Assembly (NCBI GenBank): GCA_902796855.1
Contig: CADBQN010000052.1
Coordinates: forward strand, 1-49,720
Length of the DNA stretch: 49,720 bases
Direction of reading: 5' to 3'
Origin: an uncultured Bacillota bacterium
GTDB taxonomy: Bacteria; Bacillota; Dehalobacteriia; UBA7702
In this document: positions 1 through 49,720 of the stretch, in pieces
How the letters are laid out: each line of letters begins with the position of its first letter
Numbering within the stretch: the first letter of the stretch is position 1
Notes under the pieces: model-generated
Told to the model about the DNA's origin: nothing
The model's database searches: none
What the model saw: only the letters and a program-made list of their open reading frames with translations
Made by a program: the position numbers and the translations under genes

Positions 1-163
1 AACAGACGACGGCGACGATGAGCATGCCGATCCAGTCGCCTTTTTTGAGACGGGGAGGGTACTCATAATCCTCGCTTTCCAGCAGCGCGATCCTGCGTTC
101 CAGCTCCGCTCTGGTCTTCGGAAGATAGTGGTCGTATTGATTGTATGGCGCTTTTCTTTCCAT
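1..163 (-). CDS. Small membrane protein, companion of the permease (partial, runs off the left edge)
   Basis: The 54 codons present read from an ATG at 161-163 that is preceded by a strong AGGAGG site (171-176). The N-terminal part is polar and charged (about 44 residues, with a coiled-coil-like stretch rich in Glu, Arg and Leu). A hydrophobic segment (GMLIVAVVC) then starts and is cut by the window edge. It is the last gene seen of the methyltransferase operon, 59 bp after the APC permease, so a role as accessory membrane subunit of that permease is plausible but inferred from position only. I do not recognise the family. Confidence 0.7.
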   Translation of the reverse strand, partial: MERKAPYNQYDHYLPKTRAELERRIALLESEDYEYPPRLKKGDWIGMLIVAVVC

Positions 164-221
164 AGAAATCCCTCCTGCGCGGGAACGATCTGAAATCCAA
201 ACGCGTCCCCGGCGCGAACCG

Positions 222-1643
222 TTATTTCTTCTGCGAAGCGATGATCTTTTTGCGGCGAATGTTATAGTACTCACCAAAGGCCAGACCGATGATAAAACCG
301 AGGCCGAGGGCGATATCCGTCACCCAGTCAATGGGCTGTCCGGGTACCCAGAAGAACAGCATCATGGTAAAGATGATGACGAGCTGACAGAAACGGGCCA
401 CGATGATCCCAAACAGATCCGAACCGGGAAAACGATACGCTCTTTTTGTTTCCCTGTCCTTTTTGCGCAGCGCGATGAAAGCTTCACAGCACAGGATAAA
501 GGGCAGCAGGAAGATCAGACTGGTAAAGGAGAACAGCGTCCAGAAGAGATCGCTGGCGGCGCTGCCGCCGATGGAAGCCAGCACGCCGTAAGCAACGATC
601 ACGACGGTCGCGACGATGCCAATGATCACGGCGCTGCCGAGGGGAGCGCCTTTTTTGGTCTGCTTGCCGAACACTTTTGGAAGTTCGTTGCTGTCCGCGG
701 ATTCAATGGCCATATAACCGGCCGCCTGCATCCACGAGGGCCCCTGAGTAATCAGCGTATAAAGGAAAATAAGACCGACCAGGACATAGAGAAGCTTGCC
801 GAGGAATCCGGGGAAAGTAAAGACAAAGCAGTTCAAAATGCCGTTGATGATATCGATTTCCTCATAGGGCGTGATAAAGCAGATAGCGAACGTAAACAGA
901 ATATAGATCGCGATAATCACAACAAGGCTCAGCAGAATCATCCGGGGAAGGTCTCTGCCGGGATCCTTGATGTTTTGCCCCGCGACGGCACTGATTGCGT
1001 CGAACCCCATCACGTTATAAATCAGCGCGGGGAAGAAAGCGAAAGCGGCGCCGATCGTCGGTTTAAAGGACGAAGCGGAAAATTCCGTCGCGGACTGACC
1101 GCCGTTTTTGACCATATACACGACGGCGCACAGAATCAAACAGCCGACAATCGTCAGTTTCGCGAGACCGCCGATATTCCGAAGGGCCGTCGATTCATTT
1201 TGCGGCTGCGAGGCCAAAAAAACGTACACCCATACCAGAACGCAGGAAAATCCCAGGTAAAGACCGAAGGATACTTCCAACCCGGTAAGAAGCGCCAGCA
1301 TTTCACAGATAACGTCCATGACGAAAATCGTCGCCGAAGCGACCCAGATCGCGTTGTTGAGCCAATAATACCAGGTCGTTCTGGCGGCGTTGTCATCGCC
1401 GATGGATATTTTTACCCAATGGTACAGCCCCCCGTCCGAAGGGTAGGTCGACCCCAGTTCCGCCGTGATCAACGCCATCGGCAGGAAAAAGATGACGCCC
1501 AAGATCAGGTACCAGGTGATGGAGCTGATCCCCATCGCGGAGGAAGCCGTTCCGGAATCGAGGAACAGCATGAACATGACGATGCCGAGAAACAGATCGC
1601 CCGCTCTGAGCTTTTTCGGCTGTTCCGCTGTTTTACTTGCCAT
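222..1643 (-). CDS. APC-superfamily amino acid/amine permease
   Basis: A 473-residue integral membrane protein with about 12 hydrophobic segments. The N-terminal region (AGDLFLGIVMFMLFLDSG..., then ITAELGSTYPSDGGLYHWV) has the APC-family pattern of helix 1 and helix 2, as in glutamate/GABA antiporter-like members. The ATG at 1643 is preferred to an in-frame TTG one codon upstream, because AAGGAG sits 9 nt before it. It lies about 100 bp downstream of the pyrrolysine mttB on the same strand, so it probably imports a methylated amine or amino-acid-derived substrate for the two methyltransferases, or exchanges the demethylated product. The substrate itself cannot be read from the sequence. Confidence 0.88.
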   Translation of the reverse strand: MASKTAEQPKKLRAGDLFLGIVMFMLFLDSGTASSAMGISSITWYLILGVIFFLPMALITAELGSTYPSDGGLYHWVKISIGDDNAARTTWYYWLNNAIWVASATIFVMDVICEMLALLTGLEVSFGLYLGFSCVLVWVYVFLASQPQNESTALRNIGGLAKLTIVGCLILCAVVYMVKNGGQSATEFSASSFKPTIGAAFAFFPALIYNVMGFDAISAVAGQNIKDPGRDLPRMILLSLVVIIAIYILFTFAICFITPYEEIDIINGILNCFVFTFPGFLGKLLYVLVGLIFLYTLITQGPSWMQAAGYMAIESADSNELPKVFGKQTKKGAPLGSAVIIGIVATVVIVAYGVLASIGGSAASDLFWTLFSFTSLIFLLPFILCCEAFIALRKKDRETKRAYRFPGSDLFGIIVARFCQLVIIFTMMLFFWVPGQPIDWVTDIALGLGFIIGLAFGEYYNIRRKKIIASQKK

Positions 1644-1709
1644 CAATCATCACTCCTTCACAATGATTTCAATATAGTTTAATTTATCATACCCTTTTGT
1701 CGGTTTGAT

Positions 1710-1729
1710 GAGGGCGGCGTGCCGCCCTC
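1710..1729. other. Perfect GC-rich hairpin between mttB and the permease
   Basis: A 20-nt perfect inverted repeat of the form GAGGGCGGC/GCCGCCCTC. On the plus strand it is followed by CTCTTTTTG. On the operon (minus) strand no T-run follows, so it is more likely an intercistronic stem-loop affecting mRNA stability or differential expression than a terminator of the operon. Confidence 0.5.
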
Positions 1730-1742
1730 CTCTTTTTGTCCG

Positions 1743-3218
1743 TTATTGCGTTATGCCGAGATCTCTCTCTTCTTTTTCAATGATTTCCCGAATGGTGCCG
1801 GCGGCGTATTCGGAAAGCGGTTCGGGCTGATGGGTTTCGAGAATGCGGCGGGCTTCCTCATCGCATTTCGTTTTCAGGTCGACGCCGCCTTCAAGGAGCC
1901 AGTTGTCCATCAGGTTCCGGTCGATGAATTTCGGCGCGGACTGATAGCCTCTCGTCTTGGCGACGGTGTTCGGTTCCGTCAGGTGGTTGCCGCCGGGGCC
2001 GACACGGATGATGGAATCGACATCGAGGGTTTCGTCATTGACGGGAATGCCCTGGAGGGTGTAGCGGACCATGCCGGCAAATTCGGAGTCCATGACCATC
2101 TGGCCATAGCCCAGCGTGATACCGGATTCCAACATGCCCAGCCCGTAGATGAGGTTGGCACCTGCCAACGCCGGCAACAGAGCTGTTAATGTCTTTTCGT
2201 GACCCGCCTGAATGTCGCTGAGCTTGCTGTCAGCCTACGTGCCCGCGACAAAGCTGGGGATTTTGTAGAAATGAGCCATCCGGGCGACGGCGGCGGAAAT
2301 CATGCCCAGTTCCGGGCAGCCGACGGTGGCAATGGCCCGGCGCAGGTCCATCGCCGTGGTGGAGCTGCCGTAGGTGCAGGGGTTGCCGGGGTTGACCAGC
2401 TGGATCATAACGATATAGGACAGGATCTCGGCGTTGTGCACCACCATGGTGCCGGCGAGGGTCACCGGGGTGGAGCCGCCGGCCATGGCCATGGACAGCG
2501 GGTTGCAGGGAAGGCCGACCGAGGCGTATTCAATGAGCTGTTCGGTGTTGCCTTCGGGGAGCGTCAGGGGGCTGACGGGGCAGCCGCCGCCGGAGATGAT
2601 GGGACGGGCTTTCAGCTTATCCTTGCCGCCGACGATGGCCGCGGCCATTTCGATGGCGAGTTTTGCCTGGTGAGCACTGTCCGCGCCCTGGCTCTGATGT
2701 TTTGTGGTGTTGGAAAGCGTCGCTTCGGTGTTGTGGAGCATGGCGACTCTTTCGTCTTTATCGCTGGCGTAGAGCGTATCCTCAATGACATCGACGTTGG
2801 GCAAAGCGTCGACAAGTTTGGCGACGTCGGCGATGTCCTGTTTCACCGAGGGGCGGCGTTCGCCGGTGTAGGGGTCGATGACCATGATGCCCTGACCGAA
2901 GGTGAGGAAATTGACGCGGCCGCTTTCAAGAACGACATCGTTCTTGGGGTCGCGCCCGGCCATCAGCACACGGGGCGGCGCTTTGCGGACCGAGTCTTCC
3001 ACGAGCCAGGCGGGGATATAGACGCGCTTTTTCTCATGATCGACACGGCAGCCGCCGGCCTCAAAGATCTCGATGGCACGGTCGCTTTCGCAGAAAATGC
3101 CGGTGGTTTCCAAAAGTTCCAGAGTGGCGAGGTGGATGCGGTTGCATTCTTCTTCGGACATGACATTGAGACTGAATCCGGAGAAGATGTCACCGCCGCA
3201 GGAAATGTTTCGTTTCAT
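1743..3218 (-). CDS. mttB: Trimethylamine methyltransferase MttB with in-frame UAG (pyrrolysine)
   Basis: Read straight through the TAG at 2235-2237, this is one 491-residue protein, close to the usual MttB length, with the amber codon at position 328. Frame and family similarity continue on both sides: KIPSFVAGT, then the UAG residue, then ADSKLSDIQAGHEK and LLPALAGANLIYG. This is the site where archaeal and bacterial MttB carry pyrrolysine. Known family role: transfer of a methyl group from trimethylamine to a corrinoid protein (MttC). The gene ends in TAA. The ATG at 3218 is chosen over a GTG two codons upstream because of its distance from AAGGGGA. It lies 54 bp after a Pyl-free paralogue in the same sigma-54 operon. 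No corrinoid protein, pylS or tRNA-Pyl lies in the window. An automatic annotation would split it into two 'pseudogene' pieces. Confidence 0.93.
2235..2237 (-). other. In-frame UAG codon, predicted to be read as pyrrolysine
   Basis: The plus strand reads CTA, so the mRNA reads UAG. The codon sits between Thr (VAGT) and Ala-Asp-Ser-Lys of mttB, exactly at the family's pyrrolysine position. Frame is kept for 164 codons downstream, to a TAA. Conservation on both sides argues against a decayed gene. Confidence 0.9.
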
Positions 3219-3272
3219 CAACACAAATCCCCTTTCGTTAAAATGATTTTTTACGCTGTTGGCAGCGGGATT

Positions 3273-4694
3273 TTACTCATTGGCGAGGTGCGCTTCGGCG
3301 GAAGCGGTGATCCGGTCGAGTTCCGCCACGAGGGCTTCGTCATAGGTGGGAGCGGCGTGGCCGGCAAGGATGCCGTCGATCTTTTCCTGAGCGACTTTGC
3401 GGTGGTTTTCATAGCCTTCGGCAAAGAGATAGCAGTTTTCCGCTTTGGAAGTGAAGATGCTTTCACGGAAGTGCTTAAAGGTGTGCTCATGATCGAGGTA
3501 GTTGCCGCGGGGACCGCGCTCGGCGATGACGTCGAGGGCCAGAGTCTCGTCGTTGACCTCAAAGTTTCTGAAATAGGCCATGGCCTGACGGCAGACCTCC
3601 AGGTCGAGGATGACATCGATGAGGGAACTGCTGAGGCAGCTTTCTCTCGTCCCGACCCAGCAGGCCACGTCCACACGGGTAAGGAGTTTCAGGGCGCAGC
3701 GGAAGACGTTCCGCTCGAACCCGGCTTTTGTCGAGAAATCCTTATATTCCACACTGCATCCCATGGCCGTCGGCAGATCATAGTAGCGGGCCATGTCGCA
3801 GTCGGCGGCGGAGAGCATCACGTATTCGCAGTTTTCGTAGTCGATGCCGGCGTCAAAGAGATTTGGCGCCCCGGCGTCGGAGGAATAGAAGACGCGGGCG
3901 TTTTCGTCGGCGCAGCGGGCGATCATATGACAGGCCAGGTTTTCGGCGTTGACGAGCAGCGTGTCCGCGGCGAAGGTGGCCGGAGACGTGGTGGACATCT
4001 GCGGCAGGGACATCGGCAGGATCGGAACGCCGGCTTTGGCGCTTTCCACAATGGCGTCGGCGATGCCGTGTTCCACGGCAAGGGGAGTCGTCGGCGCGGA
4101 GAGCAGGGAGAGCACCGGATTTTCACGGAACGCCTCGCTGCCGCCGGCCACGGCGCGGCCCAGTTCGATCTGATAGCGGGCCAGTTCCCCCGAGGCGGAG
4201 GAGCACTGGATGTTTTTGCCCATATTCCGGAGGGCGATCTCGGTGGCTTTGAACTCCTGCAGCTCGCCGTGGTACTCACCGGGGAGCATCAGCGGCCAAA
4301 AGCAGTCCATCTCGTCCATATAATCGGCGATGATGCAGAGCTGACGCAGGTCTTCCGTGGTGGCGTAGCGGTTCTTGCCCGTCGCTTCGTCATAAACATA
4401 GGGCACATACCCGGCCGTGGTCGTAAAGGGGTGCGTCACCGAAGGAACCGTCAGCCGATCCTTTTCGTTGAAAGCGCCGAGGGGGAAGGAATGAACGGAA
4501 TGACGGAGCATTTCCTCCACCATCTCTTTGGGAAAACGCACGTTTTCCCCGATGACCTTCGCGCCCTGTTTCGCCAGCATATCGCGGACAGCCTCACTGC
4601 CGATCACGACACCGACCTCTTCCAGGAGTTTTAATGTTGTCTGATGGATCTTTTCCTGTTCTTCGGGTGTCAGTAAAGTCAGTTTTGAAAACAT
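3273..4694 (-). CDS. MttB-family methyltransferase without pyrrolysine
   Basis: A full-length 473-residue member of the trimethylamine methyltransferase family (COG5598), with no internal stop. Aligned by eye to the neighbouring mttB, the pyrrolysine site is occupied by Ser (TAMGC-S-VEYKDF), followed by the conserved AG-x-E-K/R element. Characterised Pyl-free members, such as glycine betaine, proline betaine, carnitine and gamma-butyrobetaine methyltransferases, act on quaternary amines and pass the methyl to a corrinoid protein. This one probably uses a quaternary amine too; which one is unknown. It is the first gene of the operon, with AAGGAG upstream of its ATG and a sigma-54 promoter about 50 bp upstream. 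Confidence 0.88.
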   Translation of the reverse strand: MFSKLTLLTPEEQEKIHQTTLKLLEEVGVVIGSEAVRDMLAKQGAKVIGENVRFPKEMVEEMLRHSVHSFPLGAFNEKDRLTVPSVTHPFTTTAGYVPYVYDEATGKNRYATTEDLRQLCIIADYMDEMDCFWPLMLPGEYHGELQEFKATEIALRNMGKNIQCSSASGELARYQIELGRAVAGGSEAFRENPVLSLLSAPTTPLAVEHGIADAIVESAKAGVPILPMSLPQMSTTSPATFAADTLLVNAENLACHMIARCADENARVFYSSDAGAPNLFDAGIDYENCEYVMLSAADCDMARYYDLPTAMGCSVEYKDFSTKAGFERNVFRCALKLLTRVDVACWVGTRESCLSSSLIDVILDLEVCRQAMAYFRNFEVNDETLALDVIAERGPRGNYLDHEHTFKHFRESIFTSKAENCYLFAEGYENHRKVAQEKIDGILAGHAAPTYDEALVAELDRITASAEAHLANE

Positions 4695-4745
4695 TTAAAA
4701 GAACGCTCCTTTCCCATCTGTTTTAATCTACGCCTTTTGATTATT

Positions 4746-4762
4746 GCAAATTCAATGCCAAA
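4746..4762 (-). promoter_or_regulatory. Sigma-54 (-24/-12) promoter of the methyltransferase operon
   Basis: On the minus strand the sequence reads TTGGCA-TTGAAT-TTGCA. The GG and GC dinucleotides are exactly 12 positions apart (-25/-24 and -13/-12), a near-consensus TGGCAC-N5-TTGC element. It predicts a transcription start near 4735 and a 5' leader of about 41 nt before the first methyltransferase gene. A gene for a sigma-54 activator lies immediately upstream. Confidence 0.85.
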
Positions 4763-4770
4763 AAGCGCGA

Positions 4771-4817
4771 AAAAAAGCGCCGCGCCGGAGGAAAAATCTC
4801 CGGCACAACACGGCGCA
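4771..4817 (-). terminator. Terminator of the sigma-54 activator gene
   Basis: A nested hairpin (outer GCGCCG/CGGCGC, inner GCCGGAG/CTCCGGC) followed on the minus strand by seven Ts. It separates the activator transcript from the sigma-54 promoter of the methyltransferase operon. Confidence 0.85.
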
Positions 4818-4908
4818 GGTATTTTATCGGTCAAATTTTTTTAAAAAAAGATGAAGCGCGTCGTCTTCTGTCTCACATTATCAACGGAAAACGAAACATA
4901 ATGGATCC

Positions 4909-4950
4909 GTATTTGAGATATTTTGGATACAACAATGATACAATATCATT
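4909..4950. promoter_or_regulatory. Candidate upstream activator sites for the sigma-54 regulator
   Basis: Two dyads lie 147 to 200 bp upstream of the -24/-12 element, a usual place for enhancer sites. One is a perfect AATGATA-CAA-TATCATT palindrome (4934-4950). The other is a looser GTAT...ATAC dyad around AGATAT (4909-4930). The adjacent regulator has a Fis-type HTH. The assignment rests on position and symmetry only. Confidence 0.5.
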
Positions 4951-4965
4951 CATTTCAGATACATA

Positions 4966-6903
4966 TTATCCGCCGGCGTTCTCCTCACCCAGTTTCAGTT
5001 TCCGGTAAAAGGTCGCCCGGGAGACGCCCATCCGCCGGGCCGCCTCGCTGACGTTGCCGTCGGCATCGTCGAGAACACGCAAAAGCTCTTCCCTGTCCCG
5101 ATTGAGCCGGGATTCCTTTTTCCGCTCCCGCAGGCCGCGGATGGAAGCGGCGGCCGCCGGCGCGGGACGCGCCGCCGCGGCGGGAAGCACCGCCGGAGCG
5201 CCGATTTTGCCGCCAAAGACGGAAAGAATGTGGCGGGGCAGATATTGGCTGGTGATGGCCTCGCCGCCGGAAAGATACATCATGCGGTCGGCGACGTTTT
5301 CCAGCTCGCGGACGTTGCCGGGCCAGTCATAGCGGGAGAGAACGTCGATGACGTCAGGCTGAAGGAGGCGCATAAAATCCTCGGGCTCACAGTCGGCGTT
5401 TTTGGCCCAAAAGGAGCAGAACAGCGGCAGAATATCCTCCTTCCGCTCCCGCAGCGGCGGGATGTGGAGGCCGATGACATTCAGCCGAAAATACAGATCC
5501 TCACGGAAACTGTTGTCTTTCGATTCCTGATAGAGGTCGCGGTTGGTGGCGCAGATGATCCGCACATTCACCGGCATTTCTTTGGCGCCGCCGACTCGGG
5601 TGACGCTCCGCTCCTGGATCACCCGGAGGAGCGTCACCTGCTGATCCAGAGGCATGTCGCCGATTTCGTCGAGAAAGATCGTACCTCCGTCGGCCAACTC
5701 GAATTTCCCCGGCTTGCCGCCTTTTTTCGCGCCGGTAAAGGAACCCTCCACATAGCCGAAGAGCTCGCTGGCGATGAGTTCCCGGGGGATCGCGCCGCAG
5801 TTCACGGCGACAAAGGGGCCGTTCCGCCGGGGGCTGGCGTTGTGGATGGACTGGGCGAAGAGCTCCTTTCCGGTGCCGCTTTCCCCCTCGATGAGCACGT
5901 TGCAGTCGCTCATCGCCGCCTGCTTCGCCAGAGCGATGATCTCCATCAGCTTGGGGCTGGTGGTGACGATGTCCTTAAACTGGAACCGGGCCTGAGCGCC
6001 GCTCATGCGGGTGACCATCCGCCGCACCTGGGTCACGGGCTTCAAAACGAGGATCCCCTTGAGGATCATCTCGCCGGCGGCGGTCAGCGGCACCCCGGAG
6101 ACGACGAAGGAGAGATCCTTTTTCCCCGAGGAGACGTGCATTTCCACATCGGTGAAGGGACGCTTTTTCCAGAACATCCAGTTCAGCTCGTTGCTGTTCT
6201 TATCGTTGAGCCGTTCTTTGAAGAAAGCGGCGATTTCCCCCTCGGAACCTCGCCAGAGGTCGTTGGGCCCGAAATTGAGGAACTCGCAGTTCCCCTCCCG
6301 GTCGAGGACGGCGATCCCTTCGGAAATCCCCGCGAGGATGCTGTGCAGATAATCGTTGACCTGCTGCAGCTGACGGTTGCTGGACGCCAGCTCCGAGGTG
6401 CGCCGTTCCACCATCCGTTCCAGCTCTTCCTTGACGGTCTTATACTGCGTGATATCGCGGCTCACGTCCAGATACTCGATGGCGGTGCCGTCTTCCCGGT
6501 AAAACCCGCGGCCGATGCTCTCCATCCAGTAGATATGGCCGTTGAGCTTGACGCGGTATTCATACTGATAGTTGGGGTTCTCGGCGTTGACATGGGACAT
6601 CATTTCGTAGATCTTTTCCCGATCCTCCTCCAGTACCAGTTCAAGGGTGTCGGTATGGAGCAGTTCCTCCTGGGTCTTGCCGTAGAAGCTCGCCAGCGTC
6701 TTGTTGACATAGCGAAGATAGAACTGTTCGTCGGAGATCTCCACCAGTTCGGACATGTTTTCCAGGATCAGGTCGTACTGGTTCTTGCGCAGTTCCAGCT
6801 CGCGGATGGTCTCCTGCTGCTGTTTGATGATATCTTTCAGGCCTTCCAGCCGTTCCTCCAGATAGCGGCATCGCTCTTCCATATAACGTTGTCGTTCGTC
6901 CAC
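4966..6903 (-). CDS. PAS-domain sigma-54-dependent transcriptional activator
   Basis: A 645-residue activator. In order: an N-terminal coiled coil (about 10-45), a PAS domain (about 45-155), a second coiled coil and PAS-like segment (about 155-290), the AAA+ domain and a C-terminal Fis-type HTH (about 600-640). Walker A is GESGTGKE (about 340-347). The sigma-54 contact loop reads GSFTGA in place of the usual GAFTGA (about 387-392). Walker B is FLDEIGD (about 410-416). The GTG at 6903 is chosen because GGAGG lies 8 nt upstream; the GTG three codons earlier overlaps that site. It probably senses the substrate or a redox/energy signal through its PAS domains and activates the methyltransferase operon from its sigma-54 promoter. 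Confidence 0.92.
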   Translation of the reverse strand: MDERQRYMEERCRYLEERLEGLKDIIKQQQETIRELELRKNQYDLILENMSELVEISDEQFYLRYVNKTLASFYGKTQEELLHTDTLELVLEEDREKIYEMMSHVNAENPNYQYEYRVKLNGHIYWMESIGRGFYREDGTAIEYLDVSRDITQYKTVKEELERMVERRTSELASSNRQLQQVNDYLHSILAGISEGIAVLDREGNCEFLNFGPNDLWRGSEGEIAAFFKERLNDKNSNELNWMFWKKRPFTDVEMHVSSGKKDLSFVVSGVPLTAAGEMILKGILVLKPVTQVRRMVTRMSGAQARFQFKDIVTTSPKLMEIIALAKQAAMSDCNVLIEGESGTGKELFAQSIHNASPRRNGPFVAVNCGAIPRELIASELFGYVEGSFTGAKKGGKPGKFELADGGTIFLDEIGDMPLDQQVTLLRVIQERSVTRVGGAKEMPVNVRIICATNRDLYQESKDNSFREDLYFRLNVIGLHIPPLRERKEDILPLFCSFWAKNADCEPEDFMRLLQPDVIDVLSRYDWPGNVRELENVADRMMYLSGGEAITSQYLPRHILSVFGGKIGAPAVLPAAAARPAPAAAASIRGLRERKKESRLNRDREELLRVLDDADGNVSEAARRMGVSRATFYRKLKLGEENAGG

Positions 6904-6923
6904 GGTGAACACCTCCTTTTTCC

Positions 6924-6952
6924 ACTATACCACGGGGAAAATAAAAAATCAA
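6924..6952 (-). promoter_or_regulatory. Sigma-70-type promoter of the sigma-54 activator gene
   Basis: TTGATT and TATAGT are separated by 17 bp on the minus strand, ending 21 bp before the GTG start of the activator. Confidence 0.75.
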
Positions 6953-6957
6953 CCGCG

Positions 6958-6987
6958 AAAAAACGTCTCCCCGCGGCGGGGAGACGT
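6958..6987 (-). terminator. Terminator of the NUDIX gene
   Basis: ACGTCTCCCC and GGGGAGACGT form a long stem followed by six Ts on the minus strand, directly after the NUDIX stop codon. Confidence 0.9.
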
Positions 6988-6989
6988 CC

Positions 6990-7562
6990 TCAGCGGAAGT
7001 ATGCCGCGCGGCGCGCCAGTTTCCGGTAGATTTCGTTCATATGGGGTTCGGTACGGTCGGCGAGGATCTCATCCATTTCCCGCCAGGCGACGCCGCTGTT
7101 CTCGTCGGGCTTGACCCGGAGCGGCTCCGTTTCGTCACAGCAAAAGAGAAAGGTGACGTTGAGGTGGAGGTGGGCCGGGACGTAAACGCCGTTTTTCTCG
7201 TGGGGCTGCACGGCGAGGCGCTCCAGCGAAAGGGGCCCCTCCCCCAGCGGACGCGGCGCTTTCACGCCGGTCTCTTCCGTCAGCTCCCGCCGGGCGACGG
7301 CGGCGAGGTCCGCGTCGCCGTCAGCGTGACCGCCGACCCAGCTCCAGGCCCGGTAGATATGGTGAAAGACCATCAGCGCCCTGTCGCGCCGGGGGTTCAC
7401 CGCCCAGGCCGAAGCCGTGAAGTGAAAGAGCGTGTTTTCCCGCGTCAGCGGGTCCGGCGAACACTCAAGGAACGCGAGCATCGCCTCACGGTCGGCCCGC
7501 TCCCGCTCATCGGCGGGAACGTAATCCCGCAGCAGCTGTTTTAGACCTTCTCTGTCGCTCAT
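6990..7562 (-). CDS. NUDIX hydrolase
   Basis: A 190-residue protein with a Nudix box, GHADGDADLAAVARRELTEE and then TGV. The catalytic REL-x-EE core is intact, while the first Glu of the consensus G-x5-E is Ala. NUDIX proteins hydrolyse nucleoside diphosphates linked to another moiety; the substrate here is unknown. The ATG at 7562 is preceded by a GGAAGG site. It follows a terminator and ends in its own terminator, so it appears to be a single transcription unit. Confidence 0.88.
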   Translation of the reverse strand: MSDREGLKQLLRDYVPADERERADREAMLAFLECSPDPLTRENTLFHFTASAWAVNPRRDRALMVFHHIYRAWSWVGGHADGDADLAAVARRELTEETGVKAPRPLGEGPLSLERLAVQPHEKNGVYVPAHLHLNVTFLFCCDETEPLRVKPDENSGVAWREMDEILADRTEPHMNEIYRKLARRAAYFR

Positions 7563-7574
7563 TTTTTCCTTCCT

Positions 7575-7601
7575 AAAAGGGCCTCCCTTCGGGGAGGCCC
7601 T
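7575..7601 (-). terminator. Terminator of the alcohol dehydrogenase/degV operon
   Basis: AGGGCCTCCC and GGGAGGCCCT (the latter within GGGGAGGCCCT) form a GC-rich stem followed by TTTT on the minus strand, just after the alcohol dehydrogenase stop. Confidence 0.85.
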
Positions 7602-7608
7602 GCTTCCT

Positions 7609-8760
7609 TTATTTCAATTCCTCACAGTAGACGCTTTCGATCAGCGCGGTCAGTTCCTCCCGGGACGGCTGCACGGGGTTGGCCGCCAGCGTCGGATCGT
7701 TCAGCGCCATTTCCGCCAAAGCCGGGATATCGCCGACGGCGAAACCGGTCTCCCGCAGCGACGGGATGGGCAGGGCGCTCAGCCGGTCGCTCATGTGCCG
7801 GACGGTGCGGACGCCGAGGGTCACATGGTCGCTGAGGCCGCAGACACCGCCGAGATCGGCGACTCTCTCACCGATGGCGCGGCGGTTAAACTCCAGCACG
7901 TAGGGCATGACCATGCCCACGGCCTGACCGTGGGGAACGCCGGTAAAATTCTCAATGGAAAAGCCAAGGCTGTGCATGAGGCCGAGGCCGCTGTTGGAAA
8001 AGGCGTATCCCGCCAGGGACGCGGCCCAGCAGAGATCGGTCCTGGCGGCGACGTCGGCGGGGTCCTTCATCACCCGGGGCAGCGCCTTGTCGATGAGGCC
8101 GACGGCCTTCAGCGCCAGTCCGTCGGTAAAGGGATTGGCGGTGACAGCGCAGTAGGCCTCCATGGCGTGGGTCAGGGCGTCCATGGCCGTGGCCGCGGTG
8201 ATATCGGCGGGAAGCTCCGTCATCAACAGCGGGTCGCTGACGGCCAGCGCCACGAGACAGTGATCGTCGACGCCGATGGCTTTGCCGCGGCGGTCCACGT
8301 CGGTGAGGACGAAGAACCGGGTCACTTCGGCACCGGTGCCCGCCGTGGTGCTCACCGCCGCCACCGGCGCGCCGGGGCGAAGGGAGCGGTTGACGCCGAT
8401 ATAATGACGGGCGGAGCCGCCGTTGGCGGCGACAAGAGAAGCGGCTTTGGCCGTGTCCGCCGCAGAACCGCCGCCGACGGCGACAATGAAATCAGCGTTC
8501 AGCGCCGCGAAAGCCGCGGCGGCGGCGTCCGCCGTTTCCGCCGAGGGATTGGCGATGACGCCGTCAAAAAATTCATAACGGACACCGGCTCCGTCCAGAG
8601 CGGCGGTAACGCGCTCCATCAGCGGCAGTCCGCGCAGAGTCCTGTCGGTGACGATGAGACCGCGTTTCAACTCTCTGTTTTGGGCGAACTCCGTCAGCGC
8701 GGCGACGCTGCCGGGGCCGACGGCAAAACGGGCCGGATAAAACAGTTCGGTATAGTCCAT
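7609..8760 (-). CDS. Iron-containing alcohol dehydrogenase
   Basis: A 383-residue group III alcohol dehydrogenase. The NAD(P)-binding motif GGGSAADTAK is at 96-105. The expected metal ligands are Asp194 and His198 (MDALTHAMEAY), His263 (LMHSLG) and His277 (VPHG), exactly the family spacing. It oxidises alcohols or reduces aldehydes/ketones in the cytoplasm; the substrate cannot be inferred. It follows degV by 24 bp and shares its promoter; a GGAG site precedes the ATG. Confidence 0.92.
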   Translation of the reverse strand: MDYTELFYPARFAVGPGSVAALTEFAQNRELKRGLIVTDRTLRGLPLMERVTAALDGAGVRYEFFDGVIANPSAETADAAAAAFAALNADFIVAVGGGSAADTAKAASLVAANGGSARHYIGVNRSLRPGAPVAAVSTTAGTGAEVTRFFVLTDVDRRGKAIGVDDHCLVALAVSDPLLMTELPADITAATAMDALTHAMEAYCAVTANPFTDGLALKAVGLIDKALPRVMKDPADVAARTDLCWAASLAGYAFSNSGLGLMHSLGFSIENFTGVPHGQAVGMVMPYVLEFNRRAIGERVADLGGVCGLSDHVTLGVRTVRHMSDRLSALPIPSLRETGFAVGDIPALAEMALNDPTLAANPVQPSREELTALIESVYCEELK

Positions 8761-8784
8761 GAGGAAGCTCCGTTTCGTGCGCCC

Positions 8785-9645
8785 TTATTTCGCCGGGGTC
8801 TCCGTGACAAAGAGAATGCCCAGGCACTTGGGGCCGCAATGGCAGGAAATCGTGCAACTGGCGGTGGAACGATAGACCTTTTCAAAGGGGAGCGTCTCCA
8901 GGACGGTCTTTTCCACCATGTCGCGGATCTCCTCCTCAATGCCGGAATCGGTGATGAAGATCTTGTCGGTGCGGATATCGTCATACTCCGCGAGCTTGTC
9001 TTTTACATATCTGCGCAGCACCTTTTCACTGCTGCCGCGGTACTTTTTCACAACGTTCATGCCGCCGGAGGTGTTGTCCACCTCGATCCGGGGGCGGATG
9101 TTCAGCAGGCTGCTGGCGATGGAGGCCATAGAGGAGCAGCGCCCGCCGGCGTGGAGGAATTCCAGGTTATCCAAAACGAAGCTCCCGTGATAGCAGCGGT
9201 GATGTTCGTCAAAATAAGCCCGGATCTCCTCGGCGCTCTTTCCTTCCCGCACCATCCGCCCGGCGTCGATGACCTGCAGGCCGATGGCGCTGGAGAGGTT
9301 GCGGCCGTCGATGGGATAGACATGGTCCAGTTCCTCGGCGGCGGCGACGCAGTTCTGATAGGAGCTGGACAGCGCGTGGCCCAGACAGAAGTGAATGACT
9401 TCGTGGCCCTGTTCCACAAAGGGACGGAAAAATTCCCGATATTCCCCGGCGTTGATGGCCGACGTTTTGGGCAGCGCTTTCCGCTCGTAGTAGGCGCGGT
9501 AGATATCATCGGGGGTGATATCCACGTTATCCATATATTCTTTATCTTCCAGCAAAATATGGTACGGAATGGTGTGAACGTCGTATTCCCGCATCAGTTC
9601 TTCATTTAAATCGCAGGTTCGGTCCGCGCAAAGGACGATTGACAT
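8785..9645 (-). CDS. DegV family fatty-acid-binding protein
   Basis: A 286-residue DegV protein starting MSIVLCADRTCDLN, with the family's substrate-binding region (KTSAINAGEY, then LGHALSSSYQN) and the later LDNLEFLHAGGRCS element. DegV proteins (FakB-like) bind a fatty acid for phosphorylation by FakA. No fakA is visible nearby. The ATG at 9645 is preferred over a TTG three codons upstream because GAGGG lies 9 nt before it. Confidence 0.9.
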   Translation of the reverse strand: MSIVLCADRTCDLNEELMREYDVHTIPYHILLEDKEYMDNVDITPDDIYRAYYERKALPKTSAINAGEYREFFRPFVEQGHEVIHFCLGHALSSSYQNCVAAAEELDHVYPIDGRNLSSAIGLQVIDAGRMVREGKSAEEIRAYFDEHHRCYHGSFVLDNLEFLHAGGRCSSMASIASSLLNIRPRIEVDNTSGGMNVVKKYRGSSEKVLRRYVKDKLAEYDDIRTDKIFITDSGIEEEIRDMVEKTVLETLPFEKVYRSTASCTISCHCGPKCLGILFVTETPAK

Positions 9646-9680
9646 AAGTTCCAACCCTCTTTCTTTTTCTCTAAAGCTGT

Positions 9681-9689
9681 ATTATACCA
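9681..9689 (-). promoter_or_regulatory. Extended -10 promoter of the degV/alcohol dehydrogenase operon
   Basis: TGGTATAAT on the minus strand is an extended -10 box. The matching -35 (TTCCTT at 17 bp) is weak. Confidence 0.6.
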
Positions 9690-9828
9690 TATTTTTTTCA
9701 AAAAAGGAAGTGAAAGCGACAGCGGCGGCAAAAAAGAAAACACCGCCTCAGAGCCGTGTTTTTCCGTTTTGGCAGCGGGACGGCGAAGATTTCATACAAA
9801 AATTCCTCAAAAAATCGTTTTCGCCCCG

Positions 9829-9857
9829 TTGCAATAAGAAACGCTTTATTTTATAAT
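9829..9857 (+). promoter_or_regulatory. Sigma-70-type promoter of lysR-azlCD
   Basis: TTGCAA and TATAAT are separated by exactly 17 bp. The promoter is flanked by two related dyads (listed separately), which suggests autoregulation by the LysR protein. Confidence 0.8.
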
Positions 9858-9879
9858 ATAAAAATAAGAAAAACTTATT
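9833..9879. promoter_or_regulatory. Two LysR-type operator dyads over the promoter
   Basis: A perfect AATAAG-N5-CTTATT dyad at 9863-9879 contains the LysR T-N11-A pattern (T865, A877). A related imperfect copy, AATAAG-N5-CTTtATT, lies at 9833-9850, overlapping the -35/-10 region. Repeated half-sites around a lysR promoter are the usual arrangement. Confidence 0.6.
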
Positions 9880-9894
9880 TAGAGAGGTCGCGCC

Positions 9895-10776
9895 ATGAAT
9901 CGCTACATCGCCTTTTGCCGCATTGCCGAAAGCGGCAGCTTCAGCAAGACCGCCGAAGAGATGGGCTATTCGCAGTCGGCGGTGAGCCAGATGATCCGCT
10001 CCCTTGAGACCGAGGTATCTCTGCCGCTGCTCATTCGTTCCCACGGCAAAATCGCCCTGACCGAAGAGGGAGAAGCGCTGCTCCCGCGGATCCGCTCCCT
10101 CGTCAACGATTATCATATGCTCCGGGAGAAAACCCGGGAACTCCGGGACGACGACGCCGGCGAGATCCGCGTCGGCACCATCGCCAGCGTCTCCCACGCC
10201 TGGCTGCCAAAGATGATCAAAGCCTTCCGGGAGCGCTATCCCGACGTCCATTTCAGCCTCGACCAGGGGGATTACAACGACATCGCCGGCTGGATCAAAA
10301 ACGGCGACGTCGATTTCGGATTCGTCAACGGCGACGCCGTTTCCGGTCTTTCCGAAATCTTTCTGGCCCGGGACGAGATGATGGCGGTGCTGCCGCCTTC
10401 CCATCCGCTGTGCCGTCTTGAGGCCGTTCCCCTTGAGGCCCTCGCCGACGAATCCTACATCCGCCTGGAGGAAGGCGACTTCAACGAACCGATGAACGCC
10501 TTTCGCCGCCGCGGCCTCAGGCCCAACGTCCGCCTCAGGGTCTACGACGACTACACCGTTTTGGCCATGATCGAAGAGGGGCTGGGATACAGCATCATCC
10601 CGGAAATGAACCTGAACCGCCACAACTACCGGGTAGAAAAACGGCCCATCGAGCCGAAGATCACCCGGAACCTCGCCGTGGTCTACGATCATTTTCAGCG
10701 GCTGCCGAAGATGAGCCGCCTCTTTATCGACTTTATGACCGAACATTACTTCCCCGCCGCGGCGGAAAAGCGCTGA
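9895..10776 (+). CDS. LysR family transcriptional regulator
   Basis: A 293-residue LysR protein. The N-terminal winged HTH (about 1-60) is recognisable from FSKTAEEMGYSQSAVSQMIR followed by SLE. The C-terminal periplasmic-binding-like effector domain (about 90-290) begins at GEIRVGTIASVSH. It is followed by azlC after 30 bp on the same strand, so it probably controls branched-chain amino acid export as well as its own gene. The dyads upstream support autoregulation. Confidence 0.93.
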   Translation: MNRYIAFCRIAESGSFSKTAEEMGYSQSAVSQMIRSLETEVSLPLLIRSHGKIALTEEGEALLPRIRSLVNDYHMLREKTRELRDDDAGEIRVGTIASVSHAWLPKMIKAFRERYPDVHFSLDQGDYNDIAGWIKNGDVDFGFVNGDAVSGLSEIFLARDEMMAVLPPSHPLCRLEAVPLEALADESYIRLEEGDFNEPMNAFRRRGLRPNVRLRVYDDYTVLAMIEEGLGYSIIPEMNLNRHNYRVEKRPIEPKITRNLAVVYDHFQRLPKMSRLFIDFMTEHYFPAAAEKR

Positions 10777-10806
10777 TTTCAAAAAAGAACCCCGAAGGAA
10801 AAAACC

Positions 10807-11529
10807 ATGAAAAGCGAACTCCAAAAAAGCCTGAAAGCGGCCTTTCCCAAGACCATCCCCATCATCACCGGCTACCTCTTTCTCGGCAGCGGTTTCGGCA
10901 TCCTCCTTTCCGCCGCCGGATATCCCTGGTACTGGACGACGGTCATGGCGGTCTTCATCTACGCCGGCATCGGCCAATACGTCGCCGTGAACATGCTCGT
11001 CCCCGGCCTGAGCCTGATCAACGTCTTTATCGTCCAGTTCACCCTCAACGCCCGCCACATCTTCTACGGCATCTCCATGCTGGAACGGTTCAACGCCATG
11101 GGAAAGCTCCGTCCCTATATGATCTTTACGATGACCGACGAGACCTTTGCCCTGCTCTGCTCCGCGAAGGCGCCGAAAAACGTCGATAAAAAATGGTTCG
11201 ATTTCTTCATCGCCTTTCTCGACCACATCTACTGGATCTGCGGCTGCACCCTCGGCGGCGTCATCGGCGCGCTCCTCCGCTTCGATACCACCGGCATCGA
11301 CTTCATCATGACGTCCCTCTTTGTCACCATCATCATCGACCAGTGGAAGGACGCCAAAGACCACCTGCCGGTGATCATCGGCGGCGTCACGTCCCTGATC
11401 TGCCTGCTGATCTTCGGCGCGGACCGGTTCATCATCCCGGCGCTGCTGGCCCTCACCGCGGGACTCTTGATCTTCCGCGGAAAGATGGAACAAAACGCCG
11501 CGGAAAAGGAGGAAGCCCATGCTGAGTAA
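10807..11529 (+). CDS. azlC: AzlC family branched-chain amino acid exporter subunit
   Basis: A 240-residue membrane protein with the AzlC pattern: FPKTIPIITGYLFLGSGFGI near the N terminus, and NARHIFYGISMLERF, a family hallmark, in the middle. With AzlD it forms a permease that exports branched-chain amino acids or analogues. Its last bases overlap azlD by 11 nt, so the two are translationally coupled. Confidence 0.92.
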   Translation: MKSELQKSLKAAFPKTIPIITGYLFLGSGFGILLSAAGYPWYWTTVMAVFIYAGIGQYVAVNMLVPGLSLINVFIVQFTLNARHIFYGISMLERFNAMGKLRPYMIFTMTDETFALLCSAKAPKNVDKKWFDFFIAFLDHIYWICGCTLGGVIGALLRFDTTGIDFIMTSLFVTIIIDQWKDAKDHLPVIIGGVTSLICLLIFGADRFIIPALLALTAGLLIFRGKMEQNAAEKEEAHAE

Positions 11530-11848
11530 CACCGCGATCATCATCTATATCCTCGTCACCGCCGCCGGCGTTTTCGCCACCCGGGTCTTTTCCTTTCTGC
11601 TCTTTCCCGCCGGGCGGCAGACCCCCCGGGTTATTCTCTTTTTAGGCAACGCCCTGCCCTGCGCCCTGATGGCGCTGCTGGTGGTCTACTGCCTGAAAAA
11701 CGTCTCGATCCCGACGTACCCCCACGGCCTGCCGGAGCTCATCGCCATCGCCGTCACCGCCGGGCTCCACCTTTGGAAGCGGAGCACGCTGCTGAGCATC
11801 AGCGTGGGCACCGTTCTTTATATGGTTCTGGTGCAAATGGTGTTTTAA
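11519..11848 (+). CDS. azlD: AzlD family branched-chain amino acid exporter subunit
   Basis: A 109-residue protein with four hydrophobic segments and the AzlD pattern (TRVFSFLLFP, LGNALPCALMALLVVYCL). It is the small partner of AzlC, whose gene it overlaps, and the last gene of the lysR-azlC-azlD unit. Confidence 0.92.
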   Translation: MLSNTAIIIYILVTAAGVFATRVFSFLLFPAGRQTPRVILFLGNALPCALMALLVVYCLKNVSIPTYPHGLPELIAIAVTAGLHLWKRSTLLSISVGTVLYMVLVQMVF

Positions 11849-11871
11849 GAACGCTCTTTTTGTGCTATAAT
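11843..11871 (+). promoter_or_regulatory. Promoter of the YbjQ-family gene
   Basis: An extended -10 (TGCTATAAT) with a weak -35 (TTTTAA) at 17 bp, 31 bp before the start codon. Confidence 0.55.
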
Positions 11872-11902
11872 GGAAGAAAAGAAACGCAAGGGAGGATCAA
11901 AC

Positions 11903-12217
11903 ATGATGCTTATGACAACAACCGACGTCATCCCCGGCAGAAGCTACGCCGTCCTCGGACTGGTGATGGGATCGTTCGTCAACTCCAAGGATTTTGTCAA
12001 AGACATCGGCGCCGGCCTGAAATCCCTCGTCGGCGGTGAATTGAAGAGCTATACGAGAATGATGGAGGAATCCCGCCAGCAGGCCCTGACCAAACTGGAA
12101 AGCGAGGCTCGGGCCCTCGGCGCCGACGCGGTGATCGGCGTCCGCTTCACCACCAGCGCCATCATGCAGGGCGCTTCGGAGATCCTGGCCACCGGCACCG
12201 CCATAAAATTCCAATAA
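11903..12217 (+). CDS. YbjQ/UPF0145 family protein
   Basis: A 104-residue protein with the family pattern: an N-terminal TTTDVIPGRSYAVLGLVMGS, then EARALGADAVIGVRF. Homologues form pentameric rings; the function is unknown. GGAGG lies 9 nt before the chosen ATG, and an in-frame ATG 33 nt upstream has no such site. The flavoprotein gene follows 18 bp later, so they are probably cotranscribed. Confidence 0.9.
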   Translation: MMLMTTTDVIPGRSYAVLGLVMGSFVNSKDFVKDIGAGLKSLVGGELKSYTRMMEESRQQALTKLESEARALGADAVIGVRFTTSAIMQGASEILATGTAIKFQ

Positions 12218-12235
12218 AGGAAAGGAAGACCGAAC

Positions 12236-12865
12236 ATGAAAGTTCTGATGATCAACGGCAGCAGCCACAAATCCGGCTGCACTTTTACGGCGCTGCAGGA
12301 AGCGGAAGCGGCGCTGAACAACGAGGGCATTGAGACGGAGATCTTCCAGGTGCCGACGAAACCGATCCGCGACTGCGTCGCCTGCGGCGCCTGCCGCAAG
12401 AACGGCGGCAAATGCGCTTTCGGCGACGAAGACGGTGTCAACGAGTTCATTGCCAAAGCCGCCGAAGCCGACGGCTTCATCTTCGGCACGCCGGTCTACT
12501 ACGCCCACCCCACCGGCAGGATCCTTTCGTTCCTTGACCGGACGTTCTACGCCGGCGGCGCGAATTTTGCCTATAAGCCCGGCGCGGCGGCGGCCTCGGC
12601 CCGCCGGAGCGGCACCACCGCCAGCTTTGACGTGCTGAACAAGTATTTCACCATCTGCAACATGCCGGTGGTGGCCTCGTCCTACTGGAACAACATCCAC
12701 GGCAACGCCGCCGAAGAGGCCGTGCAGGACATCGAAGGCCTCCAGACCATGCGCCAGCTGGGCAAAAACATGGCCTGGCTGCTGAAATGCATTGAACTGG
12801 GGAAGGAAAACGGCCTGAGCCACCCCGTACCGGAACAGAAAACGCCGACCAATTTCATCCGCTGA
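12236..12865 (+). CDS. NAD(P)H-dependent flavodoxin-fold oxidoreductase
   Basis: A 209-residue flavoprotein of the NADPH-dependent FMN reductase family. The N terminus MKVLMINGSSHKSGCT is the phosphate-binding loop for FMN, and GTPVYYAHPTG is the second flavin loop. A Cys cluster (CVACGACRKNGGKC, about residues 47-60) resembles that of iron-sulfur flavoproteins, so a [4Fe-4S] cluster is possible. It ends at a strong terminator. Confidence 0.88.
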   Translation: MKVLMINGSSHKSGCTFTALQEAEAALNNEGIETEIFQVPTKPIRDCVACGACRKNGGKCAFGDEDGVNEFIAKAAEADGFIFGTPVYYAHPTGRILSFLDRTFYAGGANFAYKPGAAAASARRSGTTASFDVLNKYFTICNMPVVASSYWNNIHGNAAEEAVQDIEGLQTMRQLGKNMAWLLKCIELGKENGLSHPVPEQKTPTNFIR

Positions 12866-12880
12866 ACAGCAGCATCGCAA

Positions 12881-12920
12881 ACAGCGCGGGAACGATTCGC
12901 TCGTTCCCGCGCTGTTTGAT
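12881..12920 (+). terminator. Terminator after the flavoprotein gene
   Basis: ACAGCGCGGGAACGA pairs with TCGTTCCCGCGCTGT (15-bp stem) followed by TTGAT. The 140 bp beyond it, up to the GIY-YIG gene, hold no gene I can support. Confidence 0.8.
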
Positions 12921-13062
12921 TATAAAAAAGCTGATTCAATCGCCCGCATGCCGAGACAAGGAAATCTCCTGACAGCTCGGAATACCTTCACATGGGCATT
13001 CAGGATGTTTTTGCCGAAAGGAGGGCATCTCTCACGCCGTAAGCCGGCGGTCGATCTTCATT

Positions 13063-13404
13063 TCATTTCTCCTCCCCGCATTGGGGCAGTTCGGGAAGGC
13101 GCGCCGCCGCCGTAAAGGGGATTCCCGCCAGAGCGGGACAGAAAACAACGAGCTTTTCCGGATCGGCGGCGAGCCGCCGCTTTTTTTCCGGGCGGAGCCG
13201 CTTCACGGCGTATTCCCCTTTGGCGGCGTCGTTGAGATCCGCGACCTCCCAGAGGGCGGCGACGCGGCGGGGCGGATGGGAACGCGTGTATTTGGCGCAC
13301 TTGGGCCCCTTTTCGCAGTGATCCCGAAGCCGCCGCTCAAAATCTTTGGCGATTCCGGTATAGAGCGTATTCCCCTCGCATTCCAGCATATACAAAAAAG
13401 CCAT
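13063..13404 (-). CDS. GIY-YIG nuclease-domain protein (UPF0213-like)
   Basis: A 113-residue protein with the GIY-YIG fold signature in degenerate form: FLYMLEC, then TLYTGIAKDFERRLRDH. The Arg of the catalytic region is present. These small single-domain proteins are common in Bacillota; their physiological role is not established. A TATAAT box lies just upstream. Confidence 0.85.
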   Translation of the reverse strand: MAFLYMLECEGNTLYTGIAKDFERRLRDHCEKGPKCAKYTRSHPPRRVAALWEVADLNDAAKGEYAVKRLRPEKKRRLAADPEKLVVFCPALAGIPFTAAARLPELPQCGEEK

Positions 13405-13424
13405 CGTTTCCTCCTCTTTTCCCC

Positions 13425-13430
13425 ATTATA
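13425..13430 (-). promoter_or_regulatory. -10 box of the GIY-YIG gene
   Basis: TATAAT on the minus strand, 20 bp before the start codon. It is divergent to the promoter of the neighbouring unknown gene. Confidence 0.55.
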
Positions 13431-13453
13431 ACAAAAGAAGGGAAAAGCGTCTA

Positions 13454-13482
13454 TTGAAAAATCGTCCCGTTTCCGTTATAAT
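13454..13482 (+). promoter_or_regulatory. Sigma-70-type promoter of the unknown gene/DUF6472 pair
   Basis: TTGAAA and TATAAT with a 17-bp spacer, about 53 bp before the start at 13536. Confidence 0.8.
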
Positions 13483-13535
13483 GCAAAGAAACGATTCCGC
13501 GCGTTCCGCCATCAAGAAAAAAAGGAGGGCCCTTT

Positions 13536-14282
13536 ATGCCCGACCATCTCCAAAGTTTTCAGCTGGATTTTCTCACCCCGGATCTCTTTCAGAAGATCGT
13601 CAAAAAAGCCGTCGTCCAGGGGACGCGGATCCCCGCCGCCCACGGGAACTACATCAATTTCCATATGGGCGATATGATCCTCGTCATCCGCACCGCCTTC
13701 GACCCGGAAAAGGGGCTGGACTACATCACCGGTTTCGACTCCCACGCCAAGGGCTGCTGTGTTTGGGACTGCGTGATCGACGCCGTGGAAGAGCGGGCCG
13801 ACGGCGACGTTACCGCCAGAACGGTGCGCGTTGAGCGCGGCGGCGCGGTACTGCCCCTGCCGCTGATCAACGGCGATATTCTTCCGGACTGGGGAAAAGG
13901 GACGTCCTTTCAGGCGCAGGTGGCGGCCTATCCCACCGAAATCTCCTTTTTTGAGGAGGAAGAAACGGCCCGGAACGAAGGCGGCGGCGACTTCCGCCGC
14001 ATCGTCGCCGCCGGCGGCGGCGACGTGGTGATCCGCGGCGAGGCCAAAGGCTTCCGCCGGGGCGAGACCAGCTACATGGGCGGCACCCTGACCCGATTCC
14101 TCGTGGCCCTCGTCGCCACCGAAGCGGGCGACATCGAACTCGTCTTCCCCGACCGTCTCGTCACCGAAGGTGAGGAAGCGCTGCTGCGCCCCGGCGTTTT
14201 TCTCCGCGCCAAAGGGGAACTGGCGGCGAACCCCGCCATCCTCGGCCGGGAAAAGGGATTTCCAAAGGAGGAAGAAGCATGA
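13536..14282 (+). CDS. Conserved-looking protein of unknown function
   Basis: A 248-residue soluble protein with no signal peptide and no membrane segment. I do not recognise the family. Visible features: an aromatic and glycine-rich N-terminal half (AAHGNYINFHMGDMILVIR, DSHAKGCCVWDCV) and a C-terminal part rich in beta-type sequence. GC-rich codon use matches the neighbours, which supports real coding. Its stop overlaps the start of the DUF6472 gene (ATGA), so the two are translationally coupled. Confidence 0.75.
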   Translation: MPDHLQSFQLDFLTPDLFQKIVKKAVVQGTRIPAAHGNYINFHMGDMILVIRTAFDPEKGLDYITGFDSHAKGCCVWDCVIDAVEERADGDVTARTVRVERGGAVLPLPLINGDILPDWGKGTSFQAQVAAYPTEISFFEEEETARNEGGGDFRRIVAAGGGDVVIRGEAKGFRRGETSYMGGTLTRFLVALVATEAGDIELVFPDRLVTEGEEALLRPGVFLRAKGELAANPAILGREKGFPKEEEA

Positions 14283-14452
14283 AGAACCGCTGTGAGGACT
14301 GTATGAACTACGTCTACGACGACTATACCGAGTGCTATGTCTGCCTCATCGACCTGGATCAGGACGAGATGGAGGATTTTCTCTCCTACGCCACGGAAAG
14401 CTGCCCTTATTACAAATTCATGGACGATTACGTTTTGGCCCGCAAACAATAA
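14279..14452 (+). CDS. Small Cys-rich protein of the DUF6472 type
   Basis: A 57-residue protein starting MKNRCEDCMNYVYDDYTECY. It carries CxxC, a C-x2-C-like pair (CYVC) and a C-terminal CPYYKFMDDY, which together resemble the small DUF6472 family found across anaerobic Bacillota. The Cys spacing suggests metal binding (zinc or iron-sulfur). Function is unknown. The ATG overlaps the upstream stop as ATGA, with AAGGAGGAAG before it. Confidence 0.8.
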   Translation: MKNRCEDCMNYVYDDYTECYVCLIDLDQDEMEDFLSYATESCPYYKFMDDYVLARKQ

Positions 14453-14456
14453 ACAA

Positions 14457-14486
14457 CGCTCCCGGTTTTGCCGGGAGCGCATTTTT
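14457..14486 (+). terminator. Terminator after the DUF6472 gene
   Basis: CGCTCCCGG and CCGGGAGCG form the stem, followed by CATTTTT on the plus strand. Confidence 0.85.
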
Positions 14487-14517
14487 CCTTTCGGAGCAGC
14501 AAACACAAATATAGTTT

Positions 14518-15222
14518 TTATTCCGCTTTCGCCGCGTCGTGGATCTTCCTCGCCACGTAAACAAAGGGCGTATCCAGCAGCGTCGTGAAGAAGTAGATCA
14601 GGAACGTGGAGATGATAATGGAGACCATCGTCCCGCCGCCGTAGGTGCCGAGGAACGCCGCGAGATTGAACAAAGCGGCGTTAAAGAACTGAGACACCAG
14701 CGTGCTGCCGTTGTTCCGGAGCCAGAGGAAGCGGCGGGCGTCGCCGAAGCGGCGGGCGGTAAAATCCCACCAGCGATGATAGAACCAGACGTCAAAGAGC
14801 TGGACGACGACGTAAACGGAAACACCGGAAAGCATCATCCTCGGCGTGTTGGAGAAGACCTCGCGGATGGCCGGGGAGGCGAAGTCGTTGGCCGACGGCG
14901 CGTAGAGCAGCCAGGACTGAGAAATGATGATGAACAGCAGGGAAGTGGCGATACCGATGTACACGCCTTTCTTCGCCGCGGCTTTGCCCTCGTTCTCACT
15001 GAGGATATCGGTGATCAAAAACGTGGAAGCGAAGATCACGTTGCCCAGCGTCATTTCCATGCCGAAGGCGTTGACGAGGATCAGCACCTCGATGTTGGCG
15101 GCGATGGTGGCGATGACGTTGAACGCGTACAGACCGGAGCGGCCAAAGAGACGGTAAAACAGCAATACGCTCCCGTAGATCACAACGACGGAAGCGAGGA
15201 GTAATAATTCATTGATGCCCAA
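14518..15222 (-). CDS. Queuosine precursor transporter (VUT/YhhQ family)
   Basis: A 234-residue membrane protein with about six helices and family elements ([51 protein letters not shown]). YhhQ-type proteins import queuine, preQ0 or preQ1 for tRNA queuosine synthesis. The chosen start is TTG at 15222, which has AGGAGG 8 nt upstream. The longer reading frame from an upstream ATG would run through the leader terminator. The leader carries an intrinsic terminator and may be a preQ1 riboswitch. Confidence 0.88.
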
Positions 15223-15245
15223 AGGGGGCCTCCTTTCCGGCAATG

Positions 15246-15270
15246 AAAAAAGCGCGCACTGCGGCACGCG
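15246..15270 (-). terminator. Leader terminator (attenuator) upstream of the queuosine transporter
   Basis: CGCGTGC-CGCA-GTGCGCG (with two G-U pairs) followed by six Ts on the minus strand. It lies inside the 5' leader between the promoter and the TTG start, so it must act as an attenuator. Confidence 0.75.
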
Positions 15271-15355
15271 AAACAGAGCCCGTAGTTTTGATGAGGCAGG
15301 ATGGTTTCGAACTGCCCTTCCCCCCGAAGGATCGGGGTTCCGCGTAAATCATTGT
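15271..15355 (-). promoter_or_regulatory. Structured leader, candidate preQ1 (class III-like) riboswitch
   Basis: On the minus strand the leader forms CCCCGA/TCGGGG and GGCAG/CTGCC hairpins. The second loop reads TTCGAAACCAT, and ATCAAAACTACGG follows. The motifs resemble the CUCGAACCAU and GUCAAAAUUCAUCCG elements that I recall from the preQ1-III riboswitch. The downstream gene is a queuosine precursor transporter and the leader ends in a terminator. The class assignment is from memory and uncertain; a regulatory leader is well supported. Confidence 0.5.
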
Positions 15356-15370
15356 GATTGCTGTCGTTCT

Positions 15371-15399
15371 ATTATAACCCGTTTCCTGACAAAAGGCAA
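15371..15399 (-). promoter_or_regulatory. Promoter of the queuosine transporter leader
   Basis: TTGCCT and TATAAT with a 17-bp spacer on the minus strand. It gives a leader of roughly 140 nt before the TTG start. Confidence 0.75.
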
Positions 15400-15433
15400 C
15401 AAAAAAATACGGGACAAACGAAAAAAGCTGTGG

Positions 15434-15439
15434 TATGAT
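15434..15439 (+). promoter_or_regulatory. Extended -10 box of the endonuclease IV gene
   Basis: TGGTATGAT, with a weak -35-like GGGACA 17 bp upstream (15411-15416). It lies 58 bp before the start codon. Confidence 0.5.
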
Positions 15440-15496
15440 ACAAGAGGAAATCAAAGCGGCGCCGAACCGCGCCGACATCGGACAGGAGGAGACACC

Positions 15497-16330
15497 ATGC
15501 TGCACATCGGCTGTCATCTGCCCGCCTCCAAGGGGTATCTCCACATGGGGAAAACCGCCGTGGAACTGGGCGGCGATACATTTCAGTTTTTCACCCGCAA
15601 CCCCAGAGGGAGCAGGGCCAAGGCCATCGACGAAAAGGACGTCGCCCGCTTTCGCGATTTCGCCGCGGAGCACCGCTTCCCGGTGATTCTGGCCCACGCG
15701 CCCTATACGCTGAACGCCTGCTCCGACAAGGAGCAGACCCGCCAATTCGCCAGGGAGACCATGGCCGACGACCTGAAACGGATGGAATATACCCCGGGCA
15801 ATCTCTATAACTTTCACCCCGGCAGCCATGTGGGCCAGGGCGCGGAACGGGGCATCGCCCTCATCATCGCAATGCTCAACGAGATTTTAACGGAAGATCA
15901 GACCACCACCGTTCTTTTGGAGACCATGGCGGGAAAGGGCAGCGAAGTCGGCCGTTCCTTTGAGGAGCTCCGAGCCATTATCGACGGCGTAAATCTCGAT
16001 CATAAGCTCGGCGTCTGCCTCGATACCTGCCACGTTTTCGACGGCGGCTACGACATCGTCAACGACCTCGACGGCGTCCTTGAGACCTTTGACCGCGTCA
16101 TCGGCCTTTCCCGCCTCAAAGCCATCCACATCAACGACAGCAAGAACCCCCTCGGCAGCCATAAAGACCGTCACGAGAAGATCGGCGAGGGCCATATCGG
16201 CCTCGACGCCTTCCGGCGGATCATCAACCATCCGGTCCTGAGAGACCTTCCTTTCTTTTTGGAGACCCCCAACGAGCTGGAAGGCTACGCCGCGGAAATC
16301 GCGCTGTTAAAGGCGAACTATAAAGAATGA
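15497..16330 (+). CDS. nfo: Deoxyribonuclease IV (endonuclease IV)
   Basis: A 277-residue AP endonuclease with all family signatures: [23 protein letters not shown], and [20 protein letters not shown] followed by EGHIG. These hold the His, Asp and Glu ligands of the trinuclear zinc site. It repairs abasic sites in DNA. The ATG at 15497 has AGGAGGAGA upstream. The frame stays open for 95 codons further 5', but without a start that fits; the extension overlaps the divergent queuosine leader. Confidence 0.95.
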
Positions 16331-16352
16331 AGGAATGAATCCGAACAGCGAA

Positions 16353-16392
16353 CGGAGCGCCCCTTAAAGGAGCGCTCCGCTTTCTTTTTTTT
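16353..16392 (+). terminator. Terminator after nfo
   Basis: CGGAGCGC and GCGCTCCG form the stem, followed by CTTTCTTTTTTTT on the plus strand. Confidence 0.85.
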
Positions 16393-16415
16393 CATCACGG
16401 CAGAACGGGAGAATG

Positions 16416-17237
16416 TTACAGATCTCTCCCCGTGGCGCAGGTATAGCGCCACTTGATGACGTCGCCGTTCTCCAGTTTGTAATTATCGCAGGCGTAGTTG
16501 GGGTACCAGTCGTTGACGCAGTATTCCCAGCCGGACTCGTTGCCGCAGTCGAACTCGTAGAGGTTGGCGATGCCGTTGACATAAGAGCCGCCGTAAGCCG
16601 GGGCGCTCTTAAATTCCAGGTGGATGCCGTTGTCCCGGGTCACTTTTTTCAGCACGTCGAAAACGGTGTCCCCGTCTTTAAACGTCACCGTGGTCGTTTT
16701 CAGGATCACGCCGTCGGAGGGGACGTAGGATTTCTTTTCCGATTTCAGCTTTTCCGGATTGCTGAGGATCGTTTTGCAGTCGATGGCGATGGTGCACTGC
16801 GGGGCGGAGCTCGTTGAAGATTGGGAGCCGCCGCCGGAGGAGCTGCTGCTCCCGCCGCTGCCGCCGGAAGACGTGCCGCCTCCCGAAGAGCCGTTCCCGG
16901 AAACGGAAGAGGATCCGCTGCCGCCGCTGCTGCCGGAAGACGTGCCGCCGCTGCCGGCGGAACCGGCGGCGGTGCCGGCGGCCGCCGCGGCGGCGGAGCC
17001 ATTGGACGTATCGGCGGCGGTGTCGGATGCGGTATCTGTCGTTTCGGCGGAATTCGCCGCGGGTTCCGCGGCGCTTTCCGTATCGGCGGCGGCAGTCTCC
17101 GTTTCCTCCGCGGAAACGTCGTTTTCACCGTCGAGGTACTGCTGGGCCTGGGACGTCGATACCTTGCCGCAGCCGCAGAGGCAGAGCCCCAGCGCCAGGC
17201 AGAGGATGAGGAGTATCAAACCGTATTTTCGTTTCAT
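16416..17237 (-). CDS. Lipoprotein with a transcobalamin-like C-terminal (DUF4430) domain
   Basis: A 273-residue protein. A lipoprotein signal (hydrophobic stretch, then LCGC with Cys23 as the likely lipidated residue) is followed by an acidic Ala/Thr/Ser region and a long Ser-Gly linker (to about residue 145). A C-terminal domain (about 155-273) matches DUF4430 in pattern: GDTVFDVLKKV, GGSYVNGIANLYEFDCGNES, GWEYCVNDWYPN and GDVIKWRYTC. DUF4430 is related to the C-terminal beta domain of eukaryotic cobalamin carriers, so corrinoid binding outside the membrane is likely. It is the third gene of a cobalamin-riboswitch operon, with AGGAGG 7 nt before the ATG. Confidence 0.85.
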   Translation of the reverse strand: MKRKYGLILLILCLALGLCLCGCGKVSTSQAQQYLDGENDVSAEETETAAADTESAAEPAANSAETTDTASDTAADTSNGSAAAAAAGTAAGSAGSGGTSSGSSGGSGSSSVSGNGSSGGGTSSGGSGGSSSSSGGGSQSSTSSAPQCTIAIDCKTILSNPEKLKSEKKSYVPSDGVILKTTTVTFKDGDTVFDVLKKVTRDNGIHLEFKSAPAYGGSYVNGIANLYEFDCGNESGWEYCVNDWYPNYACDNYKLENGDVIKWRYTCATGRDL

Positions 17238-17251
17238 ATCGCGTCCTCCTC

Positions 17252-18913
17252 TCACAAACGGATCAATTCATAGATGATTTTCGTCATCTGCGCTCTCGTC
17301 GCCGTGTCCGCCGGGACAAAGCGGCCGTTCATGCCGTTGATGATGCCGGCGGAAACGAGGGCGTCAACGGGGGCTTTCGCCCAGCCGCTGATGGATGACG
17401 CGTCGGCAAAGACCGCCGAAGTCTTCTTCGGCAGGTCGATGTTGGCGTACTGCGTGTAGCGATAGAGGAACGCCGCCATTTCCTGGCGCGTTACGTTCGC
17501 GGCAGGATCAAAGGCCGTGGGGCTTTTGCCGTTGGTGATGCCGTTTTCCACGGCCCAGAGCACCGCACCGTAATACCAGCGGCCCGCTTCCACATCCTTA
17601 AAGGGATTCGCCGTGTCCGTGATGGGCTGTCCCTCCATGTTCCAGAGGATCCGCACCACCATGGCGCGGGTCAGTTTCCCCTCGGGATCAAAGGTCGTCG
17701 GCGAGACGCCGTTCATGATGCCCTGTTCCACGATGCGGCTGGCGGCGGCGTCATACCATTTTCCCTGATTCAGGTCGGTAAAGACGGAAACGTCGCCCTT
17801 TTCCTTACAGTTTTCCAGCGCGTAGCGCAGGTTGAAATACGTTTCGCCCCACTGCGGTTCCGCCGCGGCGAGGTCGCTCTCGCTGACCTTTTGGGCGGCC
17901 TCATAGGCCGTTTTCAGGTGCTTCACACCGATGTCGGTATAGCGGCCCGCGTCGGCGAGGATCGCTTCGGCCTGAGCCGTCGCCGCGGTGAAATCCGAAG
18001 ACCGCACCGTCAGATCGAGCCAGACCGGCGTGCCGCCGCTGAGGACGTTGTACAGGTCGCAGAATTCCAGATAATACTGGTGATCAAAGACCGAGGCGTT
18101 GACGTAGGCTTCCCCCTTCACGAGGCCGGTATGGACTTTATCCAAAAGCCCGAAATTGACCCAGGGTTCGTCGGAGGAGGGATCGTAGCCCCCGCCCTCG
18201 GCGTACTGTAGCCCGGTCAGGGCCGTGACGACGCAGCCGTAGGAGAGCGTCGCCGAGCTGGAAGCGCCCATTCCGGGGTTGTAGTTCCCGTTTTTGATCT
18301 TTTCGAGGAAACCGTCGATGGCCCCGCGGATCTGCGTTCCGTAGCGGGGATCGTCCAGATAAGGGGCCAGCACCATAATGGCCCAGCCGCCGATATCGGG
18401 GCCGAGATCCAGATTGGATATGTTTTTGCAGCAGGCATCGATGTAGGCCTGTTCCTCTTCGGCGGTCATCGCCGCGCCGGCGGCTTTGAGACCGGCGAAG
18501 TTGAAAACGGGCACGGCATAGGGCGCGTCGGGGCCGGAAGCTTTGGCTTTGGCGACATAGTTGACGCCGTTGTAGTGATAGGGGTCGCCCCCCATGGCCA
18601 GAATGGCCATGATTTTCGCGCCGTTATGGTCGGGGTTGTCGTATTCCATACTGTAGGTGTAACCGCTCAGCCGGCCGTTCCTGGCGGCATAGGCGGCCCA
18701 TACGGCCCAATAGCTGTTTAAAGTTCGATTCGCCTGATAAAATTTAATGGCTTTATCTCTGCCGTCGTTCAGTGCTTCCTGTTCGCCTGCCGCGGCGGAG
18801 ATCGTCGCCTGAGGCCCGTCCGTTATTTCCGCTGCCGACGCGCACACGCCGACGGAGAGAAACACCGCTGCGGCCATTAATACGACAAGGAATTTTGTCA
18901 TTCGGGTCTTCAT
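17252..18913 (-). CDS. SLH-anchored alpha/alpha-toroid protein (transcobalamin N-terminal-like)
   Basis: A 553-residue exported protein with a signal peptide ending near VCASA (about residue 27). Residues 45-350 contain repeated amphipathic helices of the prenyltransferase/terpenoid cyclase alpha-alpha barrel type (YWAVWAAYAARNG, GAKIMAILAMGGDPYHYNGV, GGWAIMVLAPYLDDPRY, YGCVVTALTGLQYA), the fold of the N-terminal domain of transcobalamin and intrinsic factor. Three SLH domains (about 375-553) anchor it to cell-wall polymers. It sits between two genes encoding beta-domain-like DUF4430 proteins. I infer a cobalamin-binding surface complex; binding itself is not shown by the sequence. Confidence 0.82.
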   Translation of the reverse strand: MKTRMTKFLVVLMAAAVFLSVGVCASAAEITDGPQATISAAAGEQEALNDGRDKAIKFYQANRTLNSYWAVWAAYAARNGRLSGYTYSMEYDNPDHNGAKIMAILAMGGDPYHYNGVNYVAKAKASGPDAPYAVPVFNFAGLKAAGAAMTAEEEQAYIDACCKNISNLDLGPDIGGWAIMVLAPYLDDPRYGTQIRGAIDGFLEKIKNGNYNPGMGASSSATLSYGCVVTALTGLQYAEGGGYDPSSDEPWVNFGLLDKVHTGLVKGEAYVNASVFDHQYYLEFCDLYNVLSGGTPVWLDLTVRSSDFTAATAQAEAILADAGRYTDIGVKHLKTAYEAAQKVSESDLAAAEPQWGETYFNLRYALENCKEKGDVSVFTDLNQGKWYDAAASRIVEQGIMNGVSPTTFDPEGKLTRAMVVRILWNMEGQPITDTANPFKDVEAGRWYYGAVLWAVENGITNGKSPTAFDPAANVTRQEMAAFLYRYTQYANIDLPKKTSAVFADASSISGWAKAPVDALVSAGIINGMNGRFVPADTATRAQMTKIIYELIRL

Positions 18914-18970
18914 CGCGATCCGCCTTTCTTTCAGAGTTGCGTCAAGTTCTTTGTTCTTTTATCGGCAGTC

Positions 18971-20404
18971 TCAGTTCAGGCCGAGGAAACGGCAGAGGAC
19001 CGTGGCGGCCTGGGCACGGGTGGCGCTGCCTTTGGGAGCGAAGGTGCCGTCTTCCATCCCCTTGAGGATGCCGGCCTTCACGAGGCGATCCACCGATTCT
19101 TTGGCGTAGTTGCTGATTTTGTCGGCGTCGGAGAAGGAGGCGCTGCCCTTGTCGGTGGCCAGCTCAATACCGAAGGCGTCGGCGTAGCGGGCCATGATCG
19201 CGGCCATCTGTTCTCTGGTGATCTTTTCTTTCGGAGCGAACGTCGTTTCGGTCATGCCGTTGACGACGCCGGTTTCATAAGCCCAGCAGATGGCGTCAAA
19301 GGACCAGTCGCTGGTGAGATCCTTAAAGGGCGGTTCAAAGGGAGTGAACGGTTCGTTGGCGGCACGGTAGAGGATGGTGACGAACTGTTCACGGGTCAGC
19401 TGATCGTTGGGGGCGAAGGTCGAGGCGTTCATGCCGTTCATGTAGCCTTCGGCGAGGACGGCGCTGACGTCCTTCTGATACCAGGCGCCGGCCTTGAGGT
19501 CGGTCATGGCGGCGGGATCAACGGGATCCACCACATTGAGCATCAGCATGGGATAGAAGCAATAGAAACCTTTTTCTTTGTCAGTGACCTGAGCGGAAAC
19601 GAGATACTGACCGGCGAGTTTACCAAGGAGCGTGACTTTCCCTTCAGCGTCGGTTTCGCCGTCCTCAATGACTTCATGGGTGATTTTGCCGTCCTGATCC
19701 ATGGAAACGTTGGTCGTTTTCACGTTGGCGACGGGAGTGAGATGTTCTTTGGTGATCGCTTCCGTACCGTAAGCGCTGTACATCATAAAATTATAGCTCT
19801 GAAGCTGAAGTGGGATTTCAGCACCGACTTTGGCACGGACAATGTCCACTCTCTTGCCGTCCTGCATGAACCAGGGCGCGTTGTCATTGTACGTGGGATC
19901 AACGCCAAGGGCGAAATCGACGCGGTCGCCGCCCTGCACCGCGGCCTGGTTAACGAGAAGCGACTCAAAACCGCCGCCCCAGGAACTGGGCTGATCGGTA
20001 TGACCGCCTTCACCGTTGATCATGTAGCAAAAGCCCCAGGAGTCAATACCGTAGATCTTCGTCACATAGCCTTCGGGGGAAATGACAAGGTAATTCCCGG
20101 GATTGTCGAGGAAATCCTGGCCGTAGGCGATACCGTGGGCGACGATGAGCACGTCGAGGGCGCTGACGCCGTCGGTGTACGGAATCGTATCGGCATACTC
20201 AAACACGTCGGAGACATCTCCGGTCACCTGAACCATCATCGGCGGCAGAACGATGTCGGCCCCGTCCTGGAGAGACAGCGTGACCACAGCGGAGGCGGCA
20301 GGCGGCAAAGCTTCGGCGTTTTCACCGTCGGCGGCGGAAACGCCGAGGCTGAACACGAAGATCGAAGCCAGAATCATTGTGACTGCGAGGAATCTTTTTC
20401 TCAT
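18971..20404 (-). CDS. SLH-anchored protein with DUF4430-like domain
   Basis: A 477-residue exported protein. The signal peptide ends near GVSA-A (about residue 25). A DUF4430-like segment (about 55-190) shows SALDVLIVAHG, IYGIDSWGFCYMINGEG and GDRVDFALG. An Ig-like stretch follows (about 190-290), and then three SLH domains (about 300-477). It is the first gene after a cobalamin riboswitch with its own terminator. The ATG at 20404 has GGAAGGAAG upstream. A role in surface capture of corrinoid together with the next two genes is inferred from the riboswitch, the domains and the neighbouring cobalamin-type transporter. Confidence 0.85.
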   Translation of the reverse strand: MRKRFLAVTMILASIFVFSLGVSAADGENAEALPPAASAVVTLSLQDGADIVLPPMMVQVTGDVSDVFEYADTIPYTDGVSALDVLIVAHGIAYGQDFLDNPGNYLVISPEGYVTKIYGIDSWGFCYMINGEGGHTDQPSSWGGGFESLLVNQAAVQGGDRVDFALGVDPTYNDNAPWFMQDGKRVDIVRAKVGAEIPLQLQSYNFMMYSAYGTEAITKEHLTPVANVKTTNVSMDQDGKITHEVIEDGETDAEGKVTLLGKLAGQYLVSAQVTDKEKGFYCFYPMLMLNVVDPVDPAAMTDLKAGAWYQKDVSAVLAEGYMNGMNASTFAPNDQLTREQFVTILYRAANEPFTPFEPPFKDLTSDWSFDAICWAYETGVVNGMTETTFAPKEKITREQMAAIMARYADAFGIELATDKGSASFSDADKISNYAKESVDRLVKAGILKGMEDGTFAPKGSATRAQAATVLCRFLGLN

Positions 20405-20541
20405 ATTTTTCTTCCTTCCTTTCTTTTCCCGAAACATCGACGGGCGGACGAGGTTCTTTCACCGGGGAAAGACCGCGCCCCGCCTGTCCCGCGCCGAGGA
20501 GCGACAGAAAAACGACCCGGCCGCTTTCCGATCTCTTCCCG

Positions 20542-20575
20542 AAAAAAACAACGCACAGACAGCAAACCGTGCCTG
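20542..20575 (-). terminator. Expression-platform terminator of the surface-protein cobalamin riboswitch
   Basis: GCACGG and CTGTGC (one G-U pair) form the stem, followed by GTTGTTTTTTT on the minus strand. It lies between the aptamer and the first gene. From here to the ATG at 20404 I see no further element. Confidence 0.65.
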
Positions 20576-20613
20576 TACGCGTACGCATGTTTCGCAAATT
20601 CGGTGCTGCTTTT

Positions 20614-20716
20614 CCATGAAAATGTCCTGACTTTTCGTTTTCACGTTCCGCGTTTGTCGAAAACGATCTCACAGTGGCCGTTCCGTCGGGGACTTTCACC
20701 CCGTTCCTTTTCATGG
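20614..20716 (-). promoter_or_regulatory. Cobalamin riboswitch controlling the SLH/DUF4430 operon
   Basis: On the minus strand, CCATGAAAA and TTTTCATGG close the P1 stem. Inside are GGGGTGAAAGTCCCC, the core GGCCACTGTGA and AGTCAGGA, which are the conserved elements of the cobalamin riboswitch. The promoter is upstream and the terminator and gene follow. Cobalamin binding is expected to switch the surface-protein operon off. Confidence 0.9.
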
Positions 20717-20742
20717 ATGAATCAATATAAGTGTACCCTTAT

Positions 20743-20770
20743 AGTATAACATAGTTTAGCTGGATGTCAA
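20743..20770 (-). promoter_or_regulatory. Promoter of the SLH/DUF4430 operon
   Basis: TTGACA and TATACT with a 16-bp spacer on the minus strand. The promoter overlaps the 3' end of the preceding isomerase gene. Confidence 0.8.
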
Positions 20771-21574
20771 CGTTGTTTTTGTGATGATTTCTCTTTCCAG
20801 ATCCAGCAGGCGCCTGATCCGCTCCGCGGCAACGGCCAGAAAGCCCTCTTCCTCGGGGTAGCGCTCCCGGTCCGCCACGAGCTCCATCGTATAGGGAACG
20901 TCGGTCTCGCGGAGATACGGCGTGACCAGCGTTTTGTAATCGATCTCCCCGTCAAAGGGCGGCCAGTGGCGGTCCTTTGCGCCGTCGTTGTCGGAGAGAT
21001 GCAGCGCCGTCAGCTTATCGCAGTGATCCGCCAGCAGATCGAACTGGCGCCGAAGATTGGCGTGGGAGCTGTCGAAGCAAAAGCCCAGGCAGGCCACGCC
21101 GGGGAACGCCGCCCAAACGGCTTCCAGATAATCGCTCCGCCAGGTGTTTTCCATGGAAAGGGTCACTTTGTTGTCCTCGGCGAAGGGCAGCAGGTACTCC
21201 ACGCTGTTCAGCAGCGTTTTTCCCGGCGGCGGCACATCGTCGCTCTCGCAGAGGTGAATGACGAGATTAAAGATACCCTCCTCGGCGATTTCAAGGATGG
21301 TGTCACGGATCAGAAAGAGATGTTTTTCCCGAAGGGCACGGTCGTCGCACCAGATGAAATTCTCGTGGATGTTGGCGATGTGGGCGTTGAAGATGTCGAG
21401 GCCGGCGCGGCGGGCCATCGCCGCCATTTCCCGGCGGTGATAGGGAGCCTCGCCCATGTCGTCCTCCCACCAGAGCATCAGGCCGTCAAATCCGGCGTTA
21501 CGGATGCGCTCCAACCGCTCGGCGTAGTCGTTGTAATAGCCGTACCAGCTGAAAATGCCCGTCTTTTTTTTCAT
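20756..21574 (-). CDS. Sugar phosphate isomerase/epimerase-like TIM-barrel protein
   Basis: A 272-residue xylose isomerase-like (AP endonuclease 2 family) TIM barrel. It has GFDGLMLWWEDD near the N terminus, LSMENTW with the usual catalytic-site Glu, CFDSSHANL, and LHLSDNDGAKDRH. Such proteins bind divalent metals and act on sugars or related small molecules. The start ATG overlaps the stop of the ECF S-component gene (ATGA), so it is translationally coupled to a cobalamin-regulated transporter. A role in corrinoid metabolism is possible, but inferred from position only. Confidence 0.85.
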   Translation of the reverse strand: MKKKTGIFSWYGYYNDYAERLERIRNAGFDGLMLWWEDDMGEAPYHRREMAAMARRAGLDIFNAHIANIHENFIWCDDRALREKHLFLIRDTILEIAEEGIFNLVIHLCESDDVPPPGKTLLNSVEYLLPFAEDNKVTLSMENTWRSDYLEAVWAAFPGVACLGFCFDSSHANLRRQFDLLADHCDKLTALHLSDNDGAKDRHWPPFDGEIDYKTLVTPYLRETDVPYTMELVADRERYPEEEGFLAVAAERIRRLLDLEREIITKTTLTSS

Positions 21575-22794
21575 TGTTCCCTCACTTTTTCGCTCTTGTG
21601 CGGATCCATGATCCCGTATTTGATCCGGACGCGGTCGAGTTTTTCAATCATCGGCTTGGAGATGAGATACAAAAAGATGAAAGTCGCCGAGGCGTGGACG
21701 CAGTTCACCGGGAACCCCGAGGCGTAAATGGCCAGGATCTCCGCCTTGCTGGAAACAAAGTCCAGCGTCAGCACGGTATAGGTGTCCATCAGGAAGCCGT
21801 AGATACAGATCGTGACGATCACGCCGTAAACGCAGAGGGGCAGGCGTTTTGTCGTCAGGATGCCGCGGCGGAAGAGGAGCCCCGTCAAAAAGCCGATGAT
21901 ACCGAAGGAAAACATCTGCCAGGGCGTCCAGGGGCCCTGACCGAAGAAGAAATTGGAAACAAAGGCCGTCATGGCGCCGGTGAGAAAGGCGGCTTCCGGA
22001 CCGAGGCAGGCCCCGGCGATGATGACGATGGCGGTGATCGGTTTGAAGCTGGGAAGCATGAAAAAGATGGCGCGGCCGATGACGGCGATGGCGGCGACAA
22101 CGGAAATCAGCACCAGTTCCCTCGCTTCGGGGCGGCGGTTCTCAAAGATCAAAAAGAAGGGCAGCATCGTCTCGAAGAGCACCAGCATGCTGATGAAAAA
22201 GTACTTTCTGTTATCCAGCAGGATCGAGCCGAAAAAGATCGTCAGCGGAATGGCCAGGAAAATCAGCATCGCCGCCAGCATCGTGCGGTTCTTCACCATT
22301 TTGACGATGAGCACCAGCACAGCGATGGTGAGGGCGGCGATGAACGCCAGGCCGCCGACGTCGAAAGCGAAGCCGATATCCGGAGAGATATAGGCGCGGA
22401 TCATGTGGCGCAGATCGTAAAAGAGGCCGAAAGCGCCGATGAGCGCGACAGCGCCGAAGACCATCACCCAGACGGAATTATCCCGGGTCCGGGTGGCGCG
22501 GTTCCGGTTGAACAGCAGCACCAGGCCGAGGACGGTAAAAGCCATGGTGAGCCAGGCGATGACCCGGGAGACGATGAGCATCGAAGCGACGCTTTCCGGG
22601 AAGAGATAGCCGATTTCGCTGTAGCGGAACACCGACGTGGCGCACTGCCAGAGACTGAACGTCAGATCGAAATCGGCGGAGGTGACCCGGATGAAGGGCA
22701 TGACAAAGCAGACCGCCGCCACCACAAAGGCGGTGCGGGCCACCTGACGCAGGCTTTCTCTTTCCGTTATTTTGTCGTTAAGTTCCGCTTGCAT
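21571..22794 (-). CDS. cbrT: ECF transporter S component, CbrT type (cobalamin), with N-terminal membrane extension
   Basis: A 407-residue membrane protein. The C-terminal half (about 205-400) has the sequence of the S component I know as CbrT, the predicted cobalamin-specific subunit: FFMLPSFKPITAIVIIAGAC, SNFFFGQGPWTPWQMFSFGI, CVHASATFIFLYLISKPMIE. About 200 residues with five or six hydrophobic segments precede it. It follows the ATPase gene with a 28-nt overlap. The S subunit binds the vitamin and docks on the EcfT/EcfA module. The operon starts with a cobalamin riboswitch, which supports the substrate call. Confidence 0.85.
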   Translation of the reverse strand: MQAELNDKITERESLRQVARTAFVVAAVCFVMPFIRVTSADFDLTFSLWQCATSVFRYSEIGYLFPESVASMLIVSRVIAWLTMAFTVLGLVLLFNRNRATRTRDNSVWVMVFGAVALIGAFGLFYDLRHMIRAYISPDIGFAFDVGGLAFIAALTIAVLVLIVKMVKNRTMLAAMLIFLAIPLTIFFGSILLDNRKYFFISMLVLFETMLPFFLIFENRRPEARELVLISVVAAIAVIGRAIFFMLPSFKPITAIVIIAGACLGPEAAFLTGAMTAFVSNFFFGQGPWTPWQMFSFGIIGFLTGLLFRRGILTTKRLPLCVYGVIVTICIYGFLMDTYTVLTLDFVSSKAEILAIYASGFPVNCVHASATFIFLYLISKPMIEKLDRVRIKYGIMDPHKSEKVREQ

Positions 22795-24446
22795 AACGAA
22801 ATCACATCCTCATTATTGACGGCATTCAAAAAGAGATGCCGGGAAAGACGGTTGGCGGAGGTCGTGTAGAAACTGTTGCCGGAGAAGAACTTGTTCGGGG
22901 TGTCGGTGATGACGATGTCGCCGTCGAAGAACATGGAGCAGCTGTCACCGTAGGAGGCGCAGAACTCGATGTCGTGGGAGACCATGATGACGGAGACACC
23001 CTTTTGATTGAGGTCCTTCAAAATGGAGGCCAGACGGAATTTAAAATAGTTGTCCAGCCCTTTGGTGGGTTCGTCCAGCAGCAGGATCTTCGGTTCGGTC
23101 AGCAGGACTTTGGCCAGGGCCGCCCGCTGCTGCTCGCCGCCGCTGATGTCGTAGGGGTGCTGATCCAGCAGATCCTCGATATCGACCAGGGCGGCGATTT
23201 CCATGGCCTTCGCTTCCCGCTCCTCCTTCGTCAGCTTCGCGGCGGAGAGCATCTCCAGCAGCTCATCCTTGACGGTGCTCTTCACGAAGAGGGACTGGGG
23301 GTTCTGCGGCAGCATCGCCATGTTATGGTCAAAAAGCTCGTTGTTTTTGTATTTGCGGATATCCCTGCCCCAAATTTTGATCTTGCCGCGGTAGGGACGA
23401 AGGATGCCGGTGAGCAGCTTCATTGTGGTGCTCTTGCCGGTGCCGTTGCCGCCGACGATGCAGAAGATCTTGTTTTTCGGTATCTTCACGGTGAGGCCCT
23501 TGACGATATCGGCGCCTTCCTTTTCGTAGCGGAACCAAACTTCCTTCATTTCCACCACCGGGTCGCTGTCGTCAAAGGTCTTGCCGTCGACGATCTCCCG
23601 CTCCCCGATGTCGACGCCGTCCATGAGCCGGGAGATCCAGGCGCGGCCCTCCCGGACGGTGAGAGGGCATTCCAGGTCGTTGTCCACGCCGGCGTAGATC
23701 CGCATCGGCGAGGGCAGAGCGTAGAACATCTCGTTGTGCTTATCCTTCAAATCACGGCCGACGACGCGGGGGGTGTCGTTGGCGATGACCCTTCCCTTTT
23801 CCATGACGACGACGCGATCGGCGTAGGGGAAGACGTCTTCGAGGCGGTGCTCGGTGATGATGATCGTGGTGCCGACCTCGCGGTTGATCTTGCGGATCGT
23901 CTCAAGGAAGTCCGAGGCGGCGATGGGGTCCAGCTGGGAGGTGGGCTCGTCCAGCAGCAGCACCAAAGGCTGCATCGCCATGATGGAAGCCAGGTTCAGC
24001 AGCTGCTTCTGCCCGCCGGAAAGACCGGAGACATCCCGCTGGAACCAGGTCTGGATCCCGAAATAGCTGGCCATTTCCGCCACCCGCAGGCGGATCGTCT
24101 CGTTGTCGGCGCCAAGGCTCTCCAAACCGAAGGAGAGCTCGTGCCAGACCTTATCGGTGACGATCTGGTTGTCGGGGTTCTGCAGCACGTAGCCGATCTG
24201 GGAGGACTGGGCGCGGAAATCCACCTCGCCGATGTCCGTTCCGTAAAAGAGGATCCTGCCGCTCTTTTCGCCGTGGGGGGCGAGGACCGGTTTTAAATGG
24301 CGCATCAGCGTCGATTTGCCGCAGCCGGATTTGCCGCAGAGCACCACGAATTCCCCCTGCTCCACCGTGAGGTTCACGTGATCGAGGGCCGCGCGGTCCC
24401 GGCCGGGATAGGAAAAACTCAGATCTTTGATTTCAAAACACGCCAT
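22767..24446 (-). CDS. ECF transporter ATPase, two fused ABC domains
   Basis: A 559-residue fusion of two EcfA-type ATPases. Domain 1 (about 1-240): Walker A GKSGCGKST, signature LSGGQKQ, Walker B LVLLLDEPTSQLD. Domain 2 (about 290-520): Walker A GGNGTGKST, signature SGGEQQRA, Walker B ILLLDEPTKGLD. Both catalytic sites look intact. In most ECF systems EcfA1 and EcfA2 are separate proteins. GGAGG lies 7 nt before the ATG, and the start overlaps the T-component gene by 28 nt. Confidence 0.92.
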   Translation of the reverse strand: MACFEIKDLSFSYPGRDRAALDHVNLTVEQGEFVVLCGKSGCGKSTLMRHLKPVLAPHGEKSGRILFYGTDIGEVDFRAQSSQIGYVLQNPDNQIVTDKVWHELSFGLESLGADNETIRLRVAEMASYFGIQTWFQRDVSGLSGGQKQLLNLASIMAMQPLVLLLDEPTSQLDPIAASDFLETIRKINREVGTTIIITEHRLEDVFPYADRVVVMEKGRVIANDTPRVVGRDLKDKHNEMFYALPSPMRIYAGVDNDLECPLTVREGRAWISRLMDGVDIGEREIVDGKTFDDSDPVVEMKEVWFRYEKEGADIVKGLTVKIPKNKIFCIVGGNGTGKSTTMKLLTGILRPYRGKIKIWGRDIRKYKNNELFDHNMAMLPQNPQSLFVKSTVKDELLEMLSAAKLTKEEREAKAMEIAALVDIEDLLDQHPYDISGGEQQRAALAKVLLTEPKILLLDEPTKGLDNYFKFRLASILKDLNQKGVSVIMVSHDIEFCASYGDSCSMFFDGDIVITDTPNKFFSGNSFYTTSANRLSRHLFLNAVNNEDVISLCKRNLTTK

Positions 24447-25315
24447 TTTACGTCCTCCGTCAAGTCAAGAAGTAACGGCATATAACAAAGGATGCCAAAG
24501 GAAATATAATTCAGCACGGCGGCCGCCGTCGACCCATTCATCATTACGAGGGGATAGTAGACGATGTGCACCGCCCCGGCGGCGATGGGCACGAAGGTGA
24601 TGAGGAGCGCCAGCACCATCACCACCGCCAGAATCTTATCGCGGGTATCGAAGAAGAAGATGGAAAAGCTCGTCCGTCCCCGCAGGCCGTAGCCGCGGGA
24701 GCGCATGGAATCCGCCGTCTCGATGCCGTTCTCCAGCGCCCAGGTCGTCAGGATCGACAGCATGCGCAGGCCGTTTCGGAGCCGCTGTTTGCGGTCGCCT
24801 TTGGCCATGTCCCGGCCGATGCACTTTTGACCGTTGGCCACCACCGCCGCCTGGGTCTTGAACTTCGGCACAAAGCGCAGCACCATCGAAAAGACCAGGG
24901 AAACGCTGGGGATCAGCCGCCCGAAGAGATAGATGAATTTATCCGAGGTCATGATCCGGTTGTAGCAGGAGAACCACAGGATCACCGAGACGAACATCAT
25001 CGCCGAGGCGATACCGTAGATAATGGACTCCAGCGTCAGCGGATTGCCGGTGGGAAAATAGGCGAGGATCGTCGCGCCCTTGTGGACGAGCAGCGGGTTG
25101 AACAGCGCCGCCAGGATCATCATCGGCAGAGCGATCAAAAAATTGAAGCGCAGGCCGCGGCGGCCGTTGAGATAAACGGAATAGATGAACGCCGCCGTGA
25201 AGCTGATGATCAGGTAAGCGGGGTGCATGAAACACATCGTCATCATCATGACGATGACGAAAAAACCGAAATTCAGCAACGGGTGACAGGTGGAAAACGT
25301 ATCGTAATTTTTCAT
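24419..25315 (-). CDS. ECF transporter transmembrane component (EcfT)
   Basis: A 298-residue CbiQ/EcfT-family protein. It has N-terminal hydrophobic segments, the coupling-helix motifs around SMRSRGYGLRGR (the Ala-Arg-Gly-type signature) and a C-terminal helix pair. It links the ATPase to the S component. The ATG at 25315 is preferred over a TTG three codons upstream. The Shine-Dalgarno AAAGGA is embedded in a small hairpin next to the start. Confidence 0.9.
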   Translation of the reverse strand: MKNYDTFSTCHPLLNFGFFVIVMMMTMCFMHPAYLIISFTAAFIYSVYLNGRRGLRFNFLIALPMMILAALFNPLLVHKGATILAYFPTGNPLTLESIIYGIASAMMFVSVILWFSCYNRIMTSDKFIYLFGRLIPSVSLVFSMVLRFVPKFKTQAAVVANGQKCIGRDMAKGDRKQRLRNGLRMLSILTTWALENGIETADSMRSRGYGLRGRTSFSIFFFDTRDKILAVVMVLALLITFVPIAAGAVHIVYYPLVMMNGSTAAAVLNYISFGILCYMPLLLDLTEDVKWRVLKSKI

Positions 25316-25332
25316 GAAAGGCAAGTCCTTTC
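25316..25332 (-). promoter_or_regulatory. Hairpin covering the ribosome binding site of the EcfT gene
   Basis: GAAAGG-ACTTG-CCTTTC on the minus strand ends one base before the ATG. The AAAGGA site is in the stem, so translation may be restrained in addition to transcription control. Confidence 0.55.
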
Positions 25333-25360
25333 AGCGAATCTTATCGTCCCGCCAAAGCGG

Positions 25361-25391
25361 GAAAAAGAAAAAGCCCTGTTTACGCAGAGCT
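25361..25391 (-). terminator. Expression-platform terminator of the ECF cobalamin riboswitch
   Basis: AGCTCTG and CAGGGCT (one G-U pair) form the stem, followed by TTTTCTTTTT on the minus strand, between the aptamer and the EcfT gene. A further small GC hairpin (25347-25362) lies just downstream. Confidence 0.75.
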
Positions 25392-25448
25392 TTGTCAAAA
25401 TCATGTTCATGTCACGGCTCTGAGAGGAAGCGTTTCGGACATCCATCC

Positions 25449-25576
25449 GCGAAACAGTATCCTGACTGAGCCTCAAGGCGGCCGCCGCCTTCCCGGGGAG
25501 ACCCGGTGGCCTTCGACGGACGCTCCGCATCACAGTGACCGCATCGTTGGGGAATCTCACCCCATTCCTGTCTCGC
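25449..25576 (-). promoter_or_regulatory. Cobalamin riboswitch controlling the ECF transporter operon
   Basis: On the minus strand the closing stem is GCGAGACAG/CTGTTTCGC. Inside are GGGGTGAGATTCCCC, the core GCGGTCACTGTGA, a CCGGGAAGGC element and AGTCAGGATACTG. These are the conserved cobalamin riboswitch blocks. It precedes the EcfT-EcfAA-CbrT-isomerase operon and supports cobalamin as the transported vitamin. Confidence 0.92.
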
Positions 25577-25654
25577 GAAATCGCGCGGTGTTTTCTATAT
25601 GACACCCGTTCAAAAGGTGTTTTCGTTCAAATGAAATCCGCGCGCGCCCTCCGA

Positions 25655-25927
25655 TCAGAAGATCATATAGGCCAGCGCGTGGATGAGGCGCTGAATGACG
25701 ACGAGGACGATCATTAAAATCATCGGCGAGAAATCCAGCATCGACGTTTTCGGCATCAGCCGCCGGATCGGCCCGAGCAGCGGTTCCGTCATGGAAAAGA
25801 GGAACTGATAGACTTTGCTGTAAGGGCTCAGCCGGATCCAGGAGGCGATCACTCTGGCGAACAAGATGAAAATATAGACTTCAAAGGCGATATCGATGCC
25901 GTACAGGATCGTCGATACAAGGTGCAT
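25655..25927 (-). CDS. yggT: YggT family membrane protein
   Basis: A 90-residue protein with two hydrophobic regions and the YggT signature (FARVIASWIRLSP, TEPLLGPIRRLMP). It is the last gene of the yggS-sepF-proC-yggT cluster, 6 bp after proC. The family is linked by context to cell division and envelope processes; the exact function is unknown. Confidence 0.92.
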   Translation of the reverse strand: MHLVSTILYGIDIAFEVYIFILFARVIASWIRLSPYSKVYQFLFSMTEPLLGPIRRLMPKTSMLDFSPMILMIVLVVIQRLIHALAYMIF

Positions 25928-25933
25928 ATGGTG

Positions 25934-26737
25934 TTAACTCCCTTCACTCAGTTCCCCGCCGCGGCGGCAGGCGGCCATAACGGCGTCGGCGGCGTTCCCG
26001 CGGAAGCCGCTCTTTTCCAGCACGCAGATGCCTTCCACCGTCGTGCCCGCGGCGCTCATCATCCGGTCTTTCAGCTCCGCGGCGCTTTCACCGGTCCGGG
26101 TCAGCAGTTCCGCGGCGCCTTTCATCGTCCAGACCGCCAGTTCCTCGGCCTCGTCCCGGCTGAAACCGGCGCGGATGCCGCCCAGGGTCAGCCCCTCGAT
26201 GAGGGCGTAGCAGAAGGCCGGGCCGGAACCGGAAAGGGCCGTGCCGGCGTTCATCAGCGTTTCGGGAATCTCCTTCACGAGCCCCAGCGGGGAGAGGATT
26301 TCCCGAAGCCGTTCTTTTTCCGCCTCGGTGACGTTGCCGTTGCAGCTCATCAGGCAGACGCCGCTGCCGACGGACATCGCCAGATTGGGCATCAGCCGCA
26401 CGATTTTGGCGTCGGGGGGGAGCTTTTCGCCGAGGGTCTTTAGGGTGATCCCCGCCATAATGGAAAGGAGCATCTGTCCCGAGCGGTAGTCGGCGGCGAT
26501 TTCCAGCGCCAGCGACGGATAGACCTGCGGCTTGACGGCGATCACGGCGCCGTCGACTTTTGTCATCATGTCACCGATGCTCGCTTCGGCCTCGATGCCG
26601 TAAGCGTCGGTGATCTCCCGGCAGCGTTCCGGGGAGCTGTCAAAAAAGAGGCACGCCGTATCCTTCGACAACTCCTTTAATCCGCCGATCAGCGCGCCGC
26701 CCATGCGGCCGGCGCCAAGAAACCCCAAAGAATACAT
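25934..26737 (-). CDS. proC: Pyrroline-5-carboxylate reductase
   Basis: A 267-residue enzyme. The N-terminal Rossmann motif is LGAGRMGGALIGG. The C-terminal part has GSGPAFCYALIEGLTLGG and the family block GTTVEGICVLEKSGFRG. It reduces 1-pyrroline-5-carboxylate to proline using NAD(P)H. It sits inside the sepF/yggT cluster, which is usual in Bacillota. Confidence 0.95.
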   Translation of the reverse strand: MYSLGFLGAGRMGGALIGGLKELSKDTACLFFDSSPERCREITDAYGIEAEASIGDMMTKVDGAVIAVKPQVYPSLALEIAADYRSGQMLLSIMAGITLKTLGEKLPPDAKIVRLMPNLAMSVGSGVCLMSCNGNVTEAEKERLREILSPLGLVKEIPETLMNAGTALSGSGPAFCYALIEGLTLGGIRAGFSRDEAEELAVWTMKGAAELLTRTGESAAELKDRMMSAAGTTVEGICVLEKSGFRGNAADAVMAACRRGGELSEGS

Positions 26738-26784
26738 ATTCGCACCTCTTTCGATTCAGATTATGAAATTTTCGTTCGGTTCCA

Positions 26785-27336
26785 TCAGCCGTTGTACGTA
26801 AAGTAGCTTTCCGTATCCTGGATTTCCTTGATGCGGCCGACGAGATCGACGGGGCCCACCGCGAAAATGAAGCTGCTGTGGGAGATCTTTTGGATCTGAC
26901 CGTCTTTGGCGAAGGTCGTACCGCTGAGGAAATCGATGGTACGCTGGGCTTCGTCTTTGTTCATATCCTCAAAGTTGATGAGGACGGAACGGTTCTGTTT
27001 CAGGTTTTCGGCAATCCGTTTGACTTCGGCAAAGCGTTTCGCCTTGACCAGGACGATCCGGGCGGGGCTGTGCTTAACGGGCGCCGGTTCTTCATAACCG
27101 TAGCCGTCGTTTTCTTCCGCTCTTTCGTAGGTTCTGGCGCCGAGACGTTCGCTGCGGCCGCCGCGGAAGAGACCGGTAATCCCCCGGGAGGGTCTTCTCG
27201 TTTCTTCTTCCTCAACGAAATCGTCCTCATCGGCGAAGTATTCCTCGTCGCTGTAAACGTCGTCGTACTCTTCTTCCCGGCTGTCCGCCGGAGTGCCCAG
27301 AATGAAACCTTTCAATCCTTCAACAAAATTCGCCAT
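26785..27336 (-). CDS. sepF: Cell division protein SepF
   Basis: A 183-residue protein. An N-terminal amphipathic segment (ANFVEGLKGFIL) for membrane binding is followed by an acidic, disordered stretch (residues 20-90) and the C-terminal SepF domain (RSVLINFEDMNKDEAQRTID, then FLSG). SepF anchors FtsZ at the division site. GGAGG is 8 nt before the ATG at 27336; the reading frame stays open further upstream, inside yggS, but without a start that fits. Confidence 0.94.
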   Translation of the reverse strand: MANFVEGLKGFILGTPADSREEEYDDVYSDEEYFADEDDFVEEEETRRPSRGITGLFRGGRSERLGARTYERAEENDGYGYEEPAPVKHSPARIVLVKAKRFAEVKRIAENLKQNRSVLINFEDMNKDEAQRTIDFLSGTTFAKDGQIQKISHSSFIFAVGPVDLVGRIKEIQDTESYFTYNG

Positions 27337-27355
27337 AGTAACTACCTCCTCCTTT

Positions 27356-28045
27356 TTAGTCGCGGGCGCCGAAAATCGACGTCCCGACACGTACCATGGT
27401 CGCGCCTTCGCGCACCGCCAGCTCGTAATCACCGCTCATACCCATGGACAGTTCTCTCATTTTCACCGTAGGCAGAGGCAGCTCACTCAACTGATTCTTT
27501 AATTGGCGCAGTTCCTGAAAAACTCTTCGGATCGGCGCTTCCTCGGCGACGTGGGGGCCGATGGTCATCAGCCCTTCCACGGCGATGTGGGGAAAACGCG
27601 CCGCTTCCTTTACAAAATCCTCGACTTCTTCCTTTTTCAGACCGAACTTGGTGTCCTCATCGGCGATGTTGACCTGAATCAGACAGGGGATCACCCGATC
27701 GATGGCGGCGGCTCTCTTCTCGATCTCCGCGGCCAGCCTGAGGCTGTCCAGGGAGTGGATCATATGAACCTTGTCCACAATGTATTTCACCTTGTTCGTC
27801 TGCAAATGGCCGATCAGATGCCAGCGGATATCGGTGGGGAACTGGGGGTATTTTTCCAATATCTCCTGTACCCGGTTCTCCCCGAGATCACGGACGCCGT
27901 AATCGACGGCCTCGCGGATCTTTTCGGCGCCGAGGGTTTTTGTGACGGCGATCAATCGCACCGACGGAGCGGAAAATTCGGGAGCATCCGCCTGCGCCGC
28001 CGCGATTTTTGATTTTACATCGTCTATATTACCAGCAATTGACAT
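27356..28045 (-). CDS. yggS: YggS family pyridoxal-phosphate homeostasis protein
   Basis: A 229-residue protein with the PLP-binding lysine motif VRLIAVTKT, then GENRVQEILEK, WHLIGHLQTNKVKYI, and the C-terminal SMGMSGDYELAVREG. PLPBP proteins control free pyridoxal phosphate. The ATG at 28045 follows a promoter at 28079-28107; the reading frame stays open for 22 more codons upstream, across that promoter, but this is unlikely to be coding. Confidence 0.94.
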   Translation of the reverse strand: MSIAGNIDDVKSKIAAAQADAPEFSAPSVRLIAVTKTLGAEKIREAVDYGVRDLGENRVQEILEKYPQFPTDIRWHLIGHLQTNKVKYIVDKVHMIHSLDSLRLAAEIEKRAAAIDRVIPCLIQVNIADEDTKFGLKKEEVEDFVKEAARFPHIAVEGLMTIGPHVAEEAPIRRVFQELRQLKNQLSELPLPTVKMRELSMGMSGDYELAVREGATMVRVGTSIFGARD

Positions 28046-28078
28046 AAAAATCAACTCTTCTTCACCGTACTTCGCTTT

Positions 28079-28107
28079 ATTATACAATATTTTTTTTCGA
28101 ATTGCAA
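28079..28107 (-). promoter_or_regulatory. Promoter of yggS-sepF-proC-yggT
   Basis: TTGCAA and TATAAT with a 17-bp spacer on the minus strand, immediately after the stop codon of the HlyD-like gene. Confidence 0.8.
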
Positions 28108-28983
28108 TCAACTTTTGCTAAAAAAAACAAATTCTCCCGGATTTATGCCCAAAACGACGCAGTTTTTCCCATCGGAGCAGAGAACGCTCACCGGACAAAA
28201 GGTCCGTTTCCCCTTTTTTTCGCAATAGACGCCGATCTCGCCGCGGCGCTCCGTCACGGCGGCGGCGTCGATGACGGTGCCCCTGCGGCGCTGGAGCACC
28301 CAGCCGGCTTCCGCCGCCCGGGAAGCGTAGCAGACTTCCGAAGGCGTCAGGCGAATGAGAGCGAAGCGGCGGCCCTCGGCGCCGTAAACGGCCTCGATCC
28401 CGCCGCGGAGATCCTCGCCGCCGATGACGAGGTCGGCGGTATCGCCCCGGGCCACGTCCATGGCGCCGATGTCCGCCAGGAAAAAGACGTCCTTTTTCGG
28501 GTCGATGAGCTTAAAGCAGTCGTCCCCGGCCCGAAGGAACGAGGCGGGCTCCCCCTCGGCGGGGGCGTAGAGCCGAAAGACCGCCGCCGGATCGAGCGAC
28601 GCCACCCGCTCCCTGGTGAGAATGGCCTCCCAGCCGTCGGTCCGCCGGAAGAACAGACCGGAACAGGGCGCGGCAATTTCCTTCACCGGATCGGAAAAGA
28701 GATCGCTCAGACGGCGCAGCGCGCCGCAGCGTTCCCCGGCGGCGACGAGGTCGCCGTCGGCGGCTTCGGCGGTAAAGGTGCCGTTCTCCGCCGTCGTCAC
28801 CACCGTCTCGTCGTAGATGAAAAGACCGCGGACAAAGACCGTTTCCCGGACCGTCCCCTCCCGAGCCATGGCGAAGGATTCGCCGCCGCTCCGGGGAAAG
28901 GAATGAACGGCGGCGGCAAAGGTCAGCGTCAGCAGCGCCGCCGCGGCGGCAGCGAAAAAAAGCGTCGTTTTGTTTCGTCTCAA
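28108..28983 (-). CDS. HlyD-like secreted/membrane-anchored protein
   Basis: A 291-residue protein with one N-terminal membrane anchor (LFFAAAAAALLTLTFAAAV). The rest is soluble and beta-rich, with a pattern of the kind annotated as HlyD-family periplasmic adaptor next to yggS and sepF in other Bacillota (GTVRETVFVRGLFIYDETVV, then EIAAPCSGLFF). No transporter partner is nearby. The start is TTG, one base after the pgeF stop (TGATTG), with AGGAG about 10 nt upstream, so the two are probably coupled. Confidence 0.65.
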   Translation of the reverse strand: MRRNKTTLFFAAAAAALLTLTFAAAVHSFPRSGGESFAMAREGTVRETVFVRGLFIYDETVVTTAENGTFTAEAADGDLVAAGERCGALRRLSDLFSDPVKEIAAPCSGLFFRRTDGWEAILTRERVASLDPAAVFRLYAPAEGEPASFLRAGDDCFKLIDPKKDVFFLADIGAMDVARGDTADLVIGGEDLRGGIEAVYGAEGRRFALIRLTPSEVCYASRAAEAGWVLQRRRGTVIDAAAVTERRGEIGVYCEKKGKRTFCPVSVLCSDGKNCVVLGINPGEFVFFSKS

Positions 28984-29781
28984 TCAGATCAGCGCTCCTA
29001 AAAGACTGTGGCGCCCCGTCCGCCCCTGATCCCGCCGGTAGGAGAAAAAGAGATCTTCCCGGCAGCAGGTGCAGGCGGAGAGGACGTCGATGTTCTCCCG
29101 GCGGACGCCGTGACGCGTCAGCAGCGCCACGTTGGCCGCGGCGTTGTCGAAGTGAGGTCTTCCGCTTTCGGCCCGGCGGAACCAATCGTCGGCGCCGTCA
29201 TACCGTTCCCGAAAGCGGCGGTAAAAGTCCTCGTCCACCTCGTAGCAGCAGGGGCCGATGCCAGCGCCGACGGCGCACCATAGCTCCGCCGAGTCAACAC
29301 TCATCGCGTCGATCAGCGCGCCGGCGATGTCCCGGTACGTCCCCTTCCAGCCGGCATGGGCCAGACCGAGGAGCTTCTTTTCGGGGTGGAACACCGCCAG
29401 CGGCAGACAGTCGGCGTAGAACGTCGCCAGCCAGACGTCTTTTTCGTCGGTATAGAGACCGTCGGTATCGTCAAATGCGCCGCCGTAATCGTCAAAGCCG
29501 CGGCCGCCGTCGGCGGCGGTGACGTACCGGATCTCCCTGCCGTGCACCTGTTTGGCGCTGACAAAGCGCTCCCCGTCGCCGCCCACGGCGGCGAGGAGCC
29601 GCTCCCTGTTGACGACGACGGCGGCCGCGTCGTCGCCGACGTGGAGGCCGAGGTTCAGCGTGTCAAAGGGCGGTTCGCTGACGCCGCCGCGGCGCGTCGT
29701 CATCACCAGCCGCGCGCCGCGCTCCTCCCAGCGGGGGAGCGTATAATATACAAGATCGTCCTTTTCGGTTTTTTGCCACAT
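28984..29781 (-). CDS. pgeF: PgeF/YfiH (laccase-domain) purine nucleoside phosphorylase family protein
   Basis: A 265-residue protein with the metal-site motifs of the DUF152 family: SAKQVHGREI, FYADCLPLAV, HAGWKGTYRDIAG and GAGIGPCCYEV. Members act on purine nucleosides or affect peptidoglycan editing. The ATG at 29781 has GAAGGA upstream; the frame extends further but past the promoter. It is the first gene of the pgeF/HlyD-like unit. Confidence 0.93.
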   Translation of the reverse strand: MWQKTEKDDLVYYTLPRWEERGARLVMTTRRGGVSEPPFDTLNLGLHVGDDAAAVVVNRERLLAAVGGDGERFVSAKQVHGREIRYVTAADGGRGFDDYGGAFDDTDGLYTDEKDVWLATFYADCLPLAVFHPEKKLLGLAHAGWKGTYRDIAGALIDAMSVDSAELWCAVGAGIGPCCYEVDEDFYRRFRERYDGADDWFRRAESGRPHFDNAAANVALLTRHGVRRENIDVLSACTCCREDLFFSYRRDQGRTGRHSLLGALI

Positions 29782-29848
29782 GGCCCTTGGGTCCTTCTTT
29801 CCCCGGCGGGGTCCCCGCGAACCGCGGGACAAGCCGGTTTGTGCCCTT

Positions 29849-29877
29849 ATTATACCGTTCTTTCGCAGCGGTGGCAA
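29849..29877 (-). promoter_or_regulatory. Promoter of pgeF
   Basis: TTGCCA and TATAAT with a 17-bp spacer on the minus strand, about 68 bp before the start codon. Confidence 0.75.
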
Positions 29878-29941
29878 GGAGCAAAGAATGGAGAAACCGG
29901 GGAAATCGCCGCGGAATCCTTTGGCGAAAACAGATTTTCCG

Positions 29942-29970
29942 TTGCGGGCCGCGACGTTTTCGGGTATAAT
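29942..29970 (+). promoter_or_regulatory. Promoter of the PAP2 phosphatase gene
   Basis: TTGCGG and TATAAT with a 17-bp spacer, 32 bp before the start codon. Confidence 0.75.
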
Positions 29971-30002
29971 GAACACAGAAAACAAAGGAGCTTTTCACGA
30001 CT

Positions 30003-30530
30003 ATGACTCAAATTGACTATGCCCTTTTATTCTGGCTCCAGGATCACGTCGTCAGCGCCGGGCTGACGCCGGTGATGAAGGCTTTCACCGCCCTGGGCAA
30101 CGGCGGCGTCCTCTGGATCGTCCTTTGCCTCCTGCTGCTCTGCTTTAAAAAAACGCGGGCGGCGGGAGCGGCGGGGCTCGTCGCCCTGATCTGCGTCCAT
30201 CTCCTCAACAACCTGCTCCTCAAAGGGCTGGTCGCCCGTCCCCGTCCCTTTTACGGAGTCGATATCGACCTGCTCATCGCCGCGCCCGGCGGCTGGTCCT
30301 TCCCCTCGGGGCACGCTTCGACGGGCTTTGCCGCGGCGACGGCGATCTTCCTCAAGGATAAGCGTGTCGGCATACCGGCTTTGGCCGCGGCGGCGCTCAT
30401 CGCCTTTTCCCGACTGTATTTCTTCGTCCACTTTCCCAGCGACGTCTGCGTCGGCGCCATAGAGGGGATCCTCGCCGCCGTGATCATCGTCAAAGTCGGC
30501 GGCGCGGTGAAAAAAAGAATCCGCCGCTGA
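30003..30530 (+). CDS. PAP2 superfamily membrane phosphatase
   Basis: A 175-residue membrane protein with five hydrophobic segments and the three acid-phosphatase motifs: KGLVARPRPF, PSGHAS and SRLYFFVHFPSDV. It probably acts on a lipid phosphate such as undecaprenyl or phosphatidylglycerol phosphate in the outer leaflet. It is a single gene with its own promoter. Confidence 0.92.
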   Translation: MTQIDYALLFWLQDHVVSAGLTPVMKAFTALGNGGVLWIVLCLLLLCFKKTRAAGAAGLVALICVHLLNNLLLKGLVARPRPFYGVDIDLLIAAPGGWSFPSGHASTGFAAATAIFLKDKRVGIPALAAAALIAFSRLYFFVHFPSDVCVGAIEGILAAVIIVKVGGAVKKRIRR

Positions 30531-30533
30531 GCG

Positions 30534-30569
30534 AAAAAACGGCGGTTCCCCGTGAAAGGGGAACCGCCG
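30534..30569. terminator. Terminator between the PAP2 and carbonic anhydrase-like genes
   Basis: CGGCGGTTCCCC and GGGGAACCGCCG form a 12-bp stem. Six Ts follow on the minus strand, so it mainly ends the carbonic anhydrase-like gene, and may also stop transcripts from the convergent PAP2 gene. Confidence 0.85.
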
Positions 30570-30575
30570 CCGCGT

Positions 30576-31169
30576 TTAAGAAGGGAGGAAAAAGGATTCG
30601 TTTACCTCGGGCAGACCGTAAGACAGGGCCTCCCGGCCCTTCAGTCCGTTATAGTTGGTGAGGAGGAGCGTTCCCGCCTCATCCAGATACAGGCCGACGA
30701 CAACGAGTTTTCCCGCTTTGACCCGGTCGCCGTACCGCTCCAGGGCGCAAGCGACCTGACCGTCGATGTGGCTCAGGACCCGTTTTCGCCCCGCCCGGGT
30801 GTGGCCGTCCAGCCCCGCGGCGATGGCTTCGTAAACGGCCTTTTCCGCGTCGGTGCCCTCGCTGAGCTTTACCGCCCGGTCGAGGGCGCCGCAGCCGTCG
30901 TGGCCGACGATGATGAGCAGCGGCAGCTCCAGCCGACGGACGCCGTGATCGAGGGTGGCCTCACAGCCGCGGACGGCGGCGCCGAGGCTCTCGACGGTAT
31001 AGAGGGCGGAGCGGTCCGCGGAAAGAAAGGGCAGACTGCCGGGGCAGGTCAGCAAAAGGGCCTTGGGCGCTTTTTCCGAAAGGAGCTTCTTTTCCTTTTC
31101 GCTCCGCCCGTCGTTTTCCCCGCGGTTCGTTTCCAAAAAAGAGACGAGGGTTCTGACAGCTTTTTTCAT
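30576..31169 (-). CDS. Beta-carbonic anhydrase-like protein without the catalytic Asp-Arg dyad
   Basis: A 197-residue protein with the beta-carbonic anhydrase layout. The zinc ligands Cys, His and Cys appear to be kept (ALLLTCPGS, then VGHDGCGAL). The family's CxDxR motif, however, reads CPGSL, so the Asp-Arg pair that drives catalysis is replaced by Gly and Leu. It may have lost anhydrase activity and serve another role, such as ligand binding. The ATG at 31169 has GGAG upstream. Confidence 0.75.
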   Translation of the reverse strand: MKKAVRTLVSFLETNRGENDGRSEKEKKLLSEKAPKALLLTCPGSLPFLSADRSALYTVESLGAAVRGCEATLDHGVRRLELPLLIIVGHDGCGALDRAVKLSEGTDAEKAVYEAIAAGLDGHTRAGRKRVLSHIDGQVACALERYGDRVKAGKLVVVGLYLDEAGTLLLTNYNGLKGREALSYGLPEVNESFFLPS

Positions 31170-31359
31170 GGTGTTCTCCAATCTCCTTGATTGATCGTTC
31201 TTAAGCGTATAAGGGAACATTCTGCGCCGGACCGCCGTTTTCCTGCCGTCCACGGTAAATTTATAAAAAAGGCAGTATTTTATCACGGAAAAAGAAAGAT
31301 TTTCCCTTTACAAAACGGGCATATCGTTCTATACTTAGGAGAAACTACCTTAAATAGGA

Positions 31360-31365
31360 TATAAT
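31360..31365 (+). promoter_or_regulatory. -10 box upstream of the DUF1858/kor cluster
   Basis: TATAAT, 75 bp before the first DUF1858 gene; no good -35 is visible. A CCGCTC/GAGCGG hairpin follows in the leader. Confidence 0.5.
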
Positions 31366-31440
31366 AATAATATTTAAAAAAACCGCTCGGTCTGAGAGCG
31401 GACGGCGGGGAAACAGCGCTTTCGCCGCCGCGGGAGAAAA

Positions 31441-31752
31441 ATGATGATCACAAAAGAAATGTCCATCGGCGAAATCGTCGAACAATGTCCCCCCGCCGCC
31501 GAAGTGTTCAAAAGCTTCGGCATCAAGAACGTCGGCCGCGTCATCGCCCAGTACGACACGCTGGAACAGTGCGCCGGGGATCTCCATATCGATCTCGACG
31601 ACCTCCTCTGCGAACTGAGCATGGCCGCCACCAACTATGAGCACGAGGAAGCGTCCAAATGCAGCTGCGGCTGCGGCGGTCACGGTCACCATCACGAACA
31701 CGGCCACTGTGAAGGTCACAGCCACGAACACGGCCACTGCCACACGCACTGA
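31441..31752 (+). CDS. DUF1858 protein with a His/Cys-rich metal-binding tail
   Basis: A 103-residue protein. The N-terminal DUF1858 domain (about 1-65: ITKEMSIGEIVEQCPPAAEV) lacks the usual GMGCxGC cysteines and has GIKNVGR there. The C-terminal 35 residues (KCSCGCGGHGHHHEHGHCEG and on) are a His/Cys-rich tail like those of nickel- or zinc-storing proteins. A second DUF1858 gene follows 106 bp later and keeps the cysteines. It probably handles a metal for the downstream oxidoreductase or another enzyme; this is inference. Either of two adjacent ATGs may be the start. Confidence 0.85.
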   Translation: MMITKEMSIGEIVEQCPPAAEVFKSFGIKNVGRVIAQYDTLEQCAGDLHIDLDDLLCELSMAATNYEHEEASKCSCGCGGHGHHHEHGHCEGHSHEHGHCHTH

Positions 31753-31858
31753 GGAAGAGACGGAAACGGGCGGCACCGCACGCTCGTTTTTCTTATCCGA
31801 CCCGATTCAAATTTCATTTTTTTATAAAAAAACAAAAGAAATACGGAGGTATAGTTTT

Positions 31859-32053
31859 ATGATCACGAAAGATATGAGTATTGGTGAAATCGTCGAAAAA
31901 TATCCCGACACCGTTCCCGTATTCAAAGATTTCGGCATGGGCTGCCTCGGCTGCGCCATCGCCCACTTTGAAACACTGGAAGAAGGCGTCAACGCCCACG
32001 GCATCGATCTCATCGCCATCCTCGGCGAACTGAACCGCGTCGCCACGGCGTAA
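31859..32053 (+). CDS. DUF1858 domain protein
   Basis: A 64-residue protein that is only a DUF1858 domain, with the typical GMGCLGC motif and a family start (MITKDMSIGEIVEKYP). It is a paralogue of the gene before it. CGGAGGT precedes the ATG at 31859. Family function is unknown; the Cys pair suggests redox or metal binding. It lies 18 bp before korD, on the same strand. Confidence 0.9.
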   Translation: MITKDMSIGEIVEKYPDTVPVFKDFGMGCLGCAIAHFETLEEGVNAHGIDLIAILGELNRVATA

Positions 32054-32071
32054 CCAAAAGAGGTGTCATCC

Positions 32072-32284
32072 ATGCCAGCGAAATACCAAAAAGAAATCGA
32101 CACCCGGCTCTGCAAGGGCTGCGGCATCTGCGTCGATCTCTGCCCCAAAGAGGTCTATGACCGCGACGCCCTGGGCAAGCCGATCATCGCCAGAGACGAA
32201 AACTGCGTCTATTGCAAGCAGTGCATGCTCCACTGCCCGGATTTCGCCATTGAGTTCATTCCTCTGAAAGAAGGTGAAGCGTAA
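32072..32284 (+). CDS. korD: 2-oxoacid:ferredoxin oxidoreductase, ferredoxin (delta) subunit
   Basis: A 70-residue ferredoxin with two [4Fe-4S] motifs: CKGCGICVDLCP and CVYCKQCMLHCP. It passes electrons from KorAB. The ATG at 32072 has GAGGT upstream and is preferred over a GTG three codons earlier. It overlaps korA by one base. Confidence 0.93.
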   Translation: MPAKYQKEIDTRLCKGCGICVDLCPKEVYDRDALGKPIIARDENCVYCKQCMLHCPDFAIEFIPLKEGEA

Positions 32285-33417
32285 TGTCGGATATCCGTTT
32301 GATGCAGGGCAACGAGGCCTGCGCCCTCGGAGCCATCCACGCCGGCGTCCGCTTTTACGCCGGTTATCCCATCACGCCCTCGACGGAAATCGCCGAGATC
32401 ATGGCGGAAGAACTGCCGAAATACGGCGGCAAATTCATCCAGATGGAAGACGAGATCGCCGGTATGGCGGCGATCATCGGCGCCAGTCTCACCGGGAAAA
32501 AGACGCTGACCGCCACTTCCGGCCCGGGGTTCTCCTTAAAGCAGGAAAACATCGGCTACGCCGCCATGGCGGAAGTCCCCTGCGTCGTCGTGAATGTTCA
32601 GCGCGGCGGCCCCTCGACGGGTCTGCCCACCAGCCCCGCCCAGAGCGAGATCATGCAGTCGAAATACGGCTCCCACGGCGACCGCGGCGCCATCGTCCTC
32701 ACCCCTTCCACGGTGCCGGAATGTTTCCGCCTCGCCGTCCGCTCGGTGAACCTGGCGGAAAAATACATGACCCCGGTCATCCTCCTGATGGACGAGATCG
32801 TCGGCCACATGAGAGAAGCCATCGACCTTGAGGAAGAACGAAAGGCCGAAGTTTATGACCGCAAAAAACCCGACTGCGGCCCGGAAGACTACGTGGCCTA
32901 CGCCCCGGACGAAAACGGCGCCCCGGTGCTGGCGCCCTTCGGCGCGGGCTATCGCTATCACGTCACCGGCCTGACCCACGACGAGACCGGCTTTTCCACG
33001 ATGGTGCCGGAAAAAGTGGAAAGGGTCAACCGCCGCCTCGTCGATAAAATCGAAAACAACAAAGAAGATATCGTGATGTGGGAAGAAACCTGCACCGACG
33101 ACGCCGAAAGCGTCATCGTCGCCTACGGCGGCGCGGCCCGGGCGGCGAGAGAAGCCGTGGAGCTCCTCCGCGCCGAAGGCAAAAAGGTCGGTCTCTTCCG
33201 CCCGATCTCCGTCTGGCCCTTCCCCGACAAAGCCCTGACGGCGCTGGCCGCCAAGGTCCGCTCCGTCTTCGTCACCGAAATGAACGACGGCCAGCTGGCC
33301 GGGGAAGTCAAAAAAGTCATCGGCGGCAAAGTCCCGGTGGACGGTCTCTTCGTCATGGACGGCGAGATCATGACACCGCAGGAAATCGCCGACGGCTGGA
33401 AGGGGGCGAACCAATGA
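32284..33417 (+). CDS. korA: 2-oxoacid:ferredoxin oxidoreductase, alpha subunit
   Basis: A 377-residue alpha subunit of the 2-oxoglutarate-type ferredoxin oxidoreductase. It begins GNEACALGAIHAGVRFYAGY-PITPSTE, and continues with TATSGPGFSLKQENIGYAAM-AE and a C-terminal transketolase-like domain (VAYGGAARAAREAVELLR). With KorB, KorC and KorD it oxidatively decarboxylates a 2-oxoacid, giving acyl-CoA, CO2 and reduced ferredoxin. 2-Oxoglutarate is the likely substrate; branched-chain 2-oxoacids are an alternative. Confidence 0.93.
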   Translation: MSDIRLMQGNEACALGAIHAGVRFYAGYPITPSTEIAEIMAEELPKYGGKFIQMEDEIAGMAAIIGASLTGKKTLTATSGPGFSLKQENIGYAAMAEVPCVVVNVQRGGPSTGLPTSPAQSEIMQSKYGSHGDRGAIVLTPSTVPECFRLAVRSVNLAEKYMTPVILLMDEIVGHMREAIDLEEERKAEVYDRKKPDCGPEDYVAYAPDENGAPVLAPFGAGYRYHVTGLTHDETGFSTMVPEKVERVNRRLVDKIENNKEDIVMWEETCTDDAESVIVAYGGAARAAREAVELLRAEGKKVGLFRPISVWPFPDKALTALAAKVRSVFVTEMNDGQLAGEVKKVIGGKVPVDGLFVMDGEIMTPQEIADGWKGANQ

Positions 33418-34232
33418 GCGATAAGAAATATCTGAGAAACGACAAACTCCCCCATATCTGGTGCCCCGGCTGCGGCAACGGCATCGTCCTCAGCGCGCTG
33501 GAACGCGCTTTGGAACAGGCCAATGTCGATAAGGACAAGACCGTCATCGTCTCCGGGATCGGCTGTTCCTCCAGAATGCCCACCTATATGGATTTTAACA
33601 CGCTGCACACCACCCACGGCCGGGCTTTGGCCTTTGCCACCGGCGTGAAGCTGGCCAACCCCGAACTCACCGTCTTTGTCATCATGGGCGACGGCGACGC
33701 CACCGCCATCGGCGGCAACCATCTGATCCACGCCTGCCGCCGCAACATCGGCCTCAACGCCATCGTCGTCAACAACAACATCTACGGCATGACCGGCGGC
33801 CAGTATTCGCCGCTGACCCCCACCGGGATGAAGGCCACCACGGCGCCGTACGGCATGGTGGAACGGAACTTTGATCTCTGCGAGCTGGCCCACGCCGCCG
33901 GCGCCACCTATGTGGCGAGAGGCACCGTCTTCCACGCCAAGCCCCTCACCGACCTGATCCTCGAATCCATGGACAACGACGGCTTTTCCATGGTGGAAGT
34001 CCTTTCCACCTGCCCCATCGGCTTTGGCCGCCGCAACAAGATCCGCGGCAACTACGAGCTGATGGAATGGGTGAAGAATCGCGCCGTCAACGTGAAGGCC
34101 GCGGCGAAAATGAGCGAAGAGGATCTCCGCGGCAAGCTGCTCATCGGCAGACTCTACAGCGAGCCCGCCGAGGAATACACCAAATGCTACGATAAGATCA
34201 TCGAGATCGCCGGGAAGGAGGCAAAGAGATGA
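33414..34232 (+). CDS. korB: 2-oxoacid:ferredoxin oxidoreductase, beta subunit
   Basis: A 272-residue thiamine-pyrophosphate-binding subunit. It has WCPGCGNGIVLSAL, GIGCSSRMPTYMDFNTLHTT-HGRA, and the TPP/Mg site GDGDATAIGGNHLIHACRRN followed by VNNNIYGMTGGQYSP. The ATG overlaps the korA stop (ATGA); the frame is open upstream inside korA. Confidence 0.93.
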   Translation: MSDKKYLRNDKLPHIWCPGCGNGIVLSALERALEQANVDKDKTVIVSGIGCSSRMPTYMDFNTLHTTHGRALAFATGVKLANPELTVFVIMGDGDATAIGGNHLIHACRRNIGLNAIVVNNNIYGMTGGQYSPLTPTGMKATTAPYGMVERNFDLCELAHAAGATYVARGTVFHAKPLTDLILESMDNDGFSMVEVLSTCPIGFGRRNKIRGNYELMEWVKNRAVNVKAAAKMSEEDLRGKLLIGRLYSEPAEEYTKCYDKIIEIAGKEAKR

Positions 34233-34759
34233 AACACAACATCCGTCTCACCGGCACCGGCGGTCAGGGGCTGATCCTCGCCGGGATCATCCTTGCCGAA
34301 GCCGCCCTGCTGGAAGGGAAGAACGCCATCCAGAGCCAAAGCTACGGCCCCGAGGCCCGGGGCGGCGCCTCCAAGGCCGAGGTCATCATCGCCGACGAGG
34401 CCATTCACTTCCCGAAGGTGCAGGAATCCGATTATCTCCTGGCCATGAGCGAAAAGGCCTATGAAAAATACAGCGCCGGCATGAAGGACGGTTCCGTCCT
34501 GATCATCGACACCACCTTTGTTGAGGAACGCCCCAACGCGAAAGCGAAAACGACCTACGCCATCCCCATCACAAAGCTGGCCATCGACGCCACCGGCAGA
34601 GAGCTCACCGCCAACATCTGCGCCCTGGGCGTGATGAGCGCCTTGGGCCTCGTCGGGGAAGAAGCGCTGAAAAAAGCCATTTTAAACCGCATCCCCAAAG
34701 GCACCGAAGAGCTGAACATGAAGGCCTTTGAGGCCGGGAAGAACGCGGCAGAAGCATAA
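34229..34759 (+). CDS. korC: 2-oxoacid:ferredoxin oxidoreductase, gamma subunit
   Basis: A 176-residue gamma subunit with GTGGQGLILAGIILAEAAL and QSQSYGPEARGGASKAEVII, the family landmarks. It overlaps korB by 4 nt and completes the four-subunit enzyme in the order D-A-B-C. Confidence 0.93.
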   Translation: MKHNIRLTGTGGQGLILAGIILAEAALLEGKNAIQSQSYGPEARGGASKAEVIIADEAIHFPKVQESDYLLAMSEKAYEKYSAGMKDGSVLIIDTTFVEERPNAKAKTTYAIPITKLAIDATGRELTANICALGVMSALGLVGEEALKKAILNRIPKGTEELNMKAFEAGKNAAEA

Positions 34760-34770
34760 AATGCATACAT

Positions 34771-34803
34771 AAAGACCTCGTCGGCAACGACGAAGTCTTT
34801 ATA
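34771..34803 (+). terminator. Terminator after korC
   Basis: AAAGACcTCGTCG and CGACGAaGTCTTT form a stem with a GCAA loop. The trailing T-run is short. A second hairpin with a 10-bp stem (34885-34913) follows. Confidence 0.6.
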
Positions 34804-34929
34804 ACGGGAAGGGATTACACCCCGAATGGAAAAGAGGCCAAGCAAGCACCCCGGCGAGAAAGCCGGGCGCCGATCCTTATCAACACGCCGCCGCACCGGG
34901 ACCGCGGCGGCGTATCTCTTCTTTCCAAC

Positions 34930-34958
34930 TTGACAAAACACCCGTTTGCAGCGATAAT
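34930..34958 (+). promoter_or_regulatory. Promoter of the MNT/HEPN pair
   Basis: TTGACA and GATAAT with a 17-bp spacer, 26 bp before the start codon. Confidence 0.75.
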
Positions 34959-34984
34959 AGAAACAGAGAAAGGGGGCGGACAAA

Positions 34985-35311
34985 ATGATTTATTCCATTG
35001 AAGAGCTGCGGAAGCGCGTATTTCCGGTAGCGGAAAAATACGGTATCCGCTCCATCGACCTCATCGGTTCTTACGCCCGCGGAACCGCCACGGAAGAAAG
35101 CGATATCGACCTGATTATTGATACCGAAGGAACGAATCTCACCAGCTTATTCCGGCTTGGCGCCGTTTATTGCGACCTTGAGGACGCCATCGGGAAAAAA
35201 ATTGACCTGATTACGGCGAATTCCCTCAAGGAGCCGATTCAGCGGAAAAGCGAAATCCGCTTCAGGGAAAACATCCAAAGAGAGAAGGTCAGCCTCTATG
35301 TCGTTGAATGA
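34985..35311 (+). CDS. mntA: MNT-domain nucleotidyltransferase antitoxin
   Basis: A 108-residue minimal nucleotidyltransferase with the catalytic motif GSYARGTATEESDIDL (GSx10DxD; the third Asp is near KIDLI). In characterised MntA/HepT pairs, the MNT protein adenylylates the HEPN toxin and so blocks it. AGAAAGGGGG precedes the ATG. It overlaps the HEPN gene by 14 nt. Confidence 0.88.
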   Translation: MIYSIEELRKRVFPVAEKYGIRSIDLIGSYARGTATEESDIDLIIDTEGTNLTSLFRLGAVYCDLEDAIGKKIDLITANSLKEPIQRKSEIRFRENIQREKVSLYVVE

Positions 35312-35648
35312 TCGCCACCGAATAGAGCATATCCGCGATTACTGCGAGGAAATTGCCGAAACAATCCAACGATATGGCAATTCATTTAAAACATTCTCCC
35401 AAGATATGGATTTTCAAAAATCCATTTCCTTCAGCCTGTTGCAAATCGGCGAGCTCAGCGGCGGCTTATCCGAAGAATTCCGTACCGCCACCGGCAACGA
35501 AATCCACTGGGCACCCATCCGAGGCATGCGCAATATGATCGCTCATGGTTATGGCAGTATGAGCAAAGAGATCATCTGGGAAACAGCGATCGCGGATATC
35601 CCCGCTCTTTTGTCTTTCTGCCTGAAAACACTCAACGGAACAAAATAA
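35298..35648 (+). CDS. hepT: HEPN-domain toxin (HepT-like)
   Basis: A 116-residue HEPN protein with the RNase motif R-x4-H as RNMIAH, followed by GYG, the Tyr-containing element that the partner modifies in known pairs. It is expected to be an RNase toxin kept inactive by the overlapping MNT gene. A terminator follows. Confidence 0.88.
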   Translation: MSLNDRHRIEHIRDYCEEIAETIQRYGNSFKTFSQDMDFQKSISFSLLQIGELSGGLSEEFRTATGNEIHWAPIRGMRNMIAHGYGSMSKEIIWETAIADIPALLSFCLKTLNGTK

Positions 35649-35687
35649 CGACGATACCCCCTGTGGGGATAAAAAAATGAAGCGCAT

Positions 35688-35720
35688 ATCATTCGGCGGA
35701 AACGCCGAATGATTTTTTTA
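35688..35720 (+). terminator. Terminator of the MNT/HEPN operon
   Basis: ATCATTCGGC and GCCGAATGAT form the stem, followed by a run of Ts. Confidence 0.9.
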
Positions 35721-35803
35721 TATTAAAATCAAAGTACCTCCTGAGGCAGAACGTAACGGGGGGACGGGTTTCACCGTGGTTCGGCCTTTCCCGTCCCTCC
35801 GCC

Positions 35804-35926
35804 TTATTTTTTTGTTTTCAGCAGCCGGACGAGGATGACGACAATCAACACGGCCACGGCGGCGGCGCCGAGCAGAATCAGCAGATTCACCGCGGAAAAG
35901 ATCGTTTGCAGCGCGTCAATCTCCAT
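35804..35926 (-). CDS. 40-residue single-pass membrane protein
   Basis: This short gene reads MEIDALQTIFSAVNLLILLG, then a second hydrophobic half, and ends with a basic tail (RLLKTKK). AGGAGGGATCCC precedes the ATG. It overlaps the end of yaaA by 11 nt in another frame, so translation is probably coupled. One transmembrane helix with a Lys-rich cytoplasmic end is predicted; function is unknown. Confidence 0.75.
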   Translation of the reverse strand: MEIDALQTIFSAVNLLILLGAAAVAVLIVVILVRLLKTKK

Positions 35927-36686
35927 GGGATCCCTCCTGTTTTTTTTCCATCAAAAAAACGTACTTCCTTTCGTCGGACAACTCCTCATGATAGTGAAAG
36001 CCGAGGTCGGCGAAGTCCTTGATCGCCTCAACGGAATCGGCTTTTTTCTCCGCCAAAAACCGCGTCATGGCGCCGCGGGCCATTTTGACATAGACGCCCT
36101 TTTCCCGGATCCTGCCGCCGCTCCGCTCGCCGAAGGTGACGTCAATGAAGGGAACGCCGCCGATGTGGCGGCGCACCGCCTTGGCGTATTCCTCGGAGGC
36201 GAGGTTCAGCACGGCGTCACAGCCGTCCTCGGTAACGGCGCGGGCCAAGGAATCCCCCCAGAAATCATAGAGATTTTTGCAGAAATCCGTTTTCAGCCGC
36301 GCCTGCATTTCCAGACGGTAGGGCACGACGCCGTCGAAGGGGCAAAGGAGGCCGTAAAACCCCGAAAGGATCCGCAGATGATCGCCGAGGTAAGCCAGTT
36401 CGTCCTCGCTGAGCACCTGCGCGCCCATATACTGATACTGGATGCCGTCGTAGGCCCAGATCGCCGGAGTGTTCCCTTTGGCGAGGTCCATATGGCGAAA
36501 GCGCTCAAAATTCAGGGAAGCAATGTCGTCGCCGCAGGCCAGCAGCTTTTTCAGCTCCTCATAGGACAGCCCTTTGAGATGATCCAGCAGGACGGCGGCG
36601 CGGTCGAGGAACCGCGGCAGCGACCGGGGCGCCAGCGTGTCCTCGTCGACCCGCATTTTTTTCGCCGGAGAGATGATGATTTTCAT
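35916..36686 (-). CDS. yaaA: Peroxide stress protein YaaA (DUF328)
   Basis: A 256-residue YaaA protein starting MKIIISPAKKM, with NGxxP-type blocks (NTPAIWAYDGIQYQYMGAQ), RILSGFYGLLCPFD and the later GRIREKGVYVKMARG. YaaA lowers free intracellular iron under peroxide stress. GAAGG lies upstream of the ATG at 36686, and an extended -10 (TGGTATGAT) about 40 bp before it. Confidence 0.93.
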   Translation of the reverse strand: MKIIISPAKKMRVDEDTLAPRSLPRFLDRAAVLLDHLKGLSYEELKKLLACGDDIASLNFERFRHMDLAKGNTPAIWAYDGIQYQYMGAQVLSEDELAYLGDHLRILSGFYGLLCPFDGVVPYRLEMQARLKTDFCKNLYDFWGDSLARAVTEDGCDAVLNLASEEYAKAVRRHIGGVPFIDVTFGERSGGRIREKGVYVKMARGAMTRFLAEKKADSVEAIKDFADLGFHYHEELSDERKYVFLMEKKQEGSHGD

Positions 36687-37014
36687 GTTGTTCCCTTCCT
36701 TCCACGGACGGTTTTTTCTTATCATACCACATTTCACCCGGTTTTGCGTGAAAAAACGCGGCGGTTTGGGGAAATTCGGCGCGTTCCTTCGGCTGACGTT
36801 TCCTTTTCGGTGATAAGAAAAACGGGATAAACAAAAAAAACAGCGAAAAAACGCGAAAAGGACGCGAAAAACGGCGGATTCGTTCGTCGGGCGTTAGTGA
36901 TGATGTTGTAAGATATACGCGAATATAGAAAAAGAACAATGAGGGTTACGGAGAGTATACGTACATGGCTGACGTGTATTTCGTGACGCTCATTTTTCTT
37001 TCTTTTCAACCGAA

Positions 37015-37165
37015 TCGTGATGGCAGCGTGGGAATCGGGTGAAACGCCCGAGCTCTACCAGGGAACTGTAAGGCGGAGCGCTCTTCAAAACGCCACTGGC
37101 GAAAAAGCCGGGAAGGCGAAGAGACGCGAGGAAGCCAAGCCAGGATACGAAGCGCCGCCGAAATC
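37015..37165 (+). promoter_or_regulatory. Cobalamin riboswitch upstream of the beta-propeller/giant SLH genes
   Basis: The plus strand shows ATCGGGTGAAACGCCCGA, CAGGGAACTGTAAGGCGG, ACGCCACTGGCG, GCCGGGAAGGCG and AAGCCAGGATACG, in the canonical order of the cobalamin riboswitch. A strong terminator follows at 37196. The first complete gene downstream starts at 37645. Between yaaA and this element (about 330 bp) I see no gene. Confidence 0.93.
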
Positions 37166-37195
37166 TCCTGGGGTGTATCCGCGCGCGACAAAAGG

Positions 37196-37224
37196 CCGTA
37201 TTCCCCCGGGAATACGGTTTTTTT
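37196..37224 (+). terminator. Expression-platform terminator of the third cobalamin riboswitch
   Basis: CCGTATTCCC and GGGAATACGG form a 10-bp stem, followed by seven Ts on the plus strand. Confidence 0.88.
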
Positions 37225-37378
37225 ATTCGGTCTTTGAAAACAGCATCGCCGCGCCGGGAACGGATACCGCCGCCCCGAGGACAGGGGCCGCGGCAAATAC
37301 GTGGTTGAAAAAGAGCGCAGGAAACCCACTCGGCGGCGGCCGAACCAGGATGAGAAGGCCCCTCACCGGCCTTGTCAT
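37223..37378 (-). CDS. Possible 51-residue protein antisense to the leader (weak)
   Basis: The minus strand holds an ATG-to-TAA frame of 52 codons with a hydrophobic C-terminal half (FFNHVFAAAPVLGAAVSVPG). AGGG lies 5 nt before the ATG, and the riboswitch terminator hairpin follows the stop. The peptide looks more protein-like than chance, but there is no homology call. It could be a shadow in a structured leader. Confidence 0.2.
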   Translation of the reverse strand: MTRPVRGLLILVRPPPSGFPALFFNHVFAAAPVLGAAVSVPGAAMLFSKTE

Positions 37379-37591
37379 AAACACCCTGTTTCAAACTGAC
37401 ACAAGGGAGGTGATGCCGATGATTTAGGCGGAGAGCGCGATGCGCCGAGCAGGGCGCGCGGAGGCGGGCAGACGACACCCCGAAGGATGAAAGGCAGCCG
37501 ACAAAAGGAGATTCCGTATGTAAACAAAGAGGTGGATATCCCGTATAGAGATAGATATACGGGTCATAAAAAAAGAAACTCGAGGTAATTT
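37225..37591 (+). promoter_or_regulatory. Long structured leader with two minimal start-stop frames
   Basis: The stretch after the riboswitch terminator is GC-rich, unlike the AT-rich gene it precedes. It contains a nested hairpin (CCGC-GCCCC/GGGGC-GCGG near 37266-37294) and a CCGTATA/TATACGG hairpin (37540-37566). Two good ribosome sites lead into almost empty frames: GGGAGG before ATG-ATT-TAG (near 37410-37427) and AAAGGAG before ATG-TAA (near 37505-37523). I cannot assign the element to a known class. Confidence 0.5.
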
Positions 37592-37648
37592 ATGATTAAC
37601 ACAAGAAAACTGATTTTACAATTTAAACGAAAGGGGTTTTATAAATGA
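37592..37648 (+). CDS. 18-residue leader peptide coupled to the beta-propeller gene
   Basis: GAGGT lies 7 nt before the ATG. The frame reads MINTRKLILQFKRKGFYK and stops at a TGA that overlaps the start of the next gene (ATGA). It may be a leader for translational coupling rather than a functional peptide. Confidence 0.5.
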   Translation: MINTRKLILQFKRKGFYK

Positions 37649-39438
37649 AACGATCATTTAAAATCTTAGGCCTGGTGATGGTCCTGATGATGGTATTTTC
37701 CATCTTTTCCGCCGGAGTATCGGCGGCATGGGATCAATACCAGGGAAACGCGAGTCACAACGGACAGATTACAGGTACCGCGCCGACATCGTTCAGCTCC
37801 GGTTTCCCGAAGGATGTTCAGCTTCCCTATAACGGGAGCATTTGGGCGGGAGTGGATACAACACCCGTGATGGAAACATATGGTGGTGAAACGTATGCCT
37901 ATGTTCTTTACAACGGCGGAACCTACAATGGATCAACGACACCGGGAAACAACGGGTTATATCCCGGCACCGGCGGAACCCGCATGGCGAAGATTAAATG
38001 CAGCGATGGTTCCATCGTGAAAACTGTCGCTCTGTACAAAACAGGCGGTTTCCAACTTTCAACACCGTATCTCGATACCGCCGCAGGTCTGATCTATGTT
38101 GCAACAACCAACTTCTATTCGATGCTTGACAACGACGAGTTTGAGAGCACATCGGCATGGAACCTTGGTTCCGGCGCAGTGATCGACACAACGAACGGAT
38201 ATGTCACTATACCGGCAGGCACGTGCATTTCACAGACATTCAATTATCCATTGAGCAGTTCTGCAAATACACAGTTGACTTCGGCAGTAAAACTCGTATC
38301 CGGATCTTCCGCAACAGTAACATACAAACTCACGAAACCGAACGGAACCGACGTAACCTTAAAAACACTGACGGTTACTTCTTCCAACAATTGGACGTAT
38401 ATTGAGGAACTGGGGAACGGAGATGTTTACGCCACCGGTAATTACACGATCACCGTTTGCGTCACCGGCGGCGACGTGATTATCGATTACGTGAAATACA
38501 GCCGTCAGACCACCGGTATTTCTGCCGTAGACCGCAACTTGACGTCTCTCACCCCGATATCGGGAACAGACGTCGGCGGTCAGATCAATACGCCTGTTAT
38601 GAAGTATGGTAATTACATCTACTACGGCACGTACAACGGAGGAAATAAGTACTATCAGCATAACCTGACGAACCATTCCACTGTATCGTTCACCGGTAAT
38701 AGTCACTTCTACTGGGCCGGCGCGATTCAGGTCAGTGTAGGTGGTGTCGATTATATCGTTTTCGGCAGCGACGCGTTTACTTCCAACGGAACAAAACATA
38801 CTTACCTGTATTATCGTCCCGTAAATGATTTTGGTAATACCGGTGTTGGAGGATATTATGATCTCGGCGCTTCTGCAGGAAACATCCGTTCCACCATTTC
38901 TACCGACGGGACATACCTGTACTTTACAAGTCAAGGGCTCAGTAACGCGAGTTACATCTGGAGAGTTGAAACATCCAAAATCACGAATCTCACTGCCAAT
39001 GATGTTACATCCCTTCAACTGTCGGGGAACTCAAGTACTTCCACGCCGGCGATTTCCGCCAACGGCAAAATCTATGTCGGATACTACAACGGTTTCTCCA
39101 CCGGAGGTGTTGACATCATAGATTTGAGTACGTTTACAATGAGTAATCCTACCAGCGGAACGATCACTCCCGGTCCGGTACAGTCTTCCGTCATCGTGTA
39201 CAGCACAACTTATATTGATCCCGTATCATTTGCCAGTGTAAATATTGATTATCTGTATTTCACAACAAATATGACCGGCGGCAGAGGTTATTGCTACAGT
39301 TATGTTCCTTCAACCGGTGTTGCCAGTTATGTATGGGATACCGGCAGCGGCGGAAATTATACGCTGCAGGGAATGGCCGCGGAAAACGGATATCTGTCTT
39401 TTGGAAATGACGCCAATAAGTTCTATGTGATTCACTGA
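37645..39438 (+). CDS. Secreted beta-propeller-like (PQQ-repeat-like) protein
   Basis: A 597-residue protein with a clear signal peptide (cleavage near GVSA, about residue 27). The mature part starts WDQYQGNASHNGQITGTAPT, typical of PQQ-like beta-propellers. It shows repeated blades (TPVMETYGGETYAYVLYNG, STPAISANGKIYVGYYNGF) and an inserted carbohydrate-binding-like beta-sandwich around residues 160-290. No SLH domain is present, so it may stay bound to the next protein. The gene is clearly richer in A+T than most of the window. It is the first complete gene behind the third cobalamin riboswitch. Confidence 0.85.
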   Translation: MKRSFKILGLVMVLMMVFSIFSAGVSAAWDQYQGNASHNGQITGTAPTSFSSGFPKDVQLPYNGSIWAGVDTTPVMETYGGETYAYVLYNGGTYNGSTTPGNNGLYPGTGGTRMAKIKCSDGSIVKTVALYKTGGFQLSTPYLDTAAGLIYVATTNFYSMLDNDEFESTSAWNLGSGAVIDTTNGYVTIPAGTCISQTFNYPLSSSANTQLTSAVKLVSGSSATVTYKLTKPNGTDVTLKTLTVTSSNNWTYIEELGNGDVYATGNYTITVCVTGGDVIIDYVKYSRQTTGISAVDRNLTSLTPISGTDVGGQINTPVMKYGNYIYYGTYNGGNKYYQHNLTNHSTVSFTGNSHFYWAGAIQVSVGGVDYIVFGSDAFTSNGTKHTYLYYRPVNDFGNTGVGGYYDLGASAGNIRSTISTDGTYLYFTSQGLSNASYIWRVETSKITNLTANDVTSLQLSGNSSTSTPAISANGKIYVGYYNGFSTGGVDIIDLSTFTMSNPTSGTITPGPVQSSVIVYSTTYIDPVSFASVNIDYLYFTTNMTGGRGYCYSYVPSTGVASYVWDTGSGGNYTLQGMAAENGYLSFGNDANKFYVIH

Positions 39439-39476
39439 ACAAAGATGCCTTGATAAAAGGAAGATACCCGGTAAAT

Positions 39477-39516
39477 ATAAGGGGTGTGCGGCAAACGCAT
39501 ACCCCTTATTTCTTTT
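39477..39516 (+). terminator. Hairpin/terminator between the two surface-protein genes
   Basis: ATAAGGGGTGTGCG pairs with CGCATACCCCTTAT (one G-U pair; 14-bp stem), followed by TTCTTTT. The giant gene's ribosome site lies just beyond, so readthrough, or a promoter not seen here, is needed to express it. Confidence 0.75.
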
Positions 39517-39536
39517 GCAATTCAGGAGGGGACACT

Positions 39537-42500
39537 TTGATTAAAAAAGTTTTTTATATACCCTGTCTTTTGTTTATCGTATCTTTTCTGTCCATTGTCT
39601 TGTTATCATCCGCATGTTTCGCGGAGGTGACTCCCTATAAATTTGAAATAACGACAAATACTGATTTTACAACAGATACGAACAGTACAACAGCACCTTG
39701 TTTAAAAACCTATGCAGGTAATGTGTCAGATTTTGATACTGCAACAACGTATATTGAAACTGACGTGATTTATCGTATTTCGGTATGTAATAGTGTAAAA
39801 CTAAACAAAGAAATAAAAAATCTTTCAATAAACGGAGTTTCTGTCGATGTACCACATGCATCTCAAACCATTGATAATATTCCTTTAAATGATATTTCGG
39901 GATTCGATAATGGAAGGATTTTAATAAGGCACTACGATACATCAGATATGGCAAATGCAGGAGTATGTCTTATTTTTGTTAATATCACCCCCACTCAAAA
40001 TATCAAAATAGACTATGAATTCTCACCGAAGCAGGAAATCTTTCCCGTATATACCCCGACAGTTCAGGTTGATCCGCATATGGCCGATGCCGGAACCATT
40101 GCCGAAGACGGACTTTCATTTTTAGAAAACGCGGAAGACAGCACTTCTTCAAAATGGAAATTAACCGCGATTCCGTCTTCCGGCTATGGACTGGCCTATA
40201 TACAAGTCGGTGACGATGCGTCAACGCGGGTTGAAAGCGAGGACGGCACGACCATCACCTGGGAGGTTACTTCCGACGCGGCCTATACCGCGTACTTCGC
40301 GCCGATGACGTTTCTTTATCAGGGGGATTTAAGAATCGCTCCTGTGAACAGCACTTTCCTGCCGAACAATCTCGGCGGCGCTGTTGTTCCGTCATCACAG
40401 CAAATCTTTGCGGGACAGCGTGTTGGGTGCGATTTTAATATTTTTTCCCCAACGGATATTTCCGGTCAGCATGTAATTCACGCCGAGCTGTACGCCGGTA
40501 AAGACACCACGGGGGAATTGCTTCAAGCTCATGATTACAACGCGAGAAATCTATTGGGCGGATTCCTTTACAGAGTAGGTTTCGTCATCGATTCCGTCCC
40601 CGCCGATCTGGAGAAAATCACCGCCGCCTTACAGCTCGATGACGGCGAAACCGCGGTCAAGACCTTTGACATCTCCGTGACGCCATCGGGGAGCACCGCC
40701 CTGAACTTCCTCAGTTCTCCCGGCGGTTCCGACATTTCCGTCTGCTATCCTTCGGACAGCAGAACCACCATCGGCGGCCCCACCGTCTATGACGCGGCGG
40801 CCTTTGTCGATGAAGCCACCGGCGCCCTCCGTCTCTATCTGGCGGGCAGCGGCGGCGTCTTTCGCACCGACCCCGCCGCCGCCGATCTGGTGATGATGGA
40901 TGGCATGAGATTTACTTATAACAGCAATTTATACAGTTCCGGCTTTGCTTTCGCCATCGGCGGCGCCGATGAGGAGCATCTGGCCGCCCTCGTAAGAGAT
41001 AATTCGGACGAAGGTTCCTCCCCGATATATTGTATCTACACCTGCGCCGACGGCGTCTGGACAAAAAAGGATCAGTCGGAATTCGCGGAAAGTGACGCCG
41101 GAGGGATGCCCGACCTCCGCGGTCTGGTCATCGCCGCCGACGATATCTGGCTCTGCGGCCGTCACTGGGACGGCACATCATGGCAGGCCAACGACGTGAC
41201 CTTCAATTCCTTTGGCAAATGCAAGGGCACGTATTTTGCCGGCAGTGAGGACGGGCTGTACCGCCGCGGCGAAAACGGCTGGCGGCAGGTGGCAGACACC
41301 TCCGGTCCCCTCACCGTCACCTCCGTGGCGGAAAACGATGACGGCACCTTTACGGTAATCTGCGGCACGGCCGCCGTGGCCACCCGCGTGGACGTGGACG
41401 GTTTCTCCGGCAGCGTCTCCTCGGTGGACAGCACCGATGTCTATAACCCCGGTTCGGTACAGCGGTTCATCGGCTTTGACGATGAAGGCGGCCTCTATAC
41501 CATCGTCAGCGGCCGTCTGTACGCCAATGAAGGCACTTCCGGATATAACGGAGGCGCCCTTTACAAATACGTTGACGGCGCCTGGCAGTATCAGGTGGCG
41601 GACGGCTTTAACGATCCCAATGAGGACAGCGACCCCGACCGGAAGCTCCGCCCCGACGGCATCCGCAAAATCATGATCCCCCACGATCATGTCACCCTCT
41701 TTTACGGTGAGGCCGGCGCCGTCTACGCCCAATACGGCGAAACGACGATCCGTTTTGAGGAAAACGAAGGCAGCGAAGTGGCGGATATCACCCGGCCCGC
41801 CGGCAGCGCCGTGACGGCCCCGGCCTCCCCCACGCTGGAGGGGTACAGCTTTGCCGGCTGGTATACAAAGCCGAGCTGTCTGGCGAAATATCTCTATTCC
41901 TTCGGCACGATGCCCTATAAGGACATCACCCTCTACGCCAAATGGGTGGAAACCGGCGAGGACGCGCTGGAAACCATCCGCGCCGCCGCCCTGGAAACGC
42001 TGGAAACGGCCTACGGCAGATACGACGAGGGGGAATACGCCCCCAAGGACTGGAACACCCTCGTCAAGGCGTATAAGACCGGGAAAAAGGACATCGCCGC
42101 CGGTGAGAACTACGACGCCGTGCAGACGGCGCTGAATACCGCCGTGGCCGCGATGAGCGCCGTGGAAAAGACGACGGAAATCACCGTGGCCGTGACCATT
42201 GAAAAACTCATCGTCGACGGCACGTACATTATGGAACCGCGGCTGGTGACGGTGCCGTCCCATCCGATGGCCTCCGTTGTCCTGACGGATCTGCTGAAGG
42301 AAATGTACGCCGACGCCATGCCCATCCTCAACGGCAGCGGCTATAATCCCTACCGGATCACCGGCACCGAGACGAACAATTTCTACATCGCCGGTGTCTA
42401 TGACCCAAGCTATGTCCCGTCCGCCGCCGGCGACAGCGGCAAAAACCAGCGGGGCGAACCCTTTGGTCAGAGCTATGAATCCTTCCTCTGCGAGTTTGAC

Positions 42501-44579
42501 GGCGGCGCTCAGTCCGGCTGGATGTACTGCGTGAACAACAGCTTCCCCGGCGTCGGCGCCTCGGCCTGGACGCTGAACCACCGCGACGTGATGCGCTGGC
42601 AGTATACGTGCGTGGGCCTCGGCTCGGATATCGGCGCCGATAACTCCGCCTGGGGCGACGGCGATTCCGTCCCCACCGCCAACAAGGACAACCTGATCTG
42701 GCGGGTGGCGGAAATCAACGGCGATAAACAGGCCTTCTTTGACGAAGCTCCGGGCAACGAGGAAGCCTACAACACGGCGATGAACGCCCTGAAACGGATT
42801 TCCTCCACCCAGGAGGAAGTCGACGCGGCCTTGGCAGGCCTCGGCGGTCTGACGCTTTCGCCTTCGGAACAGTTCGCCAAATTCGTGGATACCGCCGTGC
42901 AGTCGCTGCAGACCTACGGCGTGGCTGAAAATTACAGCGCCGCGAACGCCGCCCTCTGGACACAGTATGTGAACGAAGGCGTTGAGGCCATCTACGAAGC
43001 CGAAACCGAAGAGGAAGTCACCGCCGCCCTGGACGGAGCGAAAACGAAGATCGACGCGCTGCCGACGCTGGCTCAGGAATGCGAAGCGCTGATCGACGCC
43101 ATCGGCGAAGTGGACGCCTCCGATGAGTGCAAAGCCAGGATTGACGCCGCCCGGATGTTCTACGAAAGCCTGAGCAGCTTTATGAAGTTCGACGTCGGCA
43201 ACGTCGCCGTTTTGGAAAAGGCCGAGGCCGATTACGCCGAAGCCCTGCGGCTGGCGAAGAACCAGGCCAAAGCCGATGAGGTCATCGCCCTGATTGACGC
43301 CATCGGCGACGTCACGGCGGACAGCAAGGACGCCATCGACGCGGCCCGCGCCGCTTTTGACGGTCTCACCGATTTCCAGCAGACGCTGGTGACGAATATC
43401 GACGTTCTGGAAGCGGCGGAAGCGGCCTATGACGCGCTGCTGAATCCCAACGACGATCAGGCCAAAGCCGATGAGGTCATCGCCTTGATCGACGCCATCG
43501 GTGACGTCACGGCGGACAGCAAAGAAGCCATTGAAGCGGCAAGAAGCGCCTATGACGCGTTGACCGACGCTCAGAAAGCCCTTGTGACCAACGCCGCCGC
43601 GCTGGAACAGGCTGAAAAAGCCTTCGCCGACCTGGCCGATCAGGCCAAAGCCGAGGAAGTCATCGCTTTGATTGACGCCATCGGCAACGTCACGGCGGAC
43701 AGCAAGGACGCCATTGAAGCGACAAGAAGCGCCTATGACGCTTTGACCGACGCTCAAAAAGCCCTTGTAACCAACGCCGATACGCTGGAACAGGCCGAAA
43801 AGGCTTATGAAGCGCTGACACAGCAGGGCGATGACCGGGCGAAAGCCAACGCGGTGACGGAACTCATCCGCGCCATCGGCGATGTCGACGCTTCCGCTGA
43901 GTGCAAAGAACGCATCGACGCGGCCCGCGCCGCCTACGACGCTTTGACCGACGCCCAGAAAGAACTGGTGACCAACGCCGCGGCCCTCACCGCCGCCGAA
44001 GAAGCCTACGCAGCCCTGACGGCGCCGCTGCCCTTCATCGACATCGCGAATCACTGGGGCAAAGACGCCATCCTTTACGCTCACCGGCATCAGTTAGTGG
44101 ACGGCATCGGCGGGGATCGTTTCGCGCCGGATATGGAAATCACCCGGGGCATGGTCGTGACCATCCTCTACCGTCAGGAAGGGGAACCGGCGGTATCCGG
44201 GAGCTGCGCCTTTAACGACGTGGCCGAAGGCCGCTACTATTACGACGCCGTGATCTGGGCCCAGAACAGCGGCGTGGTCAAGGGCATGAGCCCCACGGTC
44301 TTCGCTCCCGAGGAAAACATCACCAGAGAACAGCTGGCGACGATGATCCACCGTTACGCCGGTTATAAAGGCATCGACGTTTCCGGCAGAAGCGGCCTCG
44401 CGGACTTCCGTGACGCCTCCCTCATCAGCGGCTGGGCGAAGGAAGCCATGAGCTGGGCCAACGATGCCGGACTGATCCTCGGCCGCTCCCGGACGGAGCT
44501 GGCGCCGAGAGGCACCGCCACGAGAGCCGAGTTTGTCACGGTGCTCATGCGCTATCTGGAGACCGTCGCGAAAAAGTAA
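39537..44579 (+). CDS. Giant SLH surface protein with beta-propeller, Listeria-Bacteroides repeat, DUF4430-like and helical repeats
   Basis: A 1680-residue exported protein. The start is TTG at 39537, with GGAGG 7 nt upstream, followed by a signal peptide (LIKKVFYIPCLLFIVSFLSI, to about residue 35). Then come a beta-rich N-terminal region, a propeller-like middle (about 390-735), a Listeria-Bacteroides repeat (about 737-806: GYSFAGWYTKP, ITLYAKW) and a helical segment. A DUF4430-like domain follows (about 880-1035: GWMYCVNNSFPGVG, DVMRWQYTC), then five helical repeats of 60-65 residues (about 1178-1495) and three SLH domains (about 1498-1680). The first kilobase is AT-rich and the rest GC-rich, as if fused from two sources. 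The riboswitch and the DUF4430-like domain tie it to corrinoid capture. Confidence 0.85.
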   Translation: MIKKVFYIPCLLFIVSFLSIVLLSSACFAEVTPYKFEITTNTDFTTDTNSTTAPCLKTYAGNVSDFDTATTYIETDVIYRISVCNSVKLNKEIKNLSINGVSVDVPHASQTIDNIPLNDISGFDNGRILIRHYDTSDMANAGVCLIFVNITPTQNIKIDYEFSPKQEIFPVYTPTVQVDPHMADAGTIAEDGLSFLENAEDSTSSKWKLTAIPSSGYGLAYIQVGDDASTRVESEDGTTITWEVTSDAAYTAYFAPMTFLYQGDLRIAPVNSTFLPNNLGGAVVPSSQQIFAGQRVGCDFNIFSPTDISGQHVIHAELYAGKDTTGELLQAHDYNARNLLGGFLYRVGFVIDSVPADLEKITAALQLDDGETAVKTFDISVTPSGSTALNFLSSPGGSDISVCYPSDSRTTIGGPTVYDAAAFVDEATGALRLYLAGSGGVFRTDPAAADLVMMDGMRFTYNSNLYSSGFAFAIGGADEEHLAALVRDNSDEGSSPIYCIYTCADGVWTKKDQSEFAESDAGGMPDLRGLVIAADDIWLCGRHWDGTSWQANDVTFNSFGKCKGTYFAGSEDGLYRRGENGWRQVADTSGPLTVTSVAENDDGTFTVICGTAAVATRVDVDGFSGSVSSVDSTDVYNPGSVQRFIGFDDEGGLYTIVSGRLYANEGTSGYNGGALYKYVDGAWQYQVADGFNDPNEDSDPDRKLRPDGIRKIMIPHDHVTLFYGEAGAVYAQYGETTIRFEENEGSEVADITRPAGSAVTAPASPTLEGYSFAGWYTKPSCLAKYLYSFGTMPYKDITLYAKWVETGEDALETIRAAALETLETAYGRYDEGEYAPKDWNTLVKAYKTGKKDIAAGENYDAVQTALNTAVAAMSAVEKTTEITVAVTIEKLIVDGTYIMEPRLVTVPSHPMASVVLTDLLKEMYADAMPILNGSGYNPYRITGTETNNFYIAGVYDPSYVPSAAGDSGKNQRGEPFGQSYESFLCEFDGGAQSGWMYCVNNSFPGVGASAWTLNHRDVMRWQYTCVGLGSDIGADNSAWGDGDSVPTANKDNLIWRVAEINGDKQAFFDEAPGNEEAYNTAMNALKRISSTQEEVDAALAGLGGLTLSPSEQFAKFVDTAVQSLQTYGVAENYSAANAALWTQYVNEGVEAIYEAETEEEVTAALDGAKTKIDALPTLAQECEALIDAIGEVDASDECKARIDAARMFYESLSSFMKFDVGNVAVLEKAEADYAEALRLAKNQAKADEVIALIDAIGDVTADSKDAIDAARAAFDGLTDFQQTLVTNIDVLEAAEAAYDALLNPNDDQAKADEVIALIDAIGDVTADSKEAIEAARSAYDALTDAQKALVTNAAALEQAEKAFADLADQAKAEEVIALIDAIGNVTADSKDAIEATRSAYDALTDAQKALVTNADTLEQAEKAYEALTQQGDDRAKANAVTELIRAIGDVDASAECKERIDAARAAYDALTDAQKELVTNAAALTAAEEAYAALTAPLPFIDIANHWGKDAILYAHRHQLVDGIGGDRFAPDMEITRGMVVTILYRQEGEPAVSGSCAFNDVAEGRYYYDAVIWAQNSGVVKGMSPTVFAPEENITREQLATMIHRYAGYKGIDVSGRSGLADFRDASLISGWAKEAMSWANDAGLILGRSRTELAPRGTATRAEFVTVLMRYLETVAKK
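43070..44020 (+). repeat. Tandem repeats inside the giant SLH gene
   Basis: Five repeats of 60-65 codons, each with a core EVIALIDAIGDVTADSK, AYDALTDAQKALVTN and LEQAEKA. The middle units start near 43263, 43458, 43641 and 43836 (spacing 183-195 bp) and are nearly identical in DNA, so copy number can vary by recombination. Confidence 0.85.
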
Positions 44580-44650
44580 CTTTCCTTCATCTTTCCTTTC
44601 CATAAAGCCCCGCGTTTTCTCCTTTCGGCGCGGGGCGCGCCCCGAACACA

Positions 44651-44700
44651 AAACCCCCGAAAAACGATGTTTTCATCGCTTTTCGGGGGTTGTTTTCTTT
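44651..44700. terminator. Bidirectional terminator between the giant SLH gene and the acyl-CoA synthetase
   Basis: AAACCCCCGAAAA and TTTTCGGGGGTT form a long stem, with GTTTTCTTTTTT on the plus side and a TTTTGTG run on the minus side. The two genes converge here. Confidence 0.85.
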
Positions 44701-44712
44701 TTTGGGCGGCGG

Positions 44713-46413
44713 TTATTTCCGGCAGCTTCCTTCGTTGGCGGCCTCGTCGGCGCGGCGGATCTGGGCGCGCTTGATCTTGCCGCCGACGGTCTTCGGGAGC
44801 TCGTCGACGTACTCGACGACGCGGGGATATTTATAGGGCGCCGTCATCTTCTTGACGTGGTTCTGGAGTTCCTTCGTCAATTCCTCACCGGCGGTGAAGC
44901 CCTTGGCCAGAACGATAGTGGCCTTGACGACCTGACCGCGGATGGGATCCGGCGCGCCGGTGATGGCGCATTCCACAACGGCCTCGTGGGCGACGAGGGC
45001 GCTTTCCACCTCAAAGGGGCCGATGCGGTAGCCGGAGCACTTGATGACGTCGTCGTTCCGGCCGACAAAGCGGTAATAGCCGTCGCTGTCGCGCCAGAGG
45101 ACGTCGCCGGTGTTGTAGCCGACGCCGCCGAGGTTCTCCTCGGTCATCTCGGGGTTATGATAGTAACCGGTGAAGAGCCCCACCGGCGGGTGGTGTTTCA
45201 CGTCCATGATGGTGAGGGAGCCCTCTTCCCCGTCCTCGCAGACGTGGCCGTCGGCGGCTAAGAGCTGGATATCGTAAAGGGGGTTGGGCTTTCCGGTGGA
45301 GCCGGAGATCGGCTCGAACCACTCGCTGCCGAAATTGGCCATGAGCACCGGGCCTTCCGTCTGGCCGAAGCCTTCGTAAATCTGGTGCCCCACCTGTTCC
45401 TTCCAGCGGCGCACCACATCGGGATTGAGGGGTTCCCCGGCGGTGGCGCAGTGGTGCAGGCAGGAGAGATCGAACTGCGAAAGATCCTCCTGGAGCATAA
45501 AGCGGTACATCGTCGGCGGCACGCAGAACGTCGTGACCCGGTATTTTTCCACTTTGGAGAGGAGGTTCTTCGGGTTGAAGCGGCCGACCATATCATAGCA
45601 GAAGATGGTGGCGCCGCAGATCCACTGACCATAGATCTTGCCCCAGCCGAACTTGGCCCAGCCCGAGTCGGAAACGCTCATATGCAGGTGGTTTTCTTCC
45701 ACATGCTGCCAATATTTGGCGGTGACGATGTGCCCCAGGGGGTGGGCGAAATTATGCTGCACCAGCTTGGGCATGCCCGTGGTGCCGCTGGTGAAATAAA
45801 CGAGCATGATATCGTCCCAGCGGGTGGCTTCTTCCCCGGCGGGGCGGTCCAAGACATCGGCGAACTTTTCCATTTCCTCGTGGAGATCGAGCCAGCCTTC
45901 GCGCTTTTTGCCGACGAGGATCTTATTTTCCAGCGAGGCGATTTCCGGCGCGGCGGCCTCCATCTGACCGACGACGAAATCGTCGTCGACGCAGACAACG
46001 GCTTTGACCTCGGCGGCGTTGCCGCGGTAGACGATGTCCTTTTTCGTCAGCTGGAGGGTGGCGGGGATGAGGATGACGCCGAGCTTGTGCAGGGCCGTGG
46101 CGCAGACCCAATATTCCCAGCGGCGGCGGAGGATCATCATCACGACGTCGCCTTTTTTGAGGCCGAGGCTTTTAAAGAAATTGGCCACGCGGTTCGAGAG
46201 CTTTTTGATATCGGTGAAGGTGAAGATCCGTTCCTCGTCTTCTTCGTTGACCCAGACCAGGGCGCGCTTTTCCGGTTCGGCGTCGGCCCAGGCGTCCACC
46301 ACGTCGAAACCGAAGTTAAAATCTTCCGGCACGTTGATGGTGAATTTTTCCTTAAACTCCTCGTAGCTTTCAAATTCGATCTGAGGAAGAAATTTGTTCA
46401 GTAAGTAATTCAA
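44713..46413 (-). CDS. AMP-forming acyl-CoA synthetase (medium-chain/acetyl-CoA synthetase type)
   Basis: A 566-residue adenylate-forming enzyme. The P-loop motif is YFTSGTTGMPK, with EGFGQTEGPVL, YNTGDVLWRDSDGYYRFVGR, and the C-terminal catalytic lysine region TVGGKIKRAQIR. It activates a carboxylic acid to its CoA thioester using ATP; chain length cannot be told. It follows the XRE-cupin regulator by 43 bp and shares its promoter. Confidence 0.92.
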   Translation of the reverse strand: MNYLLNKFLPQIEFESYEEFKEKFTINVPEDFNFGFDVVDAWADAEPEKRALVWVNEEDEERIFTFTDIKKLSNRVANFFKSLGLKKGDVVMMILRRRWEYWVCATALHKLGVILIPATLQLTKKDIVYRGNAAEVKAVVCVDDDFVVGQMEAAAPEIASLENKILVGKKREGWLDLHEEMEKFADVLDRPAGEEATRWDDIMLVYFTSGTTGMPKLVQHNFAHPLGHIVTAKYWQHVEENHLHMSVSDSGWAKFGWGKIYGQWICGATIFCYDMVGRFNPKNLLSKVEKYRVTTFCVPPTMYRFMLQEDLSQFDLSCLHHCATAGEPLNPDVVRRWKEQVGHQIYEGFGQTEGPVLMANFGSEWFEPISGSTGKPNPLYDIQLLAADGHVCEDGEEGSLTIMDVKHHPPVGLFTGYYHNPEMTEENLGGVGYNTGDVLWRDSDGYYRFVGRNDDVIKCSGYRIGPFEVESALVAHEAVVECAITGAPDPIRGQVVKATIVLAKGFTAGEELTKELQNHVKKMTAPYKYPRVVEYVDELPKTVGGKIKRAQIRRADEAANEGSCRK

Positions 46414-46456
46414 CTTGGTCTCCTTTTCTGTTTCGCTGTGATTCGCTCCCGCGCGG

Positions 46457-47005
46457 TCACTCGGTGATCACCGTGAGGAAGCGGGCTTTCACATCGCCGC
46501 CGCAGCGCTGGCCGTGGGGGATGGTGGGGTTAAAATAGATCGAGTCGCCGTCGGTGAGGGTGAATTCCTTGTCGCCGAGGGTGATGATGACGGTGCCTTC
46601 CAGCACCAGGTTAAACTCCTGCCCCGGGTGGGTGATGAGCTTTGCCGCTTTGTCGCTGGGCTCCAGCGTCACGAGGAGGGGCTGCATGATCTTATCGGCG
46701 TAGCGATAGGCCAGATCCTCAAAGTGATATTCGGGGTTGCGGTTCACGACCTTCCCCTCGCCCCGGCGGATGATGTGATACGTATCGAGGCGGGCGGGCT
46801 GACCGGTGGCGATTTCGGTGAAATCCACCTTGAATTTATTGGCGATCTCGTAAATCACGCTGATGGGGACGTCCTTGCCGTTTTCCTCATAGGAGGCGTA
46901 GACTTCGGGGCTGAGCCGCAGTTCGGCGGCGAGGTCCTCAATGGAATAGTCGCTGGCTTCCCTGAGCTCTCTCAGTCTGGCGCCGATTTCGTTATAATCG
47001 TTCAT
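46457..47005 (-). CDS. XRE-family regulator with C-terminal cupin domain
   Basis: A 182-residue protein. The N-terminal HTH_3 domain (about 5-62: LRELREASDYSIEDLAAELR) is followed by a cupin domain (about 105-180: HPGQEFNLVLEGTVIITLGD, FNPTIPHGQRC). Such regulators often sense a small ligand and control the adjacent metabolic gene, here the acyl-CoA synthetase. Palindromes around its promoter are candidate operators. Confidence 0.92.
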   Translation of the reverse strand: MNDYNEIGARLRELREASDYSIEDLAAELRLSPEVYASYEENGKDVPISVIYEIANKFKVDFTEIATGQPARLDTYHIIRRGEGKVVNRNPEYHFEDLAYRYADKIMQPLLVTLEPSDKAAKLITHPGQEFNLVLEGTVIITLGDKEFTLTDGDSIYFNPTIPHGQRCGGDVKARFLTVITE

Positions 47006-47047
47006 CGGGATGCTCCTTTCGTGCGTTCGCCGCGGGGGCGCAAATAT

Positions 47048-47084
47048 GGAAATTTCCCACGAAATAACAGTATTTCCGGGAAAT
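47048..47084. promoter_or_regulatory. Candidate operators of the XRE-cupin regulator
   Basis: Three related dyads lie between the promoter and the gene: GGAAATTTCC (47048-47057), ATTTC-N4-GAAAT (47052-47065) and ATTTCC-G-GGAAAT (47072-47084). Repeated ATTTC/GAAAT half-sites suggest autoregulation. Confidence 0.55.
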
Positions 47085-47106
47085 CATGCGAATAGGTTTT
47101 CATTAT

Positions 47107-47134
47107 ATTATACCGCGTTCAGAAAAAAAGTCAA
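47107..47134 (-). promoter_or_regulatory. Promoter of the XRE-cupin/acyl-CoA synthetase operon
   Basis: TTGACT and TATAAT with a 16-bp spacer on the minus strand, about 100 bp before the start codon. Confidence 0.75.
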
Positions 47135-47136
47135 CC

Positions 47137-47176
47137 AAAAACCGCTTCATTTTGAATGAAAAAGAAGCGGTTTTTT
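47137..47176. terminator. Terminator hairpin at the edge of the AT-rich island
   Basis: AAAACCGCTTC and GAAGCGGTTTT form the stem, with T-runs on both strands. It can end the 47278-47646 gene on the minus strand. The next 100 bp show nothing else. Confidence 0.8.
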
Positions 47177-47277
47177 ATTAACTTTGTGGATTCGGCATTA
47201 CCGTGCGGGCAAGATTCGTACGGGGCCGCCTCTTCGATATCTTATTGTTTATCCGAGTGAAATTGTTTCTTTAAGCC

Positions 47278-47646
47278 TTAATCGTTAAAGCCGAACATAC
47301 CAATTATACTCCCCAAGATGCCAAAAACTGTACTTATTAACGATGACCATGTAAATTGACCTTCAAAAATAACAGCTATTTCCCCAATAACAAACAGCAA
47401 GATAATAATTGATGATAAAATATAAGAATGACCGCATATTTTAGTAGAACATACCGCCGCAAGTATTGCACTGATAGTGGGAGGCATAACTATAAGCGCC
47501 CAACTGGCATCGGAAGGCCAATAAAGCATACTCCCCAAAATAGGAATTGAACCTAGAAAAGATAATACAACTCCTAATAAGAAATAACTTATCACCCAAA
47601 CAATTATGCAAACTATTACAGCTGCAATATTTCGTAAAACAATCAT
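47278..47646 (-). CDS. Unknown four-helix membrane protein
   Basis: A 122-residue, strongly hydrophobic protein with about four membrane helices. No family is recognised. AT-rich codons (ATA, TTA, AAT) contrast with the neighbours to the left. GGAAGGGTG precedes the ATG. It is one of three such genes between the XRE operon and the rRNA genes. Confidence 0.75.
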   Translation of the reverse strand: MIVLRNIAAVIVCIIVWVISYFLLGVVLSFLGSIPILGSMLYWPSDASWALIVMPPTISAILAAVCSTKICGHSYILSSIIILLFVIGEIAVIFEGQFTWSSLISTVFGILGSIIGMFGFND

Positions 47647-47745
47647 TAAAAAAACACCCTTCCTTTTAATAATGATTATATACTAATACACCTTATACAT
47701 TATGAACAGTTCTAAAAAAGCTCTTTATAACGGATACAACATTTT

Positions 47746-48543
47746 TTAGATTGGTTCGTTATTTATTGAATTTCTTTTCTGCTCTTTAAAACGCCGTATA
47801 TATTCTTCCTTCGCACTTGCGCCATCTTCTATCTCAACCATTCTTGCACCCATTTCCATTTGAAGGTTATCTCTATTTTCCTCCATTTCTGCTTTCGTTA
47901 CTAAACCGTTTGTAAAAAGAACAAAAAAGTAAACACCAATATTATACATTCTTTTGGCATATAAGTTCACATCAATTCTATCACAATTATTTATCCATTC
48001 ATCAATTACATTTTTAAGAGCCTTTAATGTTTCATCTTTACTGTTCTCTTTTGCATATTCCAAAATACCTACAATCATTTCAGCCTCTTCAGTTAATGTA
48101 ATAGAAGGAAAATTTTGAAGTATATCATTCACTTTACTTCTATTTCCTGTTGATCCCGCTAAAATATAAAACTCCTTAGCTGAATTATTTGTCTCAAAAA
48201 GATCCTTTTCACAAGTAATATAGGATTGAGTAGCTTGGCTGGAATAATTCGATTGAAAGGATTGGTTATTTGTAATCGAACTGCTGTAGTCTTGCTGGTA
48301 TTCTTTTTTTGAGACATTAAGAGACATAATAAAAGCTAACACAAATCCTATCAATATTGCAGTTATTTCTTTAAAAAAGAATACCACTATTACAGAATAA
48401 ACTAAAAGAACTATCAAATATATAATAATAGTCAAATAATACTTGTTTTGCTTAATTTTAATTGAACCGATAATTTGAGGAATACAGAAACTTCCTAAAA
48501 ATAAGGAAATCATTAAAATAACAAGAAATTTTAGCCAGGCCAC
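47746..48543 (-). CDS. Unknown membrane-anchored protein
   Basis: A 265-residue protein with two to three membrane helices in the first 80 residues, a Ser/Gln/Asn-rich linker (about 80-115) and a helical C-terminal soluble domain rich in Glu and Lys. The start is GTG with AGAGGTG upstream. A promoter with a 17-bp spacer lies at 48604-48632. I do not recognise it. Composition is AT-rich. Confidence 0.75.
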   Translation of the reverse strand: MAWLKFLVILMISLFLGSFCIPQIIGSIKIKQNKYYLTIIIYLIVLLVYSVIVVFFFKEITAILIGFVLAFIMSLNVSKKEYQQDYSSSITNNQSFQSNYSSQATQSYITCEKDLFETNNSAKEFYILAGSTGNRSKVNDILQNFPSITLTEEAEMIVGILEYAKENSKDETLKALKNVIDEWINNCDRIDVNLYAKRMYNIGVYFFVLFTNGLVTKAEMEENRDNLQMEMGARMVEIEDGASAKEEYIRRFKEQKRNSINNEPI

Positions 48544-48603
48544 AAAATCACCTCTTTACTAAGAATTAACAAATTGTTCACGAAATCTTTATATATTTTT
48601 TTT

Positions 48604-48632
48604 ATTATAACAAAACCTCTTACAAAAGTAAA
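48604..48632 (-). promoter_or_regulatory. Promoter of the unknown membrane-anchored protein gene
   Basis: TTTACT and TATAAT with a 17-bp spacer on the minus strand. Confidence 0.65.
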
Positions 48633-48752
48633 TCTTAATTTCGAGAAGAAGGAAATGGGGAAAAAAGATTGAATTATTATATATTAAGCAAAATTTATGT
48701 TATTTCAACAAAAGACCGTTCTGAATAGTCATAAAAAGGATGATTTTAAAAG

Positions 48753-49481
48753 ATGGATATTATTGTAGTACTGTTAAGAGCATTTGTTTGGATTGGGTCA
48801 CTTTATATCGGAATCAAATCAATCAACATTCTTTATTACTACGTGAGATATCGTGATATTGATGCCGCTAAATATCGGCAGCACCTATGGCTTGCTATCA
48901 GTATTGCATTGCTGATACTTGTTCCTGTTGAGTTTTTATATACTGTGGTTACCCATGTTCCTAATAGAAACTTCACTATAAATGTCGATTACACAGTTGA
49001 CGGCACATATTACACATATGATGATATGACTTTTCAAGAGATGGAAGTTCCCATACACGAAACCGGGACAGCACCGTTAGAAATATCAATCATCAGCGAT
49101 TCAGAAGAAATCGATGCTGGAGAAAACTACTATGGCGGTTCTATTATCCGTACTATTAACTATACAAATATTTATGCTTACGGTATTACTCTTGATTGTT
49201 TTAATAATCATCATTTCACATTAGATTCAGAAGTTAAGAGCAATTCGGTTTTTGAGGAAGAAATGGAATATGGAGATTATTATTTCGATTTAGAAGTTAG
49301 TATAGGACAAATATCAGATAAAACCATAGGCTATTCTTTTGAAGATAAACTTCACGATACTTCTATTGAAAAAATCATTGAAACTATTATTTTCTGGATA
49401 TTCGCTTTATTGGGAGTTATTGTTTTCTTTATAGCAGACCGTATTTTTTTGAAAGAGCTAAAACAAATTGAAGATCAATAA
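48753..49481 (+). CDS. Unknown membrane protein with an extracellular domain
   Basis: A 242-residue protein with two N-terminal membrane helices (about 3-28 and 46-68), a beta-rich acidic domain of about 130 residues and a C-terminal helix (about 212-232). This arrangement puts the middle domain outside the membrane if the first segments span it. No family is recognised. AAAAGGATG precedes the ATG. AT-rich composition, as for the two preceding genes. Confidence 0.75.
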   Translation: MDIIVVLLRAFVWIGSLYIGIKSINILYYYVRYRDIDAAKYRQHLWLAISIALLILVPVEFLYTVVTHVPNRNFTINVDYTVDGTYYTYDDMTFQEMEVPIHETGTAPLEISIISDSEEIDAGENYYGGSIIRTINYTNIYAYGITLDCFNNHHFTLDSEVKSNSVFEEEMEYGDYYFDLEVSIGQISDKTIGYSFEDKLHDTSIEKIIETIIFWIFALLGVIVFFIADRIFLKELKQIEDQ

Positions 49482-49547
49482 GGATGAAAGTAAATCCTTT
49501 CGGTTCCGATGGAACGCCAAAGGGGACGCACCTAAATACAGACAGAT

Positions 49548-49570
49548 GGACGGCCAAATTCAGGCCGTCC
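49548..49570. terminator. Small hairpin after the last unknown gene
   Basis: GGACGGCC-N7-GGCCGTCC; only a weak T-rich tail follows on the plus strand. Confidence 0.45.
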
Positions 49571-49591
49571 TCCTGCTTTATACGCAAAATA

Positions 49592-49625
49592 CAAAAGAGA
49601 TCAGCGAAACGCTGATCTCTTTTTG
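49592..49625. terminator. Terminator of the rRNA operon
   Basis: AGAGATCAGCG-AAA-CGCTGATCTCT with T-runs on both sides. On the minus strand it directly follows the 5S rRNA 3' end. Confidence 0.88.
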
Positions 49626-49637
49626 GGTAAAAATTAC

Positions 49638-49720
49638 CCCGGCGGCTGCCTTCTCTTCCGCGGGCCTGCGCCCGAAGTACCAAAGGCGTAAAAGAGCTTA
49701 ACTACTGTGTTCGGTATGGG
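49638..49720 (-). rRNA. rrf: 5S ribosomal RNA (3' part; 5' part beyond the window)
   Basis: Read on the minus strand, the sequence begins CCCATACCGAACACAGTAGT, continues with TTAAGCTC and ends in GGCAGCCGCCGGGG. This is the 5S rRNA loop-C to 3' end pattern. About 83 of roughly 117 nt are present, so an rRNA operon lies to the right. Confidence 0.92.

Follow-up and report, generated by a model that had tools for sequence, protein, structure and literature searches.

In methyltransferases of the MttB family, the imine of pyrrolysine (Pyl) adds the amine substrate, and the methyl group is transferred to the Co(I) of a corrinoid protein and then, in bacteria, to tetrahydrofolate. For the MttB of the solved structures 7XCL and 7XCM, the roles of Gly110, Met249 and Tyr364 have been described, and Gly110 and Tyr364 are reported to be fully conserved in Pyl-containing MttB (PMC9842639). 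Among bacteria, Candidatus Formimonas warabiya strain DCMF (Peptococcaceae) carries 82 mttB genes, with Pyl in 23 of its 96 methylamine methyltransferases, together with pylT, pylSn, pylSc and pylBCD; Dehalobacterium likewise possesses the biosynthesis genes (PMC6778437). Pyl-type mttB genes have been catalogued in gut bacteria as well (PMC10653893). The initial annotation of the DNA studied here, which proposed a Pyl-containing mttB gene, rightly described the bacteria known to do this as a limited set, but similar examples from the same broad group have already been published (PMC6778437). Since Pyl in related Peptococcaceae is already published, the phenomenon reported below is of a known kind.

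The window, i.e. the whole stretch of DNA analysed, is contig C52 (49,720 bases) of assembly G000, which comprises 2.11 Mb in 84 contigs and is 98.4% complete with 1.84% contamination. Reading of its frames placed the mttB gene on the minus strand, at 1743..3224, with a GTG start at 3224 or an ATG start at 3218 and a TAA stop; the initial annotation had named no strand. The only in-frame stop is the TAG at 2235..2237 (-), which is codon 328 if counting starts at the ATG, or codon 330 if it starts at the GTG. Standard translation splits the gene into two ORFs, 2235-3224 and 1743-2177, and a product of 491-493 aa is obtained when the TAG is read through. In profile searches this read-through protein is a PF06253 member, and it spans all 469 positions of the trimeth_pyl equivalog TIGR02369 (1-469), scoring 662.6 bits where the cut-off is 525. 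A phmmer search against solved structures gave the trimethylamine methyltransferase chains 7XCM and 7XCL as best matches. The two proteins align over their full length, the TAG residue falls exactly on X/K334, the pyrrolysine of 7XCL/7XCM, and the equivalents of Gly110, Met249 and Tyr364 are retained. Differences from the MttB of these structures are the bacterial origin of the window gene and a Gln in place of Thr111 (as well as the lack of mttC in its operon, see below). The initial reading of an in-frame TAG with MttB protein on either side is thus borne out by the full-length TIGR02369 match, by the 7XCL column and by the TAGs of orthologues, and the assignment of this codon as the Pyl site of MttB is upheld by the alignment of codon 328 with residue 334.

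Orthologues of the window gene with the TAG at the same codon were found in two other genomes of the family that also have pyl genes: on C56 of G001, assigned to Candidatus Cryptoclostridium obscurum (CAJFVQ01), where the gene is 94% identical, and on C228 of G003, assigned to uncultured Peptococcaceae bin.66 (CALFRX01). Between the window gene and that of G003, dN/dS was 0.083 downstream of the TAG and 0.071 upstream; with G001 it was 0.04 downstream, dS being saturated upstream. The frame past the TAG is under purifying selection, and the low dN/dS, together with the retention of the TAG in orthologues, indicates that the C-terminal third of the window MttB is selected as protein. No description of the Pyl genes of these two organisms was found in the literature searched.

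A match to the Rfam family PYLIS_3 (RF02510) starts at the TAG (2138..2237, minus strand; 73.1 bits, gathering threshold 38), and such matches are present at the TAG of all 10 Pyl-MttB genes of the genome. Folding of the window segment was no better than that of shuffled sequences (z of 0.12), and no consensus base pairs were found over 12 sequences at this region; a structured PYLIS RNA element after the UAG is thus not supported. Given this lack of structural support, the match probably reflects coding-sequence conservation.

The initial annotation had reasoned that tRNA-Pyl and PylS must lie elsewhere in the genome, and both were indeed found in the same assembly, together with pylBCD, on contig C5, so that the absence of pyl genes, which it had named as a refutation, is not what the genome shows. 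The locus was read as L012 (C5:40001-60000), to which the following coordinates refer: pylSc at 7324-8169 (TIGR02367, 320 bits, cut-off 178), pylD at 8267-9070 (205 bits), tRNA-Pyl with anticodon CUA at 10253-10325 (ARAGORN), pylB at 10424-11467 (458 bits), pylC at 11464-12633 (371 bits), a methyl-THF:corrinoid methyltransferase (MeTr) at 12717-13529, and pylSn at 13546-13923 (TIGR03912, 131 bits, cut-off 51). PylB, PylC and PylD score above their equivalog cut-offs, so that each protein of the set exceeds a curated threshold. The complete set spans 6.7 kb, and PylS is split, both PylSn and PylSc being encoded. Hallmarks of tRNA-Pyl are an anticodon stem of 6 bp, a single base between the acceptor and D stems, and a variable loop of 3 bases; the predicted fold has an anticodon stem of 6 bp, an acceptor-D linker of 1 nt and a variable loop of 3 nt. 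Gene order (Sc-D-T-B-C-MeTr-Sn) departs from the T-Sc-B-C-D-Sn arrangement that is usual in bacteria (PMC3941956). A direct repeat of about 200 bp, noticed by eye, lies at L012:9100-9560, between pylD and the tRNA-Pyl region. As the assembly is fragmented, the linkage of C5 with C52 rests on binning; both traits were seen in all 4 genomes of the family examined, each having PylSn and at least one TAG-bearing mttB. Misbinning is unlikely, because PylSn is present in all 4 family genomes and in 8 of the 43 genomes of the class.

The claim of a Pyl-containing MttB gene stands, but the window gene is far from alone: itself included, the genome has 16 predicted Pyl genes. The genome contains 18 MttB-family genes, of which 10 have a single TAG and 8 are Pyl-less, as well as 6 MtbB genes, every one of which has a TAG; compared with the 82 mttB genes of strain DCMF, this is the content of a 2.1 Mb genome. 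All 16 TAGs lie at the homologous codon of their own family, which brings the predicted Pyl genes to at least 16. Internal TAA or TGA codons were absent from the MttB, MtbB and MtmB matches of the genome. The use of TAA or TGA as sense codons was considered for 9 "internal stop" cases among the MttB matches of relatives, and was rejected on inspection, the positions lying outside the gene, either ahead of its start or beyond its end. When 44 MttB-family proteins from 4 genomes were placed in a tree, the 20 TAG-bearing MttB all fell on one side of a single branch (SH-aLRT 99), and Pyl-less proteins formed a separate part of the same tree. These Pyl-less proteins, which lack the TAG, belong to the PF06253 family of the glycine betaine methyltransferase and other MtxB; one of the 8 adjoins the window mttB.

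Pairwise identity among the 10 Pyl-MttB paralogues is 30-52%. The TIGR02369 cut-off is passed by the window MttB and by 8 of the 9 others, and the residue after Gly110 is variable: Thr in 7XCL, Gln in the window protein, and Glu, Ala, Cys, Val or Thr in other paralogues. One Pyl-MttB gene, C19:45625-47013 (L021:5625-7013, plus strand), is below the cut-off, carries Phe at the Tyr364 position and has diverged at its C-terminus; this paralogue may be decaying. In G001, a genome of about 2.1 Mb, 42 MttB-family matches were detected, fragments among them. Plasmid searches with the window MttB returned only relatives below 60% identity.

The only MtmB-family gene of the genome (C44:12655-14049, i.e. 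L027:1489-2883, plus strand) has no TAG and a Trp at the Pyl202 column. Its score to the solved MtmB is 128.8 bits, and it is accompanied by a corrinoid protein gene (L027:790-1425) and a methyl-THF-methyltransferase-like gene. MtqB, for which the first function of a Pyl-less MtmB homologue was reported in 2026, is of the same Pyl-less type (PMC13044021). We considered the C44 gene as a novel kind and rejected this view, since Pyl-less homologues make up most MtmB matches in the phylum and a function has been reported for MtqB (PMC13044021). A plasmid search with the MtmB-like protein gave no match.

To what extent UAG still serves as a stop was estimated with a simple ORF caller on 458 kb of stretches of the genome, partly chosen around methyltransferases: of 375 gene-like ORFs, 30 ended with TAG, and 15 of these ends were Pyl sites, leaving about 15 ordinary TAG terminators among some 360 genes (about 4%). 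Pyruvate kinase (as read from its sequence) and radA are among the ordinary TAG-ended genes, and release factor 1 (prfA) is present with 523.8 bits. Full reassignment of UAG is thereby ruled out: the codon is predicted to be in dual use, as stop and as Pyl, with partial reassignment. Given RF1 and the proportion of TAG gene ends, some truncated MttB of 327 aa is expected. In another Pyl-MttB gene, C51:14192-15664 (L015:8192-9664, plus strand), an internal TAG and a TAG terminator coexist, and the next in-frame stop, 14 codons further, is also TAG. Pyl proteins outside the methyltransferases were looked for in the same 458 kb; each of the two long frames that span a TAG looks like a pair of adjacent genes sharing one frame, and neither was retained. 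One consists of radA followed by a disA-like gene (L071:7327-9813, plus strand), with a ribosome-site-like sequence after the radA TAG; in the other, a further ORF comes after a glycosyltransferase-like one. Read-through of the radA UAG in a Pyl-using cell would yield a RadA-DisA fusion.

The window mttB is the second of three genes on the same strand. It is preceded by the Pyl-less MttB homologue, at 3273..4694 (-), which matches PF06253 with 193.7 bits and TIGR02369 with 248.6 bits, below the cut-off of 525, and it is followed by a permease of the APC family for amino acids or amines, at 222..1646 (-) (PF13520, 140 bits). Upstream of the operon, at 4966..6912 (-), a regulator combines a PAS domain, a sigma-54 interaction AAA+ domain and a Fis-type HTH. 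A sigma-54-type promoter, TGGCATTGAATTTGCA (GG-N10-GC), lies at 4745..4760 (-), about 50 bp before the start at 4694. Sigma-54 matches with two mismatches are expected 10.5 times per window, and about 0.03 times on the same strand of the intergenic stretch that contains this element. In G001 (L077), the same four genes are found in the same order (regulator, 482-2380; Pyl-less homologue, 2650-4071; Pyl mttB; permease, 5651-7072), with an element TGGCATTTCTTTTGCA at the same place and spacing; the module of four genes and its sigma-54 element are therefore conserved in a second genus. From this layout we infer that the operon is sigma-54-regulated and substrate-inducible. No corrinoid-protein gene is part of it: 10 B12-binding_2 matches were found in the genome, none of them on C52. 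Elsewhere in the window, cobalamin riboswitches were found at 25434-25602 (-), upstream of minus-strand ECF-transporter genes, and at 36970-37170 (+). The window also encodes three S-layer homology domain proteins (17252-20437, minus strand, and 40554-44579, plus strand), one of which is 1341 aa long and also contains a Listeria-Bacteroides repeat domain.

Taken as a whole, these comparisons make us highly confident in predicting that the window gene encodes a genuine Pyl-containing methylamine methyltransferase of the MttB type, expressed through partial reassignment of UAG. PylBCD would convert lysine into pyrrolysine, the split PylS (PylSn and PylSc) would charge tRNA-Pyl(CUA), and at UAG codon 328 insertion of Pyl by the ribosome would compete with release factor 1. 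As expected for the family, the amine substrate would be bound by the Pyl imine, and its methyl group passed to a Co(I) corrinoid protein and on to tetrahydrofolate. Judging from the gene layout, mttB would be co-transcribed with the Pyl-less homologue and the permease from the sigma-54 promoter, under control of the PAS-sigma-54 activator, the operon forming a substrate-inducible module for uptake and demethylation of methylated amines.

Were the TAG a true stop, the gene would be a pseudogene, a sequencing error, or two half-proteins translated separately. The two ORFs given by standard translation would fit such a situation, as would the presence of RF1 and of other TAG-ended genes, but the same TAG stands in two orthologues with a dN/dS of 0.04-0.08 downstream, the same codon recurs in 10 MttB and 6 MtbB genes without ever being TAA or TGA, and its column is that of Pyl in a solved structure, in a genome with pyl genes; we therefore consider a true stop extremely improbable. 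Decoding of UAG by a near-cognate or suppressor tRNA (e.g. for Gln, Lys or Tyr), with no pyrrolysine involved, has nothing specific in its favour and is scarcely credible in a genome that encodes a dedicated tRNA-Pyl, a split PylS and PylBCD, and where, in the matches examined, no read-through UAG codon lies outside the catalytic Pyl column of a Pyl-dependent family.

The identity of the substrate, for which the initial annotation named trimethylamine, leaves more room for debate. That this Pyl methyltransferase acts on a tertiary amine other than trimethylamine, perhaps the product of the adjoining Pyl-less MttB homologue, is a possibility to be taken seriously, if not the one we favour. The low identity among the 10 Pyl paralogues and the variation, next to the active site, of the residue after Gly110 suggest that several of them may use amines other than trimethylamine, and the conserved operon, which joins the window gene to a Pyl-less homologue and to a dedicated permease, points in the same direction. 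On the other hand, the window protein scores far above the cut-off of the trimethylamine methyltransferase equivalog, as do 8 of the 9 others, and it retains the equivalents of Gly110, Met249, Pyl and Tyr364. A more specific proposal, which we make tentatively and hold to be rather unlikely, is that the conserved sigma-54 module demethylates one imported quaternary amine in two steps: the first methyl group would be taken by the Pyl-less homologue, and the next one, from the resulting tertiary amine, by the Pyl-MttB. If true, this would mean that the Pyl-MttB paralogues of the family have spread to substrates beyond trimethylamine.

With the prediction of a genuine Pyl-containing MttB, an uncultured family related to the Peptococcaceae joins the organisms with an expanded genetic code. 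A high load of predicted Pyl genes, 16 in 2.1 Mb, coexists in the genome studied with live UAG termination, and all 16 would be split by standard annotation. The diversity of the Pyl-MttB paralogues makes the existence of Pyl enzymes for substrates beyond mono-, di- and trimethylamine a directly testable question.
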